This document shows positions 1 to 41,108 of a stretch of DNA of 41,108 bases, piece after piece. The position numbers and the translations under genes are program-made. Numbering within the stretch: position 1 is the stretch's first letter; the number at the start of each line of letters is the position of its first letter. The DNA is from a virus, in IMG/VR virus record IMGVR_UViG_3300025009_000216, positions 1 to 41,108 of that record, one strand, 5' to 3'. The notes beneath the pieces were generated by a model, which saw only the letters and a program-made list of their open reading frames with translations, did not search any database and was not told where the DNA came from.

Positions 1-2
1 TT

Positions 3-620
3 GATAAAGAAGTTTATCAAGCAAGAGTACGATGGATATGGAGCCGGACACCGGAACAAATCTTAATCGATAGAGAAACAAGCTTATATATCCTGGAGAA
101 GGCTAATGAAATGAACCGGATATATGAATGTCATATTAAGATATTCGGAACCGAAGCTTGGAAAAAGATAGCCCGACTTGCAATAGCAGTAGCCGGCTAT
201 GTTGTAAGCACTGATGATTATGAAACAATCAAAGTTACAAAAGAACATGTAGACTACGCTATCGAATATTTTCAGCGAGTCTATGACAACTCAACATTTA
301 AATTAAAGGAGTATGTAATCCATGAGCGACAATACTCTACAATTGATACAGACGGTGTTAAAGCGTTGCAAACTGTTTATGACAAAAATTCATCTCTCAT
401 ATTGCAGCTGGAACAATGTGCGGCTGCGACGAAAAATATGCTTGGAGCGGGCTCAGGTCTATCAAATGATGACCTTAATAAAGCACTCAATCTCCTCAGC
501 AGAGGGCTCTTCATCAGATTTCAAAACCATGATATTATCCCAACAGAACGATTCAGATTGGGACTTGCCAAAATAAATCGAGGAACAAATATACCAAGGG
601 TAGGTGACGGGATTGCTTAA
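3..620 (+). CDS. C-terminal part of an AAA+/MCM-like ATPase (5' end outside window)
   Basis: The frame is open from base 3 with no start, so about 205 C-terminal residues of a longer protein are present. An arginine-finger-like stretch (SRTPEQI) is followed by helices around KKIARLAIAVAGYVVSTDD and VTKEHVDYAIEYF. This pattern is like the lid and C-terminal helical region of MCM-type AAA+ helicases, where a conserved 'arginine/leucine-rich helix, then T-x-E-H-V-x-x-A' block follows the ATPase core. The Walker motifs would lie upstream and cannot be seen. It overlaps the polymerase gene by 17 bases, so a replication role is the natural inference. MCM membership rests on the lid pattern only; another AAA+ ATPase is possible. 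Confidence 0.5.
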   Translation, partial: DKEVYQARVRWIWSRTPEQILIDRETSLYILEKANEMNRIYECHIKIFGTEAWKKIARLAIAVAGYVVSTDDYETIKVTKEHVDYAIEYFQRVYDNSTFKLKEYVIHERQYSTIDTDGVKALQTVYDKNSSLILQLEQCAAATKNMLGAGSGLSNDDLNKALNLLSRGLFIRFQNHDIIPTERFRLGLAKINRGTNIPRVGDGIA

Positions 621-2856
621 AAGACATTGGAACTCTGTAACTATAACCACTAACCAGCAAGCAAATGCGATGGTAGAAGTTTTTAATAAACTTAAACCAA
701 CTATAGGTGCTCTAGATACAGAGACCAATGGCTTGCATATTATACAGTCCATACCATTTCTGGTTCAGTTCGGATTCCTAGACCCTGACTCAAACGAAGC
801 CTACACTTATTCTGTAGACTTGGAGCGTCAACCTATTCTAGCTCGAGCCGTTATATCTAAATGGCTTGAGCTGGCAACATCCTTAAAAATAATGCTAGGC
901 CACAACATCAAGTTTGATCTTCATATGCTTTCGAATATTGGTTTTCAGTACACCACTGAAAACCTATCAGACACTATGTTCTATATTCGATACGCTCATG
1001 ATAATCTCACACCAGAACATGGCGGTCCACCCATGAAATTAAAAGAGTATACAGCTCGTTATATTTGGGGAGATGCCAAAAGTCATGAAGCCTTACTTGA
1101 CAACGAAAAGTCTAACATTGCTAAGGAGCTTAACCTCAAATTAAAGATTCGTCTTAAAAATTGCGGAGAACCTCCAGCAAAATACCATGCTCGAACTTAT
1201 AATCTATCAGTCTTAGAAGATATCTTCAAAGACCCAATCACAGATTATAACGATCTTCCTGAAAATGTTATACCCCACTACCTTGAGTGGTTGCAGTTAG
1301 ATGTACCTATCTATCTGCAACCCAAGATAGTCGGACTAGTCGATTCCAATATGATACCCTATAATATCCTCAACAGGAGCAACTTAACTAAGTATGCCCA
1401 TTATGATATTATATATACTATTGAAATCTACTTGAGTCTTAAAGATGTCATAGAAGCTCGTGGTAATCAACGAGGTATCGAAATAGAAGATAGCTTAATC
1501 TTCCCATTCTTTTACATGGAACGGGTAGGTTTTCTAGCTGATAAAGCTTATATCGAAGTCAGTAGACTGCGTATGAAAGAGTATATCATACAGCTAAGAG
1601 AAGAACTATTTGCCCTTGCAGAACGTGAGTTCACTATAGGTCAAGATGGAGTTATTAAAGATATCTTAAATAATGACTTCGGCTTAAACCTTGCCACCAC
1701 AAAGAAAGAAGAGCTGGAACAAACACTTAGTGTATTACGCAGAGAAAATAATACTTCAGGCGCAATACAATTTATAGAACTGGTGCAGAGCCTACGTTCG
1801 TTAGAAAAATGGTACAGCACTTATATCATAAGGTTTTTAAGAGACCTGACCTCTACAGATAAACTGTATACCACCATTAACCAAGTAGGCACAGTGTCTG
1901 GCAGAGTAACCTCAAGCTTCCAACAATTCCCAAAGGAAGCTATATCCACAAAAGACGGTGAAGAAATCTTTCACCCACGCAAAATGATTAAGCCTGAAGG
2001 AGGCGATTATGATAGCATCATTTTCCTTGACTACTCTCAAATTGAGTTACGCTTTCAAGCTATGCTTACGATACTTGTGGGAGACGCTGATCTTAATCTC
2101 TGTCGGGCCTATATGCCTCATAAGTGTATTAATAGACTTACTGGCAAAGCCTTTAGCAGTGATGATATTCCGTTATTCACATCCGGAAGACTGGATGGAG
2201 AATACAGACTACAGGAGGACCCTGAAGTTCAATGGGTCCCAACAGACGTGCATGGAACCACTACTCAACTCGCTACTGGGTTATCTCCAGGAGACCCGGA
2301 CTTCAAACGCCAGCGTACTCTTATCGGAAAAAAGGTTAATTTCGCTAAGAACTATGGGGCTAAATTTAACAAAATTAAAGAAATATTTCCTGAAAAATCA
2401 GACGAAGAGATACGTCAAATTGATGACGCATATTATAAGGCGTTTCCCGGAGTTAAATCCTACCATAGTTACTGCTATGGAAGAGCTCAAGAATTCGCTT
2501 ATACAACCAACCTCTTCGGAGTTAGGTACTACGGACTCTCAGGGCATAAACTCATCAACACCCTTATCCAAGGACCAGCAGCTTACTTCCTTAAACTCAA
2601 AATTAGAGAGCTGTATGACTTTGGCAGAGCACGAGGAATACAATCTCTATTTCAGATGAATATCCATGATGAATTATCATGGCTAAAACATAAGAGAGAT
2701 GATCCGGCATTGTTCTTTGAGTTTCAAAAGATCATGCAAGATTGGCCTGATACCTTAATCCCAATCATTGCAGAAATGTCTGTTACCAAAACTAATTGGG
2801 CAGAGAAAGAGGAGGTCCACAACCTGAATGAATTACAAACGTATCTTAGCAATTGA
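604..2856 (+). CDS. Family A DNA polymerase with 3'-5' exonuclease domain
   Basis: This is the replicative polymerase (750 residues, T7/Pol I type). The N-terminal proofreading domain has Exo I at D38/E40 (DTETNGL), Exo II (GHNIKFDLHML) and Exo III (YAHYDIIYT). The polymerase domain has motif A DYSQIELR with metal-binding D476, motif B with K576 and Y584-G585, and motif C HDE at 688-690. All catalytic residues are present, so it should be active. The listed start is GTG at 604, with AAGGG only three bases upstream. An in-frame TTG at 613, six bases after AGGTG, is an equally good start. The gene overlaps both neighbours, consistent with one translationally coupled replication operon. Confidence 0.96.
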   Translation: MTGLLKRHWNSVTITTNQQANAMVEVFNKLKPTIGALDTETNGLHIIQSIPFLVQFGFLDPDSNEAYTYSVDLERQPILARAVISKWLELATSLKIMLGHNIKFDLHMLSNIGFQYTTENLSDTMFYIRYAHDNLTPEHGGPPMKLKEYTARYIWGDAKSHEALLDNEKSNIAKELNLKLKIRLKNCGEPPAKYHARTYNLSVLEDIFKDPITDYNDLPENVIPHYLEWLQLDVPIYLQPKIVGLVDSNMIPYNILNRSNLTKYAHYDIIYTIEIYLSLKDVIEARGNQRGIEIEDSLIFPFFYMERVGFLADKAYIEVSRLRMKEYIIQLREELFALAEREFTIGQDGVIKDILNNDFGLNLATTKKEELEQTLSVLRRENNTSGAIQFIELVQSLRSLEKWYSTYIIRFLRDLTSTDKLYTTINQVGTVSGRVTSSFQQFPKEAISTKDGEEIFHPRKMIKPEGGDYDSIIFLDYSQIELRFQAMLTILVGDADLNLCRAYMPHKCINRLTGKAFSSDDIPLFTSGRLDGEYRLQEDPEVQWVPTDVHGTTTQLATGLSPGDPDFKRQRTLIGKKVNFAKNYGAKFNKIKEIFPEKSDEEIRQIDDAYYKAFPGVKSYHSYCYGRAQEFAYTTNLFGVRYYGLSGHKLINTLIQGPAAYFLKLKIRELYDFGRARGIQSLFQMNIHDELSWLKHKRDDPALFFEFQKIMQDWPDTLIPIIAEMSVTKTNWAEKEEVHNLNELQTYLSN

Positions 2857-3340
2857 CCCATCAGGTAGTTTTAACGAAGGCAAAGGAACCACAGGTTGGT
2901 GCTGCTTTGATGCTCTGGAAAATAATATCTATGCAGCAGAAAGTATCTCAGCAAAAAACTATTCAACTATGGAAGAGTATTGGATGAATATTGAAAATAT
3001 GGTTGAAAGCTTTGTCAATACAAGTACTGTAGTAGTTATAGAAGACTACCTATTATATGGTAGTAAAGCTGAGAATCAAATTAATTCTCGTATGGAAACC
3101 AGTAAACTTATTGGCATACTTCAATACTGGTGTTGGAGATTTGATGTCCCCTGCATCCTGCAACCGGCATCTGAAGTTAAGACTCGATGGGCTGATCCTA
3201 TTCTAACCTACAAAGGTTATTTAAATAAAAGTATGAAGATCGACCGTCATGCGAAAGATGCTCTGCGCCATGCAGTGCACTACGCAACATTCAAAAATGG
3301 AAAGGGGAAACAAAATGAAACAGAGGACACCACTAGCTGA
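2828..3340 (+). CDS. RuvC-like Holliday junction resolvase
   Basis: A 170-residue RNase H-fold nuclease, expected to cut branched DNA made by replication or recombination before packaging. The first strand carries D10 in LAIDPSG followed by TTGW, a central strand carries E72-D73 (VVVIED), and the C-terminal helix carries HAKDALRHAV with H141 and D144. This D...E...H/D arrangement is the acidic active site of the RuvC-like phage resolvases. It overlaps the polymerase end by 29 bases. An AGGAGG site lies about 13 bases before the ATG, a long spacing, so the exact start is less certain than the family. Confidence 0.82.
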   Translation: MNYKRILAIDPSGSFNEGKGTTGWCCFDALENNIYAAESISAKNYSTMEEYWMNIENMVESFVNTSTVVVIEDYLLYGSKAENQINSRMETSKLIGILQYWCWRFDVPCILQPASEVKTRWADPILTYKGYLNKSMKIDRHAKDALRHAVHYATFKNGKGKQNETEDTTS

Positions 3341-3719
3341 TAGTGGAGCAAGAACAACTTTTGATACAGGTGCACAAAAAGAAATCGTAACCGGTAACGG
3401 TCGTTTCGATCTGTTAGAACCTGAGCTTCTTTTCCGTGAAGCAGTTCATTACGAAAATGGAGCTATCAAATATTCAGATAGAAACTGGGAAAAAGGAATC
3501 AAGGTTAGCTGTCATATGAATTCCATTCTCAGACATGCAACAAAGTATTTAGCCGGATGGCGTGACGAAGATCACCTTGCAGCAATCGTCTGGCATGTAG
3601 CCTGTATCATGCGCTGGGAAAAAGACAAGCGAATAGACTTGCTGGACTTACCCTGGCAGAAGGAGTTTTATGGAAGAAACGAAAAACCCAACACAGAGAG
3701 AAGAAAAAGCAGCCTCTAG
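3315..3719 (+). CDS. dATP/dGTP diphosphohydrolase N-terminal-type protein (DUF5664-like)
   Basis: 134 residues from an ATG preceded by AAAGGGG. A longer in-frame start at 3249 lies inside the resolvase gene and has no good ribosome binding site. Diagnostic blocks are GARTTFDTGAQKE, GNGRFDLLEP, YSDRNWEKGI, SILRHATKYLAG and RDEDHLAAIVWHVACIMR. This series matches the all-alpha domain known in phages as DUF5664, annotated as the N-terminal domain of dATP/dGTP diphosphohydrolases. The acidic RDEDHLAA helix could bind metal, as in MazG-like folds. The likely role is adjusting nucleotide pools beside the polymerase. The substrate cannot be read from sequence. Confidence 0.75.
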   Translation: MKQRTPLADSGARTTFDTGAQKEIVTGNGRFDLLEPELLFREAVHYENGAIKYSDRNWEKGIKVSCHMNSILRHATKYLAGWRDEDHLAAIVWHVACIMRWEKDKRIDLLDLPWQKEFYGRNEKPNTERRKSSL

Positions 3720-4731
3720 GATCGAACAGGTTATCACGAATGTACCTCCAGCAATAACCAACATTCCTGAGAGTCAGGACAGCCTCCCTATGGAGACTGA
3801 TATCGTATATAATCCGTTAGTTGCTGACACAATTCGTGAAGCTAAAGCCACTGAGAAAATCATTGGTCTTGATTTAACCGGACTGCCCATCGTGGTTGAT
3901 ATTGCAAATATCAACCTCTACAGTAATGATGAATATGCCTTAGCTCGTCGAGATGGTTTTGGTGCTTCAGACTCTTCAGTTATTCTGGGAGTAAATCCTT
4001 TTACTACCTTAGAAGAACTGATTAAACAAAAAGCATCAACAACCATCTCAGCTGATGAACGTAAGATTGGTGAGTTAGTCTCTGTCCGAAAAGGCTTGGA
4101 CCTCGAACCTCTTATAATCAAAAAGTTTGAGCAGTATTTTAAACAAGTAACCATCAAACCAAAAGATATGTACAAGATGATTAACTATCCATATCTTAAA
4201 ATCAACTTTGATGGTGTTACAGTAGCAAATGAAAAATACGTTCCCGCAGAAATAAAGGTAGTAACTATGTCTGGTGAACGACACTACGCTACGAACAAAG
4301 CTATGTTTAATGAAATGGAAGGATTTAAATCTTTACCTGAAGATGTCTCGAGAAAGAACTGGTCTATAGAAAGTAAGGCTGGTTACTACGGTATCCCACC
4401 TTATTACTATACCCAGTTGCAAGCGCAAATGATGGCATTAGATGCACCCTTTGGGCATCTATCAGTCTTGCTGGATAAAGAATGGAGATTCTATTCTTAT
4501 TATATCTGGCGGGATCAACCCGTTATCAATGCTTTAATAACTGAAGGTTATAAAGCTTGGCAACGTGTGTTACAATTGAGAGGAGAAACAGGATGGATAC
4601 AGCCCACAGTGGACCCGGCTGGATTGGCTTCGACCTCGACGGAACCCTTGCCGTCTACACCGAATGGGAAGGACCAGACAGAATCGGTAATCCAATACCA
4701 ACCACCATCGCACTCGTCAAAAGACTATTAA
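3670..4731 (+). CDS. YqaJ-type viral recombinase/exonuclease
   Basis: A 353-residue protein with a PD-(D/E)XK nuclease core like lambda exonuclease/YqaJ. After a variable ~85-residue leader come R-x-GFGASDSSVILG, a glutamate in KGLDLEPLIIKKF, the metal aspartate in INFDGV, the EIK dyad in PAEIKVVTM and the YYTQLQAQM helix, in the family order. It would resect double-stranded DNA 5' to 3' for annealing-type recombination. The putative single-strand-binding protein at 34.6 kb could be a partner, but no clear annealase is seen. AAGGAG precedes the ATG, which lies 50 bases inside the upstream gene. Confidence 0.85.
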   Translation: MEETKNPTQREEKAASRIEQVITNVPPAITNIPESQDSLPMETDIVYNPLVADTIREAKATEKIIGLDLTGLPIVVDIANINLYSNDEYALARRDGFGASDSSVILGVNPFTTLEELIKQKASTTISADERKIGELVSVRKGLDLEPLIIKKFEQYFKQVTIKPKDMYKMINYPYLKINFDGVTVANEKYVPAEIKVVTMSGERHYATNKAMFNEMEGFKSLPEDVSRKNWSIESKAGYYGIPPYYYTQLQAQMMALDAPFGHLSVLLDKEWRFYSYYIWRDQPVINALITEGYKAWQRVLQLRGETGWIQPTVDPAGLASTSTEPLPSTPNGKDQTESVIQYQPPSHSSKDY

Positions 4732-5000
4732 AGACCGGCATAAAGCTTAAAATCTTTACTGCTCGTGTCTGTTCCAATCAACCTGAAGGTATTGCTGATA
4801 TAGCCAGAGCTGCTATTAAAGCCTGGTGCTTACAGCATATAGGTGTAGAACTTGAAATAACTTCAGAAAAAGATTGGCACATGATCGAATATTATGATGA
4901 TCGTGCGATTGCTGTGGAGTTCAACACAGGGAGAATTTTATGGCAAGAAGAAGAAGCAGACCCCCAACAAGAATTGACTATGGGGCAACGAGATTATTAA
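4593..5000 (+). CDS. HAD-superfamily hydrolase (phage type)
   Basis: 135 residues from an ATG eight bases after GAGAGGAG, overlapping the end of the exonuclease gene. Motif I is FDLDGTLA with D14 and D16, motif II is the TAR at 56-58, and motif IV is YYDDRA with D102-D103 followed by the FNTGR tail often seen in phage HAD proteins. These residues support a small soluble phosphatase or phosphohydrolase. A nucleotide or 5'/3' end substrate is likely given its DNA-metabolism neighbours, but the sequence does not show which. Confidence 0.8.
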   Translation: MDTAHSGPGWIGFDLDGTLAVYTEWEGPDRIGNPIPTTIALVKRLLKTGIKLKIFTARVCSNQPEGIADIARAAIKAWCLQHIGVELEITSEKDWHMIEYYDDRAIAVEFNTGRILWQEEEADPQQELTMGQRDY

Positions 5001-5812
5001 ATGAGCTAATTGATACTACGACTATAGACCCAGCATTAACTGCAGCTGCTGAACAAACCGGAAGAATAATGGCTGCAGATTTTGATCTGGCAGTACAAGA
5101 GTTCCAACGAAATGCTTTACAACCTGACGCAAATGGTAATATTCAAATAATGTTACAGCCAGATGTTCATACAGGACAACGCAATCAAGATCATATAGTA
5201 GATGCTGCAAGATATGCTGACAATCCACAAGGTGCAGGACCTGGTGATCCAGGTCTTCAAGGTGAACCTGGAACTCCTGGAGAACCAGGGCTTACTCCTA
5301 TAACAGGTATATATCCTGGTGACCCTGAATACGGAGGTCTCCCAGGTGATAATGTCATTGTTATTGTTGAAGTCTCTGTTGTGGACAGAAATGGAACAGT
5401 ATCTAGCAAAAAAGGACACAGATCAGCAAGAATATCTAACATGGACCCTATAGGTAGTGAGCGTATAAAAAATCGTATAGCTGCAATATTTTGTGAAGAA
5501 TTGCTCTCTATGGGGTTCAGAACTATTGGTGAGCCTGTTATAGAAGTTCTTCAAAGAGCTCCAGAACGAGGAGATAGAATAGCTGTCAGACGCTGGAATG
5601 CACCAGAACCACGAGACACACCAGCAACTGAAGGACGACCCTACGGAGAAGCTTGGGGACCCGCTCCGACATACACAGATACGTTTATATCTCGAAGCTT
5701 TAAACCAAAGGATGAGGACACAGATATAAAGCACTGTGAAAATTGTTGGTGGTATGAGAATTGTAAAAGTAATAATAAACTAAGACTACCCTATTGTAAA
5801 GGACAAGGCTAA
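4940..5812 (+). CDS. Collagen-repeat protein with C-terminal cysteine cluster, unknown function
   Basis: 290 residues in three parts. The N-terminal ~95 residues are Ala/Asp-rich and soluble. A short Gly-X-Y stretch at about 100-125 (GDPGLQGEPGTPGEPG) could form a collagen-like trimer stem. The C-terminal part ends in a possible zinc knuckle, CENCWWYENC with a further Cys near the end. The central ~145-220 block (VIVIVEVSVVDRNG, ARISNMDPIG) looks folded but I do not recognise it. It is the last gene of the replication operon, directly before a strong terminator. Collagen repeats are usual in fibres, so their presence here is odd; a structural protein displaced from the late cluster is possible. 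Confidence 0.6.
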   Translation: MARRRSRPPTRIDYGATRLLNELIDTTTIDPALTAAAEQTGRIMAADFDLAVQEFQRNALQPDANGNIQIMLQPDVHTGQRNQDHIVDAARYADNPQGAGPGDPGLQGEPGTPGEPGLTPITGIYPGDPEYGGLPGDNVIVIVEVSVVDRNGTVSSKKGHRSARISNMDPIGSERIKNRIAAIFCEELLSMGFRTIGEPVIEVLQRAPERGDRIAVRRWNAPEPRDTPATEGRPYGEAWGPAPTYTDTFISRSFKPKDEDTDIKHCENCWWYENCKSNNKLRLPYCKGQG

Positions 5813-5832
5813 TTGCCTTGTCCCTTTTTTTT
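5801..5832 (+). terminator. Rho-independent terminator between converging operons
   Basis: A perfect 9-bp stem (GGACAAGGC / GCCTTGTCC), a 5-base loop and a run of eight T end the plus-strand replication operon. The T run touches the stop codon of the giant minus-strand gene. For minus-strand transcripts the same hairpin is followed by only three T, so it may slow the late transcript but is clearly stronger in the plus direction. Confidence 0.92.
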
Positions 5833-8800
5833 AACGGAAATATCCCCAGGTATTCTTGATCCGATACTTAACTGAAATATTTGTATACGGTGTAATCTTA
5901 CCAAATCCACCAGCTTTTAACCTACTCTTACCGGTCTTAGAATACTGTTCTCTATAAAGACTGTCATAGTTCCCACTCCGTAATCCAAAGTTATTGTAGT
6001 ACTCAGGTCTATACGGTCTCTTTGCACGATACGCTTTTGCGTAAATCGTTTTAGAATAAGCTTTGCGAGGATACGTTTTCTTACCACTTCGTCTAGGTCT
6101 AGCTGCATAGATAGTACGATTCTTCTTAAACCTATCTTGATACCTAAGCGTTCCACCAAAAAGTCCGGGTGCTACAAGGTTCGCTACATTACCAGTACGA
6201 TCATAATACTTAGGTCCTGTATCTGTATATCTCTGTACACCTGCCCCGAATAATGGGATTAAGTTTGTCAATTGTCTGACGATAGCTGCAGCTTCTTCAC
6301 CATCTTTAGTATCATAAATTTTAAGCAACTCTATCATCTCTTGAGAAAGAAATTGTTTTGAGTTCTGTAATATAAAATCTAATGAAGTCTGAATAGGCGC
6401 AGCTAGTTTACCTTGCATTAACTTCGTAGGATTTGCTATGGTGTTAAGAGCATCCATGAATGAAGGATTCAATTTAATATTAAATCCATCATCACCAATT
6501 GGTATATTACCTGCTAATATCTGACTCTGTAATGATCTATTATTATTTAATTCTGTATGATCGATATTATCAAAATCAAACACAGGAGTCATAATATCTT
6601 TAAACATGTTTACCATCCACGGGTACTTCTCAGCAGCTGTAATCCAATAGTCTAAGTTCCTAATAAAAAATGTATAGAATGGAATTATATTTTCCATCAT
6701 TTTTTCAAACGGAGTCTTCAAACCAAAGTCAAAGTGAGTTTGTGCTATTCTAAAAAATGCAGTAGAGTTTGATAACCCACGATCTCTGATAATATAATAC
6801 TGAGCCAGTCGATTAATCTGCTCACCTAGTCTATTAAACGTTATCAGTTTATTTGATTGGTGAACAAATGTTCTCCATATCTTTTCAGTGTCATCTTTTC
6901 TAAGACCTTGCTTAAAAAACAACTCCTGTAAATCAGCAGTAGGACCAATGTTCGCTGTGTCGTTAGTTACAAGATGAGCTAAATCAAAATCTTCACGAGA
7001 TAGTTTAGGTTTCATATATTGAAAATAAAAATCTATATTTTCTTTACTAAATCCACCATGAGCTTCCATTAAAAATATTTTATCAGCATCTTCATTATAT
7101 CTTTGAATAGTCTCCATAGCTCTGAGCCTATTTTTAGCAATAGATAAATCTAAATCTAATCTGATTACTTCAGGCATCTGCTCAAGTTGTTTTATTAACT
7201 CAGCTTCTTCAAGATTAAAATAATTTAAATTAATAATTTCTTTAACATCATGCTTAAATCCTCTAAGCAAACGCACCGCATTATACTGAGCCAAGATAGT
7301 GCCAAATATAGTTTGAGTCTCTATCATAGTTTTAAAGGTGCCCTCTACAAAGTTACGCACCCAAACCCCAGGGTCTGAAAGGTAACCTATCTTATAAGTG
7401 TATATAAGCCTACGCCAAAAATCTAAAGCTTTGTCTGTTATTCTATCCATATTAATAGTCTCATACATATTTGAATAAACATGGTATGGCACTAAAATAG
7501 CATCAAGGTCTAAAGCTTGTTGAGCTTCCTCAACAGTCTTTGGATTTAAAGACGCTACTCTATAGCCTACATTTTTATCTTCTACCAAAGCCACTAATTT
7601 ATATTCCGGATATTCCTGAAGACGAGTGGCTACATCATTAAGGTCTAAATCTGGTACAATATTTTTAAGCTTAAGCCAAGGAGCAAAGAGCATATTAAGA
7701 TAATGTTCTTTAGCATCTAACTTTTGAGCCACTAAAGTAATAGTATTTTTATATGCAGTTACTAAATTCCGTGGAGCAAACTCCTGTATTTCTTTTCTAA
7801 ATTTATGAGAACCTAAGTTAGACCAATTAAATCTAGTCTCTTTAAATAGTTCTTTCTGAGAAAACATATCAGGTCCACTAGCCACCTTTTTTACTGAGTC
7901 TGGGAGCCTGTCAAACATCTCTTTATAAAAATCATCAAAGATCAATTGCCCAGAACTTCCTACACTTTTACCTTTAGTCATTCTATTTAAAGAAGCTCCA
8001 GCCTCTTTAATAGCAGCAACTAATTTAGGCTGTGCTAAATCAACAGCCGCTAAGTCATAATCAATATCTTTTAATAGAACATCTTCTATTTCAAATTCGT
8101 CAGAAGCACCTGACCAGCTATTTGTTTTTCTATAAAACCATTTACCGTCTACTCTATGAAGTTCTCCAGCCGAACCTACTACCATATAAACTCTAGTTTT
8201 TTCTATAACAATGTGAATGTCAGCCGCTTTAAGTTCATTTTTATGTGATAGTAACTCATAAAATAGGCCCTTCCTAGTATTGTCCGTAATAATATCTGCT
8301 ACATCAAAAGTTATATAAGGAGCTTTTTTTAACATATGTGCAAGTAAACGATTTACATTATAAGTTCCATCAGGCATCTTAGGTATCGCTAAAGTCTGAG
8401 TGATAGGTTGATGTGCAATACTATCAGAATAGTTACCTATATTTCGCAGATTAGTACTCCTAGTTTGTAAAGGTATAGACTCATCTAATAAAGCTGCATA
8501 CTCTTTAATCATATCTTCAGCTTGAGCAAGCTCAGCACTTATAGCAAAATACTTAGCCTGAGACAACTTATGAGTATCTATATCGTTGCCTAAATTTTCA
8601 AGAGCAAGTCGAGAAGCTTTAAGGTCTTCATAGACTTCCCTCAGTTTGGCAGGGTTTGCCATGTTATGATTAGATAATACCTTAATTGATGCAGACTCTT
8701 TAAAATAATTCATTTGAGCAATAGAGGCTTCTTTACGATAAATATCTTGAGGACGGTCTAATAGCCTCCGTAAGTCTGGGTCAATAAACCCCAGTATCTT

Positions 8801-11800
8801 TTGTTTCAACACATTATTATTATTTTTAGAAACATATTGCCTATAAATATATTGAAGCATAATCCAATTAGAAATTAAATCATCTTTATCTAATCTAAGA
8901 TGACTATAAAATCTAGCACTAGGCGTATCTCCCCAAACAGTCATTATGCTTTTTAAATCGCCCTGAGGTACTAATGTATGAAGAGCAAGTTTAATATGAG
9001 CTTCATAAGGTTTAATAAGATGCGGATTTTTAATAGCCATTCTTGATCTTTCAAATCCTTTGCTTACTTTAGTGAGAGCCTTACCCATAGTAAGACTGAT
9101 CTCATCTGCTTGGCTATATTTAAAATATTCTAAGATACCATCTACATCTATAGCTTTTCTATAGGCATACTGACTGAACCCATCTGTTAAAGAGAATAAC
9201 ATCTTTGATGCATTAAGATGTTGAGTATACTGCAAGAGAGTTAACTGTTTAACTTTTTCATAATGAGCAGGATTAGTTAAGTTAATGTTCTCTATAGGAT
9301 GACGCTTTAAATACTGAGCCATAAAAGCCTCAATATTTTCATTTACATAATCTGTAAAGAACTTATTATAAAGCCCGTCTTCAAATTTTTCTTTACTAAG
9401 AAACTGATTTTTCCATTGTCTGTTATCACTTCCAATTTGTTTTAACTTTTCATATAGCTCAGTAGAAGCAGTCCTAACAAGATGTTCCCAGTCTGGGTCT
9501 ATTGCAACTCTTTTATCTATACCAGACTTACCTATAGCTTTATTTGTTTGGATTTGACCTAAATCATCTGCAAGTTTTTTTAATAAGTTTGCAAAGGCCC
9601 CGTTATTAGGAGCTATCAATTTATCAATACCTTCAGGTCCATCCTGTTTTAGGGCATACTTTTTGAGATGCTTTCTAATAATAAGTTGCTCATTAAGGCC
9701 TACAGTGTAAAAGCCATCCAACTCACGCAACATAGCTAAAGTATCTTTCTTTATAAAATGTTCAAAATAATTTATATCCTCATCAGATATTCCAACTCTT
9801 TTCATGCGATCCATAAGCTGCCCTATATCAAAGCCTTCACCATTATGAAAGACTAATTGTGTAAGTTTTTGGTCATTAGTTTTTAACATATCTATAAAGC
9901 TTTGTAGCATGGCTTGTTCATCAGTATACATACCTTTTTCACTAGCCTTAATATAATAGTCTAAGCGTTTCTCTACAGTGTCGAGTTCAGGTAAATCTTT
10001 ATACTTACTAGCTAAGAAACTTTCAGCAGGGATATCAAAAGTATCTGCTCTACTAAGTTTACGAATAAGAGACCCGGACTCTCCTCCGTAGACTTTCCAG
10101 CCTATCTGGTGTACAGAACCGATGTTAGCATTAAAGCCTGGAGTCTCTATATCACAAATGATATATTTAATATATGATCTTGGAAATTTCTTTTTTAAGA
10201 AAGCTCGTATAACAGCTTCTGTTATTTTAACATCAGCTTCAGCTTCATGAGCAGGAAGCTTTTCAACACCATAAAGTTCCATCATAGCTTTTTTAACTTT
10301 AGGGTCTTCTTGAAGCTTCTCTAATTTAAGAGAACGTTTTGCATCTGAATTTGCATAGTCTTCAATCTTTTGAATAAGCTCTTTAAATTTATAATCAAAG
10401 TTATTCAAAAAATTACGAGGAGATATCCCAGCAAGACCCTGGACTACATCTAAGAAGATGTTGTGGGTTAAGTCTCTAATATTGCTATTAGATAAATCAT
10501 TTAAAAAATGAGCATAGTTATCAAAGTGTGTAGACATATTGATAATTTCTCTAGCTATGTTTACAGCATCTGCCATATTTGCAGTTTGTCCTGTAGCTTT
10601 ATTAGTAACCGGTCCATTAAATGAATTAGCCATTGTATGAATATAGGCCCCAAGTCCTTCAGCATTGTTATTAATTGAAGCAACCAGTTCATTAACTTTT
10701 TCAATATTCATTAAAGACATGTTTGTATAGAGCTGAGATAATTTCAACTCATAGTAGATTGTTCTGGCTCCCAAAGATATCATACGATTTGTCATAGCTA
10801 CAGGATGATTATCTGCTAACATTTCTAATAATGTAGCAAAATCAGCAGGGTCTGTAGAACCTATGTTCATTATTGTAGGTGTTGCATCACTACTAATTGT
10901 GCTATGTTTAACAGGGGGCTTACCATATCCTTTAGGTAAAGGAGACTCTGTTTGTTTTAATACATCCTTAATTAACTCTATAAGTTTTTTATCAATTTTA
11001 GCTACATCACCCTTAGACAAAGAAGCTAAGATATCTCTTTGTAAACCTGGGATATCATCAGCACCACCCGTATATTTTTTTACAGTAGTTATAATATCCT
11101 GAATAAAAGCAGGTGTCTTATCAGTTAAGTGCTTAGCCATATCCACAACATAATCTTCTAATCTTTTAACTACTTGATGTTGGGCTGTTTTTATTTTATT
11201 ATAATAAATACGCTCACCACTAACAGGCGCATTGTTTTTTAACTTATCTGCAATACCTTGCACTATGCGTTGAAGATTTGTCCAAACCTCACTATACGCT
11301 TCCATATCTGTCGGGTTTACTGCGAGGAATGAATTAATAGCTTCTATAAGAACATGGTCATCTCCACCGACTATATCCTTAATCTGAGATATATATTGCT
11401 CTGGATCGTCCGTAAAAATTTCCACAATCTGTTTTTTAATATTATCAATATTATCTGGTTCAAGTATATCTATATTAGTCTTTCTAGCTTCTTTCTCAAA
11501 CTGACTATCTTGTATTTTCTGAATTAATGGATTTTGTGTCCTTTCTGCAAAGTTAAGTCTATCTGAATAGGACTTGTAAACCTTACCTAACACTTCATTA
11601 GGTTTAAGGGCATCTTTGATCTCATCAAATATTTGATTATAAGAGTCTGTTATTTCTCCAAGCTTTATAGCATACTCATCAAATTTAAATACAATATTAT
11701 TTAAATCAGTCCCTGCATCAACAGCATCTGAAATAGTATTTAGAGTACCTTGAATTGCTTCTTTAACAGCACCTTCAAAGGCATTAAGAACTTCAGTTAA

Positions 11801-13534
11801 TGATGCATCCGGAACAACAGTTAATTCTTTTTTAAAATTAGTGATAACTGGGTCAACATACTGAGCATTATATTCCGCAAAGCTTTCTTCAAAAAATAGC
11901 TTAGTATACTCCGGAGACTCAGGGACACCCATCTTTTTAGCATGGGCAAACTCATCTATAGCAAGAGCTGTATGAACCCTTAGGTTATTATACTTCAGGT
12001 CTGCTTTATTTACAAACGGATTATTAAAATCTATCTTAGCTATAGGAGGAGCTTCGTCAAATAAGGGAGCAAGTTGATCGTATATCTTTGAAGCTCTTGA
12101 GCTTCTTAGATCGATAGCCTTTACACTTTCTTTAACACGTTTATACTCTTCCACAACCTTAAGCCTATCCACTAAATCTTGAAAATGATCTTCGAATACA
12201 CCAAGATCACCACCCATTTTTTCATTAGTGCTTTTAATTTGAGCTAGGTAGTCATCTAAAGGATTCTCACTGTCTGGACTATTTAATATTCTACGAAGAA
12301 CATGTTTCATTTCTTCCGGGTCTTTCCAATATTTCTGCATAGTTAAATCAATTTGAGCTTTTTTTGCTTTAACACTTTCCTGTATTAAAATTTTAAATGT
12401 TTCTGAAGAAAGCAGTTCTTCATCATTTAACTTATTTACCATATTAAGGTTATCAACAAGGTCTGCATATGCTGCTGAAGCTTCATCATATTTATAGATG
12501 TCAAAGATTCCATCTGGACCTTTAAATTGTTTTAAAGCATTATCCACATTCCTTGTCATAAACTCAGAAACCCAGTTACCTCCACGAGAGATAGCCCACC
12601 ATGCAGGAGTAATACCTGAAGACTGCATAGCTCCCTTCATGAGGATTCTTTGTAAGCCTTCCACTGGAGCTATGACTTTCTGTAAGCTCTGAAGAGTGGT
12701 AGAAGTAGCAATGCCTGTGGAGAGCTTACTTAAACTCTGCATAGCTTTAACAAACTCGGGGGTTCTAAGTTCTTTCCTAAAGATTAATGATCCACTCTCT
12801 GCAAATTTTGCAGCTACTTTACCAATAGCTTTACTCATAGTGTCGTAGTCTCCAAGGAGGTAAGCACTAACAGCTCTACGAGTAAGTCTGTTAAATTGCT
12901 TCTCAGTGACTTCTTTAGCAACATCACCTATAGTTTCTTTTATGGTAGTTTTGATAGCACCTTTAACACCTGCAGAAACTGCGGCTTTACCAAAGAGAGT
13001 TACCCAGTTCAGTGGGTCTGAGAGTAGCTCGGCCCCTACATCTGTTATAAAGTTCCCAGTATGCCAGTCATAGTTTTTACGCCCGTGATTTCCCCAGCCT
13101 AATGCATTAGCTACACCGGAGCCCCCTTCTTGTAGACCTGCTTTAACTATTTGATTTGGAACATCAAGAGTTTCTCCAAGGTTCATCAAGAGGTTCATAA
13201 CAGAGATATCCGGTCTACCTTTAAGAAGAGGCTTTAAAGTAGTCCTATGTGCTAAGCCCATTGTATCTGAGACTATATTCAATAAAGGAATTTTCTCTAG
13301 CCCAAAGAACTTAGTATGCTCCATGTCCTTGTTAAAGCTACCTAAGATAACATCCGCAAGAGAGTTTATCTCATACGGATCGTTATAATCAGAGGTTAAG
13401 CTTTCTTGAGGTTCATAGCGTACATAAGCTTTCGGGTATTGATATGCCTTAGGCAATACTGGCACCTGAGGAGGAGCCAGTACTGTAGGCACCTTTGCTA
13501 CTTGCGGTAGATTGTAAGGCGGTACATATGCCAT
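5831..13534 (-). CDS. Giant (2567-residue) putative ejection/internal virion protein with embedded DnaQ-like exonuclease domain
   Basis: The largest gene here and last in the late operon. AAAGGATAAC precedes the ATG. The N-terminal ~40 residues are Pro/Val/Tyr-rich. Most of the protein is long alpha-helical, charged sequence, as in the large ejected internal virion proteins of podoviruses. A distinct domain at about 1120-1290 has an Exo I motif CDIETPG (D1128, E1130), an Exo II motif HNGEGFD (H1230, D1236) and DTLAML (D1264), the pattern of DEDD exonucleases; the Exo III residue is not clear. Hydrophobic segments follow at about 2030-2080 and 2280-2310 (FYTFFIRNLDYW). The last ~100 residues are very rich in Arg, Lys and Tyr, suiting DNA or acidic membrane contact. 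No transglycosylase motif was recognised. The role is inferred from size, position and composition. Confidence 0.65.
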   Translation of the reverse strand: MAYVPPYNLPQVAKVPTVLAPPQVPVLPKAYQYPKAYVRYEPQESLTSDYNDPYEINSLADVILGSFNKDMEHTKFFGLEKIPLLNIVSDTMGLAHRTTLKPLLKGRPDISVMNLLMNLGETLDVPNQIVKAGLQEGGSGVANALGWGNHGRKNYDWHTGNFITDVGAELLSDPLNWVTLFGKAAVSAGVKGAIKTTIKETIGDVAKEVTEKQFNRLTRRAVSAYLLGDYDTMSKAIGKVAAKFAESGSLIFRKELRTPEFVKAMQSLSKLSTGIATSTTLQSLQKVIAPVEGLQRILMKGAMQSSGITPAWWAISRGGNWVSEFMTRNVDNALKQFKGPDGIFDIYKYDEASAAYADLVDNLNMVNKLNDEELLSSETFKILIQESVKAKKAQIDLTMQKYWKDPEEMKHVLRRILNSPDSENPLDDYLAQIKSTNEKMGGDLGVFEDHFQDLVDRLKVVEEYKRVKESVKAIDLRSSRASKIYDQLAPLFDEAPPIAKIDFNNPFVNKADLKYNNLRVHTALAIDEFAHAKKMGVPESPEYTKLFFEESFAEYNAQYVDPVITNFKKELTVVPDASLTEVLNAFEGAVKEAIQGTLNTISDAVDAGTDLNNIVFKFDEYAIKLGEITDSYNQIFDEIKDALKPNEVLGKVYKSYSDRLNFAERTQNPLIQKIQDSQFEKEARKTNIDILEPDNIDNIKKQIVEIFTDDPEQYISQIKDIVGGDDHVLIEAINSFLAVNPTDMEAYSEVWTNLQRIVQGIADKLKNNAPVSGERIYYNKIKTAQHQVVKRLEDYVVDMAKHLTDKTPAFIQDIITTVKKYTGGADDIPGLQRDILASLSKGDVAKIDKKLIELIKDVLKQTESPLPKGYGKPPVKHSTISSDATPTIMNIGSTDPADFATLLEMLADNHPVAMTNRMISLGARTIYYELKLSQLYTNMSLMNIEKVNELVASINNNAEGLGAYIHTMANSFNGPVTNKATGQTANMADAVNIAREIINMSTHFDNYAHFLNDLSNSNIRDLTHNIFLDVVQGLAGISPRNFLNNFDYKFKELIQKIEDYANSDAKRSLKLEKLQEDPKVKKAMMELYGVEKLPAHEAEADVKITEAVIRAFLKKKFPRSYIKYIICDIETPGFNANIGSVHQIGWKVYGGESGSLIRKLSRADTFDIPAESFLASKYKDLPELDTVEKRLDYYIKASEKGMYTDEQAMLQSFIDMLKTNDQKLTQLVFHNGEGFDIGQLMDRMKRVGISDEDINYFEHFIKKDTLAMLRELDGFYTVGLNEQLIIRKHLKKYALKQDGPEGIDKLIAPNNGAFANLLKKLADDLGQIQTNKAIGKSGIDKRVAIDPDWEHLVRTASTELYEKLKQIGSDNRQWKNQFLSKEKFEDGLYNKFFTDYVNENIEAFMAQYLKRHPIENINLTNPAHYEKVKQLTLLQYTQHLNASKMLFSLTDGFSQYAYRKAIDVDGILEYFKYSQADEISLTMGKALTKVSKGFERSRMAIKNPHLIKPYEAHIKLALHTLVPQGDLKSIMTVWGDTPSARFYSHLRLDKDDLISNWIMLQYIYRQYVSKNNNNVLKQKILGFIDPDLRRLLDRPQDIYRKEASIAQMNYFKESASIKVLSNHNMANPAKLREVYEDLKASRLALENLGNDIDTHKLSQAKYFAISAELAQAEDMIKEYAALLDESIPLQTRSTNLRNIGNYSDSIAHQPITQTLAIPKMPDGTYNVNRLLAHMLKKAPYITFDVADIITDNTRKGLFYELLSHKNELKAADIHIVIEKTRVYMVVGSAGELHRVDGKWFYRKTNSWSGASDEFEIEDVLLKDIDYDLAAVDLAQPKLVAAIKEAGASLNRMTKGKSVGSSGQLIFDDFYKEMFDRLPDSVKKVASGPDMFSQKELFKETRFNWSNLGSHKFRKEIQEFAPRNLVTAYKNTITLVAQKLDAKEHYLNMLFAPWLKLKNIVPDLDLNDVATRLQEYPEYKLVALVEDKNVGYRVASLNPKTVEEAQQALDLDAILVPYHVYSNMYETINMDRITDKALDFWRRLIYTYKIGYLSDPGVWVRNFVEGTFKTMIETQTIFGTILAQYNAVRLLRGFKHDVKEIINLNYFNLEEAELIKQLEQMPEVIRLDLDLSIAKNRLRAMETIQRYNEDADKIFLMEAHGGFSKENIDFYFQYMKPKLSREDFDLAHLVTNDTANIGPTADLQELFFKQGLRKDDTEKIWRTFVHQSNKLITFNRLGEQINRLAQYYIIRDRGLSNSTAFFRIAQTHFDFGLKTPFEKMMENIIPFYTFFIRNLDYWITAAEKYPWMVNMFKDIMTPVFDFDNIDHTELNNNRSLQSQILAGNIPIGDDGFNIKLNPSFMDALNTIANPTKLMQGKLAAPIQTSLDFILQNSKQFLSQEMIELLKIYDTKDGEEAAAIVRQLTNLIPLFGAGVQRYTDTGPKYYDRTGNVANLVAPGLFGGTLRYQDRFKKNRTIYAARPRRSGKKTYPRKAYSKTIYAKAYRAKRPYRPEYYNNFGLRSGNYDSLYREQYSKTGKSRLKAGGFGKITPYTNISVKYRIKNTWGYFR

Positions 13535-13544
13535 AAGTTATCCT

Positions 13545-14873
13545 TTATCCTGCACTAATTGTACTTTCTCCCTTAAATTTAGGGCCTATATAATTTCCGT
13601 TTGAATCATAATATTTAGCTAAGGCAGGAGATAAATTTATATAATCAGGAAGTGTACTCCTAGTTACCTTATTATTTTTTTCAGCTTCTTTTTTAGCTTG
13701 CTTTTCTGCATCTTCTAGAAGTCCTCGCTCTTCTTTAAATTGTTTCATAGCTGTTTCGGCTGGAACACTAAAGAGGGACATATAAGCTACATAAGACTGC
13801 ATATCATTATTAGCTACAGCATTTTTAATATTCTGCAAAGTCTCTTCTGCAGCGGGTTGTTTAGCTGTGTTGTTTGCTATAAGTTGCTGCCCTTCAAGAC
13901 TTCTTTGAGAAGCTACATCAGATGCTGCTTTATTTGTATTGGCTACTTCAATTGCGGACAGGTATGACTTAAGAGCTGCTTCTGCTGAAGCTTCTTTATT
14001 AGTCTGGGCCGCACCCAGAGTAGCTTCTTTACCAAGCCTTGCAGCTGTAGTCGTAGCATTAGACTGTAATTCTCCTACCTGTAAATTCTTGGCATTCTGG
14101 TCTAGGCGAGCTTGCAGGTCCATACCACCTATATTAAGCTGAGTATCTGCACCATACTTGGTCACATCCAGATTACCCAAGCCCATACCGGCTGCGTTAG
14201 ATGTGGTCAGAGCATTCAAGGAATTCTGAGCCATAGCTGCTTGTTCTTTATCATTTAAGAGGTTACGGTCAACAGCAAGTTGAGTAGCTTCGTCGGCACC
14301 GAGCTGTTGATTATTTAAGATCGAGCTAAGCTCATTAGCAGCTTGCATACCACGAGATGCACCATTAGCTACGGCGGCAGCATTAGATTTACGAACAGCA
14401 TCAAGACCTGCCTGTTGGTTCCCAAACATATTCCCATAAAATTTATTCTCAGTAGCTGTGTATTGTTTGTCCAATACGTCATACTGAGCTTTGGTGGCAT
14501 CATTAAACTTACCAAGAATAGCATCTTGATCGTAAGTGATTCCGTACATATCTGCAAGGGATTGCCCGCCCATTAGATTAGGAATTGCACCTGCACTGGG
14601 AGCAGCTGGAGCTGGAATTGCACCAGGTCTGTTAGCTGTTGCAGGTAAAGGTCCTATATTACTGTTAGGATTAATAAGTGACCCGGGTTGATACATAGCT
14701 GCATTATAATTGCCTAGTTTAGCATCCATAGCATCATACTCAGCTGCTTGCCCTTGTGTCATACCAGGAGTTAAGGGAGCTTGCCCAGGTTGAGTCACAC
14801 CTGCAAACTTCTTTTTAGTTGGATCATCTGTAGCTTTAGGCAGTTGAACTAATCCCATATTCTTTAATGCCAT
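13545..14873 (-). CDS. Ala/Gln/Asn-rich putative internal virion protein
   Basis: 442 residues: a Pro-rich N-terminal third (PGQAPLTPGMTQGQ, PAPAAPSAGAIPN) and then a long, low-hydrophobicity helical region rich in Ala, Asn and Gln. Neither enzyme motifs nor membrane segments are seen. It lies between the lysin and the giant protein, each gap about 10 bases, so it is co-transcribed with them. The composition and place resemble the smaller core or ejection proteins next to giant ejected proteins in podoviruses, but I recognise no family. Confidence 0.5.
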   Translation of the reverse strand: MALKNMGLVQLPKATDDPTKKKFAGVTQPGQAPLTPGMTQGQAAEYDAMDAKLGNYNAAMYQPGSLINPNSNIGPLPATANRPGAIPAPAAPSAGAIPNLMGGQSLADMYGITYDQDAILGKFNDATKAQYDVLDKQYTATENKFYGNMFGNQQAGLDAVRKSNAAAVANGASRGMQAANELSSILNNQQLGADEATQLAVDRNLLNDKEQAAMAQNSLNALTTSNAAGMGLGNLDVTKYGADTQLNIGGMDLQARLDQNAKNLQVGELQSNATTTAARLGKEATLGAAQTNKEASAEAALKSYLSAIEVANTNKAASDVASQRSLEGQQLIANNTAKQPAAEETLQNIKNAVANNDMQSYVAYMSLFSVPAETAMKQFKEERGLLEDAEKQAKKEAEKNNKVTRSTLPDYINLSPALAKYYDSNGNYIGPKFKGESTISAG

Positions 14874-14886
14874 CTAAATCACCACC

Positions 14887-15516
14887 TTATTTACGGAGTT
14901 CTCTTATCGTTCTGGCGATGAGAGATGCTGCTTGTTCACGAGTTATCGGAGCTTTCGGGTTGAAGTTCCCTTCATCATCCCCGACCATAATCTTTAATTC
15001 ATTTAACATTACTACGTCATTAAGAGCGTAGCTGGATATTTTGTCTGCGTCTTTATACATTTTAAACATCTCCCCGTCGTAATAATTTAGACCATAGGTT
15101 TCAACTATATTGATAAGTGCATCAGCATAGTTAGGGGCTGTTGCGTATCCACAATTATACAATGCCCAGGCTGCTTCCTGATAAGACTTAGCTGTCCTGA
15201 CTGGCGTGTATAATGGAATTGAAAGTAATTCGGAATGGTCTCGAACCGAATCATTAAAAGAAGCGTATACTCGGAACGGCTCCTTCATTGTTACATACTG
15301 GCCCTGGATAAACTCCTGTGTATCGAAGTATCCTACATCATGACCACACCCCGGGAACCATTTGATACCGAAGAGGTTGTTGGCCTGTTGAGCAAGGCCG
15401 CTATCTCCCCAACCACTTTCTAAAATACCTTGGGCAATGGTGATGCTGGGGCGAATGTTGTATTCGCGCCAGCCATCAATTGCACCTGATTTGATTAGAT
15501 CAATGAAGTTCTCCAT
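14887..15516 (-). CDS. Peptidoglycan hydrolase: glucosaminidase domain plus SLH domain
   Basis: 209 residues. The N-terminal ~150 match a FlgJ/GH73-type beta-N-acetylglucosaminidase: TIAQGILESGWGDSGLA holds the catalytic Glu (E33), followed by NNLFGIK, FRVYASFNDSVRDHSELL and YATAPNYADALINIVE. The C-terminal ~50 (ADKISSYALNDVVMLNELKIMVGDDEGNFNPKAPITREQAA region) form one S-layer-homology domain, which binds modified secondary cell wall polymers. It lies directly after the holin, so it is most likely the endolysin; a virion-bound lysin is possible because it also lies beside internal virion genes. The SLH domain restricts the likely host to bacteria with SLH-anchored surfaces. Confidence 0.88.
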   Translation of the reverse strand: MENFIDLIKSGAIDGWREYNIRPSITIAQGILESGWGDSGLAQQANNLFGIKWFPGCGHDVGYFDTQEFIQGQYVTMKEPFRVYASFNDSVRDHSELLSIPLYTPVRTAKSYQEAAWALYNCGYATAPNYADALINIVETYGLNYYDGEMFKMYKDADKISSYALNDVVMLNELKIMVGDDEGNFNPKAPITREQAASLIARTIRELRK

Positions 15517-15524
15517 AACTACTC

Positions 15525-15719
15525 CTAAAATCTATTTTTTACTGTAGGGTTGTTTAAGATACCAAACTCAGTCAATACCAGTAAGATAAGATTGACTAGT
15601 TTATCCCAATCAGGGATTTCATAGGAGAAGTACACTTTAGTTACAAATGCAATGAGTGTCGCTGTTGCCAGCCATACTGTCCAACTTTTGAGTCTGTTTT
15701 GTGTGATAGTAGGTTCCAT
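15525..15719 (-). CDS. Holin (phi LC3/LL-H-like)
   Basis: 64 residues with two hydrophobic helices (VWLATATLIAFVTKVYF and LVNLILLVLTEFGIL) joined by a short turn, a charged N-terminus and the end FGILNNPTVKNRF. The LxxFGIxNNPTxKxxF ending is characteristic of the small holins of Gram-positive phages. It would form the membrane lesion that lets the adjacent lysin reach the wall. AAAGGAGG precedes the ATG. Confidence 0.88.
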   Translation of the reverse strand: MEPTITQNRLKSWTVWLATATLIAFVTKVYFSYEIPDWDKLVNLILLVLTEFGILNNPTVKNRF

Positions 15720-15732
15720 TTTATTGCCTCCT

Positions 15733-15999
15733 TTAAAATCTGCTTGCTATTGCAATCGCTGCCCCTATGACTGTTATTATAAGTCCGGCAGTTAGACTTA
15801 ATTGCCAATAAAGTAATTTGTTCATAAATTCTACTTGCTCTTTAGAAACTTCATGAGCTGTTACCAGCCCTGGTAAACATTTTGCTACTTCTTCAATACT
15901 TTTGAGACGATGCTCATGGTTACCCACCTTTGTTTCAAGGGCATCTATCCTAGGCTCCCATTGCAACGTATCTATAATTTTACTTACAACTTCCATCAT
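15733..15999 (-). CDS. XhlA-like holin accessory/membrane protein
   Basis: 88 residues from the ATG at 15999; a GTG nine bases earlier overlaps the ribosome binding site AGGTAGGTGG. The N-terminal part is a coiled coil (RIDALETKVGNHEHRLKSIEE) and the C-terminal part is a single membrane span (LTAGLIITVIGAAIAIASRF). This is the layout of the XhlA haemolysin family, which assists XhlB-type holins. It precedes the holin and lysin and completes a three-gene lysis cassette. Confidence 0.75.
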   Translation of the reverse strand: MMEVVSKIIDTLQWEPRIDALETKVGNHEHRLKSIEEVAKCLPGLVTAHEVSKEQVEFMNKLLYWQLSLTAGLIITVIGAAIAIASRF

Positions 16000-16008
16000 A
16001 GTAACCAC

Positions 16009-18378
16009 CTACCTTGAATTTAGTAATCTGTAAATCCAGATCATATTCAGCAGTTCATACCGTTTCTCATTAAATGAGAGCAGTTTGAATCTTGGAGAAA
16101 ACCCTTTTCCGGATACAGGCATCTGTACTTTATGCAAGGATACCTCAGGGCTTACTGCGGGGTCTAGCATCCAGTAATTAGTCAATGGAAGCTCTGTGTT
16201 AGCCGGAACTAGGAGTGGGTCTACATACTCATAACTCACCGTTGTTATGACTTGTTCAGGGTCTAACGGATCAGGTATGGTAGTAACTGTATACTGCATT
16301 AATCCTCTGCGGATTTCACTATCTATCATGAATTCTGTGTAGAACTGGAGTTGCTCTTGGGAAATGTTATTGAACTCCATCTGAATTTCACGATAGCGTT
16401 TCTTATAGTCTACTTGCTGTTCTCTGAATCCTGTGTCTAGCCATTGATAATTTTTAAATAATGGGTCTATCGCTACATTTTGTATATAGTAATCTACAGG
16501 ATTTAAAGGATTGAACTGCAGATACTGGAAGCACAACTCATTCTGGTAATTTACAATACTAAGCTGTGTTCCTTTTTGAGTCGCGTCTTGTTTGAATGGG
16601 GCTAAGATATGCTGACTTTCGTATACATATACTCTCCAAGACCTCGACATCGTGTTGTACAGCAGTACTACATTTACATATACACCGGTGTTGGTTTCGA
16701 AGACATATACATTATGGATATCCTCGAAGTCAAGGTAATTATAATAGTGTATAAGATTCAAAGTACTGGTATAATTATACATTATTTTTAATGTTTTAGC
16801 AATGTTAGTTTGGAAATTATCCAAAAATCCTTCAATCATTTTTGATATCGGGGCTATGACAAGATCACCAGTCATTGAAGCTAATTTAGGAACTACCATA
16901 TAGTAGTAGTTACCTGACCTAAAGAACACCATATTCTTTACAGTCTGGATAAGATGCACATCCCACTCCCTGATATTCAAGTTTCCCTGGATAAGTTTCT
17001 TAGTCCAAGTTAGTCCATCAGGCATAAGTGTAATCATATACAATCTAGTAGCTGTAAAAACCAGTAAGTTATCTAAGAACGGGGTTGCATGAATAATAGG
17101 TTCGTCAAACACCTCAACGTTATTAGGGTATGGGAAGTAGCTGGGGTCATTAACTTCACTCATAAAGAGAAGGGTCTTATCCTCCACTACACCATAGATA
17201 ACCAACCGGTTTCTCCAATAGGTCAAACCTGAAGCTTTCTTAAGATTATATGTGGCCGGCTTAACATTCATTGTGGAACCATAGGCTGCCTTATTAAAGT
17301 TAAAGCCCACCACCATAACAGCTTCAGGGACTTCTTCAAAAGCTGCACCGTCCCATTTGTTACAAGTCACACGCACCATAACAGCTGCATCTATTGCACT
17401 AAATGGGGCACTTAACTCATTGAGGTTGTTGAAGAGACGGTCCTCTATTTTTAAAGAGTTCCATGTGATTTCATTCTGAGTCTTAGTCTCCCATGTTACT
17501 TTATAGCGATTGCCTGAGGGAACCGCATAGAAGCATTTTAAAGTTATATTCTGCCCGGGCTGCGGGGACATAACTAAATCATTGCCAATATAAGGCATTA
17601 TCCCAAGCAGCTGGATCGTTCCTGCAAAGTAAGAGTTAGCAAACAAATACGGAGTGGTGGATAACATATTGTATCCCCACATGACAGCTTCTTTAGGATT
17701 GATAGACCTAGGTGTAACTATCTCTGTCTTATACTCATCATTGTCTAAAACTGTATGGGATAGTCCATTAATAACGCCGTTCATGAAACTGTAGTAACTA
17801 TTACTGAAAGCAAAGGTTCCAACCTGCCTAGCAAGATACTTAGAGTCTGCTATATTTAAGCCGTGTATTTCAGCTTTTACAGGCTTTCTAAATGAGTAAT
17901 ATGACGTATCAACCTGTGCTGCTAAACTGGTTTGCTTATAAGTCTGTGTTTGAATCTCTTCAAACGGGACTCTAGCATCCACTGTAGGAGATATAGTGTC
18001 TACTCTACACCCACCTTGAAACAGCTCTGTGTCAGGAACCGAGTTCCCATTAGGGTTCAGCATACCAACTATAACCTGCTGATACTCAATATCTTGTTCT
18101 ACGCAAGTACGAACAGCTGTAATCATGGCAGTCCCGTTACCTTCAACATCAACTGGATAGCCATAAGCCACACCTTCTGGAGGCATGATAAATGTAGTTG
18201 CTCTTAAACCTGGCCGAGGGATGAGGGATGCGCCTTTATCTTTTTGGTCAAAATTTACAAGCTCCTTTAAGAATCCTTCTTTTAAAGGGTTGTTAGTAAA
18301 GTTCATCCCCATACCAAACAGCTCTTCAGTTTGCTGTCCTCTTACACCACGTTGATATTGTTTGTAAGGTCCTGGCAT
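16009..18378 (-). CDS. Putative tail tubular protein B/nozzle-like structural protein
   Basis: 789 residues. The start chosen is the ATG at 18378, six bases after GGAGGAG; the longer TTG start would overlap that site. The protein is beta-rich, with blocks such as VNDPSYFPYP, IIHATPFLDNLLVFTATRLYMI and NMVFFRSGNYYYMVV. Repeated 'probe a value and compare' strands of this kind are seen in the beta-propeller nozzle proteins (T7 gp12 type). It lacks membrane segments. Size, composition and position between the fibre genes and lysis genes fit a tail protein, but the specific assignment to nozzle is inference. Confidence 0.5.
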   Translation of the reverse strand: MPGPYKQYQRGVRGQQTEELFGMGMNFTNNPLKEGFLKELVNFDQKDKGASLIPRPGLRATTFIMPPEGVAYGYPVDVEGNGTAMITAVRTCVEQDIEYQQVIVGMLNPNGNSVPDTELFQGGCRVDTISPTVDARVPFEEIQTQTYKQTSLAAQVDTSYYSFRKPVKAEIHGLNIADSKYLARQVGTFAFSNSYYSFMNGVINGLSHTVLDNDEYKTEIVTPRSINPKEAVMWGYNMLSTTPYLFANSYFAGTIQLLGIMPYIGNDLVMSPQPGQNITLKCFYAVPSGNRYKVTWETKTQNEITWNSLKIEDRLFNNLNELSAPFSAIDAAVMVRVTCNKWDGAAFEEVPEAVMVVGFNFNKAAYGSTMNVKPATYNLKKASGLTYWRNRLVIYGVVEDKTLLFMSEVNDPSYFPYPNNVEVFDEPIIHATPFLDNLLVFTATRLYMITLMPDGLTWTKKLIQGNLNIREWDVHLIQTVKNMVFFRSGNYYYMVVPKLASMTGDLVIAPISKMIEGFLDNFQTNIAKTLKIMYNYTSTLNLIHYYNYLDFEDIHNVYVFETNTGVYVNVVLLYNTMSRSWRVYVYESQHILAPFKQDATQKGTQLSIVNYQNELCFQYLQFNPLNPVDYYIQNVAIDPLFKNYQWLDTGFREQQVDYKKRYREIQMEFNNISQEQLQFYTEFMIDSEIRRGLMQYTVTTIPDPLDPEQVITTVSYEYVDPLLVPANTELPLTNYWMLDPAVSPEVSLHKVQMPVSGKGFSPRFKLLSFNEKRYELLNMIWIYRLLNSR

Positions 18379-18379
18379 A

Positions 18380-19336
18380 TTAAGCTCCTCCAACTATGTT
18401 GTAACTTGTTCCGTTTGAACCTATCTGATAAGTTGCGTATGCAGACGGTAAAGATCGATCTGCATTAAGCCCGTCTATCGCATACACGTTTGCTTTGATT
18501 TTAACTGTTCCGGATTCGTTAATCCTGGTTATTATAAATATCTTACCGGGGCAAGCTGCCGGATTAGCAGGAAGAAGATCAACTGTGCCATTAACAATAA
18601 GCCATTTATCGGTGGTTAATATCTGATAAGGATGGTCTACTGCTGTTAACGTTTTAGCAGCCACTGTTTCTGCACCTGCTGGTCCTGTTGCGCCTGTTGC
18701 GCCTGTTGCGCCTTTAAACTCACCTTGGTCAACCCAAGCATTTGTTATCCATGCATATAAACGTGTTCCAACAAATGCTGCTTTACCTGCAGGTCCTGTA
18801 GGGTGTGCAGCTTGTAGTGCAGCAAGTGACACAAAAGGACTGCCTGTTGCAATTGACATAGAAGCACCGTTTGTACCATTTGTACCATTGGTTCCATTGG
18901 TCCCATTTGCACCATCTACGCCATCTACGCCATCAGCTCCGGCTGGTCCTTGAGGGCCAATTTCACCTTGAGGTCCTGCTGGGCCAATTTCACCTTGAGG
19001 TCCTTGTGCACCGGCGGGTCCAGCAGGACCAGGTTCTCCTTGAGGTCCGACTACTCCGTTAACTTCACCAGGCTCACCCTGAGGTCCTTGTGGTCCCATA
19101 GGTCCGGGGGGTCCACCAGCTGGTCCAGTCATACCTCGAGGTCCTTGTCTACCTGCTGGACCTTCTGGACCTGGATCACCTTTGTCACCCTTATCACCGG
19201 TTATGCCATGGTGCCCTTGTGGGCCGCGTTCCCCTTCAGGTCCCCTGTCTCCAACTCTACCAGGAGGTCCTTCAACCACCCGGAGGTCTGGATTCCAGAA
19301 AGGACAAGCTGAGTCACATGTTCTAGTTGTTGCCAT
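18380..19336 (-). CDS. Collagen-like tail fibre protein
   Basis: 318 residues. The ATG at 19336 follows ATGAGGTGA; a GTG nine bases upstream overlaps that site. After a 25-residue head with two Cys come about 45 Gly-X-Y triplets (residues ~25-165) rich in GPxGExGPxG, then a tight GTN repeat (GTNGTNGTN). A globular piece follows ([17 protein letters not shown]), a second short GAT run, and a beta-rich tip ending SYNIVGG. The plan is a trimeric collagen-type shaft with a knob, as in receptor-binding fibres. It overlaps neither neighbour and is co-transcribed with the fibre cluster. Confidence 0.8.
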
Positions 19337-19390
19337 ATCATTCACCTCATAATATTAATAGGAAGGGGAGAGTTTCACTCCCCCAGTGGG

Positions 19391-19738
19391 TTAGCCTCCC
19401 CAGGTTGCAATTGCTGCTCTCTTCCATGTGTCTGTAGCTACACACACATAGATGTAGTCTGCATCAATACAAATATCACCTTTGGTTCCGGTTGCATTCG
19501 CCGCTGCGGGAGTTTTGAATGTTGGAAGTTCAAGTGTATCTGTAGGGATATCAAGCTTGTCTTCGAGGGCAAGCAAAATATTTGCGATACCTTCGTCTTG
19601 CTCATCATTCGTAAAATCAACTACTGTGAGATGCTCATCCATAGCTGAGTCAGCTATTTCGATTTTTGCAATGAGTCCATCTGCTGTGATGTTTGGGTAA
19701 AGCTTCGCATCACGGGGGTCTGTCGGTGTTGAATCCAT
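19391..19738 (-). CDS. Small acidic putative virion/fibre-associated protein
   Basis: 115 residues, strongly acidic in the N-terminal 70. It ends in a short beta module, TGTKGDICIDADYIYVCVATDTWKRAAIATW. That module (x-G-x-x-G-D-I-x-x-D-x-x-Y-x-Y-x-C-x-x-x-x-x-W-K-R) recurs at the tips of many phage fibre and head-fibre proteins. AAGGAGG lies before the ATG. Function beyond a probable structural role cannot be assigned. Confidence 0.6.
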   Translation of the reverse strand: MDSTPTDPRDAKLYPNITADGLIAKIEIADSAMDEHLTVVDFTNDEQDEGIANILLALEDKLDIPTDTLELPTFKTPAAANATGTKGDICIDADYIYVCVATDTWKRAAIATWGG

Positions 19739-19751
19739 AATACATTCCTCC

Positions 19752-19868
19752 TTAAATTGTATTTACTTTCACGGGTGTTACCCCGTTTACTTTTAACATG
19801 GGTTAAACCCCATATATCTTTGCAGGTGTAATGTTGTATACTTTCGCAGGTGTGACTCCATAAATTTT
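19752..19868 (-). repeat. Octapeptide-coding repeat run interrupted by an in-frame TAA
   Basis: On the minus strand, in the frame of the InlB-repeat gene, 24-bp units encode KIYGVTPA, KVYNITPA, KIYGV-stop-PML, KVNGVTPV and KVNTI-stop. The first TAA is at 19805-19803 and the second at 19754-19752. The residues after the first stop keep the period and the K-[IV]-x-x-[VI]-T-P pattern, so the coding signal clearly crosses the stop codon. Confidence 0.8.
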
Positions 19869-20777
19869 ATGTGCATACCCTGCAGGTACAAACGTAACAG
19901 TTGTAGTTTGAATTGCTGCCACGTTGTTGATTGTCAGAGTATTTGTGCTTGTGTTGTAGCTTCCATTACCTGATATAGAGCCAAACTCATATCCTGCTGT
20001 TGGATTAATTACCCAAGATACAGAACCGTTCCAGTTTACTACCTTTGTTGCAGGTGCTGTTACTGATCCATTTACTGCGGCTGCTGTTACGTTGTAGGTA
20101 TCAATTACAAAGTTTACAGTTGAAGTCTGCTGTGCCTGAACATTTGTTATGGTTAGTACGTTGGCCGCCCATGACCCATTACCTGTAATGGAGCTGTAAT
20201 GATAGTGTGCGTTTGGTGTTACCGGAAAAGTTACAGTTGCTCCTTGCGCTACGCTTTTTGTAGTTGGAGCGGTGACAACACCGTTGCTTGCTGCGGCAGT
20301 TACGTTATAATTAACTGGTAATGGGGTATAGTCTACTACTATCCATACTGCATCAAGAGACGCAGTGAAACCGTCTTCTTCACGATATGCTTGAACTTCT
20401 AGGACTAGGCCAGAAGTGGTATTAAGATTGATATTCGACAGAGACCACGTTCCGCAAGACGTATTCACTGTTTCATCGGTAGTTGGAGGAGTATAATCTA
20501 CCAATAATGATCCGATTGCAGATGCTCCGAATCTAGGCTGCAATCCTAACTCCGCATAAGCAGCGGATGTACTTATTTTCCATTTAGCATATGCCGTAAC
20601 ACTATTAATTGTAGCACCAGCAGGAACAGCACACTGAAAGTTATAGAACTTTACTATGCTATTTGTATACAAGCCTGGTGCTACTGTGGCATACACTCCA
20701 TTGTTAGAGTAAGCATTAGTAGGATTAGTCCACGCACTGGCTGTATACGATTGAGGGTACTTGGTTATTGTTGCCAT
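19803..20777 (-). CDS. Fibre/adhesin-like protein with two InlB-type B-repeats
   Basis: 324 residues. The N-terminal ~150 form a beta-sandwich-like domain (SIVKFYNFQCAVPAGATINSV ... LDAVWIVVDYTP). Two ~72-residue repeats follow at about 157-228 and 228-300 (YNVTAAAxNGxVTAPxTK, then SITGNGSW / SISGNGSY and TITNVQA / TINNVAA), matching divergent InlB B-repeat/Flg_new-type modules used in surface adhesion. The last 21 residues are octapeptide repeats (KIYGVTPA, KVYNITPA, KIYGV). The TAA stop falls inside this repeat run: the same frame continues with more repeats to a stop at 19752, so a truncation or readthrough product is possible. Confidence 0.75.
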   Translation of the reverse strand: MATITKYPQSYTASAWTNPTNAYSNNGVYATVAPGLYTNSIVKFYNFQCAVPAGATINSVTAYAKWKISTSAAYAELGLQPRFGASAIGSLLVDYTPPTTDETVNTSCGTWSLSNINLNTTSGLVLEVQAYREEDGFTASLDAVWIVVDYTPLPVNYNVTAAASNGVVTAPTTKSVAQGATVTFPVTPNAHYHYSSITGNGSWAANVLTITNVQAQQTSTVNFVIDTYNVTAAAVNGSVTAPATKVVNWNGSVSWVINPTAGYEFGSISGNGSYNTSTNTLTINNVAAIQTTTVTFVPAGYAHKIYGVTPAKVYNITPAKIYGV

Positions 20778-20795
20778 AGTTTATCTCCCGTGTGC

Positions 20796-21242
20796 TTATA
20801 TCTCTACTATTGCGTAATTAGGATAAAAGAATATTGTATCCGCATCAATTACATACCCAATGCATTGTCTCCATTTACCCACAGTTACAGGTGGAGTTTG
20901 TGTGATCAATCCTGCGGTAGCATCTGAAACCCATAATAGTCCAGAAAATCCTGATGCGGGAGTCCAGTTCCATGCTGTATTTCTTATGGGACCAAATGTG
21001 TGGATTTCTCTTTCACCGGTTCCGGTCTCATTACATATGGCAACACAAGGTAATGTCGCTACTGCATCTGCTTTAGCTTTGTTATAGCCTGTAGAGGACA
21101 TGTACAAAGCATCTCCTACGGTGCACGACACAGCCATGGTACCTTTCATGGCTATGCCATCTTTGTCACCATTCACCATTTGAGATATTGTGGATATTAG
21201 TTTAAATCTGCCGAATGCAAAAAATCCACCTAGTATATTCAT
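20796..21242 (-). CDS. Putative capsid/tail decoration-type protein
   Basis: 148 residues, Gly/Ala/Thr-rich and beta-rich: AVSCTVGDALYMSSTGYNKAKADA, then NWTPASGFSGLLWVSDATAGLITQTPP and QCIGYVIDADTIFFYPN. This order (entry to low-level 'GD-x-x-Y-x-s-s', 'W-x-P-G..L-[WY]-[VL]-S', 'Q-x-I-G-Y-v-x-x-A-x-x-[IL]-x-F-x-P') is typical of a small beta domain often fused to or beside phage fibres. It starts ten bases after GGAGT and is transcribed with the fibre genes on both sides. Confidence 0.55.
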   Translation of the reverse strand: MNILGGFFAFGRFKLISTISQMVNGDKDGIAMKGTMAVSCTVGDALYMSSTGYNKAKADAVATLPCVAICNETGTGEREIHTFGPIRNTAWNWTPASGFSGLLWVSDATAGLITQTPPVTVGKWRQCIGYVIDADTIFFYPNYAIVEI

Positions 21243-21251
21243 AGGTTACTC

Positions 21252-22394
21252 CTATCCGATTACTACGACTCTGTATTGTGCTGCGGTTGGAGCTGTTGCA
21301 AACAGGAGTGTTATGGTATTCACGCTGGTTATCTGGATATCACATTCCACAACATCATATGTCGAAGCGACCGTATGAAGCTGTACAATAACATCTGTTG
21401 AGTTCAAGTTGTGTGTTACAACGATTGAAGTCGCAGAATTATCACCTACGTTAGCTGCATATTTCTTAGGCGGTGTGTAACCAAGACCTGCTACGATATG
21501 AGCATTATCAAGAGCGTCAAGGAAAGCTGCCTGTTTGGTAGCATCTGAGGTGTTATCAACATTCCCAAGACCTACATGAGCTTTTGTTAAACCAGTAGGT
21601 GTACCGGTGAAGGCTGGGTTTGCAGCATTGGCTTTAAGATCAAGAGCAGTCTGCTGAGCTGTAGATACTGGCTTTGCAGAGTCAGCTGTGTTATCAACGC
21701 TGCCTAGGCCAACCATTGCTTTGGTGATACCGGCTACAGTCCCTGTGAATGTAGGGTTGGCTAATGGTGCTTTAAGTCCAAGGGCTGTTGCCATCGTTGT
21801 GGAAAAGTTTGCATCGTCTCCTAATGCTGCGGCCAATTCGTTTAAAGTATCAAGTGCAGCAGGAGATGTGTCAACAAGAGCCGCAATCGCCGCACTGATA
21901 TCAGCTGCGGAAGCTTTAGCATTCCATGTGGTTTTCTCAGCATCAGTTACAAAACGATTTGTTGCGTCCTGTGAGATTATTGCCGGAGGATGGTTTGCAG
22001 GATGCGTATAGTTGTTAGCATTAGCTGCGATACCATCTAACTTATTCTTTAATGCTGTAGTGAATGCTTGCTCTATAGCATTTAATTCTGCTATGTTTGC
22101 ATGAGCGTGTTTCTTAGTGATAGCATCATTCACAGCTGCAGAGAGGTTGTTATCTTCAAGGATGCCAGCAGATGCATTGATTTCTGTTACCATTTGTGCG
22201 CCAGTATATGTGCTACCTTGATTCGTCATATCCGTCCATGCTGAGCCATTCCATACATAGGTCTTATGATCTGTGCTATTATGATATGGCTGTCCTTCTA
22301 CCGGAGTTGCTGGTGCGCCGGCTAGTGTGTGGAAACGCATGTTTTGAACTTCGTTTTTACCCATATCTAATGGGACTAAAATTCTTCTTGCCAT
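21252..22394 (-). CDS. Tail fibre protein with GLGSVDNT repeats
   Basis: 380 residues. The head (MARRILVPLDMGKNEVQNMRF) is a form widely used to attach fibre shafts. A short module follows (VEGQPYHNSTDHKTYVWNGSAWTDM). The shaft then has two copies of the fibre repeat 'NPTFTGTVAGITKAMVGLGSVDNTADSAKP' / 'NPAFTGTPTGLTKAHVGLGNVDNTSDATK'-type, at about residues 205-285. The tip is a beta domain (IVVTHNLNSTDVIVQLHTV). Such GLGNVDNT repeats are a hallmark of fibre shafts. AAAAAAGGAGTG precedes the ATG. Confidence 0.85.
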   Translation of the reverse strand: MARRILVPLDMGKNEVQNMRFHTLAGAPATPVEGQPYHNSTDHKTYVWNGSAWTDMTNQGSTYTGAQMVTEINASAGILEDNNLSAAVNDAITKKHAHANIAELNAIEQAFTTALKNKLDGIAANANNYTHPANHPPAIISQDATNRFVTDAEKTTWNAKASAADISAAIAALVDTSPAALDTLNELAAALGDDANFSTTMATALGLKAPLANPTFTGTVAGITKAMVGLGSVDNTADSAKPVSTAQQTALDLKANAANPAFTGTPTGLTKAHVGLGNVDNTSDATKQAAFLDALDNAHIVAGLGYTPPKKYAANVGDNSATSIVVTHNLNSTDVIVQLHTVASTYDVVECDIQITSVNTITLLFATAPTAAQYRVVVIG

Positions 22395-22410
22395 TTAAAT
22401 CACTCCTTTT

Positions 22411-23202
22411 TTAATTGAAGAATGCTCGCCCTGAGAAGGCGGCACTGAACTGTATCCTTACTACATCTAGTGAAAGGTAAGTTATCTCACCCATTACTAC
22501 ACTGTCACCACTATCTACAACAGTTACACTAGGGTATCTGTTGAGATTGTGGGTAACTTGCCAGGTTGCTGAAGGAACTTGCTGGGCAAATATAAACGGT
22601 TCGATATCTCTACCGTCTCGTCCAGGATCGCCCTTTTCACCCCTAGGACCTTGTTCTCCAGGTGGTCCTGCAACTGGTATCAATTGTGATTCGATATGGG
22701 GGCCTTCACAAACCTCAATGACTATCTCTGTAGTAGAGCATTCTGTTTCGGCGATATCATCGCAATAATACTCAGCTTCGCAAGTATCGCCGTCTGCGAA
22801 AAAACCCTGCCCACCTACGGAAAATTCTGAAGGTATTTGCATTGTGTAATCCCTCTGCATAAGGAAAAGGGCTTGAGCATACTCCTTCTGAAGTATAGGT
22901 GCTGACATAGCTCCTTCTTCGTCTACTACATAAAATTTATAAGCTGCTCCAACGAGCACAACTGATCTTATATATTTATCTATGAAGAAGTCGTAGTTTG
23001 GGTATACATGTGCTCCTTCAACAGGAGGTTCTGAGACTGGGTAGGCTTCTTCTGTAAAATCTGAAAATGCTGGGAAACAGGAATTCATGGCTGTGTTGAT
23101 ATCATCGATAACTGCGTCGAGGTAAGGCAACATAGCAGTATACATCAGCTGTTCACCAGCTAACTTGCTATTGACTCCTATTACTATATTATTTAAAAGC
23201 AT
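22411..23202 (-). CDS. Putative head-tail adaptor/fibre hybrid with a short collagen stem
   Basis: 263 residues in three parts. The N-terminal ~125 (FPAFSDFTEEAYP, YDFFIDKYIRSVVLVGAAYKFYVVDEEGAM, MQRDYTMQIP) is an alpha-helical domain like those encoded near adaptor genes in podoviral clusters. After an acidic Cys-containing linker, six Gly-X-Y triplets (GPPGEQGPRGEKGDPG) form a short collagen stem. The C-terminal ~50 residues (WQVTHNLNRYPSVTVVDSGDSV) form a fibre-tip beta domain shared by many phage structural proteins. The combination suggests that a protein docked near the portal carries an outward fibre tip. That is inference. Confidence 0.6.
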   Translation of the reverse strand: MLLNNIVIGVNSKLAGEQLMYTAMLPYLDAVIDDINTAMNSCFPAFSDFTEEAYPVSEPPVEGAHVYPNYDFFIDKYIRSVVLVGAAYKFYVVDEEGAMSAPILQKEYAQALFLMQRDYTMQIPSEFSVGGQGFFADGDTCEAEYYCDDIAETECSTTEIVIEVCEGPHIESQLIPVAGPPGEQGPRGEKGDPGRDGRDIEPFIFAQQVPSATWQVTHNLNRYPSVTVVDSGDSVVMGEITYLSLDVVRIQFSAAFSGRAFFN

Positions 23203-23211
23203 ATTGTCACC

Positions 23212-23976
23212 TCATAAAACAATATTCATCTTTCTGGTATACCCGTCGAGGATAAGCTTGTTAGGTTTTATTGCAGTTGGTTTGTACATCTTTCGTTCTG
23301 CGTAATCTTCGTTTTCCACCCAGCTTGTTCCTACAAGGATTGCAACATGTTTGGTATCTAGTGTTTTGTGTGCAGCATTATAGGTAGGTTTATTGATGAA
23401 CTTCCCTATGGGTTGATGGTTATGCCCTGAGATGATTCCGTCTAGATTCTCATAGGCACTTATAAAAGCTTCAACCTTTGCTACATTGCTTGTGCCGTGG
23501 GTCCCGCAGATAACATAGTTGACATACTGATCTGCGTGATAGTCATATTTTCCAAACGATAATTTAAGGAAACCTAGGCCGCCAAGATACCTACCCTCAA
23601 GACCAAGCTGTTCCATAATCTCTTGGGTAATGTGTAGGTCTACTTCTTTAGCTGAGCGATCTTCATGGTTACCGTCCGCTGCTGCTACAATTCTGCCTTC
23701 TGCAGCTAGGGGCTTTAACATTTCAATCATTTCTTTTTTCTGTACGCTGGGCGTAATTACTTCTTGATATACATTGGTCTTGCTACTTTTTACGCCATTA
23801 TTGATTAAGTCACCTACAAGGAAAAAATGTGCATGTTTATCTTTTAAGAGAAATTTGATATAATCTTTAAACAGTGGGGTATTGCTTCCTCGGGCTCCAT
23901 GATGCACATCTACTATGGGATGTAAGTCTACATAATCAAGTGAACGGCTAAGCTTCACTTCGATTAGCGAGCTCAA
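23212..23976 (-). CDS. Calcineurin-like metallophosphoesterase in the structural cluster
   Basis: 254 residues with the full metal-binding set: D23-x-H25 (DVHHGA), GDLINN with D56, GNHE with N103-H104, the HGT strand, and GHNHQPIG. All ligands for a two-metal phosphoesterase are present. The TTG start at 23976 lies eight bases after AGGAGG. It lies between capsid and fibre genes, next to a terminator, rather than among DNA-metabolism genes; virion association or late RNA/nucleotide processing are both possible. A second, shorter phosphoesterase is at 36.2 kb and is not closely similar. Confidence 0.85.
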   Translation of the reverse strand: MSSLIEVKLSRSLDYVDLHPIVDVHHGARGSNTPLFKDYIKFLLKDKHAHFFLVGDLINNGVKSSKTNVYQEVITPSVQKKEMIEMLKPLAAEGRIVAAADGNHEDRSAKEVDLHITQEIMEQLGLEGRYLGGLGFLKLSFGKYDYHADQYVNYVICGTHGTSNVAKVEAFISAYENLDGIISGHNHQPIGKFINKPTYNAAHKTLDTKHVAILVGTSWVENEDYAERKMYKPTAIKPNKLILDGYTRKMNIVL

Positions 23977-23989
23977 TAAGTGTACCTCC

Positions 23990-24024
23990 TAAATAAAGAT
24001 AGGGCGGGATTTTACTCCCGCCCT
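23990..24024 (-). terminator. Terminator after the capsid operon
   Basis: A perfect 9-bp GC-rich stem, AGGGCGGGA / TCCCGCCCT (24001-24009 and 24016-24024), follows the stop of the capsid-adjacent gene. In the minus direction it is followed by ATCTTTATTTA, a weak T tract. Partial readthrough would lower expression of the fibre genes relative to capsid. Confidence 0.75.
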
Positions 24025-24030
24025 TTGTCT

Positions 24031-24417
24031 TTAAAAAAGTTTTAGTTCTCCGGGAGCACTCTCGAAGTTAGATTTGATATTTGCCATTCTATTCTGTTTT
24101 GTGATAGTGGCATCTATCGCCAATCTCTTCGATACTATATCATCTGCGAATGTCTGAGGCACCATCTGAGTACTACCGTCTACCGAAAAGGAAACGTGGA
24201 TACCGTTGATATAAACCGTCATAACATTACCAAGATAAGGTCTATACATAGGTGAGAGGTACATTGGTACTAATGGCTCTTCCCTGTATATCTTCAACAA
24301 TTCTTTGCGCCTGTTTTGGGCGAGTGCTACCTGACTGTTGAAGACTTTTACTGCATCTTTGGACGTAGCGATTGCTGCTTCCAGAACCGCTACGTTTTGA
24401 GCTTTTGCTGCTGGCAT
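24031..24417 (-). CDS. Small protein after the major capsid gene, unknown
   Basis: 128 residues. An N-terminal coiled-coil-like half (EAAIATSKDAVKVFNSQVALAQNRRKELLKIY) is followed by a beta-rich middle (YLGNVMTVYINGIHVSFSVDGSTQMVPQTFAD) and a helical end. It starts after GGAGGAAATTCC and is the last gene before a terminator, so it is expressed at capsid-like levels. A cement or head-completion role is plausible by position; no family is recognised. Confidence 0.6.
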   Translation of the reverse strand: MPAAKAQNVAVLEAAIATSKDAVKVFNSQVALAQNRRKELLKIYREEPLVPMYLSPMYRPYLGNVMTVYINGIHVSFSVDGSTQMVPQTFADDIVSKRLAIDATITKQNRMANIKSNFESAPGELKLF

Positions 24418-24435
24418 GGAATTTCCTCCTTTAGA

Positions 24436-25668
24436 TTATATTACGTTGACCTGTGTAGGAACGCAGATATAATCAACAACAGCTTCAAGCCTGGTGCAAC
24501 CAAACCCTACTGAATTTATTTTGAATCCGATGGACTGTCTCTGATCGATAGGATCGAGAACACCGGTGGAACCCTTAGCTTTGACATACATCTTGGTCTG
24601 ACCTTCCCCTGTGAGGCCGGTACGAACAAGAGCGTCTTTGCCTATGACGAGGACGTGCTGAGCTTTGAACTCGAACCAGTCATTCTCGCCAGGGAGGACA
24701 TTAGCGGCATTCCATGCATCCAAATCCCATACCTTCTGGTTAGGAATATAGGAAGCGTCATCGCCGGTTCTACCATCTTTGACCCAACCGTTGACAGTCG
24801 AAACTACAGGAACTGGACCTATCGTCGCGTCTTCTGCTATATCAGCATAGTCATAGTCTGTGTCGGGGAGGATGCTTACACGATACATTCTTTTGGTCGG
24901 TTTCGCTGCGGTCACATAATCAGATGCGGTCGGAACGAGCATGTGCTCATAGAACTCCATGTCGAACATAGGGACAAGCATTCCATCGTCATACATGGTC
25001 TTCGTGGTGTTGTTGAAGGTCATGTATTTTTCAACTATCGGATCGGCGATCATGTCATAGTAAAACTCCGGAGAGCCTATTACATGGTATCTACCGTTGC
25101 TTCTCGGTTTTACGAGAGCTTTCTTCAGAGACAATACGATCAACCTGAGGTCAACCATATTAGGAACTGAAGCAGGAGTCAAAGCTGCGAAGTTTGCAGC
25201 GCCATTAGCGTAGTATTTCTGAGCGATGGAGAACAGGGTCTCTCTGGCAAGCAGATCGAGAGTTTCCATAGCAACGAGAGAATACTCTTTGCTGTAATGG
25301 GCCACTATCGGGTCAACTGCGGCGAAGTCCACTTTGTCAGTGAATTCCATGTAGCGACCGTACTGGAAGGCGTTCATTTCATACTTCTCAACCGAACCTT
25401 TATCAGACTTAGGCGGGATGCCTTCATCTAACGGTACAGTGTGAGCTTGCAATGGAGCCCATCTACGAACTTGCAGTTTGTCAGCTTTCTCCTGGATAGG
25501 CATCTCATCTGCGAGTCTGAAGTATATATACTGAGATGCGTCATACCTGATAGTGTCCAAAAGCTGCTTCGAATAAAACAGTTCGGGATTGATTACGCCG
25601 ACTCCGGCGTTGTTGGCCATTTCGATATAGGTTGCTATATCTGCGGTTGCATTTAACATCAATGCCAT
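24436..25668 (-). CDS. Major capsid protein (N4-gp56 family)
   Basis: 410 residues from the ATG ten bases after AAAGGAG; an upstream GTG at 25677 is only one base from that site and is unlikely. Blocks match the N4-gp56-type HK97-fold capsid family: an early helix leading to FRLADEMPIQEKADKLQVRRW, the E-loop-like LQAHTVPLDEGIPP, SVEKYEMNAFQYGRYMEFTDKVDF, and a C-terminal strand VDYICVP. It lies directly after a scaffold-like gene, and the pair is driven by the sigma-70-like promoter at 26.55 kb. Confidence 0.9.
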   Translation of the reverse strand: MALMLNATADIATYIEMANNAGVGVINPELFYSKQLLDTIRYDASQYIYFRLADEMPIQEKADKLQVRRWAPLQAHTVPLDEGIPPKSDKGSVEKYEMNAFQYGRYMEFTDKVDFAAVDPIVAHYSKEYSLVAMETLDLLARETLFSIAQKYYANGAANFAALTPASVPNMVDLRLIVLSLKKALVKPRSNGRYHVIGSPEFYYDMIADPIVEKYMTFNNTTKTMYDDGMLVPMFDMEFYEHMLVPTASDYVTAAKPTKRMYRVSILPDTDYDYADIAEDATIGPVPVVSTVNGWVKDGRTGDDASYIPNQKVWDLDAWNAANVLPGENDWFEFKAQHVLVIGKDALVRTGLTGEGQTKMYVKAKGSTGVLDPIDQRQSIGFKINSVGFGCTRLEAVVDYICVPTQVNVI

Positions 25669-25689
25669 AAAGTTCACGCTCCTTTAAAA

Positions 25690-26445
25690 TTATTTGCCTC
25701 CACTTAAGAAGGCTTCAAGTTCTCTTTGTGTGTTAATCTTTGCCGGGTCTCCGCTACCCTTTCCATCTTTTGAGGATGGTGTAGTGCCATGGTCTCTTGC
25801 GGTCTTAGCTCTTTCCTGCTCCGCTCTCACTCCATCGTCGTAGGCTTTTTGTTTTAATGCTTCGAAGTTCTGAAGCTTATAAACAGCTACTACATCAACG
25901 GGGGTTTCGAACGGATTTACTCCATGAGCTACTAACGTATCGGCAAAAGCGTTAAGGGCTGTGTCGTCCAAGCCAAAGGTTTCTTTAACCTTCTGAAATC
26001 CTACCAAGGCGTTCTGGCGAATCTCCTTAAGACTTGCTTCCTGTTGGTACTGTTTCAACTGCTGCATTTCTTTCAAGAACTCCGGAGGCAGATTTTGCTG
26101 TTTCGCTTGCGCGGCTATAATCTGAGCCTGGATAGCCTCTTGTATTTTTGCAGGATCGTCCACATTAGTTATACCTAAGACCTCTGCGACACCTTTAAGT
26201 GTTTTCTCCAACTGACTTTTCTGTATTCGCATCTGAGCAAAGGCTTCTGCGGCTTTGTTGTCTACAGGTTTTTCAACCGGTGTAGCTACAGGTGTGGTTA
26301 CAGGTGTGGTTTCAGTTGGGGGAGTTTCTGTTGGTGTGGTTTCCGGTGTTACTACCGGTGGTGTGTCCTCGATTGGTGCCGGTGTACTTATACCGAATTC
26401 TGCGAGGAAGTCTACATTGCTGATTGCTGGATCGTCTAATGTCAT
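25690..26445 (-). CDS. Capsid scaffolding protein
   Basis: 251 residues from the ATG at 26445; a longer frame to 26511 has no supported start. It shows the usual scaffold layout: a Pro/Thr-rich disordered N-terminus with VTPETTPTETPPTET and tandem TPVATPV units, a central coiled coil (AFAQMRIQKSQLEKTLKGVAEVLG, KEMQQLKQYQQEASLKEI), and a charged C-terminus (EAFLSGGK) of the kind that binds capsid protein. AAAGGAG lies 14 bases upstream; AAAGGTAG, four bases before the ATG, may help. It lies directly before the capsid gene. Confidence 0.82.
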   Translation of the reverse strand: MTLDDPAISNVDFLAEFGISTPAPIEDTPPVVTPETTPTETPPTETTPVTTPVATPVEKPVDNKAAEAFAQMRIQKSQLEKTLKGVAEVLGITNVDDPAKIQEAIQAQIIAAQAKQQNLPPEFLKEMQQLKQYQQEASLKEIRQNALVGFQKVKETFGLDDTALNAFADTLVAHGVNPFETPVDVVAVYKLQNFEALKQKAYDDGVRAEQERAKTARDHGTTPSSKDGKGSGDPAKINTQRELEAFLSGGK

Positions 26446-26466
26446 ATCTACCTTTTGATCTCCTTT

Positions 26467-26478
26467 CTGTATATACAG
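26467..26478. repeat. 12-bp palindrome in the scaffold leader
   Basis: CTGTATATACAG is perfectly palindromic and lies just upstream of the scaffold gene's AAAGGAG. It resembles the 14-bp operators 80-150 bases upstream but has a shorter centre (TGTA-TA-TACA). It could bind the same regulator or simply be chance in AT-rich DNA. Confidence 0.4.
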
Positions 26479-26549
26479 GCGAATATATACGGAGTGGCAA
26501 GATTTACACACAATTAGAGGTTTGCGGAACCTTATGTCTTGCTACTTTC

Positions 26550-26578
26550 ATTGTAATGCATAAATATACAACTGTCAA
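26550..26578 (-). promoter_or_regulatory. Sigma-70-like promoter for scaffold/capsid genes
   Basis: On the minus strand, TTGACA (26578-26573) and TACAAT (26555-26550) are separated by exactly 17 bases. The -35 is perfect and the -10 differs from TATAAT by one base. Transcription would start near 26543, about 100 bases before the scaffold ATG. The 17-base spacer contains one arm of a perfect 14-bp inverted repeat, so binding there would block RNA polymerase. Confidence 0.8.
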
Positions 26579-26621
26579 TATATTCCTGTATATTTATGCA
26601 AAATAAATGTATAAGTATACA
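26557..26621. promoter_or_regulatory. Operator cluster: three TGYATA-NN-TATRCA sites at the capsid promoter
   Basis: TGCATAAATATACA (26557-26570) and its exact reverse complement TGTATATTTATGCA (26587-26600) form an inverted repeat with a 16-base spacer. A third site, TGTATAAGTATACA (26608-26621), is a palindrome with the same half-sites. The first site fills the spacer between the -35 and -10 of the capsid promoter and the second lies just upstream of the -35. The same 14-mer occurs twice near 34 kb. This geometry is what a cooperative dimeric repressor or activator would use. Confidence 0.65.
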
Positions 26622-26625
26622 TGTG

Positions 26626-26651
26626 CATAAAAAGACCCACTTTCGTGGGCC
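26626..26651 (-). terminator. Terminator after the portal gene
   Basis: On the minus strand a 7-bp stem (GGCCCAC / GTGGGTC) with a stable GAAA tetraloop is followed by five T. It ends the terminase-portal transcript about 30 bases after the portal stop and insulates it from the capsid promoter just downstream. Confidence 0.88.
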
Positions 26652-26683
26652 AATTATAGGGGGAAAATGAGGAGGTAAGCATA

Positions 26684-28555
26684 TTAAATTGGCATTGGCA
26701 TTCCTGGGTTCGGCATCGGTGCGCCGCCTCCCGTTGGAGCTCCACCCATAGGAGTACCACCCATAGGCATCCCTCCCGGAGCGACACCGGGTACTGGGCC
26801 TGTTTGTGGGGGCATTCCCATCTGGGTTTCTTTCAGAGAGTTAGCTGTTGCCAAGATAGCATCGTCCGGGGTCATACCTTGCTTAACAAGATTAGCATAC
26901 TGGAACAATACTTGAGATACTTGCTCTGTTGCGTCAGTAAGTCTTTGCATACCCATACGCTCAAGCATGAACTCTTTATTAGGAAGGTCTTGCATAGAGA
27001 GCCACTCTTCTTCATTAATAAGCTGGATAGAGCTACCTTCCTGTTTATATTGCATCTGTTTCTCCATGAGCATATCAGCTTTAGCAGCAATACGCTGTTT
27101 AGAATTAGGAAGCTCAGAGGATACATCGATACGATAGTTAAACAAGGTCTTATTATCAATGTGTGGGAAGTCTACTTCAGAGGTCAACCATTCTGTAGCA
27201 TTGGGCTTCTGGTAGAAGTACTTCCTCTTGGGGGAATGTTTAATGAAGTTTGCCATGACTAACTGGGTAAGCTTCATACAGTAGTTCTGGTAGAGTAAGA
27301 TTTTAGGCGTGTCAATTGTGGTTACACGATTGAGCATCTCTTCAGTACCACCTGTGGTAATGATAGACCCTGTATCTCTACCTGTATATTTGCGATCAAC
27401 ACCGGTGATCCGCTCAGAGGCATACTGGAGGGTTTGCTTAAGAGCGGTTAGGGCTACCGGCGTATCTGGAAACTGGTGATAGTAAACAGCTTTGTTTGCA
27501 TCTCCGGAAACTACGAAGGTTTTATTTGCTTCATCACCGTGGTCAACAAACGATTTGATGTTGATCCCGGATTGCTGGTTGATAAACTTCGGAGGGTTCT
27601 GGTTCTTATACATATTAGTAAAGGCCAGAGAATCTATGATGTTTGTTACGATAACGTTTGAAAGTATCTTAGCAGGTTCTGATGTTCCGATTAAGGCACC
27701 CGCCGGATCATTACAGTATAACTCTGCAAAAGGGTAGGAGCTGGGGTAGATATCGTGTTTAGTAGCAAGAATCTCTTCAAAGTTAACTGTATGAATCTCA
27801 TGGAACTTATTGCCTTCTTTGATCCAGAATACACACCATAGGTAGTAATCTTTTGCAGCTCCCATAGGAGGAGCTATTGCAAGGTTCGGCACTGAGATAC
27901 ATGGGGTATCTTTATGCTTAGCTGCATAAGCTGCAAAGGTATCTTTGTAAAGTGGGTTTTCCTCAAAGACCGATTTATGATACCAGTCATAGGTGCAACA
28001 GTAACCGGCTGAATCAAGGTCTGTGGAGAACGGATCACGCATGAACTTCATTGGGTCTACGTTCTTAACCGTTACGTTACCCTGATAGAAGCCATCTCCG
28101 GAACCGGCGGTAAGCTCATCATTCCAACCTACCTGGGTAAGCCCGAGGTTTAAGAGCGCAGCCCGGTCGCCGGCTTTGAACTGATACATACCTATCTTAG
28201 ATAGATTCCAGATTTGTTCTCTGGCAATGTTTAGGTTCATTACGATAGACTTATCCTTCTCGGATGTGGGCTGGATATCTGCGGACTTCATTATAGTATA
28301 TATAGAAGCAACTAAGTTACTCTTTACATACGCAATGTCGTTGGTATCCGGGAGCAGTTGGTACTTAGGAAAAGACTGTTTGACAGCTTTCCAGAAATCA
28401 CCTCTGTCCATCATATCAAGGAGTCGCATCTTCTTATGCTCAGGACCGTAGTACTGAAGCATGATGTCCCAATACTCTTTAAGCTTGGCTATAGTTGGGA
28501 GCTTATTCTCCTTGCTGTCTTTGTCCTGCTTCTTGGTTTGTTCTAACAGCGCCAT
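26684..28555 (-). CDS. Portal protein
   Basis: 623 residues. The order (helical N-terminus, YWDIMLQYYGPEHKKMRLLDMMDRGDFW; central NVTVKNVDPMKFMRDPFSTDLDSAGYC; the stem/crown region KFINQQSGINIKSFVDHG; GVDRKYTGRDTGSIITTGGTEEMLNRVTTID) is typical of podoviral portal proteins, forming the dodecameric DNA channel. The last ~40 residues are an unusual Gly/Pro/Met-rich tail (GGMPMGGTPMGGAPTGGG), probably disordered and perhaps facing the capsid interior. It overlaps the upstream small membrane-protein gene by 53 bases. Confidence 0.85.
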   Translation of the reverse strand: MALLEQTKKQDKDSKENKLPTIAKLKEYWDIMLQYYGPEHKKMRLLDMMDRGDFWKAVKQSFPKYQLLPDTNDIAYVKSNLVASIYTIMKSADIQPTSEKDKSIVMNLNIAREQIWNLSKIGMYQFKAGDRAALLNLGLTQVGWNDELTAGSGDGFYQGNVTVKNVDPMKFMRDPFSTDLDSAGYCCTYDWYHKSVFEENPLYKDTFAAYAAKHKDTPCISVPNLAIAPPMGAAKDYYLWCVFWIKEGNKFHEIHTVNFEEILATKHDIYPSSYPFAELYCNDPAGALIGTSEPAKILSNVIVTNIIDSLAFTNMYKNQNPPKFINQQSGINIKSFVDHGDEANKTFVVSGDANKAVYYHQFPDTPVALTALKQTLQYASERITGVDRKYTGRDTGSIITTGGTEEMLNRVTTIDTPKILLYQNYCMKLTQLVMANFIKHSPKRKYFYQKPNATEWLTSEVDFPHIDNKTLFNYRIDVSSELPNSKQRIAAKADMLMEKQMQYKQEGSSIQLINEEEWLSMQDLPNKEFMLERMGMQRLTDATEQVSQVLFQYANLVKQGMTPDDAILATANSLKETQMGMPPQTGPVPGVAPGGMPMGGTPMGGAPTGGGAPMPNPGMPMPI

Positions 28556-28757
28556 CTACATTCACTCCAATCATATCGTAATATCCTGCTAGTATATTAT
28601 TAAAGTCTGCTTCAGGGGTTTGGTCTGTATCTTGCGGAGTTGTTTTAGCTACTATCTGGGGCTGTTCATACTTATGGGAAATCTCAATCTTGAAGGTCTT
28701 GTTAAAGGCCATTCCAATTGCTACCATTGCTAGGCATACTGCTATGATGATATCCAT
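28503..28757 (-). CDS. Small single-span membrane protein
   Basis: 84 residues with an N-terminal membrane helix (IIIAVCLAMVAIGMAF) and a polar, Gln/Thr-rich tail ending GQRQQGE. GAGGTAATGAATA lies before the ATG, and the upstream stop overlaps the start by one base, so translation is coupled. Its last 53 bases overlap the portal start. No family is recognised; small membrane proteins between terminase and portal are rare. Confidence 0.6.
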   Translation of the reverse strand: MDIIIAVCLAMVAIGMAFNKTFKIEISHKYEQPQIVAKTTPQDTDQTPEADFNNILAGYYDMIGVNVDGAVRTNQEAGQRQQGE

Positions 28758-29020
28758 TATTCATTACCTCGATAAGTCATGTTAGGTTCGGCTGCACCAG
28801 ATATCAATCTGTTATATACGATATCTGCTTGCATGATCTTGATCTTTAATTCTTTAATATTAAGTTCCTCTGCAAGGGCACATGGGTCATCTTGTTTGGG
28901 GTTAACTTTAGGTGAGATTTTTTCATGGAGTCTATCGTTAGCCTCTCTAAGAAACCTGATTTCTCTATCTCTGTCATCAATTACACTTAATAAAAATTTC
29001 TCTCTGACTTTGTCTCTCAT
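28757..29020 (-). CDS. Small coiled-coil protein, unknown
   Basis: 87 residues, mostly charged helix (DDRDREIRFLREANDRLHEKI and ELNIKELKIKIMQADIVYNRL), split by a Pro/Asp linker. AAAGGAG precedes the ATG. It lies 12 bases after the large terminase gene and is coupled to the membrane-protein gene behind it. It may bridge packaging proteins, but nothing in the sequence proves this. Confidence 0.6.
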   Translation of the reverse strand: MRDKVREKFLLSVIDDRDREIRFLREANDRLHEKISPKVNPKQDDPCALAEELNIKELKIKIMQADIVYNRLISGAAEPNMTYRGNE

Positions 29021-29032
29021 GTTAATTCTCCT

Positions 29033-30685
29033 TTAGAATTCATAATCAACTACGACTCTATCATTGTCCCGGTCTGGTTCGTCGAACAATGTTAGGACGC
29101 GATACTCCTCTTCGATATCTAGTTCTTCATAGGTCTCACTGATCTTCCTACCACCTGAGTACGCCCCATGTATCAGATTACGAGGATCAGCGGGAAGTTC
29201 CATTGTCATCCACTCCAGACAGTTGATGCAGTGGTTGTTCTTATCTACGGGCTTATCAGAGAACCCGTCATTAATATCTGATTGACTTGCAAATTTGTAA
29301 CTCTTTAGTTCCTTTACAAGAACCGGGCAGGTCTCCCCATATATCCGTATCTTGCCTGATTCAAGATAGGTATTGAGGCGGTATATCCTTGCATCTAGGT
29401 TGATATGCCCTGGTTTAAAGACCAACCCGTAGTCTATGAAGTGATCTGCCAGGGTTTTCTTGTCATAATCCCGCTTAGGTGCGGATTTTGGGTCTATTAA
29501 TGGCTGACATACCCAGTTACCCGGGGGGATATCCTTGGCTCCCTCGTGAAATAGCTTAGCTAGTTCTTCAACTGACTTGTTATTTGTAACGATTTCCTTA
29601 TATATAACAAGGAGGTTCTCTTTTTCGTCTATTGCCCCGAAGAGGAAGACCGAATTATCTGCAAGACCGTAGTCAAAGGCCACTATCCTACGCCATCTCT
29701 TCTCAGGCTCCTGGGCTTTTACCACATATTTCATAGCACTGGGGTAAATCAACCCCTCTGCGTATAGGAAGCTACCGTGTATGAACTTATTTATCCACCA
29801 TGCCGGCCTATTTTTCTTAAGAGAGTCTAGGAAGTTAGGTGGAAGGTACTGATTAGCGTCTGATGCTGTGATATGGCTTGAGATATCTTTATCTCGTTCT
29901 GTTTCTAAGATTGCGAACTTGTCTAAGACCTTACCATGTTTGTGTATTTCGTCGGAGTAGTCCAGTAAATCTGTTTTAATCCAACCCGGGTCCGGATTTG
30001 ACTCCGAAATTCCCTTACACCAGTCATGGTCTATGACCGGAACGAGCTCACCTTCTGTAGTCTTATGATAAACGATATCGCCATTTTCATCTAAGAGCGG
30101 TGTAGTAGCAGCTAAAGACCTGAGACGAGCTTTTAACTGGATGTAGGCTTCCGGTTTGATTTCAGAAGCCTCTACCGCAACCCACATGCTTAGCGTATAT
30201 GACCGGATTTTACCGGCATCATCAAACGGACGGTACATTACCCTATGCCCATTAACGAAATTCACATGTTGCTTTTGAGCTGACCAGTCGGCTATGAACT
30301 CTTCAGGTATGTCTGCCTCTATATCCCGTTTAATAGTAGCCTCATACTGTGACGCAACGTTCGCGCCTATTAGGGTATTACCCTTGGGCGTAAGGAAAAT
30401 GTGTTTGAAGACCTCTTCCCGGGATGTGTAGGTTTTGCCTGAGCCATAACCGCCAAAGTTACCTACTATGCGATGTGGGTCACGGTGAACGGCTGCCTGA
30501 TGAGCCTGAGGTACATAGGTATTGATGTAGGTATTACATCTTGTACACTCACGCCAAAACTCTGACGGTGCTCCTGAGTGAGACTTCGAGATTTCAGTTA
30601 CCGACCCGCAACGTGGGCAGTGGGTGAAATCACGACGTAGCTTTTTGGTTTCTAAGCTTGTCGGAGTTTCTCTTGATAATGGCAT
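29033..30685 (-). CDS. Terminase large subunit with N-terminal zinc ribbon
   Basis: 550 residues. The ATPase has a Walker A motif GGYGSGKT (K84) and a strand WVAVEASEI that fits the Walker B position. The C-terminal RNase H-like nuclease starts with VAFDYGLADNSVFLFG (first metal Asp), has an RDYDKKTLADHF block, and ends with a long acidic tail. Unusually, residues 23-50 form a CPRC...CTRC zinc ribbon before the ATPase. It packages DNA at the portal vertex. TTGGAGG precedes the ATG, which lies 56 bases inside the small upstream gene. Confidence 0.92.
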   Translation of the reverse strand: MPLSRETPTSLETKKLRRDFTHCPRCGSVTEISKSHSGAPSEFWRECTRCNTYINTYVPQAHQAAVHRDPHRIVGNFGGYGSGKTYTSREEVFKHIFLTPKGNTLIGANVASQYEATIKRDIEADIPEEFIADWSAQKQHVNFVNGHRVMYRPFDDAGKIRSYTLSMWVAVEASEIKPEAYIQLKARLRSLAATTPLLDENGDIVYHKTTEGELVPVIDHDWCKGISESNPDPGWIKTDLLDYSDEIHKHGKVLDKFAILETERDKDISSHITASDANQYLPPNFLDSLKKNRPAWWINKFIHGSFLYAEGLIYPSAMKYVVKAQEPEKRWRRIVAFDYGLADNSVFLFGAIDEKENLLVIYKEIVTNNKSVEELAKLFHEGAKDIPPGNWVCQPLIDPKSAPKRDYDKKTLADHFIDYGLVFKPGHINLDARIYRLNTYLESGKIRIYGETCPVLVKELKSYKFASQSDINDGFSDKPVDKNNHCINCLEWMTMELPADPRNLIHGAYSGGRKISETYEELDIEEEYRVLTLFDEPDRDNDRVVVDYEF

Positions 30686-30974
30686 TCTCTGCCTCCAATA
30701 TTGCGTCTACTGTGAGGTGAGGACGCATTTCAATTTCAGGTGCGAACATGTTTAAGGTAGAAGATGCTACGGCGTTGTATTTATCATAGAGGTCTTCTTT
30801 AACCTCAACCTTCGCTTCTTCCGGGGCATTCTTTACAATGGATAGCATTGCGGTAAGGATTGCGATATTGGTAGCTTCAAGAAACTCCGTAAAAGTAATC
30901 GGGTTTTTGTGAGATACCTTCACAAGATTATCCTTAATATTAAAGTAAATTTGGTTGTCTTTTATGTTTGACAT
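30630..30974 (-). CDS. Possible terminase small subunit
   Basis: 114 residues, first gene of the late operon, overlapping the large terminase by 56 bases. It is mostly helical (FTEFLEATNIAILTAMLSIVKNAPEEAKVEVKEDLYDKY, LTVDAILEAENAIIKRNSDKLR). I see no clear helix-turn-helix, so the name rests on position and size only. GGGGG lies about ten bases before the ATG, and a sigma-70-like promoter lies just upstream. Confidence 0.45.
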   Translation of the reverse strand: MSNIKDNQIYFNIKDNLVKVSHKNPITFTEFLEATNIAILTAMLSIVKNAPEEAKVEVKEDLYDKYNAVASSTLNMFAPEIEMRPHLTVDAILEAENAIIKRNSDKLRNQKATS

Positions 30975-30997
30975 TTTGATCGTACCCCCATGGAATT

Positions 30998-31026
30998 ATT
31001 TTAGCATAATTTTCCAGAAAAGACAA
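30998..31026 (-). promoter_or_regulatory. Sigma-70-like promoter for the terminase operon
   Basis: On the minus strand, TTGTCT (31026-31021) and TAAAAT (30998-31003 reversed) are separated by 17 bases, with an upstream TGC giving an extended -10 feel. Transcription would start near 30991, about 17 bases before the first late gene. The spacing is ideal and the hexamers are each one or two bases from consensus. Confidence 0.65.
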
Positions 31027-31062
31027 TAGGCTCATTTAAATTTCAACTTTATCATTTTAAAA

Positions 31063-31076
31063 AATTTGATCAAATT
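31063..31076. repeat. 14-bp palindrome in the divergent control region
   Basis: AATTTGATCAAATT is a perfect palindrome about 37 bases upstream of the late promoter's -35 and 190 bases before the first plus-strand gene. It could be an operator for the divergent early/late switch. The rest of 30975-31270 is AT-rich with purine-rich GGGGGAAGGGGAGG and GGAAGGAGG runs but no supported gene. Confidence 0.4.
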
Positions 31077-31270
31077 GTTTAGGGGGAAGGGGAGGTAAGT
31101 TTAGGAAGGAGGTATTTTTATTTGTTTACTAGAAAAATTAAAAGAAGAAGAGATTCTTAATATATTATATATATCGTATATACCTTTATGAGCAAATTTT
31201 AAACCCTACCCCCTACCTTACTGCACACAGTAGTGTTTAAGTTTGTATCTAATACACAGGAGGCAATACA

Positions 31271-31468
31271 ATGAACAGCAACATGACAAGGTACTTGGCA
31301 AGACTACTCACAGGTAAGACAACAGCCAGCTTCACAGTACTAGACGAGTACGAAGTGTACAGAGGCACAACCGGATGGACCATCAGAGACATGGACCTAG
31401 ACATGGTAGTAACACACGGACTCAGATCAGACGAAGTAGTTAAGTTCTTCAACTCACTGGCAGCATAA
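31271..31468 (+). CDS. Small conserved-looking protein, unknown
   Basis: 65 residues, first gene of the rightward region, with AGGAGG nine bases before the ATG. The sequence suggests an alpha/beta mini-fold: basic N-terminal helix (MTRYLARLLTG), beta strands (ASFTVLDEYEVYRGTTGWTI), and a C-terminal helix (SDEVVKFFNSLAA). Neither membrane segment nor recognised family is seen. First-expressed small phage proteins often modify host functions, but that is only positional inference. Confidence 0.7.
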   Translation: MNSNMTRYLARLLTGKTTASFTVLDEYEVYRGTTGWTIRDMDLDMVVTHGLRSDEVVKFFNSLAA

Positions 31469-31488
31469 CACACAAAGGAGGCAACATC

Positions 31489-31575
31489 ATGTACGAGAAC
31501 GGGAACATCATAGTAGTATTCATTCTAATTGGACTTTTGTATCTTAAGTCAAGAAACATCCGGAGAATTAGGTAG
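31489..31575 (+). CDS. 28-residue single-span membrane peptide
   Basis: ATG at 31489 follows AAAGGAGGCAACATC. The frame encodes 28 residues: MYENGN, a hydrophobic helix IIVVFILIGLLYL, and a basic end KSRNIRRIR. The strong ribosome binding site and membrane-then-positive layout support a real inner-membrane micropeptide. Confidence 0.6.
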   Translation: MYENGNIIVVFILIGLLYLKSRNIRRIR

Positions 31576-31596
31576 GCACATAGGGTGCTCGTATTA

Positions 31597-31629
31597 CACT
31601 CATTGAAAGGAGTGATGCTTATGTCCTGA
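31597..31629 (+). promoter_or_regulatory. Leader with minimal ORF (ATG-TCC-TGA) and sequestering stem
   Basis: AAAGGAG (31606-31612) lies eight bases before ATG TCC TGA at 31621-31629, with another ATG in frame at 31615. CACTC (31597-31601) can pair with GAGTG (31610-31614) and cover part of the binding site. It lies 56 bases before the next large gene and may be a regulatory leader or the remnant of a lost gene. Confidence 0.3.
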
Positions 31630-31684
31630 TATACCGTAGTATAAATTACCGGTAGTTAACTAAATCACACAGGAGGAATAAACC

Positions 31685-32956
31685 ATGTACGTTGTAAAAC
31701 ACGTTAGTGGAATCCTGGAGTCTGACTCAATATGGTTCATTAATATGTTCATGTTGAAGAAGAAGAGTGCTGTAGGAGCAAAAGTTGTGTATGACCTTAA
31801 AGAAGAACTACAGGCATATACAGACTCAGCACCAAGTCTCATTAGAGTATACGCAGTATCCAGTGTTGCCCAAAGCTTCACAGGAGTACTAGGTATGTTC
31901 AGTGCTCGTGGCACAGCTATTGAGATGATCTCACCAGACAACAGAAGATTCCGGATTGAAAACAAGTATCCTAAAGATTGGTTAGGGTACTATTATGCAC
32001 CATTTGCACTGGAAGATTTCCCTGATTGGGACGGTTGTACGAATCCTCAACTCATAGACCTCGTTAAGAACTATAACGATTATATGCGTAGTGTTGTATT
32101 CAATCAGCCTAAAGATTGGGGATATCTAGAGAAGTTCTATAGGTTATTCGTGTTAAAATGCAGGGAAATAGGCATAACAACCTCAACACCCAGCGCGAAA
32201 GTCAACACGGAAATCTATTACAACGATATCTACGAGCGAGACATTGCAGCTAAAACATTCCTTGATCCAATATCAGGCAGAACCACTTATCTAACACCGG
32301 CAGAAATAGCAGAACTCAGAGATAATGGCCCTGTCTATGAGAGGAATTACCCTATGTTGGCTAGAAAACTTAGCTTCTGGAAGACCCGTAGTGGATGTGC
32401 TCAATTCAGTGAGAGGTTATTCGGATTCGATAAGGATCATGCAGCCTCTGCTCAATTCTATGCTTATTCATCAGAACGTTACAAAGACTCCAAGCAGAAA
32501 AGAGCGGAAGCAAGAGATAACCAGGAACGAAATGCGCTCTATGCAGCAAGCATTAAGCGAATATTTAAGGACGAAGACCAACCCGATAACTTCTATATTC
32601 CAGCCGTCTTTAAATTAGAGTCTAGACCAGAGGTAGTAGAGCCGTCTGAAGGTATGTTGTTAGACACTTATGAAGAATATTCATGGTTCACTCAACACAC
32701 CGGAGCTGTTCTATTAGAGACCACGGAAGGTCAAAGCTATGTAGAAACAGAAGAAGACTTGTTCAACTGTGACTACAAGAGATGCCCTGAATGTGGCTCA
32801 GTCTACAAGATAACCGAGGGTTGCTATGATACAGAGTATGACATATATCATGAGTACCCAGTCCAGTTTGTGAACTACGAAGATGCACTATCAGCGGCTG
32901 ACGAAAAACAGCTAGCAAAACTAATGGGAAAAAGGAGATATACAGATGGCGATTAA
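31685..32956 (+). CDS. Large unknown protein with C-terminal cysteine motif
   Basis: 423 residues with AGGAGG before the ATG; its end overlaps the macro-domain gene by 11 bases. The N-terminal ~100 residues are alpha/beta (MYVVKHVSGILESDSIWFINMF, AVSSVAQSFTGVLGMFSARGTAIEM). A Trp/Tyr-rich middle follows (KDWLGYYYAPFALEDFPDWDGC), a charged helix at ~280-310 (DSKQKRAEARDNQERN), and a Cys cluster near 365-388 (CDYKRCPECGSVYKITEGC) that could bind zinc. No family is recognised. Coupling to a macro-domain gene suggests a joint function, possibly in host takeover. Confidence 0.75.
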   Translation: MYVVKHVSGILESDSIWFINMFMLKKKSAVGAKVVYDLKEELQAYTDSAPSLIRVYAVSSVAQSFTGVLGMFSARGTAIEMISPDNRRFRIENKYPKDWLGYYYAPFALEDFPDWDGCTNPQLIDLVKNYNDYMRSVVFNQPKDWGYLEKFYRLFVLKCREIGITTSTPSAKVNTEIYYNDIYERDIAAKTFLDPISGRTTYLTPAEIAELRDNGPVYERNYPMLARKLSFWKTRSGCAQFSERLFGFDKDHAASAQFYAYSSERYKDSKQKRAEARDNQERNALYAASIKRIFKDEDQPDNFYIPAVFKLESRPEVVEPSEGMLLDTYEEYSWFTQHTGAVLLETTEGQSYVETEEDLFNCDYKRCPECGSVYKITEGCYDTEYDIYHEYPVQFVNYEDALSAADEKQLAKLMGKRRYTDGD

Positions 32957-33596
32957 AGACACACAAAAAGCTAAGTTGGATTCACTGGTTGCCGATTACA
33001 AAATAACCGTGGACTTCGACAAAATTACAACTGCTCCCAAGGCAGATGCTAAGATCATTGAGATTTTAGATGCAATCATATCCGGTAAGGTCAGAACCAG
33101 GGCTCAGGCAGCTGTAGATGCTAAAGGACTAACCGAAGTCTATGGCAACGCTTGGAAACTTCTGGAGACAGGAGATTACACCGCGCTCTGCATACTCACT
33201 AACGGCTCAGTCAATAAGTACGGCGAAGCAGTTATGGGTAGAGGCATTGCCTACGAAGCTACCTGGAAGATACAGGGCATTCAAGCTATACTCGGTGCTA
33301 AGATCAAAGAGTCTGGTCACATTGTCAGGCCTATCTGCAAGTACAAGGATAAGATGTTGGTATCCTTCCCGACTAAGATCACCTGGAATACCGATGCCGA
33401 TCTCGATCTCATCAAGAGGTCCTGCGTACAACTCATGGAGAAGCTTACACCGACTTCAAAAGTGTTGCTTCCCAGACCTGGATGCGGTAATGGCAAGCTC
33501 GATTGGGCTATTGTCAAAGAAGCTATCAAACCGTTATTAGATAGCAGAGTCACCATAGTGGCTTACGAGAAAGACCAGCCGGTAGTTATAGGCTAA
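32946..33596 (+). CDS. Macro-domain (ADP-ribose-binding) protein
   Basis: 216 residues. From about residue 75 it has a macro-domain pattern: GDYTALCILTNGSVN (strand with N86-G87), KYGEAVMGRGIAYEA (ligand-binding loop), SFPTKITWNTDADLDLIKRS and VLLPRPGCGNGKLDW (phosphate loop) before a final helix and VTIVAYE. Related phage and toxin-antitoxin macro domains bind or hydrolyse ADP-ribose derivatives. The first ~65 residues (basic, helical, RTRAQAAVDAKG) form an extra domain. It overlaps the gene upstream. A role in removing or sensing ADP-ribose signals made by host defences is plausible but inferred. Confidence 0.85.
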   Translation: MAIKDTQKAKLDSLVADYKITVDFDKITTAPKADAKIIEILDAIISGKVRTRAQAAVDAKGLTEVYGNAWKLLETGDYTALCILTNGSVNKYGEAVMGRGIAYEATWKIQGIQAILGAKIKESGHIVRPICKYKDKMLVSFPTKITWNTDADLDLIKRSCVQLMEKLTPTSKVLLPRPGCGNGKLDWAIVKEAIKPLLDSRVTIVAYEKDQPVVIG

Positions 33597-33616
33597 ATTA
33601 AAATCACTGGCAGAGT

Positions 33617-33646
33617 GAGAGGGACTCCACATCCCTCTCTATGTGG
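33617..33646 (+). ncRNA. Possible H-type pseudoknot before a micropeptide gene
   Basis: GAGAGGGA (33617-33624) pairs with TCCCTCTC (33632-33639) around a 7-base loop. The loop bases CCACA (33627-33631) can pair with TGTGG (33642-33646) just downstream, giving an H-type pseudoknot. AGGAGG follows about ten bases later. It lies right after the macro-domain gene and lacks a T run, so a translational or RNA-stability element fits better than a terminator. Confidence 0.4.
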
Positions 33647-33663
33647 TGGTTATAGGAGGTATC

Positions 33664-33747
33664 ATGCACATCTTATTACTAATCTTATTTCTTTTCTATC
33701 GCAGCTGTTGCAGTCGCACAGGCGACAAGCACACTACAATTTGTTAA
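33664..33747 (+). CDS. 27-residue Leu/Cys-rich micropeptide
   Basis: ATG at 33664 follows TAGGAGGTATC. It encodes a short hydrophobic helix (ILLLILFLF) and a Cys-containing basic end (YRSCCSRTGDKH). A longer overlapping frame from 33615 runs into AT-rich repeats and lacks a binding site. The strong binding site supports expression; function unknown. Confidence 0.45.
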   Translation: MHILLLILFLFYRSCCSRTGDKHTTIC

Positions 33748-33749
33748 AA

Positions 33750-33900
33750 TTTACCATTTATACTTACAGTATATATCTATATATTATATATATTATATTA
33801 TATTATTATTTATATATTTATTAATATTATTATGTATATTTATACATTTTCATTTTTTTCAAATTTGTGTTTTTTTTAAAATTTTTTTTTGGACTCTTCA
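33750..33900. other. Extremely AT-rich low-complexity tract
   Basis: About 150 bases are almost only A and T (ATTATATA-type runs, then poly-T at 33871-33880 and 33886-33893). There is no supported gene. Such a tract melts easily and lies directly beside the iteron repeats, so it could be the unwinding element of a replication origin. Confidence 0.6.
33833..33846. promoter_or_regulatory. Operator-like palindrome, early control region (copy 1)
   Basis: TGTATATTTATACA, a TGTATA/TATACA palindrome with a 2-base centre. It is identical to the site at 34121-34134 and differs by one base from two sites at the capsid promoter. Confidence 0.55.
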
Positions 33901-33928
33901 AAATAGACTACTTTATTTCTCCCAAGTA

Positions 33929-34041
33929 GAACAAAAACTTTCACTTTGGTAGAACAAAAACGTTCTCACATCAAAATATGCCTTGAGAAAGAAATTATTC
34001 TACCACGGGGAACAAAAACTTTCTACTTTGGGGAACAAAAA
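33929..34041. repeat. Iteron-like repeats, possible replication origin
   Basis: GAACAAAAA occurs four times, at 33929, 33952, 34010 and 34033. The copies form two pairs with a spacing of exactly 23 bases, and within each pair the interval is similar (ACTTTC-ACTTTGG and ACTTTCTACTTTGG). Spacing near two helical turns places the sites on one DNA face. With the AT-rich tract beside them this resembles an iteron origin. No gene covers 33748-34195. Confidence 0.6.
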
Positions 34042-34120
34042 GTAGTAACTTTTGACTGTTTCAAAAATTACAAAATCAAAAATCGGCCTTTTTACCCTTA
34101 TGTATAAACGATGCATAGAC

Positions 34121-34134
34121 TGTATATTTATACA
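34121..34134. promoter_or_regulatory. Operator-like palindrome, early control region (copy 2)
   Basis: TGTATATTTATACA, identical to copy 1. It also forms one arm of a wider inverted repeat (ATGTATAAA at 34100-34108 with TTTATACAT at 34127-34135). It lies immediately upstream of the repeated promoter-like element that precedes the gene at 34196. Confidence 0.55.
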
Positions 34135-34138
34135 TTTT

Positions 34139-34177
34139 AATAAAAAGTATTTATTATTTGTGTTATAAAAATATTTT
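34139..34177 (+). promoter_or_regulatory. Repeated ~40-bp AT-rich element, copy A
   Basis: Core AATAAAAAGTATTTATTATT followed by TGTGTTATAAAAATATTTT. It aligns with four other copies, each on the plus strand and 30-60 bases before a gene. It ends two bases before the ribosome binding site of the next gene. No sigma-70 -35 hexamer is present at the right distance, so a dedicated polymerase or factor may read it. Confidence 0.6.
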
Positions 34178-34195
34178 GAGAGGAGTATCGCTATC

Positions 34196-34486
34196 ATGGT
34201 TAGTACTTTCTATAATCCAGTTTTAGGCAAAGTCTCTAAAGTCAACAACACACAATCAGAAGTCCTCATCACCTTGGACGGAGACACCGAAGTTTATGTA
34301 GTCTCTATTCCAAAAACAAAACGTTATCCCTTTATCAGAGGTATGACTGAGATCGAACTTCAACTCGGTTGCTCATTCGCCTTTGACATCGAACCATCAC
34401 CAATGCTAGAGTTTCTTCAGAGCAAAAAGCCAACCCTGCTGCTGAGGTCTCCATTCATTAACCTTGTATCATCCAGATCGTACTGA
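34196..34486 (+). CDS. Small beta-rich protein, unknown
   Basis: 96 residues, AGAGGAG 11 bases before the ATG. The first 70 residues are beta-rich (KVSKVNNTQSEVLITLDGDTEVYVVSI, SFAFDIEPS), which would suit a small OB- or SH3-like barrel. The C-terminus is less regular. It is the first gene after the putative origin and lies under element copy A. No family is recognised. Confidence 0.65.
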   Translation: MVSTFYNPVLGKVSKVNNTQSEVLITLDGDTEVYVVSIPKTKRYPFIRGMTEIELQLGCSFAFDIEPSPMLEFLQSKKPTLLLRSPFINLVSSRSY

Positions 34487-34496
34487 TTCCGCTTTG

Positions 34497-34539
34497 AAAT
34501 AAAAAGTAGTTATAGTTTGTGTATAAAAAATATTTGTGT
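34497..34539 (+). promoter_or_regulatory. Repeated AT-rich element, copy B
   Basis: AATAAAAAGTAGTTATAGTT then TGTGTATAAAAAATATTTG, aligned with copy A over its full length with few changes. It lies about 30 bases before the start of the next gene. TGTGTATAAA could act as an extended -10. Confidence 0.6.
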
Positions 34540-34568
34540 AGCGTTTCGACGCAGAAATGGAGTGTATC

Positions 34569-35042
34569 ATGGCTTTAACAAATCAGGAATTGATGGCAGC
34601 TTTTCGTAAACCGGTAGCACCAGACCTGCAGGAGGGTGTGTACAATGCAACAATCAAAGGCATTGAGTGCCCAGCAGCCGATGCAGCAGATCAGAAAATT
34701 GTAGTATTGCTTGAGCTTGAAGGCGGCAGAGTCGTTCGCAAGTTCATGTCATCCGAGAAAAACTTCGAAGTCGCAGGGGCTCAACTCAAAAGACAGTTCG
34801 GCCTTGGTGACAGAGCAGACCTCGGATTCGCAGACGTAGCTTACGAATGCATGGCCAAATTCGACAAGAAGGGCAAAGAAATCAAGCCCGCAGCACCGGT
34901 CAAAGTATTCGTATCCTTCGCAGATAACCCGGGAGGCGACCGTCCTTTTCCAAACTTCGATTTCGAAAAGACAGCCCCGCGTAAAGCAACAACCGGCACA
35001 GTACAAGCTGTCGCAGCTGCTGATGACGAGAAGATCGCATAA
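34569..35042 (+). CDS. Possible single-stranded DNA-binding-type protein
   Basis: 157 residues from the ATG after GGAGTG; an ATG 12 bases upstream overlaps that site. After a helical start come beta strands typical of an OB-like fold (EGVYNATIKGIECPAADAADQKIVVLLELEGG, RVVRKFMSS, APVKVFVSF) and a disordered end that finishes ADDEKIA, a weakly acidic tail. The 'Dp-x-eG-x-Y-x-a-x-i' beginning is often seen in phage DUF669-like ssDNA-binding proteins, but similarity is limited. Strong binding site, its own element (copy B) and a strong terminator suggest high expression as a single gene. Confidence 0.4.
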   Translation: MALTNQELMAAFRKPVAPDLQEGVYNATIKGIECPAADAADQKIVVLLELEGGRVVRKFMSSEKNFEVAGAQLKRQFGLGDRADLGFADVAYECMAKFDKKGKEIKPAAPVKVFVSFADNPGGDRPFPNFDFEKTAPRKATTGTVQAVAAADDEKIA

Positions 35043-35065
35043 TTAACTATTCCTTCCTATCTCTT

Positions 35066-35105
35066 GGGGAGTTCCGAGTTCAGACTCTGGAGCTTCCCTT
35101 TTTTT
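35066..35105 (+). terminator. Rho-independent terminator
   Basis: GGGGAGTTCCGAGT pairs (with small mismatches) with ACTCTGGAGCTTCCC around a TCAG loop, followed by nine T. It ends the single-gene transcript of the putative ssDNA-binding protein. Confidence 0.85.
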
Positions 35106-35142
35106 GCCACGCCCATAAGACCAAGTTCAATTAATGACCCAA

Positions 35143-35205
35143 GATCAAAGATCAAACTACAAAATACCGGTGATCCCCCTAGATCGATCTACGATCTTTT
35201 TTTTT
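35143..35205 (+). terminator. Second hairpin with T run inside a GATC-rich stretch
   Basis: AGATCG (35181-35186) and CGATCT (35192-35197) form a 6-bp stem followed by eight or more T, a plausible backup terminator. The 54 bases around it contain six GATC sites (35143-35196). The rest of 35106-35337 holds no gene, only AT-rich leader and the next repeated element. Confidence 0.45.
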
Positions 35206-35281
35206 AATATTTGCCCGGAGGACGTGCATTACCCTCATTATAATACATAAACTTATATACAATATATGCCAAAATTGGTAT

Positions 35282-35322
35282 AATTAAAAAATAGTTTAAA
35301 GTTGTGTTTATAAAAAATAATA
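35282..35322 (+). promoter_or_regulatory. Repeated AT-rich element, copy C
   Basis: AATTAAAAAATAGTTTAAAG then TTGTGTTTATAAAAAATAAT. It aligns with the other copies and ends just before the AGGAGG of the next gene. A TATAAT hexamer lies at its upstream edge (35278-35283) without a good -35. Confidence 0.6.
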
Positions 35323-35337
35323 TAGGAGGTACTGTCT

Positions 35338-35517
35338 ATGTCTAGACCCAAGTGGTGTGTACTCATCCCAAGCAAGGTGCCTAATCCTTACACAACTGCT
35401 CACTCAAAGAAACAACATCATATGCATGAGCTTATTGTTCAACAGCATAACTTTGAGCAACTCACATTTTTACATAGGTACATTGAGATCATGCGTTACA
35501 CTAAGACAGGGGGATAA
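35338..35517 (+). CDS. 59-residue small protein, unknown
   Basis: AGGAGG lies nine bases before the ATG. The protein is rich in His and Gln (KKQHHMHELIVQQHNFEQ), with SRPKWCVLIPSKVPNPY at the start and RYIEIMRYTKTGG at the end. It heads a run of very tightly packed small genes and its stop is one base from the next start. No family is recognised. Confidence 0.6.
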   Translation: MSRPKWCVLIPSKVPNPYTTAHSKKQHHMHELIVQQHNFEQLTFLHRYIEIMRYTKTGG

Positions 35518-35518
35518 A

Positions 35519-35635
35519 ATGGTTAACCCAGAAGATTTACTATGTGCAATGATTGTTATGTTCGTTATCGGAATGTTTGTAGGAAGCTTAATAGCTTACC
35601 TCGACTATAAAAACTTAAGGAGGAAACAGAAATGA
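35519..35635 (+). CDS. 38-residue single-span membrane protein
   Basis: ATG at 35519 after GGGGGA. A longer frame exists but its extra part lies inside the gene before. Residues ~7-27 form a membrane helix (LLCAMIVMFVIGMFVGSLIAYL), followed by a basic end (DYKNLRRKQK). The stop overlaps the next start (ATGA). Confidence 0.65.
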   Translation: MVNPEDLLCAMIVMFVIGMFVGSLIAYLDYKNLRRKQK

Positions 35636-35850
35636 AACTGTTCAACATCTTCAAGAAGAAACGCAAGGTAGTCCGACATTACAGTGCAACAAAAGAAGGT
35701 AAAGCAATCTTCTTAGCATCTCACCCTACATACAACCCCAAAGATGTTAAGATCAAACCTTATCCTGCACGACCTGTTAAAACCCGCGAACAAAAACTCA
35801 TCAACATCGCCCGCTCAAAGAATATACTGAAAGCTCTTAAAGCAAGATGA
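35632..35850 (+). CDS. Small highly basic protein
   Basis: 72 residues with a very high Lys/Arg content (FKKKRKVVRHY, KIKPYPARPVKTREQK, SKNILKALKAR). The strongest binding site in this cluster, AAGGAGG, precedes the ATG. It could bind nucleic acid or a membrane surface. Start and stop overlap both neighbours by four bases. No family is recognised. Confidence 0.65.
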   Translation: MKLFNIFKKKRKVVRHYSATKEGKAIFLASHPTYNPKDVKIKPYPARPVKTREQKLINIARSKNILKALKAR

Positions 35851-36044
35851 TTCAGTATTGTGCCTCCTGTCACAAAAAGTTTATGCGGGATGCGGCTAAG
35901 CCTCTTAATAAAGTATATGTTTCATACGTTACTGAGAGGCTTCGGCCTTTTTGGAATCACAACGATATCATTTTATATTTCTGCAGTACATGCTTTGCAA
36001 AATTTATCCCAACGAAGGAGATGCGAGATAATGAAATATGTTAG
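35847..36044 (+). CDS. Small zinc-ribbon-like protein
   Basis: 65 residues with two CxxC pairs (CASCHKKF near the start and CSTCFAKF near residue 47), the usual layout of a zinc ribbon. The four-base ATGA overlap with the upstream gene suggests coupled translation, since its own binding site is weak. It may bind nucleic acid or protein. Confidence 0.65.
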   Translation: MIQYCASCHKKFMRDAAKPLNKVYVSYVTERLRPFWNHNDIILYFCSTCFAKFIPTKEMRDNEIC

Positions 36045-36225
36045 AATAGCAGCACAACTTTTTATCTTTACAATGGCAATTTACTTTTACTTCCTAGCCT
36101 TTACATACAATAACTTCTGGTCCTGCATTGCTACGATATTTATAGCCTGTGCGTTAATGTGTTTTCTCGGGGTCACGTTAGAGTATCAACTAAATCATGA
36201 GGAGGAAGATGATGACAAAAGCTGA
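36031..36225 (+). CDS. Two-span membrane protein, unknown
   Basis: 64 residues from the ATG at 36031 after AAGGAG; a longer frame from 35860 has no binding site. Two membrane helices (AAQLFIFTMAIYFYFLAF and WSCIATIFIACALMCFLGV) lead to a very acidic tail (HEEEDDDKS). It overlaps both neighbouring genes by 14 bases. Confidence 0.65.
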   Translation: MKYVRIAAQLFIFTMAIYFYFLAFTYNNFWSCIATIFIACALMCFLGVTLEYQLNHEEEDDDKS

Positions 36226-36742
36226 TAATGCCTGGGTGATAGCTGATACACACTTCGGGCATAAGAACATTATAGATTATGCAGATCGTCCATTTAAAGA
36301 TGTACAAGAAATGAATGATGAAATGATCTACAGATGGAACAAAACTGTACTACCCGGTGACCAAATCTATATCCTAGGTGACTTTGCATTAACTGATAAA
36401 GCAACCTTAGAGAACATCTTAGGTGTATTGAACGGTCGTAAGTTCCTAATCGTGGGGAATCATGATAAAGGTATTCATCAAAAACTATGGTTTAGTATGG
36501 GAATAGAACTTATCAGTCCCTTTCCTATTATAATAGATCAGTTCTTTATTCTTTCTCATGAGCCTATGTATATTAACAATCATATGCCTTATGCTAATAT
36601 CTATGGCCATGTACACAGTGATGCAACTTATAAAGATGTAACCAAACAATCATTCTGTGCATGTGTCGAACGTATCAACTATACACCTATATGTTTGGGA
36701 GAAATTAAACGAAGAATGGAGAAAGCTGATGAAAGCAACTAA
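36212..36742 (+). CDS. Metallophosphoesterase (early region)
   Basis: 176 residues, starting at the second of two adjacent ATGs after AGGAGG. The metal ligands are complete: D12-x-H14 (ADTHFGHKNI), GDFALTD with D57, GNHDKG with N83-H84-D85, SHEP and GHVHSD. It is the compact form of the calcineurin-like phosphoesterases common in phages, which act on nucleotides or RNA ends. It is distinct in size and sequence from the one at 23.2 kb. Confidence 0.9.
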   Translation: MTKADNAWVIADTHFGHKNIIDYADRPFKDVQEMNDEMIYRWNKTVLPGDQIYILGDFALTDKATLENILGVLNGRKFLIVGNHDKGIHQKLWFSMGIELISPFPIIIDQFFILSHEPMYINNHMPYANIYGHVHSDATYKDVTKQSFCACVERINYTPICLGEIKRRMEKADESN

Positions 36743-36911
36743 AGCAATACTGTTCGCAGCAAATACTGCTCGTGAAATCAATACTCACATTGAAGAGTAT
36801 CTCAAAACTAACCCAACATATTGTATTATATCAGCCACAACAATCTGTACAGCTAATCAATACAAAGGTGAGTATTATGTCTGCACCTGTATTGTAGAAA
36901 AGGAACAATGA
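36729..36911 (+). CDS. 60-residue small protein, unknown
   Basis: ATG at 36729, seven bases after GGAG, inside the end of the phosphoesterase gene. It has an alpha-beta pattern (helix AREINTHIEEYL, strands YCIISATTICTA and EYYVCTCIVE). Four Cys are present without a clear metal motif. No family recognised. Confidence 0.55.
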   Translation: MKATKAILFAANTAREINTHIEEYLKTNPTYCIISATTICTANQYKGEYYVCTCIVEKEQ

Positions 36912-36912
36912 T

Positions 36913-37101
36913 ATGACATCATTTCATTTTACTATGGATTTACCAACCCCAACGATCCGAACATTTATGGACGATAATGGCAGAGTTTATCTAAACAAAG
37001 ATATCCGTCATGCTATGGACTTATTCCCAGGAGTTCAATTTGAAATACAGACCACACCAGATACAATTACTCTGAAGATAATCAAGCCAAAGGAGAAATA
37101 A
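36913..37101 (+). CDS. AbrB/SpoVT-like swapped-hairpin DNA-binding protein
   Basis: 62 residues. After a short leader comes RTFMDDNGRVYLNKDIRHAMDLFPGVQFEIQTTPDTITLKI, which follows the AbrB/MazE pattern: a basic-turn strand GRVYLNKDIRxAM, a G at the loop tip, and a closing IxLKxI strand. Such dimers bind AT-rich palindromes, which makes it a candidate for the TGYATA-NN-TATRCA sites here. AAAGGAAC precedes the ATG. Function as an antitoxin is less likely because no toxin is seen next to it. Confidence 0.6.
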   Translation: MTSFHFTMDLPTPTIRTFMDDNGRVYLNKDIRHAMDLFPGVQFEIQTTPDTITLKIIKPKEK

Positions 37102-37102
37102 T

Positions 37103-37342
37103 ATGCGTGGTAAAGTTATCGAAGTAGACATACATCATGATATAATTCTTATTCGTGTGCAAAAAAGTGATGCCATACATTTATTAGAATGTTACTCAAG
37201 CTACGGTAACGGACCAGAATATGCCTACAATTTAACAAAATTTAATGAACAATTAAACACAAGGTACGAGAGTTTATGGGAACTATTAAAGACATGCCCC
37301 ACCTTAACATTTGATAGCCCATTTATTCAACAACTCTATTAA
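37103..37342 (+). CDS. Small unknown protein
   Basis: 79 residues, AAGGAG eight bases before the ATG, directly behind the AbrB-like gene. It begins with a beta hairpin (GKVIEVDIHHDIILIRVQKSDAIHLL) and continues with a mixed helical end (FNEQLNTRYESLWELLKTCP). It is the last gene before the sigma-70-like promoter at 37.39 kb. No family is recognised. Confidence 0.6.
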   Translation: MRGKVIEVDIHHDIILIRVQKSDAIHLLECYSSYGNGPEYAYNLTKFNEQLNTRYESLWELLKTCPTLTFDSPFIQQLY

Positions 37343-37389
37343 AAAACCGGCCCCCTGAAAATTTAAACAAATAACAGGCTTGACCGGTC

Positions 37390-37418
37390 TTGACAACACT
37401 TTTCTAGTATAATATAAT
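37390..37418 (+). promoter_or_regulatory. Consensus sigma-70 promoter
   Basis: TTGACA (37390-37395), exactly 17 bases, TATAAT (37413-37418). Both hexamers are perfect. GACCGGTC, an 8-bp palindrome, abuts the -35 (37382-37389) and could be an operator. It drives the cluster that leads to the ubiquitin-like genes; its leader contains the repeated element copy D. Confidence 0.9.
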
Positions 37419-37451
37419 TATTCTACCCCAACAACAGTAAATTATACCTAT

Positions 37452-37492
37452 AAAGTAAAAAATAGTTATATATAGTGTAAAATAAAAATAAT
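37452..37492 (+). promoter_or_regulatory. Repeated AT-rich element, copy D
   Basis: TAAAAAATAGTTATATATAG then TGTAAAATAAAAATAATAAA. Its first 20 bases equal copy E almost exactly. Because a perfect promoter lies about 35 bases upstream, this copy would be transcribed, so it may be either a second promoter or a leader element. Confidence 0.6.
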
Positions 37493-37502
37493 AAAGGAGT
37501 TG

Positions 37503-37940
37503 ATGCCATTGATGGATCAAGAAACCTTCGAACGCCTCATTGTTAAGTATCGAACCAATGATGAACTTCGAAGAACTACTATCGACGCTATCGCCAGTGC
37601 ATTGTTGGAGAAGCCGGACTTAAGCACAGAGAACGAAGAAATAATAGGTGAACTGCAAGAAATCGTTGAGAAAATATTACATCTTTATGGTGCATTTATG
37701 CTCAAGTGGGTAGCTTCACTGCCGGACCCAACACCTGAACCAAAATTGCCTGACCCAATCAAATTACGTCGAGTAGAAACGGTCCAAACGATTATGTGTA
37801 AATACGATGAAGTGACTGATACCGTAACAATCTTAGGTGACGAAGGCACAGTGCCTAAAGAAACAATTGAAATGATTCTGGAGGCAAAAGGCCTTAACAA
37901 AAACACTCGTGTAAAGTTTGTACCAAACAAGAAACATTAA
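37503..37940 (+). CDS. Unknown protein at the head of the Ubl cluster
   Basis: 145 residues if started at the ATG 37503, three bases after AAAGGAG. TTG 37509 and ATG 37512 have better spacing and are equally likely. The N-terminal ~80 residues are helical and acidic (FERLIVKYRTNDELRRTTIDAIASALLEK); a Pro-rich hinge (PDPTPEPKLPDP) leads to a small beta-rich domain (TIMCKYDEVTDTVTILGDEG, TRVKFVPNKKH). No family recognised. It belongs by promoter and spacing with the genes behind it. Confidence 0.65.
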   Translation: MPLMDQETFERLIVKYRTNDELRRTTIDAIASALLEKPDLSTENEEIIGELQEIVEKILHLYGAFMLKWVASLPDPTPEPKLPDPIKLRRVETVQTIMCKYDEVTDTVTILGDEGTVPKETIEMILEAKGLNKNTRVKFVPNKKH

Positions 37941-37980
37941 AATAAAAAATAGTTATATATAGTGTTAAAATAAATATAAT
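37939..37980 (+). promoter_or_regulatory. Repeated AT-rich element, copy E
   Basis: AATAAAAAATAGTTATATAT then AGTGTTAAAATAAATATAAT. It is the closest copy to D. A small palindrome, TAGGG-ATA-CCCTA (37981-37993), follows directly. The next gene starts about 40 bases later. Confidence 0.6.
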
Positions 37981-38022
37981 TAGGGATACCCTATTTATAA
38001 ATAAGAAAGAGGAGAGATTATC

Positions 38023-38412
38023 ATGTCAAAAATCAAAACACTGGGAGACGCAATGGTTCTCACCAGCACAGTCAAGCTCGAGGACATCATGCAGCTTGCG
38101 AAGTACAATCCAAAAGCCTTGGTTATAGTGGAGCCTAAAACTGAGGACGAAATCTTCAGAATAACACCAAGCTTCAAACCATCCTTCGGAAAAGCCGGCG
38201 CAGCATTTAACACTGCAAACGCAGATGGTTTTGCTGAAATGACGATCCTACTTCCTGCAGGTTTATCCAACGAAGAGAAACTGACTTGGATCAAGGAATG
38301 CTATGGCGTAGGCTTACTCGAACTGAATAAGATCGAGACAACTATCGCAAGTGCAGTCGCCGAACTGAACGGTAAGTTCGACACCATGACCGAAAGCATC
38401 ACCATCGGCTAA
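38023..38412 (+). CDS. Unknown protein linked to the Ubl cluster
   Basis: 129 residues after AGAGGAGAG. It is alpha/beta: SKIKTLGDAMVLTSTVKLEDIMQLAKYNPKALVIVEP, EIFRITPSFK, then GKAGAAFNTANADGFAEMTILLPAGL and a helical end with KIETTIASAVAELNGKFD. The stretch around FNTANADGFAEMTILLP looks like a conserved core. It immediately precedes the ubiquitin-like gene and may be a partner or target of the modifier. I do not recognise a named family. Confidence 0.7.
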   Translation: MSKIKTLGDAMVLTSTVKLEDIMQLAKYNPKALVIVEPKTEDEIFRITPSFKPSFGKAGAAFNTANADGFAEMTILLPAGLSNEEKLTWIKECYGVGLLELNKIETTIASAVAELNGKFDTMTESITIG

Positions 38413-38431
38413 ATCCCATCAAAGCCCGGAC

Positions 38432-38477
38432 AAGGTTGCGAATCAATACAGGGCGTTGATAATACAATCGTAACCTT
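38432..38477 (+). terminator. Long interrupted hairpin before the Ubl gene
   Basis: AAGGTTGCGA (38432-38441) pairs with TCGTAACCTT (38468-38477), and ATCAA with TTGAT inside it, leaving a 9-base loop and a 7-base bulge. TTAACTTTT follows. It may partly terminate or protect the transcript, changing the ratio of the 129-residue protein to the ubiquitin-like protein. Confidence 0.5.
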
Positions 38478-38510
38478 TTAACTTTTCAACAAACCTGAGG
38501 AGGTTTACAC

Positions 38511-38738
38511 ATGATTTCAGTAACAGTTGGTAGTGGACTGAGCAGAAAAGCATATTCAGTTGATCCAGAAAGAACTCTCAAGTCAGTCCTTGATGAGCAT
38601 CAGATCAATTATTCAGTAGCACCGGTTCATCTTGACGGTTCGTCAGTTTCATCCGCAGAACTTAACAAAACATTCACGGAAATGGGAGTCGTAGATAGCT
38701 GCTACCTTATCGCTGTCGTAAAGAGCGACAACGCCTAA
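38511..38738 (+). CDS. Ubiquitin-like beta-grasp protein (ThiS/PRTRC-C-like size)
   Basis: 75 residues, GAGGAGG before the ATG. The order fits the beta-grasp fold: strand ISVTVGSG, strand RKAYSVDP, helix TLKSVLDEHQI, strand APVHLDGSSVS, short helix ELNKTFTEMG, strand CYLIAVVK. The 'VxLDG-x-x-V' and 'L-x-x-T-F-x-E-x-G' blocks are usual in bacterial ubiquitin/ThiS-like proteins. The C-terminus is KSDNA and lacks the Gly-Gly used for activation, which is notable. It lies two genes before a JAMM peptidase, the classic partner of such modifiers. Fold assigned from pattern only. Confidence 0.7.
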   Translation: MISVTVGSGLSRKAYSVDPERTLKSVLDEHQINYSVAPVHLDGSSVSSAELNKTFTEMGVVDSCYLIAVVKSDNA

Positions 38739-38747
38739 TCTCTCAAC

Positions 38748-38784
38748 AAGGGGCATCATACAGAGTATGGTGTCCTTTTTTTTT
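38748..38784 (+). terminator. Terminator after the ubiquitin-like gene
   Basis: AAGGGGCATCATA pairs with TATGGTGTCCTT (one bulge) around CAGAG and is followed by nine T. It would stop much of the transcription after the small modifier, so the modifier should be made in excess over the large protein and peptidase behind it. Confidence 0.85.
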
Positions 38785-38807
38785 AAACTTTAGAAAGGAG
38801 TAAAGTT

Positions 38808-40412
38808 ATGTTTGTAAATGGTTCATATACTTGCGAGGGTTATAGCCTAGACCCACGCTTAGAAAAACTCAAAAGAGATTTATCAGAATGGCTAGATGTA
38901 GGTACACAATCTTTTAAATATCGCAGCAGTACTAAAGAATCTAGCAGATGTGTCATAGACAATCCGGCACGAGTAATGATGAGCTTAATTAATTATTACA
39001 GAAACGACCTAGTTGGTGTAGATAACACAATAACTATCGAACATAATGTAGTAGAATACCCACCTAGTCACACAACTTACCAATATGATTGGCAAATAAA
39101 TCCACCTGTAGGCTTTACACCAAACAGACGTTCAAGCCCAACTAACAATGTTATTAAATTTGTACATGTCGCTAAATCATCAATTGGCATGTTTCAAAAA
39201 TTTGATGAATATTTTGCAGATGAAAAGCATATCTCAACCGGGCTACAAACCAGCTCTCAACATCGTATCCGTGTATATAAACCCCTGGCGTGGGGAAGTC
39301 ATGCCCTCCTTGTGGTGACTAACACCTATACCTGGGAGTTATACAGGCAAGTGGTTGCTCTTCTTCCTTTAATATTCCCTGACTTACTAGGAGATAAATT
39401 CGAAGAAGTCAAAGAAATATTTGAAGCTTATGGTGCATCTGACTTTGGTAAATGGATTGATGGTATCAATACATGGATTACTTCCAGAGACTTAGTATCC
39501 TATTATAAAAGAGCATTATTAATCAAATGCTTTCAAAGCACTCAGGAGCGTAGGATCAGAATATACACAGATAGTGAAGTTGCTGCTCAACGTAAAATAA
39601 GAGAATATGAAGACACACTCCGAGGACTTCAAAACAACTTACGAGACCTTCAATATACCCTTCTTGGCATCAGGGCTACTCCAGCACAAGACAACGAAGA
39701 AGTTGTAAATTACATCTTAAATCATAAACATATTACAGCTGCAGAGAAAATCGACTCAATAATTATACTAGATATTGAAACCCCTCTAGAATACTGGGAC
39801 GATGAACCTTTAAATATGTACTTTAAAAATCCACAATCAAGTTTAAACACAATACCCCAACTTGGTTGGATATTCAAAAAGATATTTAAAGAACGAGTGT
39901 TAAAAATACAAACTCATACCCGAGTTCATATCGATCTCTCTACCAATAAAATCAACGCAGAGTCTTGGTCACATGTTGAAACTTCCCAATTTGACTATAA
40001 TGCTATAATGCAACCACATTTAATGCGCTATAATTGCTGGGGAAATAACAGAATTAACATTGAAAGACTATTAACTTCAGGTGATTACATCGAAGCAATT
40101 GAACAAATTCTTGCAGCCTGTAAAAATTTAAATTTCGTAGACTCAACTGTTGTAAGTCATCTTATAAGCACAATAAACAACACATATCTTGTAAACCCAT
40201 TTGTCTTTGATCCGGCCTCAAAAGAATGGTACAATAAAGAACAACTTTATACACTATATAAACAAGAAAAAGAGGAGAAGAAAGCACATGAAGCCAATCA
40301 AGCTAACCCCGGAACTTCAAGCCCAACTAATGAAACAGTTCGAAGAGTTCCTGATAACGGAGAGAATGCAGTCGGACAAACTGAAGTTCGAAACGACCCT
40401 GACCTCTACTAA
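38808..40412 (+). CDS. Large protein with possible E2-like His...Cys motif
   Basis: 534 residues after AAAGGAG. The N-terminal ~220 residues are alpha/beta without known motifs. A coiled coil lies at about 255-285 (AAQRKIREYEDTLRGLQNNLRDLQ). The C-terminal domain (~310-460) contains VHIDLSTNKINAES, then QPHLMRYNCWGNN with H404 and C410, then INIERLLTSGDYIEAIEQILAAC. An H-P-like turn followed six residues later by Cys is reminiscent of E2 conjugating enzymes and their bacterial relatives. The last ~55 residues are disordered and overlap the next gene. The E2 idea depends mostly on context; a scaffold or a target adaptor are alternatives. Confidence 0.5.
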   Translation: MFVNGSYTCEGYSLDPRLEKLKRDLSEWLDVGTQSFKYRSSTKESSRCVIDNPARVMMSLINYYRNDLVGVDNTITIEHNVVEYPPSHTTYQYDWQINPPVGFTPNRRSSPTNNVIKFVHVAKSSIGMFQKFDEYFADEKHISTGLQTSSQHRIRVYKPLAWGSHALLVVTNTYTWELYRQVVALLPLIFPDLLGDKFEEVKEIFEAYGASDFGKWIDGINTWITSRDLVSYYKRALLIKCFQSTQERRIRIYTDSEVAAQRKIREYEDTLRGLQNNLRDLQYTLLGIRATPAQDNEEVVNYILNHKHITAAEKIDSIIILDIETPLEYWDDEPLNMYFKNPQSSLNTIPQLGWIFKKIFKERVLKIQTHTRVHIDLSTNKINAESWSHVETSQFDYNAIMQPHLMRYNCWGNNRINIERLLTSGDYIEAIEQILAACKNLNFVDSTVVSHLISTINNTYLVNPFVFDPASKEWYNKEQLYTLYKQEKEEKKAHEANQANPGTSSPTNETVRRVPDNGENAVGQTEVRNDPDLY

Positions 40413-41108
40413 AGACACACAAATCATACGACCACTAATTAAATTTACTGCTACAGCTTATCTGAAGATGACAAATCTGATGATGACCACAGCTACAGAA
40501 ATTGGTTGGCATGGTACAATCATCCGAGAGGATAGTGTCTACACCGTCACAGATATCTTCATGTATCCACAAATTGTTACAGCAGCAACCGTAGAAACTG
40601 ATGAGGCTGACTATGTAAAATGGTGTATGGAACTTCCTGATGATGTTATTAATTCTCTACGCTTTCACGGACATAGCCACGTTAATATGGCTGTAAATCC
40701 ATCCGGAATAGACAATACATTTTACGGTAAACTCTTACAACAAATCCCTGAGGATGATTTCTATATCTTTATGATTAGGAATAAATTAGGTTCTGTAAAC
40801 GTATGGTTATATGACCTAGCTACTAATTGTTTATATGACAGTGCAGATATTGATATTGAGGTTGAACTAGATGCCGAGACATCTTTAGCTGAATGGACCA
40901 GAGATCAAAAAACAGAGTTTATCACCTTACCTCCGGTAAAAACATTTGGAGCAACTCAACCAAACACCGGAACAACTACACTAACTGATCCTCCAAAGAT
41001 AAAAAGAACAGGAACAGAAACGGGAGAATACCGTTATAACAAAAAAACAAAAAGAGATGAATGGCATCCCTACACCACTAAAGAAATGCTCGACAAAGAA
41101 ATAGAGGC
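40288..41108 (+). CDS. JAB/JAMM-domain metallopeptidase (3' end outside window)
   Basis: At least 273 residues from an ATG ten bases after GAGGAG; the frame is still open at the window end. The N-terminus (MKPIKLTPELQAQLMKQFEEFL) is helical. The JAMM site is complete: catalytic E71 in TEIGWHG, H129-x-H131 in HGHSHVNM, S139 and D142 in NPSGID. The family cuts ubiquitin or ubiquitin-like proteins from precursors or conjugates. A Thr/Pro-rich C-terminal part follows (LTDPPKIKRTGTETGEYRYN). The start lies 125 bases inside the previous gene, in another frame. An E1/ThiF-like gene could lie just beyond the window. Confidence 0.88.
   Translation, partial: MKPIKLTPELQAQLMKQFEEFLITERMQSDKLKFETTLTSTKDTQIIRPLIKFTATAYLKMTNLMMTTATEIGWHGTIIREDSVYTVTDIFMYPQIVTAATVETDEADYVKWCMELPDDVINSLRFHGHSHVNMAVNPSGIDNTFYGKLLQQIPEDDFYIFMIRNKLGSVNVWLYDLATNCLYDSADIDIEVELDAETSLAEWTRDQKTEFITLPPVKTFGATQPNTGTTTLTDPPKIKRTGTETGEYRYNKKTKRDEWHPYTTKEMLDKEIE

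Follow-up and report, generated by a model that had tools for sequence, protein, structure and literature searches.

A repeated, oriented AT-rich element before early genes of a short-tailed phage lineage is a candidate promoter class

The podoviruses phiEco32 and 7-11 have promoters that are read by a phage sigma factor, and the genes for both the sigma and an anti-sigma protein are known; in 7-11, long motifs drive the late genes (PMC4331800). In the prophage SP-beta, a repeated element named SPBRE is found at the promoters of scattered early genes and is the 15-bp binding motif of MrpR, a recombinase-like repressor (PMC10516654). Cluster K mycobacteriophages carry start-associated sequences, in which a 13-bp motif, GGGATAGGAGCCC, lies immediately at the gene start (PMC3203893).

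The element described here occurs in a 41-kb IMG/VR contig from an uncultivated virus that resembles short-tailed phages, which was analysed over its full length of 41,108 nt (the window). The terminase of the window is 35% identical to those of the Paenibacillus podovirus API480 and of SV21, and a DNA comparison with known phages and plasmids gave no match. Another contig, G001, is 99.99% identical to the window over 16 kb, extends 4.6 kb past its right end and carries the same five copies of the element. The late genes point leftward, recombination and DNA polymerase genes lie at the left end, and the early arm points rightward from 31271 onwards, beginning with element-free genes, followed by element-bearing genes and then by a ubiquitin-like operon. 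Searches detected no relatives of the first early protein (423 aa), and the only relative found for the 161-aa gene behind copy 2 is in the near-identical contig. Some tens of related contigs were collected by terminase and DNA polymerase searches. Contig L076, binned as Candidatus Nealsonbacteria, has a phage DNA polymerase at 44% identity and represents either phage sequence or a misbinning. The copies in the window are:

34139–34176, plus strand: element copy 1 (core 34142–34163), before the 96-aa gene at 34196–34486
34498–34535, plus strand: element copy 2 (core 34501–34522), before the gene at 34557/34569–35042
35283–35321, plus strand: element copy 3 (core 35286–35307), before the gene at 35338–35517
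37454–37491, plus strand: element copy 4 (core 37457–37478), before the gene at 37500/37512–37940
37941–37978, plus strand: element copy 5 (core 37944–37965), before 38023–38412, the first gene of the ubiquitin-like operon

When both strands of the window were scanned with a matrix, these copies were the top five matches, each before a gene, and with leave-one-out matrices every copy outscored all non-copy positions on both strands. The sequence TAAAAARTAGTTATANNNNGTGT occurs at three or fewer mismatches five times on the plus strand and never on the minus strand, against an average of 0 to 0.1 in shuffles. The five plus-strand copies of the preliminary description are thus borne out (starts at 34139, 34498, 35283, 37454 and 37941) as the best matrix hits, without a shuffled equivalent, and strand and position bias are evident over the whole window. 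The copies do precede start codons, at about 9–44 nt from copy end to start (34196, 34557/34569, 35338, 37500/37512 and 38023) rather than at the 20–60 bases first proposed. A diverged sixth copy, suggested at 31229–31255, did not hold up; it has seven mismatches, chance alone gives about 36 sites at six or fewer, and with the relatives' matrix it ranks at about 560–1270. A match in G001 (45484-equivalent) was discounted, as it falls within a helicase gene.

In the core of the window copies, an AAAAAR block is followed, after 6–8 bases, by nnTTGTG and then by an AT run. The 5' half and the GTGT hold a fixed register, while the AT run at the 3' end jitters by 0–2 bases, so that GTG, GTGT or GTGTT is followed by TATAAA or TAAAAT. 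Copies 4 and 5 match almost completely over a stretch of 37 nt.

Five more distant relatives (G010–G013 and G016; DNA polymerase about 50%) have a diverged element, ATTAAGTnTTTATnCTTTGTGATTTTTAT, which lies on the early strand ahead of ribosome sites. It surfaced de novo in G010 and G013 by a pairwise intergenic comparison that left the window out, and the sites of G012 and G011 were reached by a mixed matrix and those of G016 by a two-block model; the sites of G011 and G016 were found in part with the motif already in hand, and their separation from shuffles by a rigid matrix is not clean. The relatives' core consists of a TTAAGT block, 6–8 bases, CTTTGTGA and then an AT run, with the spacer shorter by one base at three sites of G011. 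For a non-circular test, a matrix was built from the five de novo sites of G010 and G013 only, and its top six hits in G012 are the six sites of that genome, all on the early strand. In its 24-column form the same matrix scores window copy 1 highest among 82,170 positions, copy 2 comes third and copies 3–5 fall at ranks 406–684; the 32-column form gives a weaker link (copy 1 second, copy 2 at rank 102). Copy 1 heads the window with matrices built on relatives alone, dropping to second with the widest, whereas copies 3–5 reach only about the best 0.2–1% with the narrower ones and do worse with the widest. Because copies 1 and 2 rank high and copies 3–5 lower, it appears likely but not certain that the two versions are related, the link being carried by copies 1 and 2 and by the synteny of copy 5.

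Convincing copies are absent from G002, the closest relative of the window, and from the distant G005, G007, G009, G014 and G015. In G007, TAAAAAAAAGAAAAT-n-ACAARTGAA appears twice ahead of early genes (29102–29221 and 30381–30458, minus strand) and is possibly that phage's counterpart of the element. When 2.9 million viral contigs were scanned for exact matches, the relatives' core matched three contigs, all of this group, and the window's version matched only G001. No description of the element was found in a literature search of incomplete coverage.

The family of the 38023 gene keeps the element in five genomes (the window and G010–G013), the MKLNE family keeps it in four (G010, G012, G013 and G016) and two more families keep it in two genomes each, with ribosome sites about 10–35 nt downstream of the elements. 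Four of the relatives' copies (G010 46739, G012 7917, G013 48309 and G016 48453) stand 0–5 nt behind T-run hairpins (−15 to −19 kcal/mol each). With terminators directly upstream, transcription of the next gene therefore probably starts at the element, since at a spacing of 0–5 nt a further promoter ahead of the gene would have nowhere to fit. At 18 of 19 relatives' sites there is no 9/12 sigma-70 match within −110 to +45, which is only mildly unexpected at the base rate.

The ubiquitin-like operon (38023–41108 and beyond the window end, L032) starts with a 129-aa leader gene, the protein of which gave a confident structure model (pLDDT 92.9) yet no match in a fold search. Its other members are a 75-aa protein, taken as ubiquitin-like from its context, a 534-aa protein, a JAB/MPN-like protein with HGHSHVN and a ThiF/E1-like enzyme, whose G012 homologue has matches to ThiF models and a weak one to PRTRC_ThiF. 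Nearly all relatives examined keep the 75-aa protein, which is missing from SV21 and API480.

Other signals lie around the window copies:

34121–34134, no strand assigned: operator-like dyad TGTATATTTATACA, just upstream of copy 1, with a second copy at 33833–33846
35066–35105, plus strand: intrinsic terminator (−21.4 kcal/mol) between the copy 2 gene and copy 3
35181–35205, plus strand: weak terminator-like hairpin with a T run (−6.2 kcal/mol), 78 nt before copy 3
35256–35284, plus strand: sigma-A-type promoter (TATACA-N17-TATAAT, TG present) running up to copy 3, which begins at its −10
37390–37418, plus strand: perfect (12/12) sigma-A-type promoter TTGACA-N17-TATAAT, about 35 nt upstream of copy 4
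38748–38787, plus strand: intrinsic terminator after the ubiquitin-like gene at 38511–38738

Copy 3 is isolated from the preceding gene by the strong terminator and the weaker hairpin, and a sigma-A-type promoter is present there too. A short hairpin, GCGT-TTCG-ACGC, read from the sequence, separates copy 2 from its ribosome site, and TAGGG-ATA-CCCTA forms a hairpin downstream of copy 5. Of the window copies, only 3 and 4 have a good sigma-A match upstream, and a weak 9/12 match overlaps copy 1. The TGTATATTTATACA dyad is also present in G002, as two in tandem, and is probably an operator. Repeats of GGGGAACAAAAACTTT occupy 33894–34041, and G002 has a similar GAGAACAAAAACGTTCTC beside repeated DnaA-box-like GTTATCCACAG, which suggests a replication origin.

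It seems fairly probable, judging from the sequence comparisons, that this short-tailed phage lineage has a promoter class of its own, to which the copies belong either as whole promoters or as the core that sets promoter specificity. The preliminary description had offered promoters as a possibility, and this reading gains support from the one-strand recurrence in relatives, the orthologous genes and the four terminator-adjacent copies. The sigma-A promoters just ahead of copies 3 and 4 speak against it, as do the TATAAA and TAAAAT in the 3' half of the window copies, where host sigma-A alone could suffice. Such a lineage-specific promoter would probably be used by the host polymerase together with a phage factor: the phage would use ordinary sigma-A promoters to express an activator or sigma-like protein of its own, which would redirect the host RNA polymerase to the rightward-pointing elements, where transcription would start about 10–25 bases upstream of the ribosome sites of early and middle genes. 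What is observed directly is a repeat biased in strand and position that recurs in relatives and, in four cases, has a terminator directly upstream; the start at the element and the recogniser we infer. A more far-reaching and tentative proposal is that the class is read by a new type of phage transcription factor, neither a T7-type polymerase nor a recognisable sigma, that co-evolves with its sites across the ubiquitin-operon podoviruses. If the elements are promoters, the lineage redirects transcription via a factor without a recognisable sequence signature, for which the motif is a direct bait, and the element marks co-activated genes, including the leader of the phage ubiquitin-like operon.

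Three readers had been put forward: a phage polymerase, an alternative sigma factor and a phage-modified host enzyme. The first finds no backing, as no T7-type RNA polymerase (PF00940) was detected in 17 records including the window, G001 and relatives, whereas T7 itself, the positive control, scores 1e-110. Nor does the second, as no Sigma70_r4 domain was found in the window or G001, and the hits in G005, G006, G012 and G013 were all below the cut-off. Family listings covering 59 early proteins contain no sigma factor. The early proteins of the window, G012 and G013 include helicases, a reverse transcriptase, an exonuclease and zinc ribbons, and neither a sigma factor nor an RNA polymerase is among their listed families; G012 has one weak helix-turn-helix protein, with relatives in G016. 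Within this phage group, reverse transcriptase genes (RVT_1, phrog_2825) are located in L032 (G001 past the window end), L085 (11801–12967) and L086 (4382–5074). Of the three, the phage-modified host enzyme is left as the strongest candidate, by elimination only, as distant polymerases and unsequenced genes could still provide the reader. A phage factor acting on the host polymerase is therefore favoured, because the core is unlike sigma-A and no phage polymerase was found, and it may be one of the early proteins that went unrecognised or be encoded in the unsequenced segment, which lies between the right end of G001 and the left end of the window.

A polymerase within the giant 2567-aa virion protein (5831–13534, minus strand) was considered and rejected, as no DxDxD-type or T7 motif set is conserved in the giant proteins; the PDB profile matches were for the most part to DEDDh exonucleases and included no RNA polymerase. 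The DEDDh exonuclease-like region (residues about 1125–1300) is conserved in relatives and sits inside a protein that is probably ejected.

Among the other explanations, the least improbable, though unlikely, is by analogy with SPBRE that the copies are operators, at which a phage repressor or activator would bind over or beside promoters. Repeated AT-rich sites before scattered early genes match that pattern (PMC10516654), several relatives' copies contain a weak AAG-N8-CTT dyad, copies 3 and 4 adjoin sigma-A promoters, and the relative SV21 has a AAGTGTTGACACTT dyad across −35 boxes. Against these points, the element is not symmetric and keeps one strict orientation, the AAG-N8-CTT dyad is incomplete in most copies, the distance to a sigma-A promoter varies (0 versus about 35 nt) with no such promoter at most copies, and the early proteins searched yielded no recognisable integrase, recombinase or repressor. 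In Paenibacillus phage SV21 itself (L022), the AAGTGTTGACACTT dyad lies on the −35 box of several sigma-70 promoters (20915–21043, 22435–22532 and 24965–25093) and is an apparent operator.

Next, and also unlikely, host sigma-A by itself might read the copies as ordinary promoters, with TGTGn-TATAAA as an extended −10 and the A-tract as an UP element. Like such promoters, the window copies have an AT hexamer and a TG, with TATAAA or TAAAAT 0–2 bases past the GTG in every case. Unlike them, the element lacks a −35 and has a variable spacing between the TG and the hexamer; the relatives have TTTATW or GC-containing sequence instead (GTGTACTTTGGTTG at G013 50423), with the additional CTTTGTGA staying conserved, and neither TTGACA-N16-18-TATAAT nor TGnTATAAT at a fixed spacing occurs within their elements. 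The misfit to sigma-70 spacing that had been pointed out earlier is upheld for the element itself; sigma-A promoters nevertheless end at copy 3 and precede copy 4. The operator reading keeps a small probability, and so does plain sigma-A, mainly for the window, where TATAAA or TAAAAT comes just after the GTG. The promoter patterns known for SPO1 gp28, SigD and T4 late genes do not fit the element either.

It is quite improbable that the element acts after transcription, as an RNA leader serving as translation enhancer, stabiliser or protein-binding site. The copies directly precede ribosome sites, some relatives often carry AT-rich leaders, and the upstream sigma-A promoters could transcribe copies 3 and 4; such a role is disfavoured because there is no conserved or consensus RNA fold, and because upstream transcription would rarely reach copies placed directly behind terminators. 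Convincing covariation was likewise absent, and Rfam gave no match. Least probable of all are promoters of a phage RNA polymerase too divergent to detect or encoded in the missing part. Such a polymerase would suit a strictly oriented, lineage-specific motif with slight −10 conservation, an incompletely sequenced genome and the presence of giant virion proteins; the PF00940 and giant-protein results speak against it, as does the spacing shifted by one in G011.

Compared with the described systems, the candidate promoter element shares its layout with phiEco32/7-11, SPBRE and the cluster K sequences, and agreement in every defining feature was found with none of these. Like the cluster K sequences (PMC3203893), the copies are mostly in one orientation, just upstream of starts and kept with gene families, but they are AT-rich, promoter-like and upstream of the ribosome site, and inspection of the copy sequences showed no 13-bp GGGATAGGAGCCC at the window starts. 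SPBRE is similar in being repeated before scattered early genes; the present element is longer and oriented, and no MrpR-like protein was recognised. It differs from phiEco32/7-11 in its core (TTAAGT-n-CTTTGTGA here, TGATGT/TAATGTATA there) and in that no sigma gene was found in the window, G001 or the 59 early proteins. As in phiEco32/7-11 (PMC4331800), a few well-conserved, short and oriented motifs are repeated before the middle genes of a podovirus, where those phages redirect the host polymerase, and their sequence drifts among relatives with a one-base gap and was revealed by pairwise intergenic comparison.

Follow-up and report, generated by a model that had tools for sequence, protein, structure and literature searches.

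Retrons and ubiquitin-like (Ubl) conjugation are both known as bacterial anti-phage defences. The retrons closest to the locus described here are those of RT type II-A, or St85-like (with the RTs of Ec83, Ec78 and Ec86), with which it shares the reverse transcriptase (RT) family, an ncRNA 5′ of the RT gene, an a1/a2 inverted repeat with a G after a1, and msr hairpins. Unlike those retrons, whose accessory is a nucleosidase, a nuclease or a TIR protein, this locus has a putative five-protein Ubl pathway as its accessory, is carried by phages, and combines one RT with several ncRNAs whose msd are unrelated. The accessory genes resemble the plasmid PRTRC system (ParB-E-C-F-B-A-ThiF) in their order (small protein, Ubl, E2, JAB, E1) and in having a homologous E1, but the cassette is without ParB or F, is retron-linked, and is found on phages of Clostridia. 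It would also share the Ubl, E1, E2 and JAB chemistry of the anti-phage Bil/ISG15-like and type II CBASS systems, from which it differs in its separate short E1, in being phage-encoded and in the attached retron. Other phages (Staphylococcus jumbo phages, Klebsiella 4LV2017 and Pf phages) likewise encode retron-type RTs which, compared by RT sequence, are ∼23–31% identical to the cassette RT. In the openly accessible literature, with subscription papers and preprints mostly outside the scope, we found no work joining a retron with ThiF or Ubl conjugation. As far as we could find, a retron has not been tied to Ubl conjugation before, nor has any been described in which one RT is served by arrays of ncRNAs with differing msd; in this cassette both systems would stand on the side of the phage.

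The window, meaning the whole stretch of DNA analysed, is a 41.1-kb IMG/VR virus record (41,108 nucleotides) that ends inside the cassette; its other genes encode a major head protein, tail fibres, a DNA polymerase and a RecE-like exonuclease. Four open reading frames on the + strand, all placed correctly in the initial annotation, make up the part of the cassette within the window: X (38023..38412), the first cassette gene, a 129-aa α/β protein with no function assigned; Ubl (38511..38738), a 75-aa β-grasp ubiquitin-like modifier ending in VVKSDNA; the E2-like gene (38808..40412), whose 534-aa product comprises an N-terminal region, a long helix and a C-terminal domain with H404-x5-C410; and the JAMM/JAB metallopeptidase (40288..41108), whose frame is still open at the window end. 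The same annotation had judged the cluster to be unclosed, and indeed the next gene is the E1. This was read from a second IMG/VR contig (L002), which shares 10,301 bp with the window (99.99% identity; L002 position = window position − 30807). The sole mismatch, window 40906 C versus L002 10099 T, gives a stop in the JAMM tail, past the catalytic core. Beyond the window end, L002 has the E1/ThiF gene, about 400 nt without an ORF, the RT, two small ORFs and an SNF2 helicase. The E1 lies directly after the peptidase (L002 10374-11039), the retron ncRNA, a structured RNA of ∼300 nt, occupies L002 11135-11421 (a1, 11135-11142; a2, 11414-11421), and the RT is 3′ of it (L002 11442-12593), giving the cassette order X - Ubl - E2-like - JAMM peptidase - E1 - ncRNA - RT. 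Pfam, NCBIfam, PHROG and PDB searches with single window proteins returned nothing useful, and only family alignments were informative.

A terminator-like inverted repeat followed by a T run (GGGGCATCATAC..GTATGGTGTCC TTTTTTTTT) lies between Ubl and the E2-like gene at window 38738-38800, and another repeat is found 3′ of X (window 38412-38500). The output of X and Ubl may be above that of the enzymes.

The proposal of the initial annotation, a phage-encoded ubiquitin-like modification cluster, depended on the fold of the 75-residue protein, with a fold other than β-grasp set beforehand as grounds for rejecting it. The AlphaFold model of a homologue (L010, 41% identical to the window Ubl and fused to X) has a pLDDT of 95.7, and its first 75 residues matched ubiquitin, SUMO and NEDD8 in Foldseek, confirming the β-grasp fold of the family; together with the neighbouring E1/ThiF gene, this supports the proposal. 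The family tail reads K-x-x-[N/G/S]-[A/G] plus 0–4 residues. The C-termini are mostly N-A, with G-G in a minority only (e.g., KADGGIH, KADGGVY and KGDGGVM), and a small-residue end thus stands in for Gly-Gly in most of these Ubl proteins. A single ORF encodes both Ubl and X in at least 13 loci, with Ubl first and the junction directly past the Ubl tail, reminiscent of the ubiquitin-ribosomal fusions, which require a protease.

The E2-reminiscent H404...C410 motif noted earlier in the 534-aa protein is borne out by conservation: C410 is invariant in 70 of 70 divergent homologues and is the sole such residue (context PxPH....C.G), and H404 is kept in at least 90% of them. The predicted order in the C-terminal domain (helix, four strands, Cys loop, helices) fits an E2. 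The E2 fold itself found no such backing, since Foldseek and profile searches of Pfam and the PDB gave no match, the model of the whole protein matched no PDB fold, and the one viral match to that model was an uncharacterised phage protein (A0A8S5PR93). From the conserved Cys and His and the compatible order of strands and helices, we infer that the protein acts as an E2.

The peptidase and the E1 are assigned on firmer sequence matches. JAMM residues E71, H129, H131, S139 and D142, all picked out in the initial annotation, are invariant across 46 aligned homologues, and the family profile matches Rpn11 in the PDB (E = 2.4e-5). The E1 is a short ThiF-type protein (ThiF match at 1.1e-21) whose nearest solved structure is UBA5, with GCG..GS, D48, D50, N56, K71, D109, R114 and C176 invariant in 43 sequences; an E1-like gene had been anticipated in the neighbouring sequence, and it is present directly after the JAMM gene in this phage and its relatives. 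A short E1 of this type, together with the weak ThiS and SAMP2 matches of the Ubl, would also suit a sulfur carrier (ThiF/ThiS or MoeB/MoaD-like) serving tRNA or nucleotide modification instead of protein tagging. We consider this improbable: the E2-like protein has an invariant Cys, the JAMM peptidase retains all its catalytic residues, and the Ubl tails are mostly N-A, whereas thiocarboxylate chemistry requires a G-G end. Protein conjugation by the Ubl pathway is quite probable.

The likeness to PRTRC that had been suggested extends to gene order, X-Ubl-E2-JAB-E1 mirroring E-C-F/B-A-ThiF on ten annotated plasmids, which is what would be expected if the cassette were a plasmid PRTRC system residing on a phage. 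By profile-profile comparison (hhalign), though, homology is confined to the E1, which matches PRTRC ThiF at 96% (1.4e-9), against 3% for the cassette JAB versus PRTRC A and <1% for each of E2-like, Ubl and X versus PRTRC B, C, E and F. No ParB lies beside the cassette, and no annotated RT adjoins the PRTRC clusters examined. As a matter of membership the idea is largely refuted and we give it very little weight; since only the E1 is homologous by profile, we regard the cassette as built on a PRTRC-like plan without belonging to that system. None of X, Ubl, E2-like or JAB matched any family among the PADLOC models, and the cassette E1 matches only the E1 part of the PADLOC E1-E2.

The RT is of retron type. 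It scores 205 bits (E = 1.1e-60) with NCBIfam retron_St85_RT, below the 235-bit cutoff of that model, and 2e-56 with PADLOC RT_II-A, and its family profile matches the solved retron RTs Ec83 (9e-42), Ec78 and Ec86 in the PDB. Signature motifs of retron RTs are NAxxH and VTG; the cassette RT appears to have DAxxxH and xLG at these places, and its LPQGTPxSP motif (LPQG..SP) presumably differs from that of RTs of diversity-generating retroelements (DGRs). A match to the group II RT model (9e-26) is the one sign that it could be a group II intron or DGR enzyme, a reading that we regard as hardly credible, given the far higher scores with retron models, the LPQG..SP in place of the DGR motif, and the retron ncRNA with a1/a2 and G described below; moreover, within 45.7 kb of its own phage no template/variable repeat pair, and no msd copy elsewhere beyond chance, was found. 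In several phages, genes for RNase HI lie immediately 5′ or 3′ of the RT, which fits a report that retron RT-DNA depends on RNase H1 (PMC8989520).

The RNA 5′ of the RT carries an a1/a2 repeat ∼290 nt apart. In 39 of 121 loci (∼6 expected), a1 and a2 were more complementary than in any of 20 shuffles, and among these 39 strong pairs, chosen by complementarity only, AG precedes a2 in 27 and a G directly follows a1 in 34, positional evidence for a branching G. In alignment A14 the G after a1 is invariant, its members having been selected for that G. Textbook retrons prime from a guanosine within msr (PMC8867640). The msr hairpin covaries in 53 aligned 5′ parts, with compensatory changes at 6 of 6 predicted pairs, and a covariance model built from these 5′ parts was used to anchor an a1/a2 swap test, covering 55 distinct a1 8-mers. 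In 83 of 109 cases (5.5 expected), the fit of a locus's own a1 to its own a2 region ranked in the top 5% of swaps, and 61 of these 83 have AG before a2. In the window phage the fold of the ncRNA is closed by an 8-bp a1/a2 stem (z −2.6); its score with the covariance model is modest (27 bits) because its lineage is divergent. Rfam gave no credible match. An R1 match at window 29582-29650 was rejected, being in a coding region and having no a1/a2 partner. In one RT subclade (L009, L014, L050 and L221), the RT directly follows the E1 and the locus has no recognisable ncRNA.

Many loci carry more than one ncRNA. The covariance model search found at least two in 50 of 74 loci and in 25 of 40 phage records, with a maximum of eight in one record. 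Of 136 matches, 61 lie between E1 and RT and 72 after the RT (often 3–60 nt beyond its stop); the other 3 are elsewhere, and no match falls inside the RT. Within one phage the mean identity among ncRNAs is 41–66% in msr and 23–37% in msd, the latter similar to the 27% found between unrelated msd copies from different phages; in more distant phage pairs the msd are unalignable and the ends conserved. Searches with one msd in the phage collection, and searches in 16 phage and host genomes, yielded no msd match beyond chance, and no msd target or trigger emerged from those sequence searches.

In one phage locus (L275 3559-7192, corresponding to G039 79558-83191), a single RT is followed by seven retron ncRNAs in clusters 300–420 nt apart, and this array contains an RNase HI gene. 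We had also considered recent hypervariation of msd in the phages L157 and L158, and rejected it as their ncRNAs are one base apart and the variable block is a different, dispersed repeat (L157 12590-12790 and its L158 counterpart), which occurs at several sites and differs between these otherwise ∼99% identical phages.

The same cassette order is seen again in phages of gut and rumen metagenomes as well as in Clostridia MAGs, with X as first gene of the conserved cassette; an independent, unannotated human gut phage record (MT835544.1) carries all six genes in this order by pairwise alignments. Scans were run from three sides: the E1 scan of viruses gave 51 loci, many on contigs of 100–150 kb, the RT scan 80 loci kept of 383 candidates, and the peptidase scan 80 loci, and a scan of GTDB genomes gave 39 loci, nearly all in Clostridia MAGs (e.g., Oscillospiraceae, Lachnospiraceae and Ruminococcus). 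Profile searches placed an RT downstream in 69 of 72 peptidase-found loci (the other 3 having none within 4.6 kb), in 46 of 46 viral loci found through E1 and in 25 of 26 GTDB contigs, and E1 plus JAMM upstream in 66 of 67 RT-found loci with room, these counts not being independent since contigs overlap among the scans. That parts, order, catalytic residues, RNA structure and linkage form one conserved unit is, we believe, as good as certain.

The Ubl operon and the retron might nevertheless be two independent phage modules, early genes that travel together with no functional coupling. In favour of this, the gap between E1 and RT can be as short as 4 nt or reach at least 2.3 kb, the RT is 6–7 kb away in two loci (L147 and L172), and some loci have no ncRNA near the RT. 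RT distances correlate with those of E1, JAB and E2-like (Mantel r 0.66–0.76, p = 0.001, 39 loci), a correlation that shared phage ancestry could produce too. Set against it are the near-complete co-occurrence, whether viewed from the peptidase, the E1 or the RT, the direct adjacency of E1 and RT in L009, L014 and L050, and the finding that no other neighbouring gene, effectors included, occurs in more than roughly one locus in three. We think it unlikely that the modules are independent, and functional coupling of retron and conjugation, for which linkage is the argument, is rather likely.

Since both the RT and the ncRNA behave as those of retrons in these comparisons, we class the cassette as a new retron type, and a phage-borne retron with a complete Ubl conjugation pathway as its accessory module is the explanation we favour, with reasonable confidence. 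We infer that the Ubl genes are the effector or accessory of the retron. In the mechanism we propose, each msd would be copied into msDNA by the RT. The Ubl C-terminus (N-A, G-A or G-G) would be adenylated by the E1, and Ubl would be handed from Cys176 of the E1 to the E2-like protein at Cys410 before attachment to a target; the JAMM peptidase would trim Ubl precursors, Ubl-X fusions included, and take Ubl off again. In known retrons, msDNA plays a sensor or adapter role for effectors, and by analogy the RT-msDNA complexes might, in such a role, turn conjugation on or direct it to a target, several msDNAs per RT perhaps allowing several triggers or targets. The cassette would presumably serve in conflict with host defences or rival phages, a use that we somewhat favour; a weapon, an anti-defence device or a virion modifier, as suggested in the initial annotation, would each be candidate roles. 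More tentatively, one RT with an interchangeable msr-msd array could produce a set of msDNAs that programs which protein is tagged, or when, which would be categorically new and is a possibility we consider less likely than not. The pairing suggests that phages control protein tagging through self-made DNA and makes msDNA control of a protein-modification pathway a testable question, and the numerous natural msd variants represent new RT-DNA scaffolds.

Some further observations concern variants and neighbours of the cassette. One locus (L119) keeps the RT, ncRNA, X and Ubl but lacks E1, JAMM and the greater part of the E2-like gene, owing either to a deletion in nature or to faulty assembly. 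A PRTRC-B-like protein is encoded beside a Rad52-like gene in an Oscillospiraceae genome (L256 4852-5532), away from the phage cassette. In the window, 5′ of the cassette, a 62-aa AbrB/MazE-like protein (36913-37101) lies beside a 79-aa protein of no assigned function, and a PdeM-like/phage phosphoesterase (PHROG 547) is encoded at 36197-36742.
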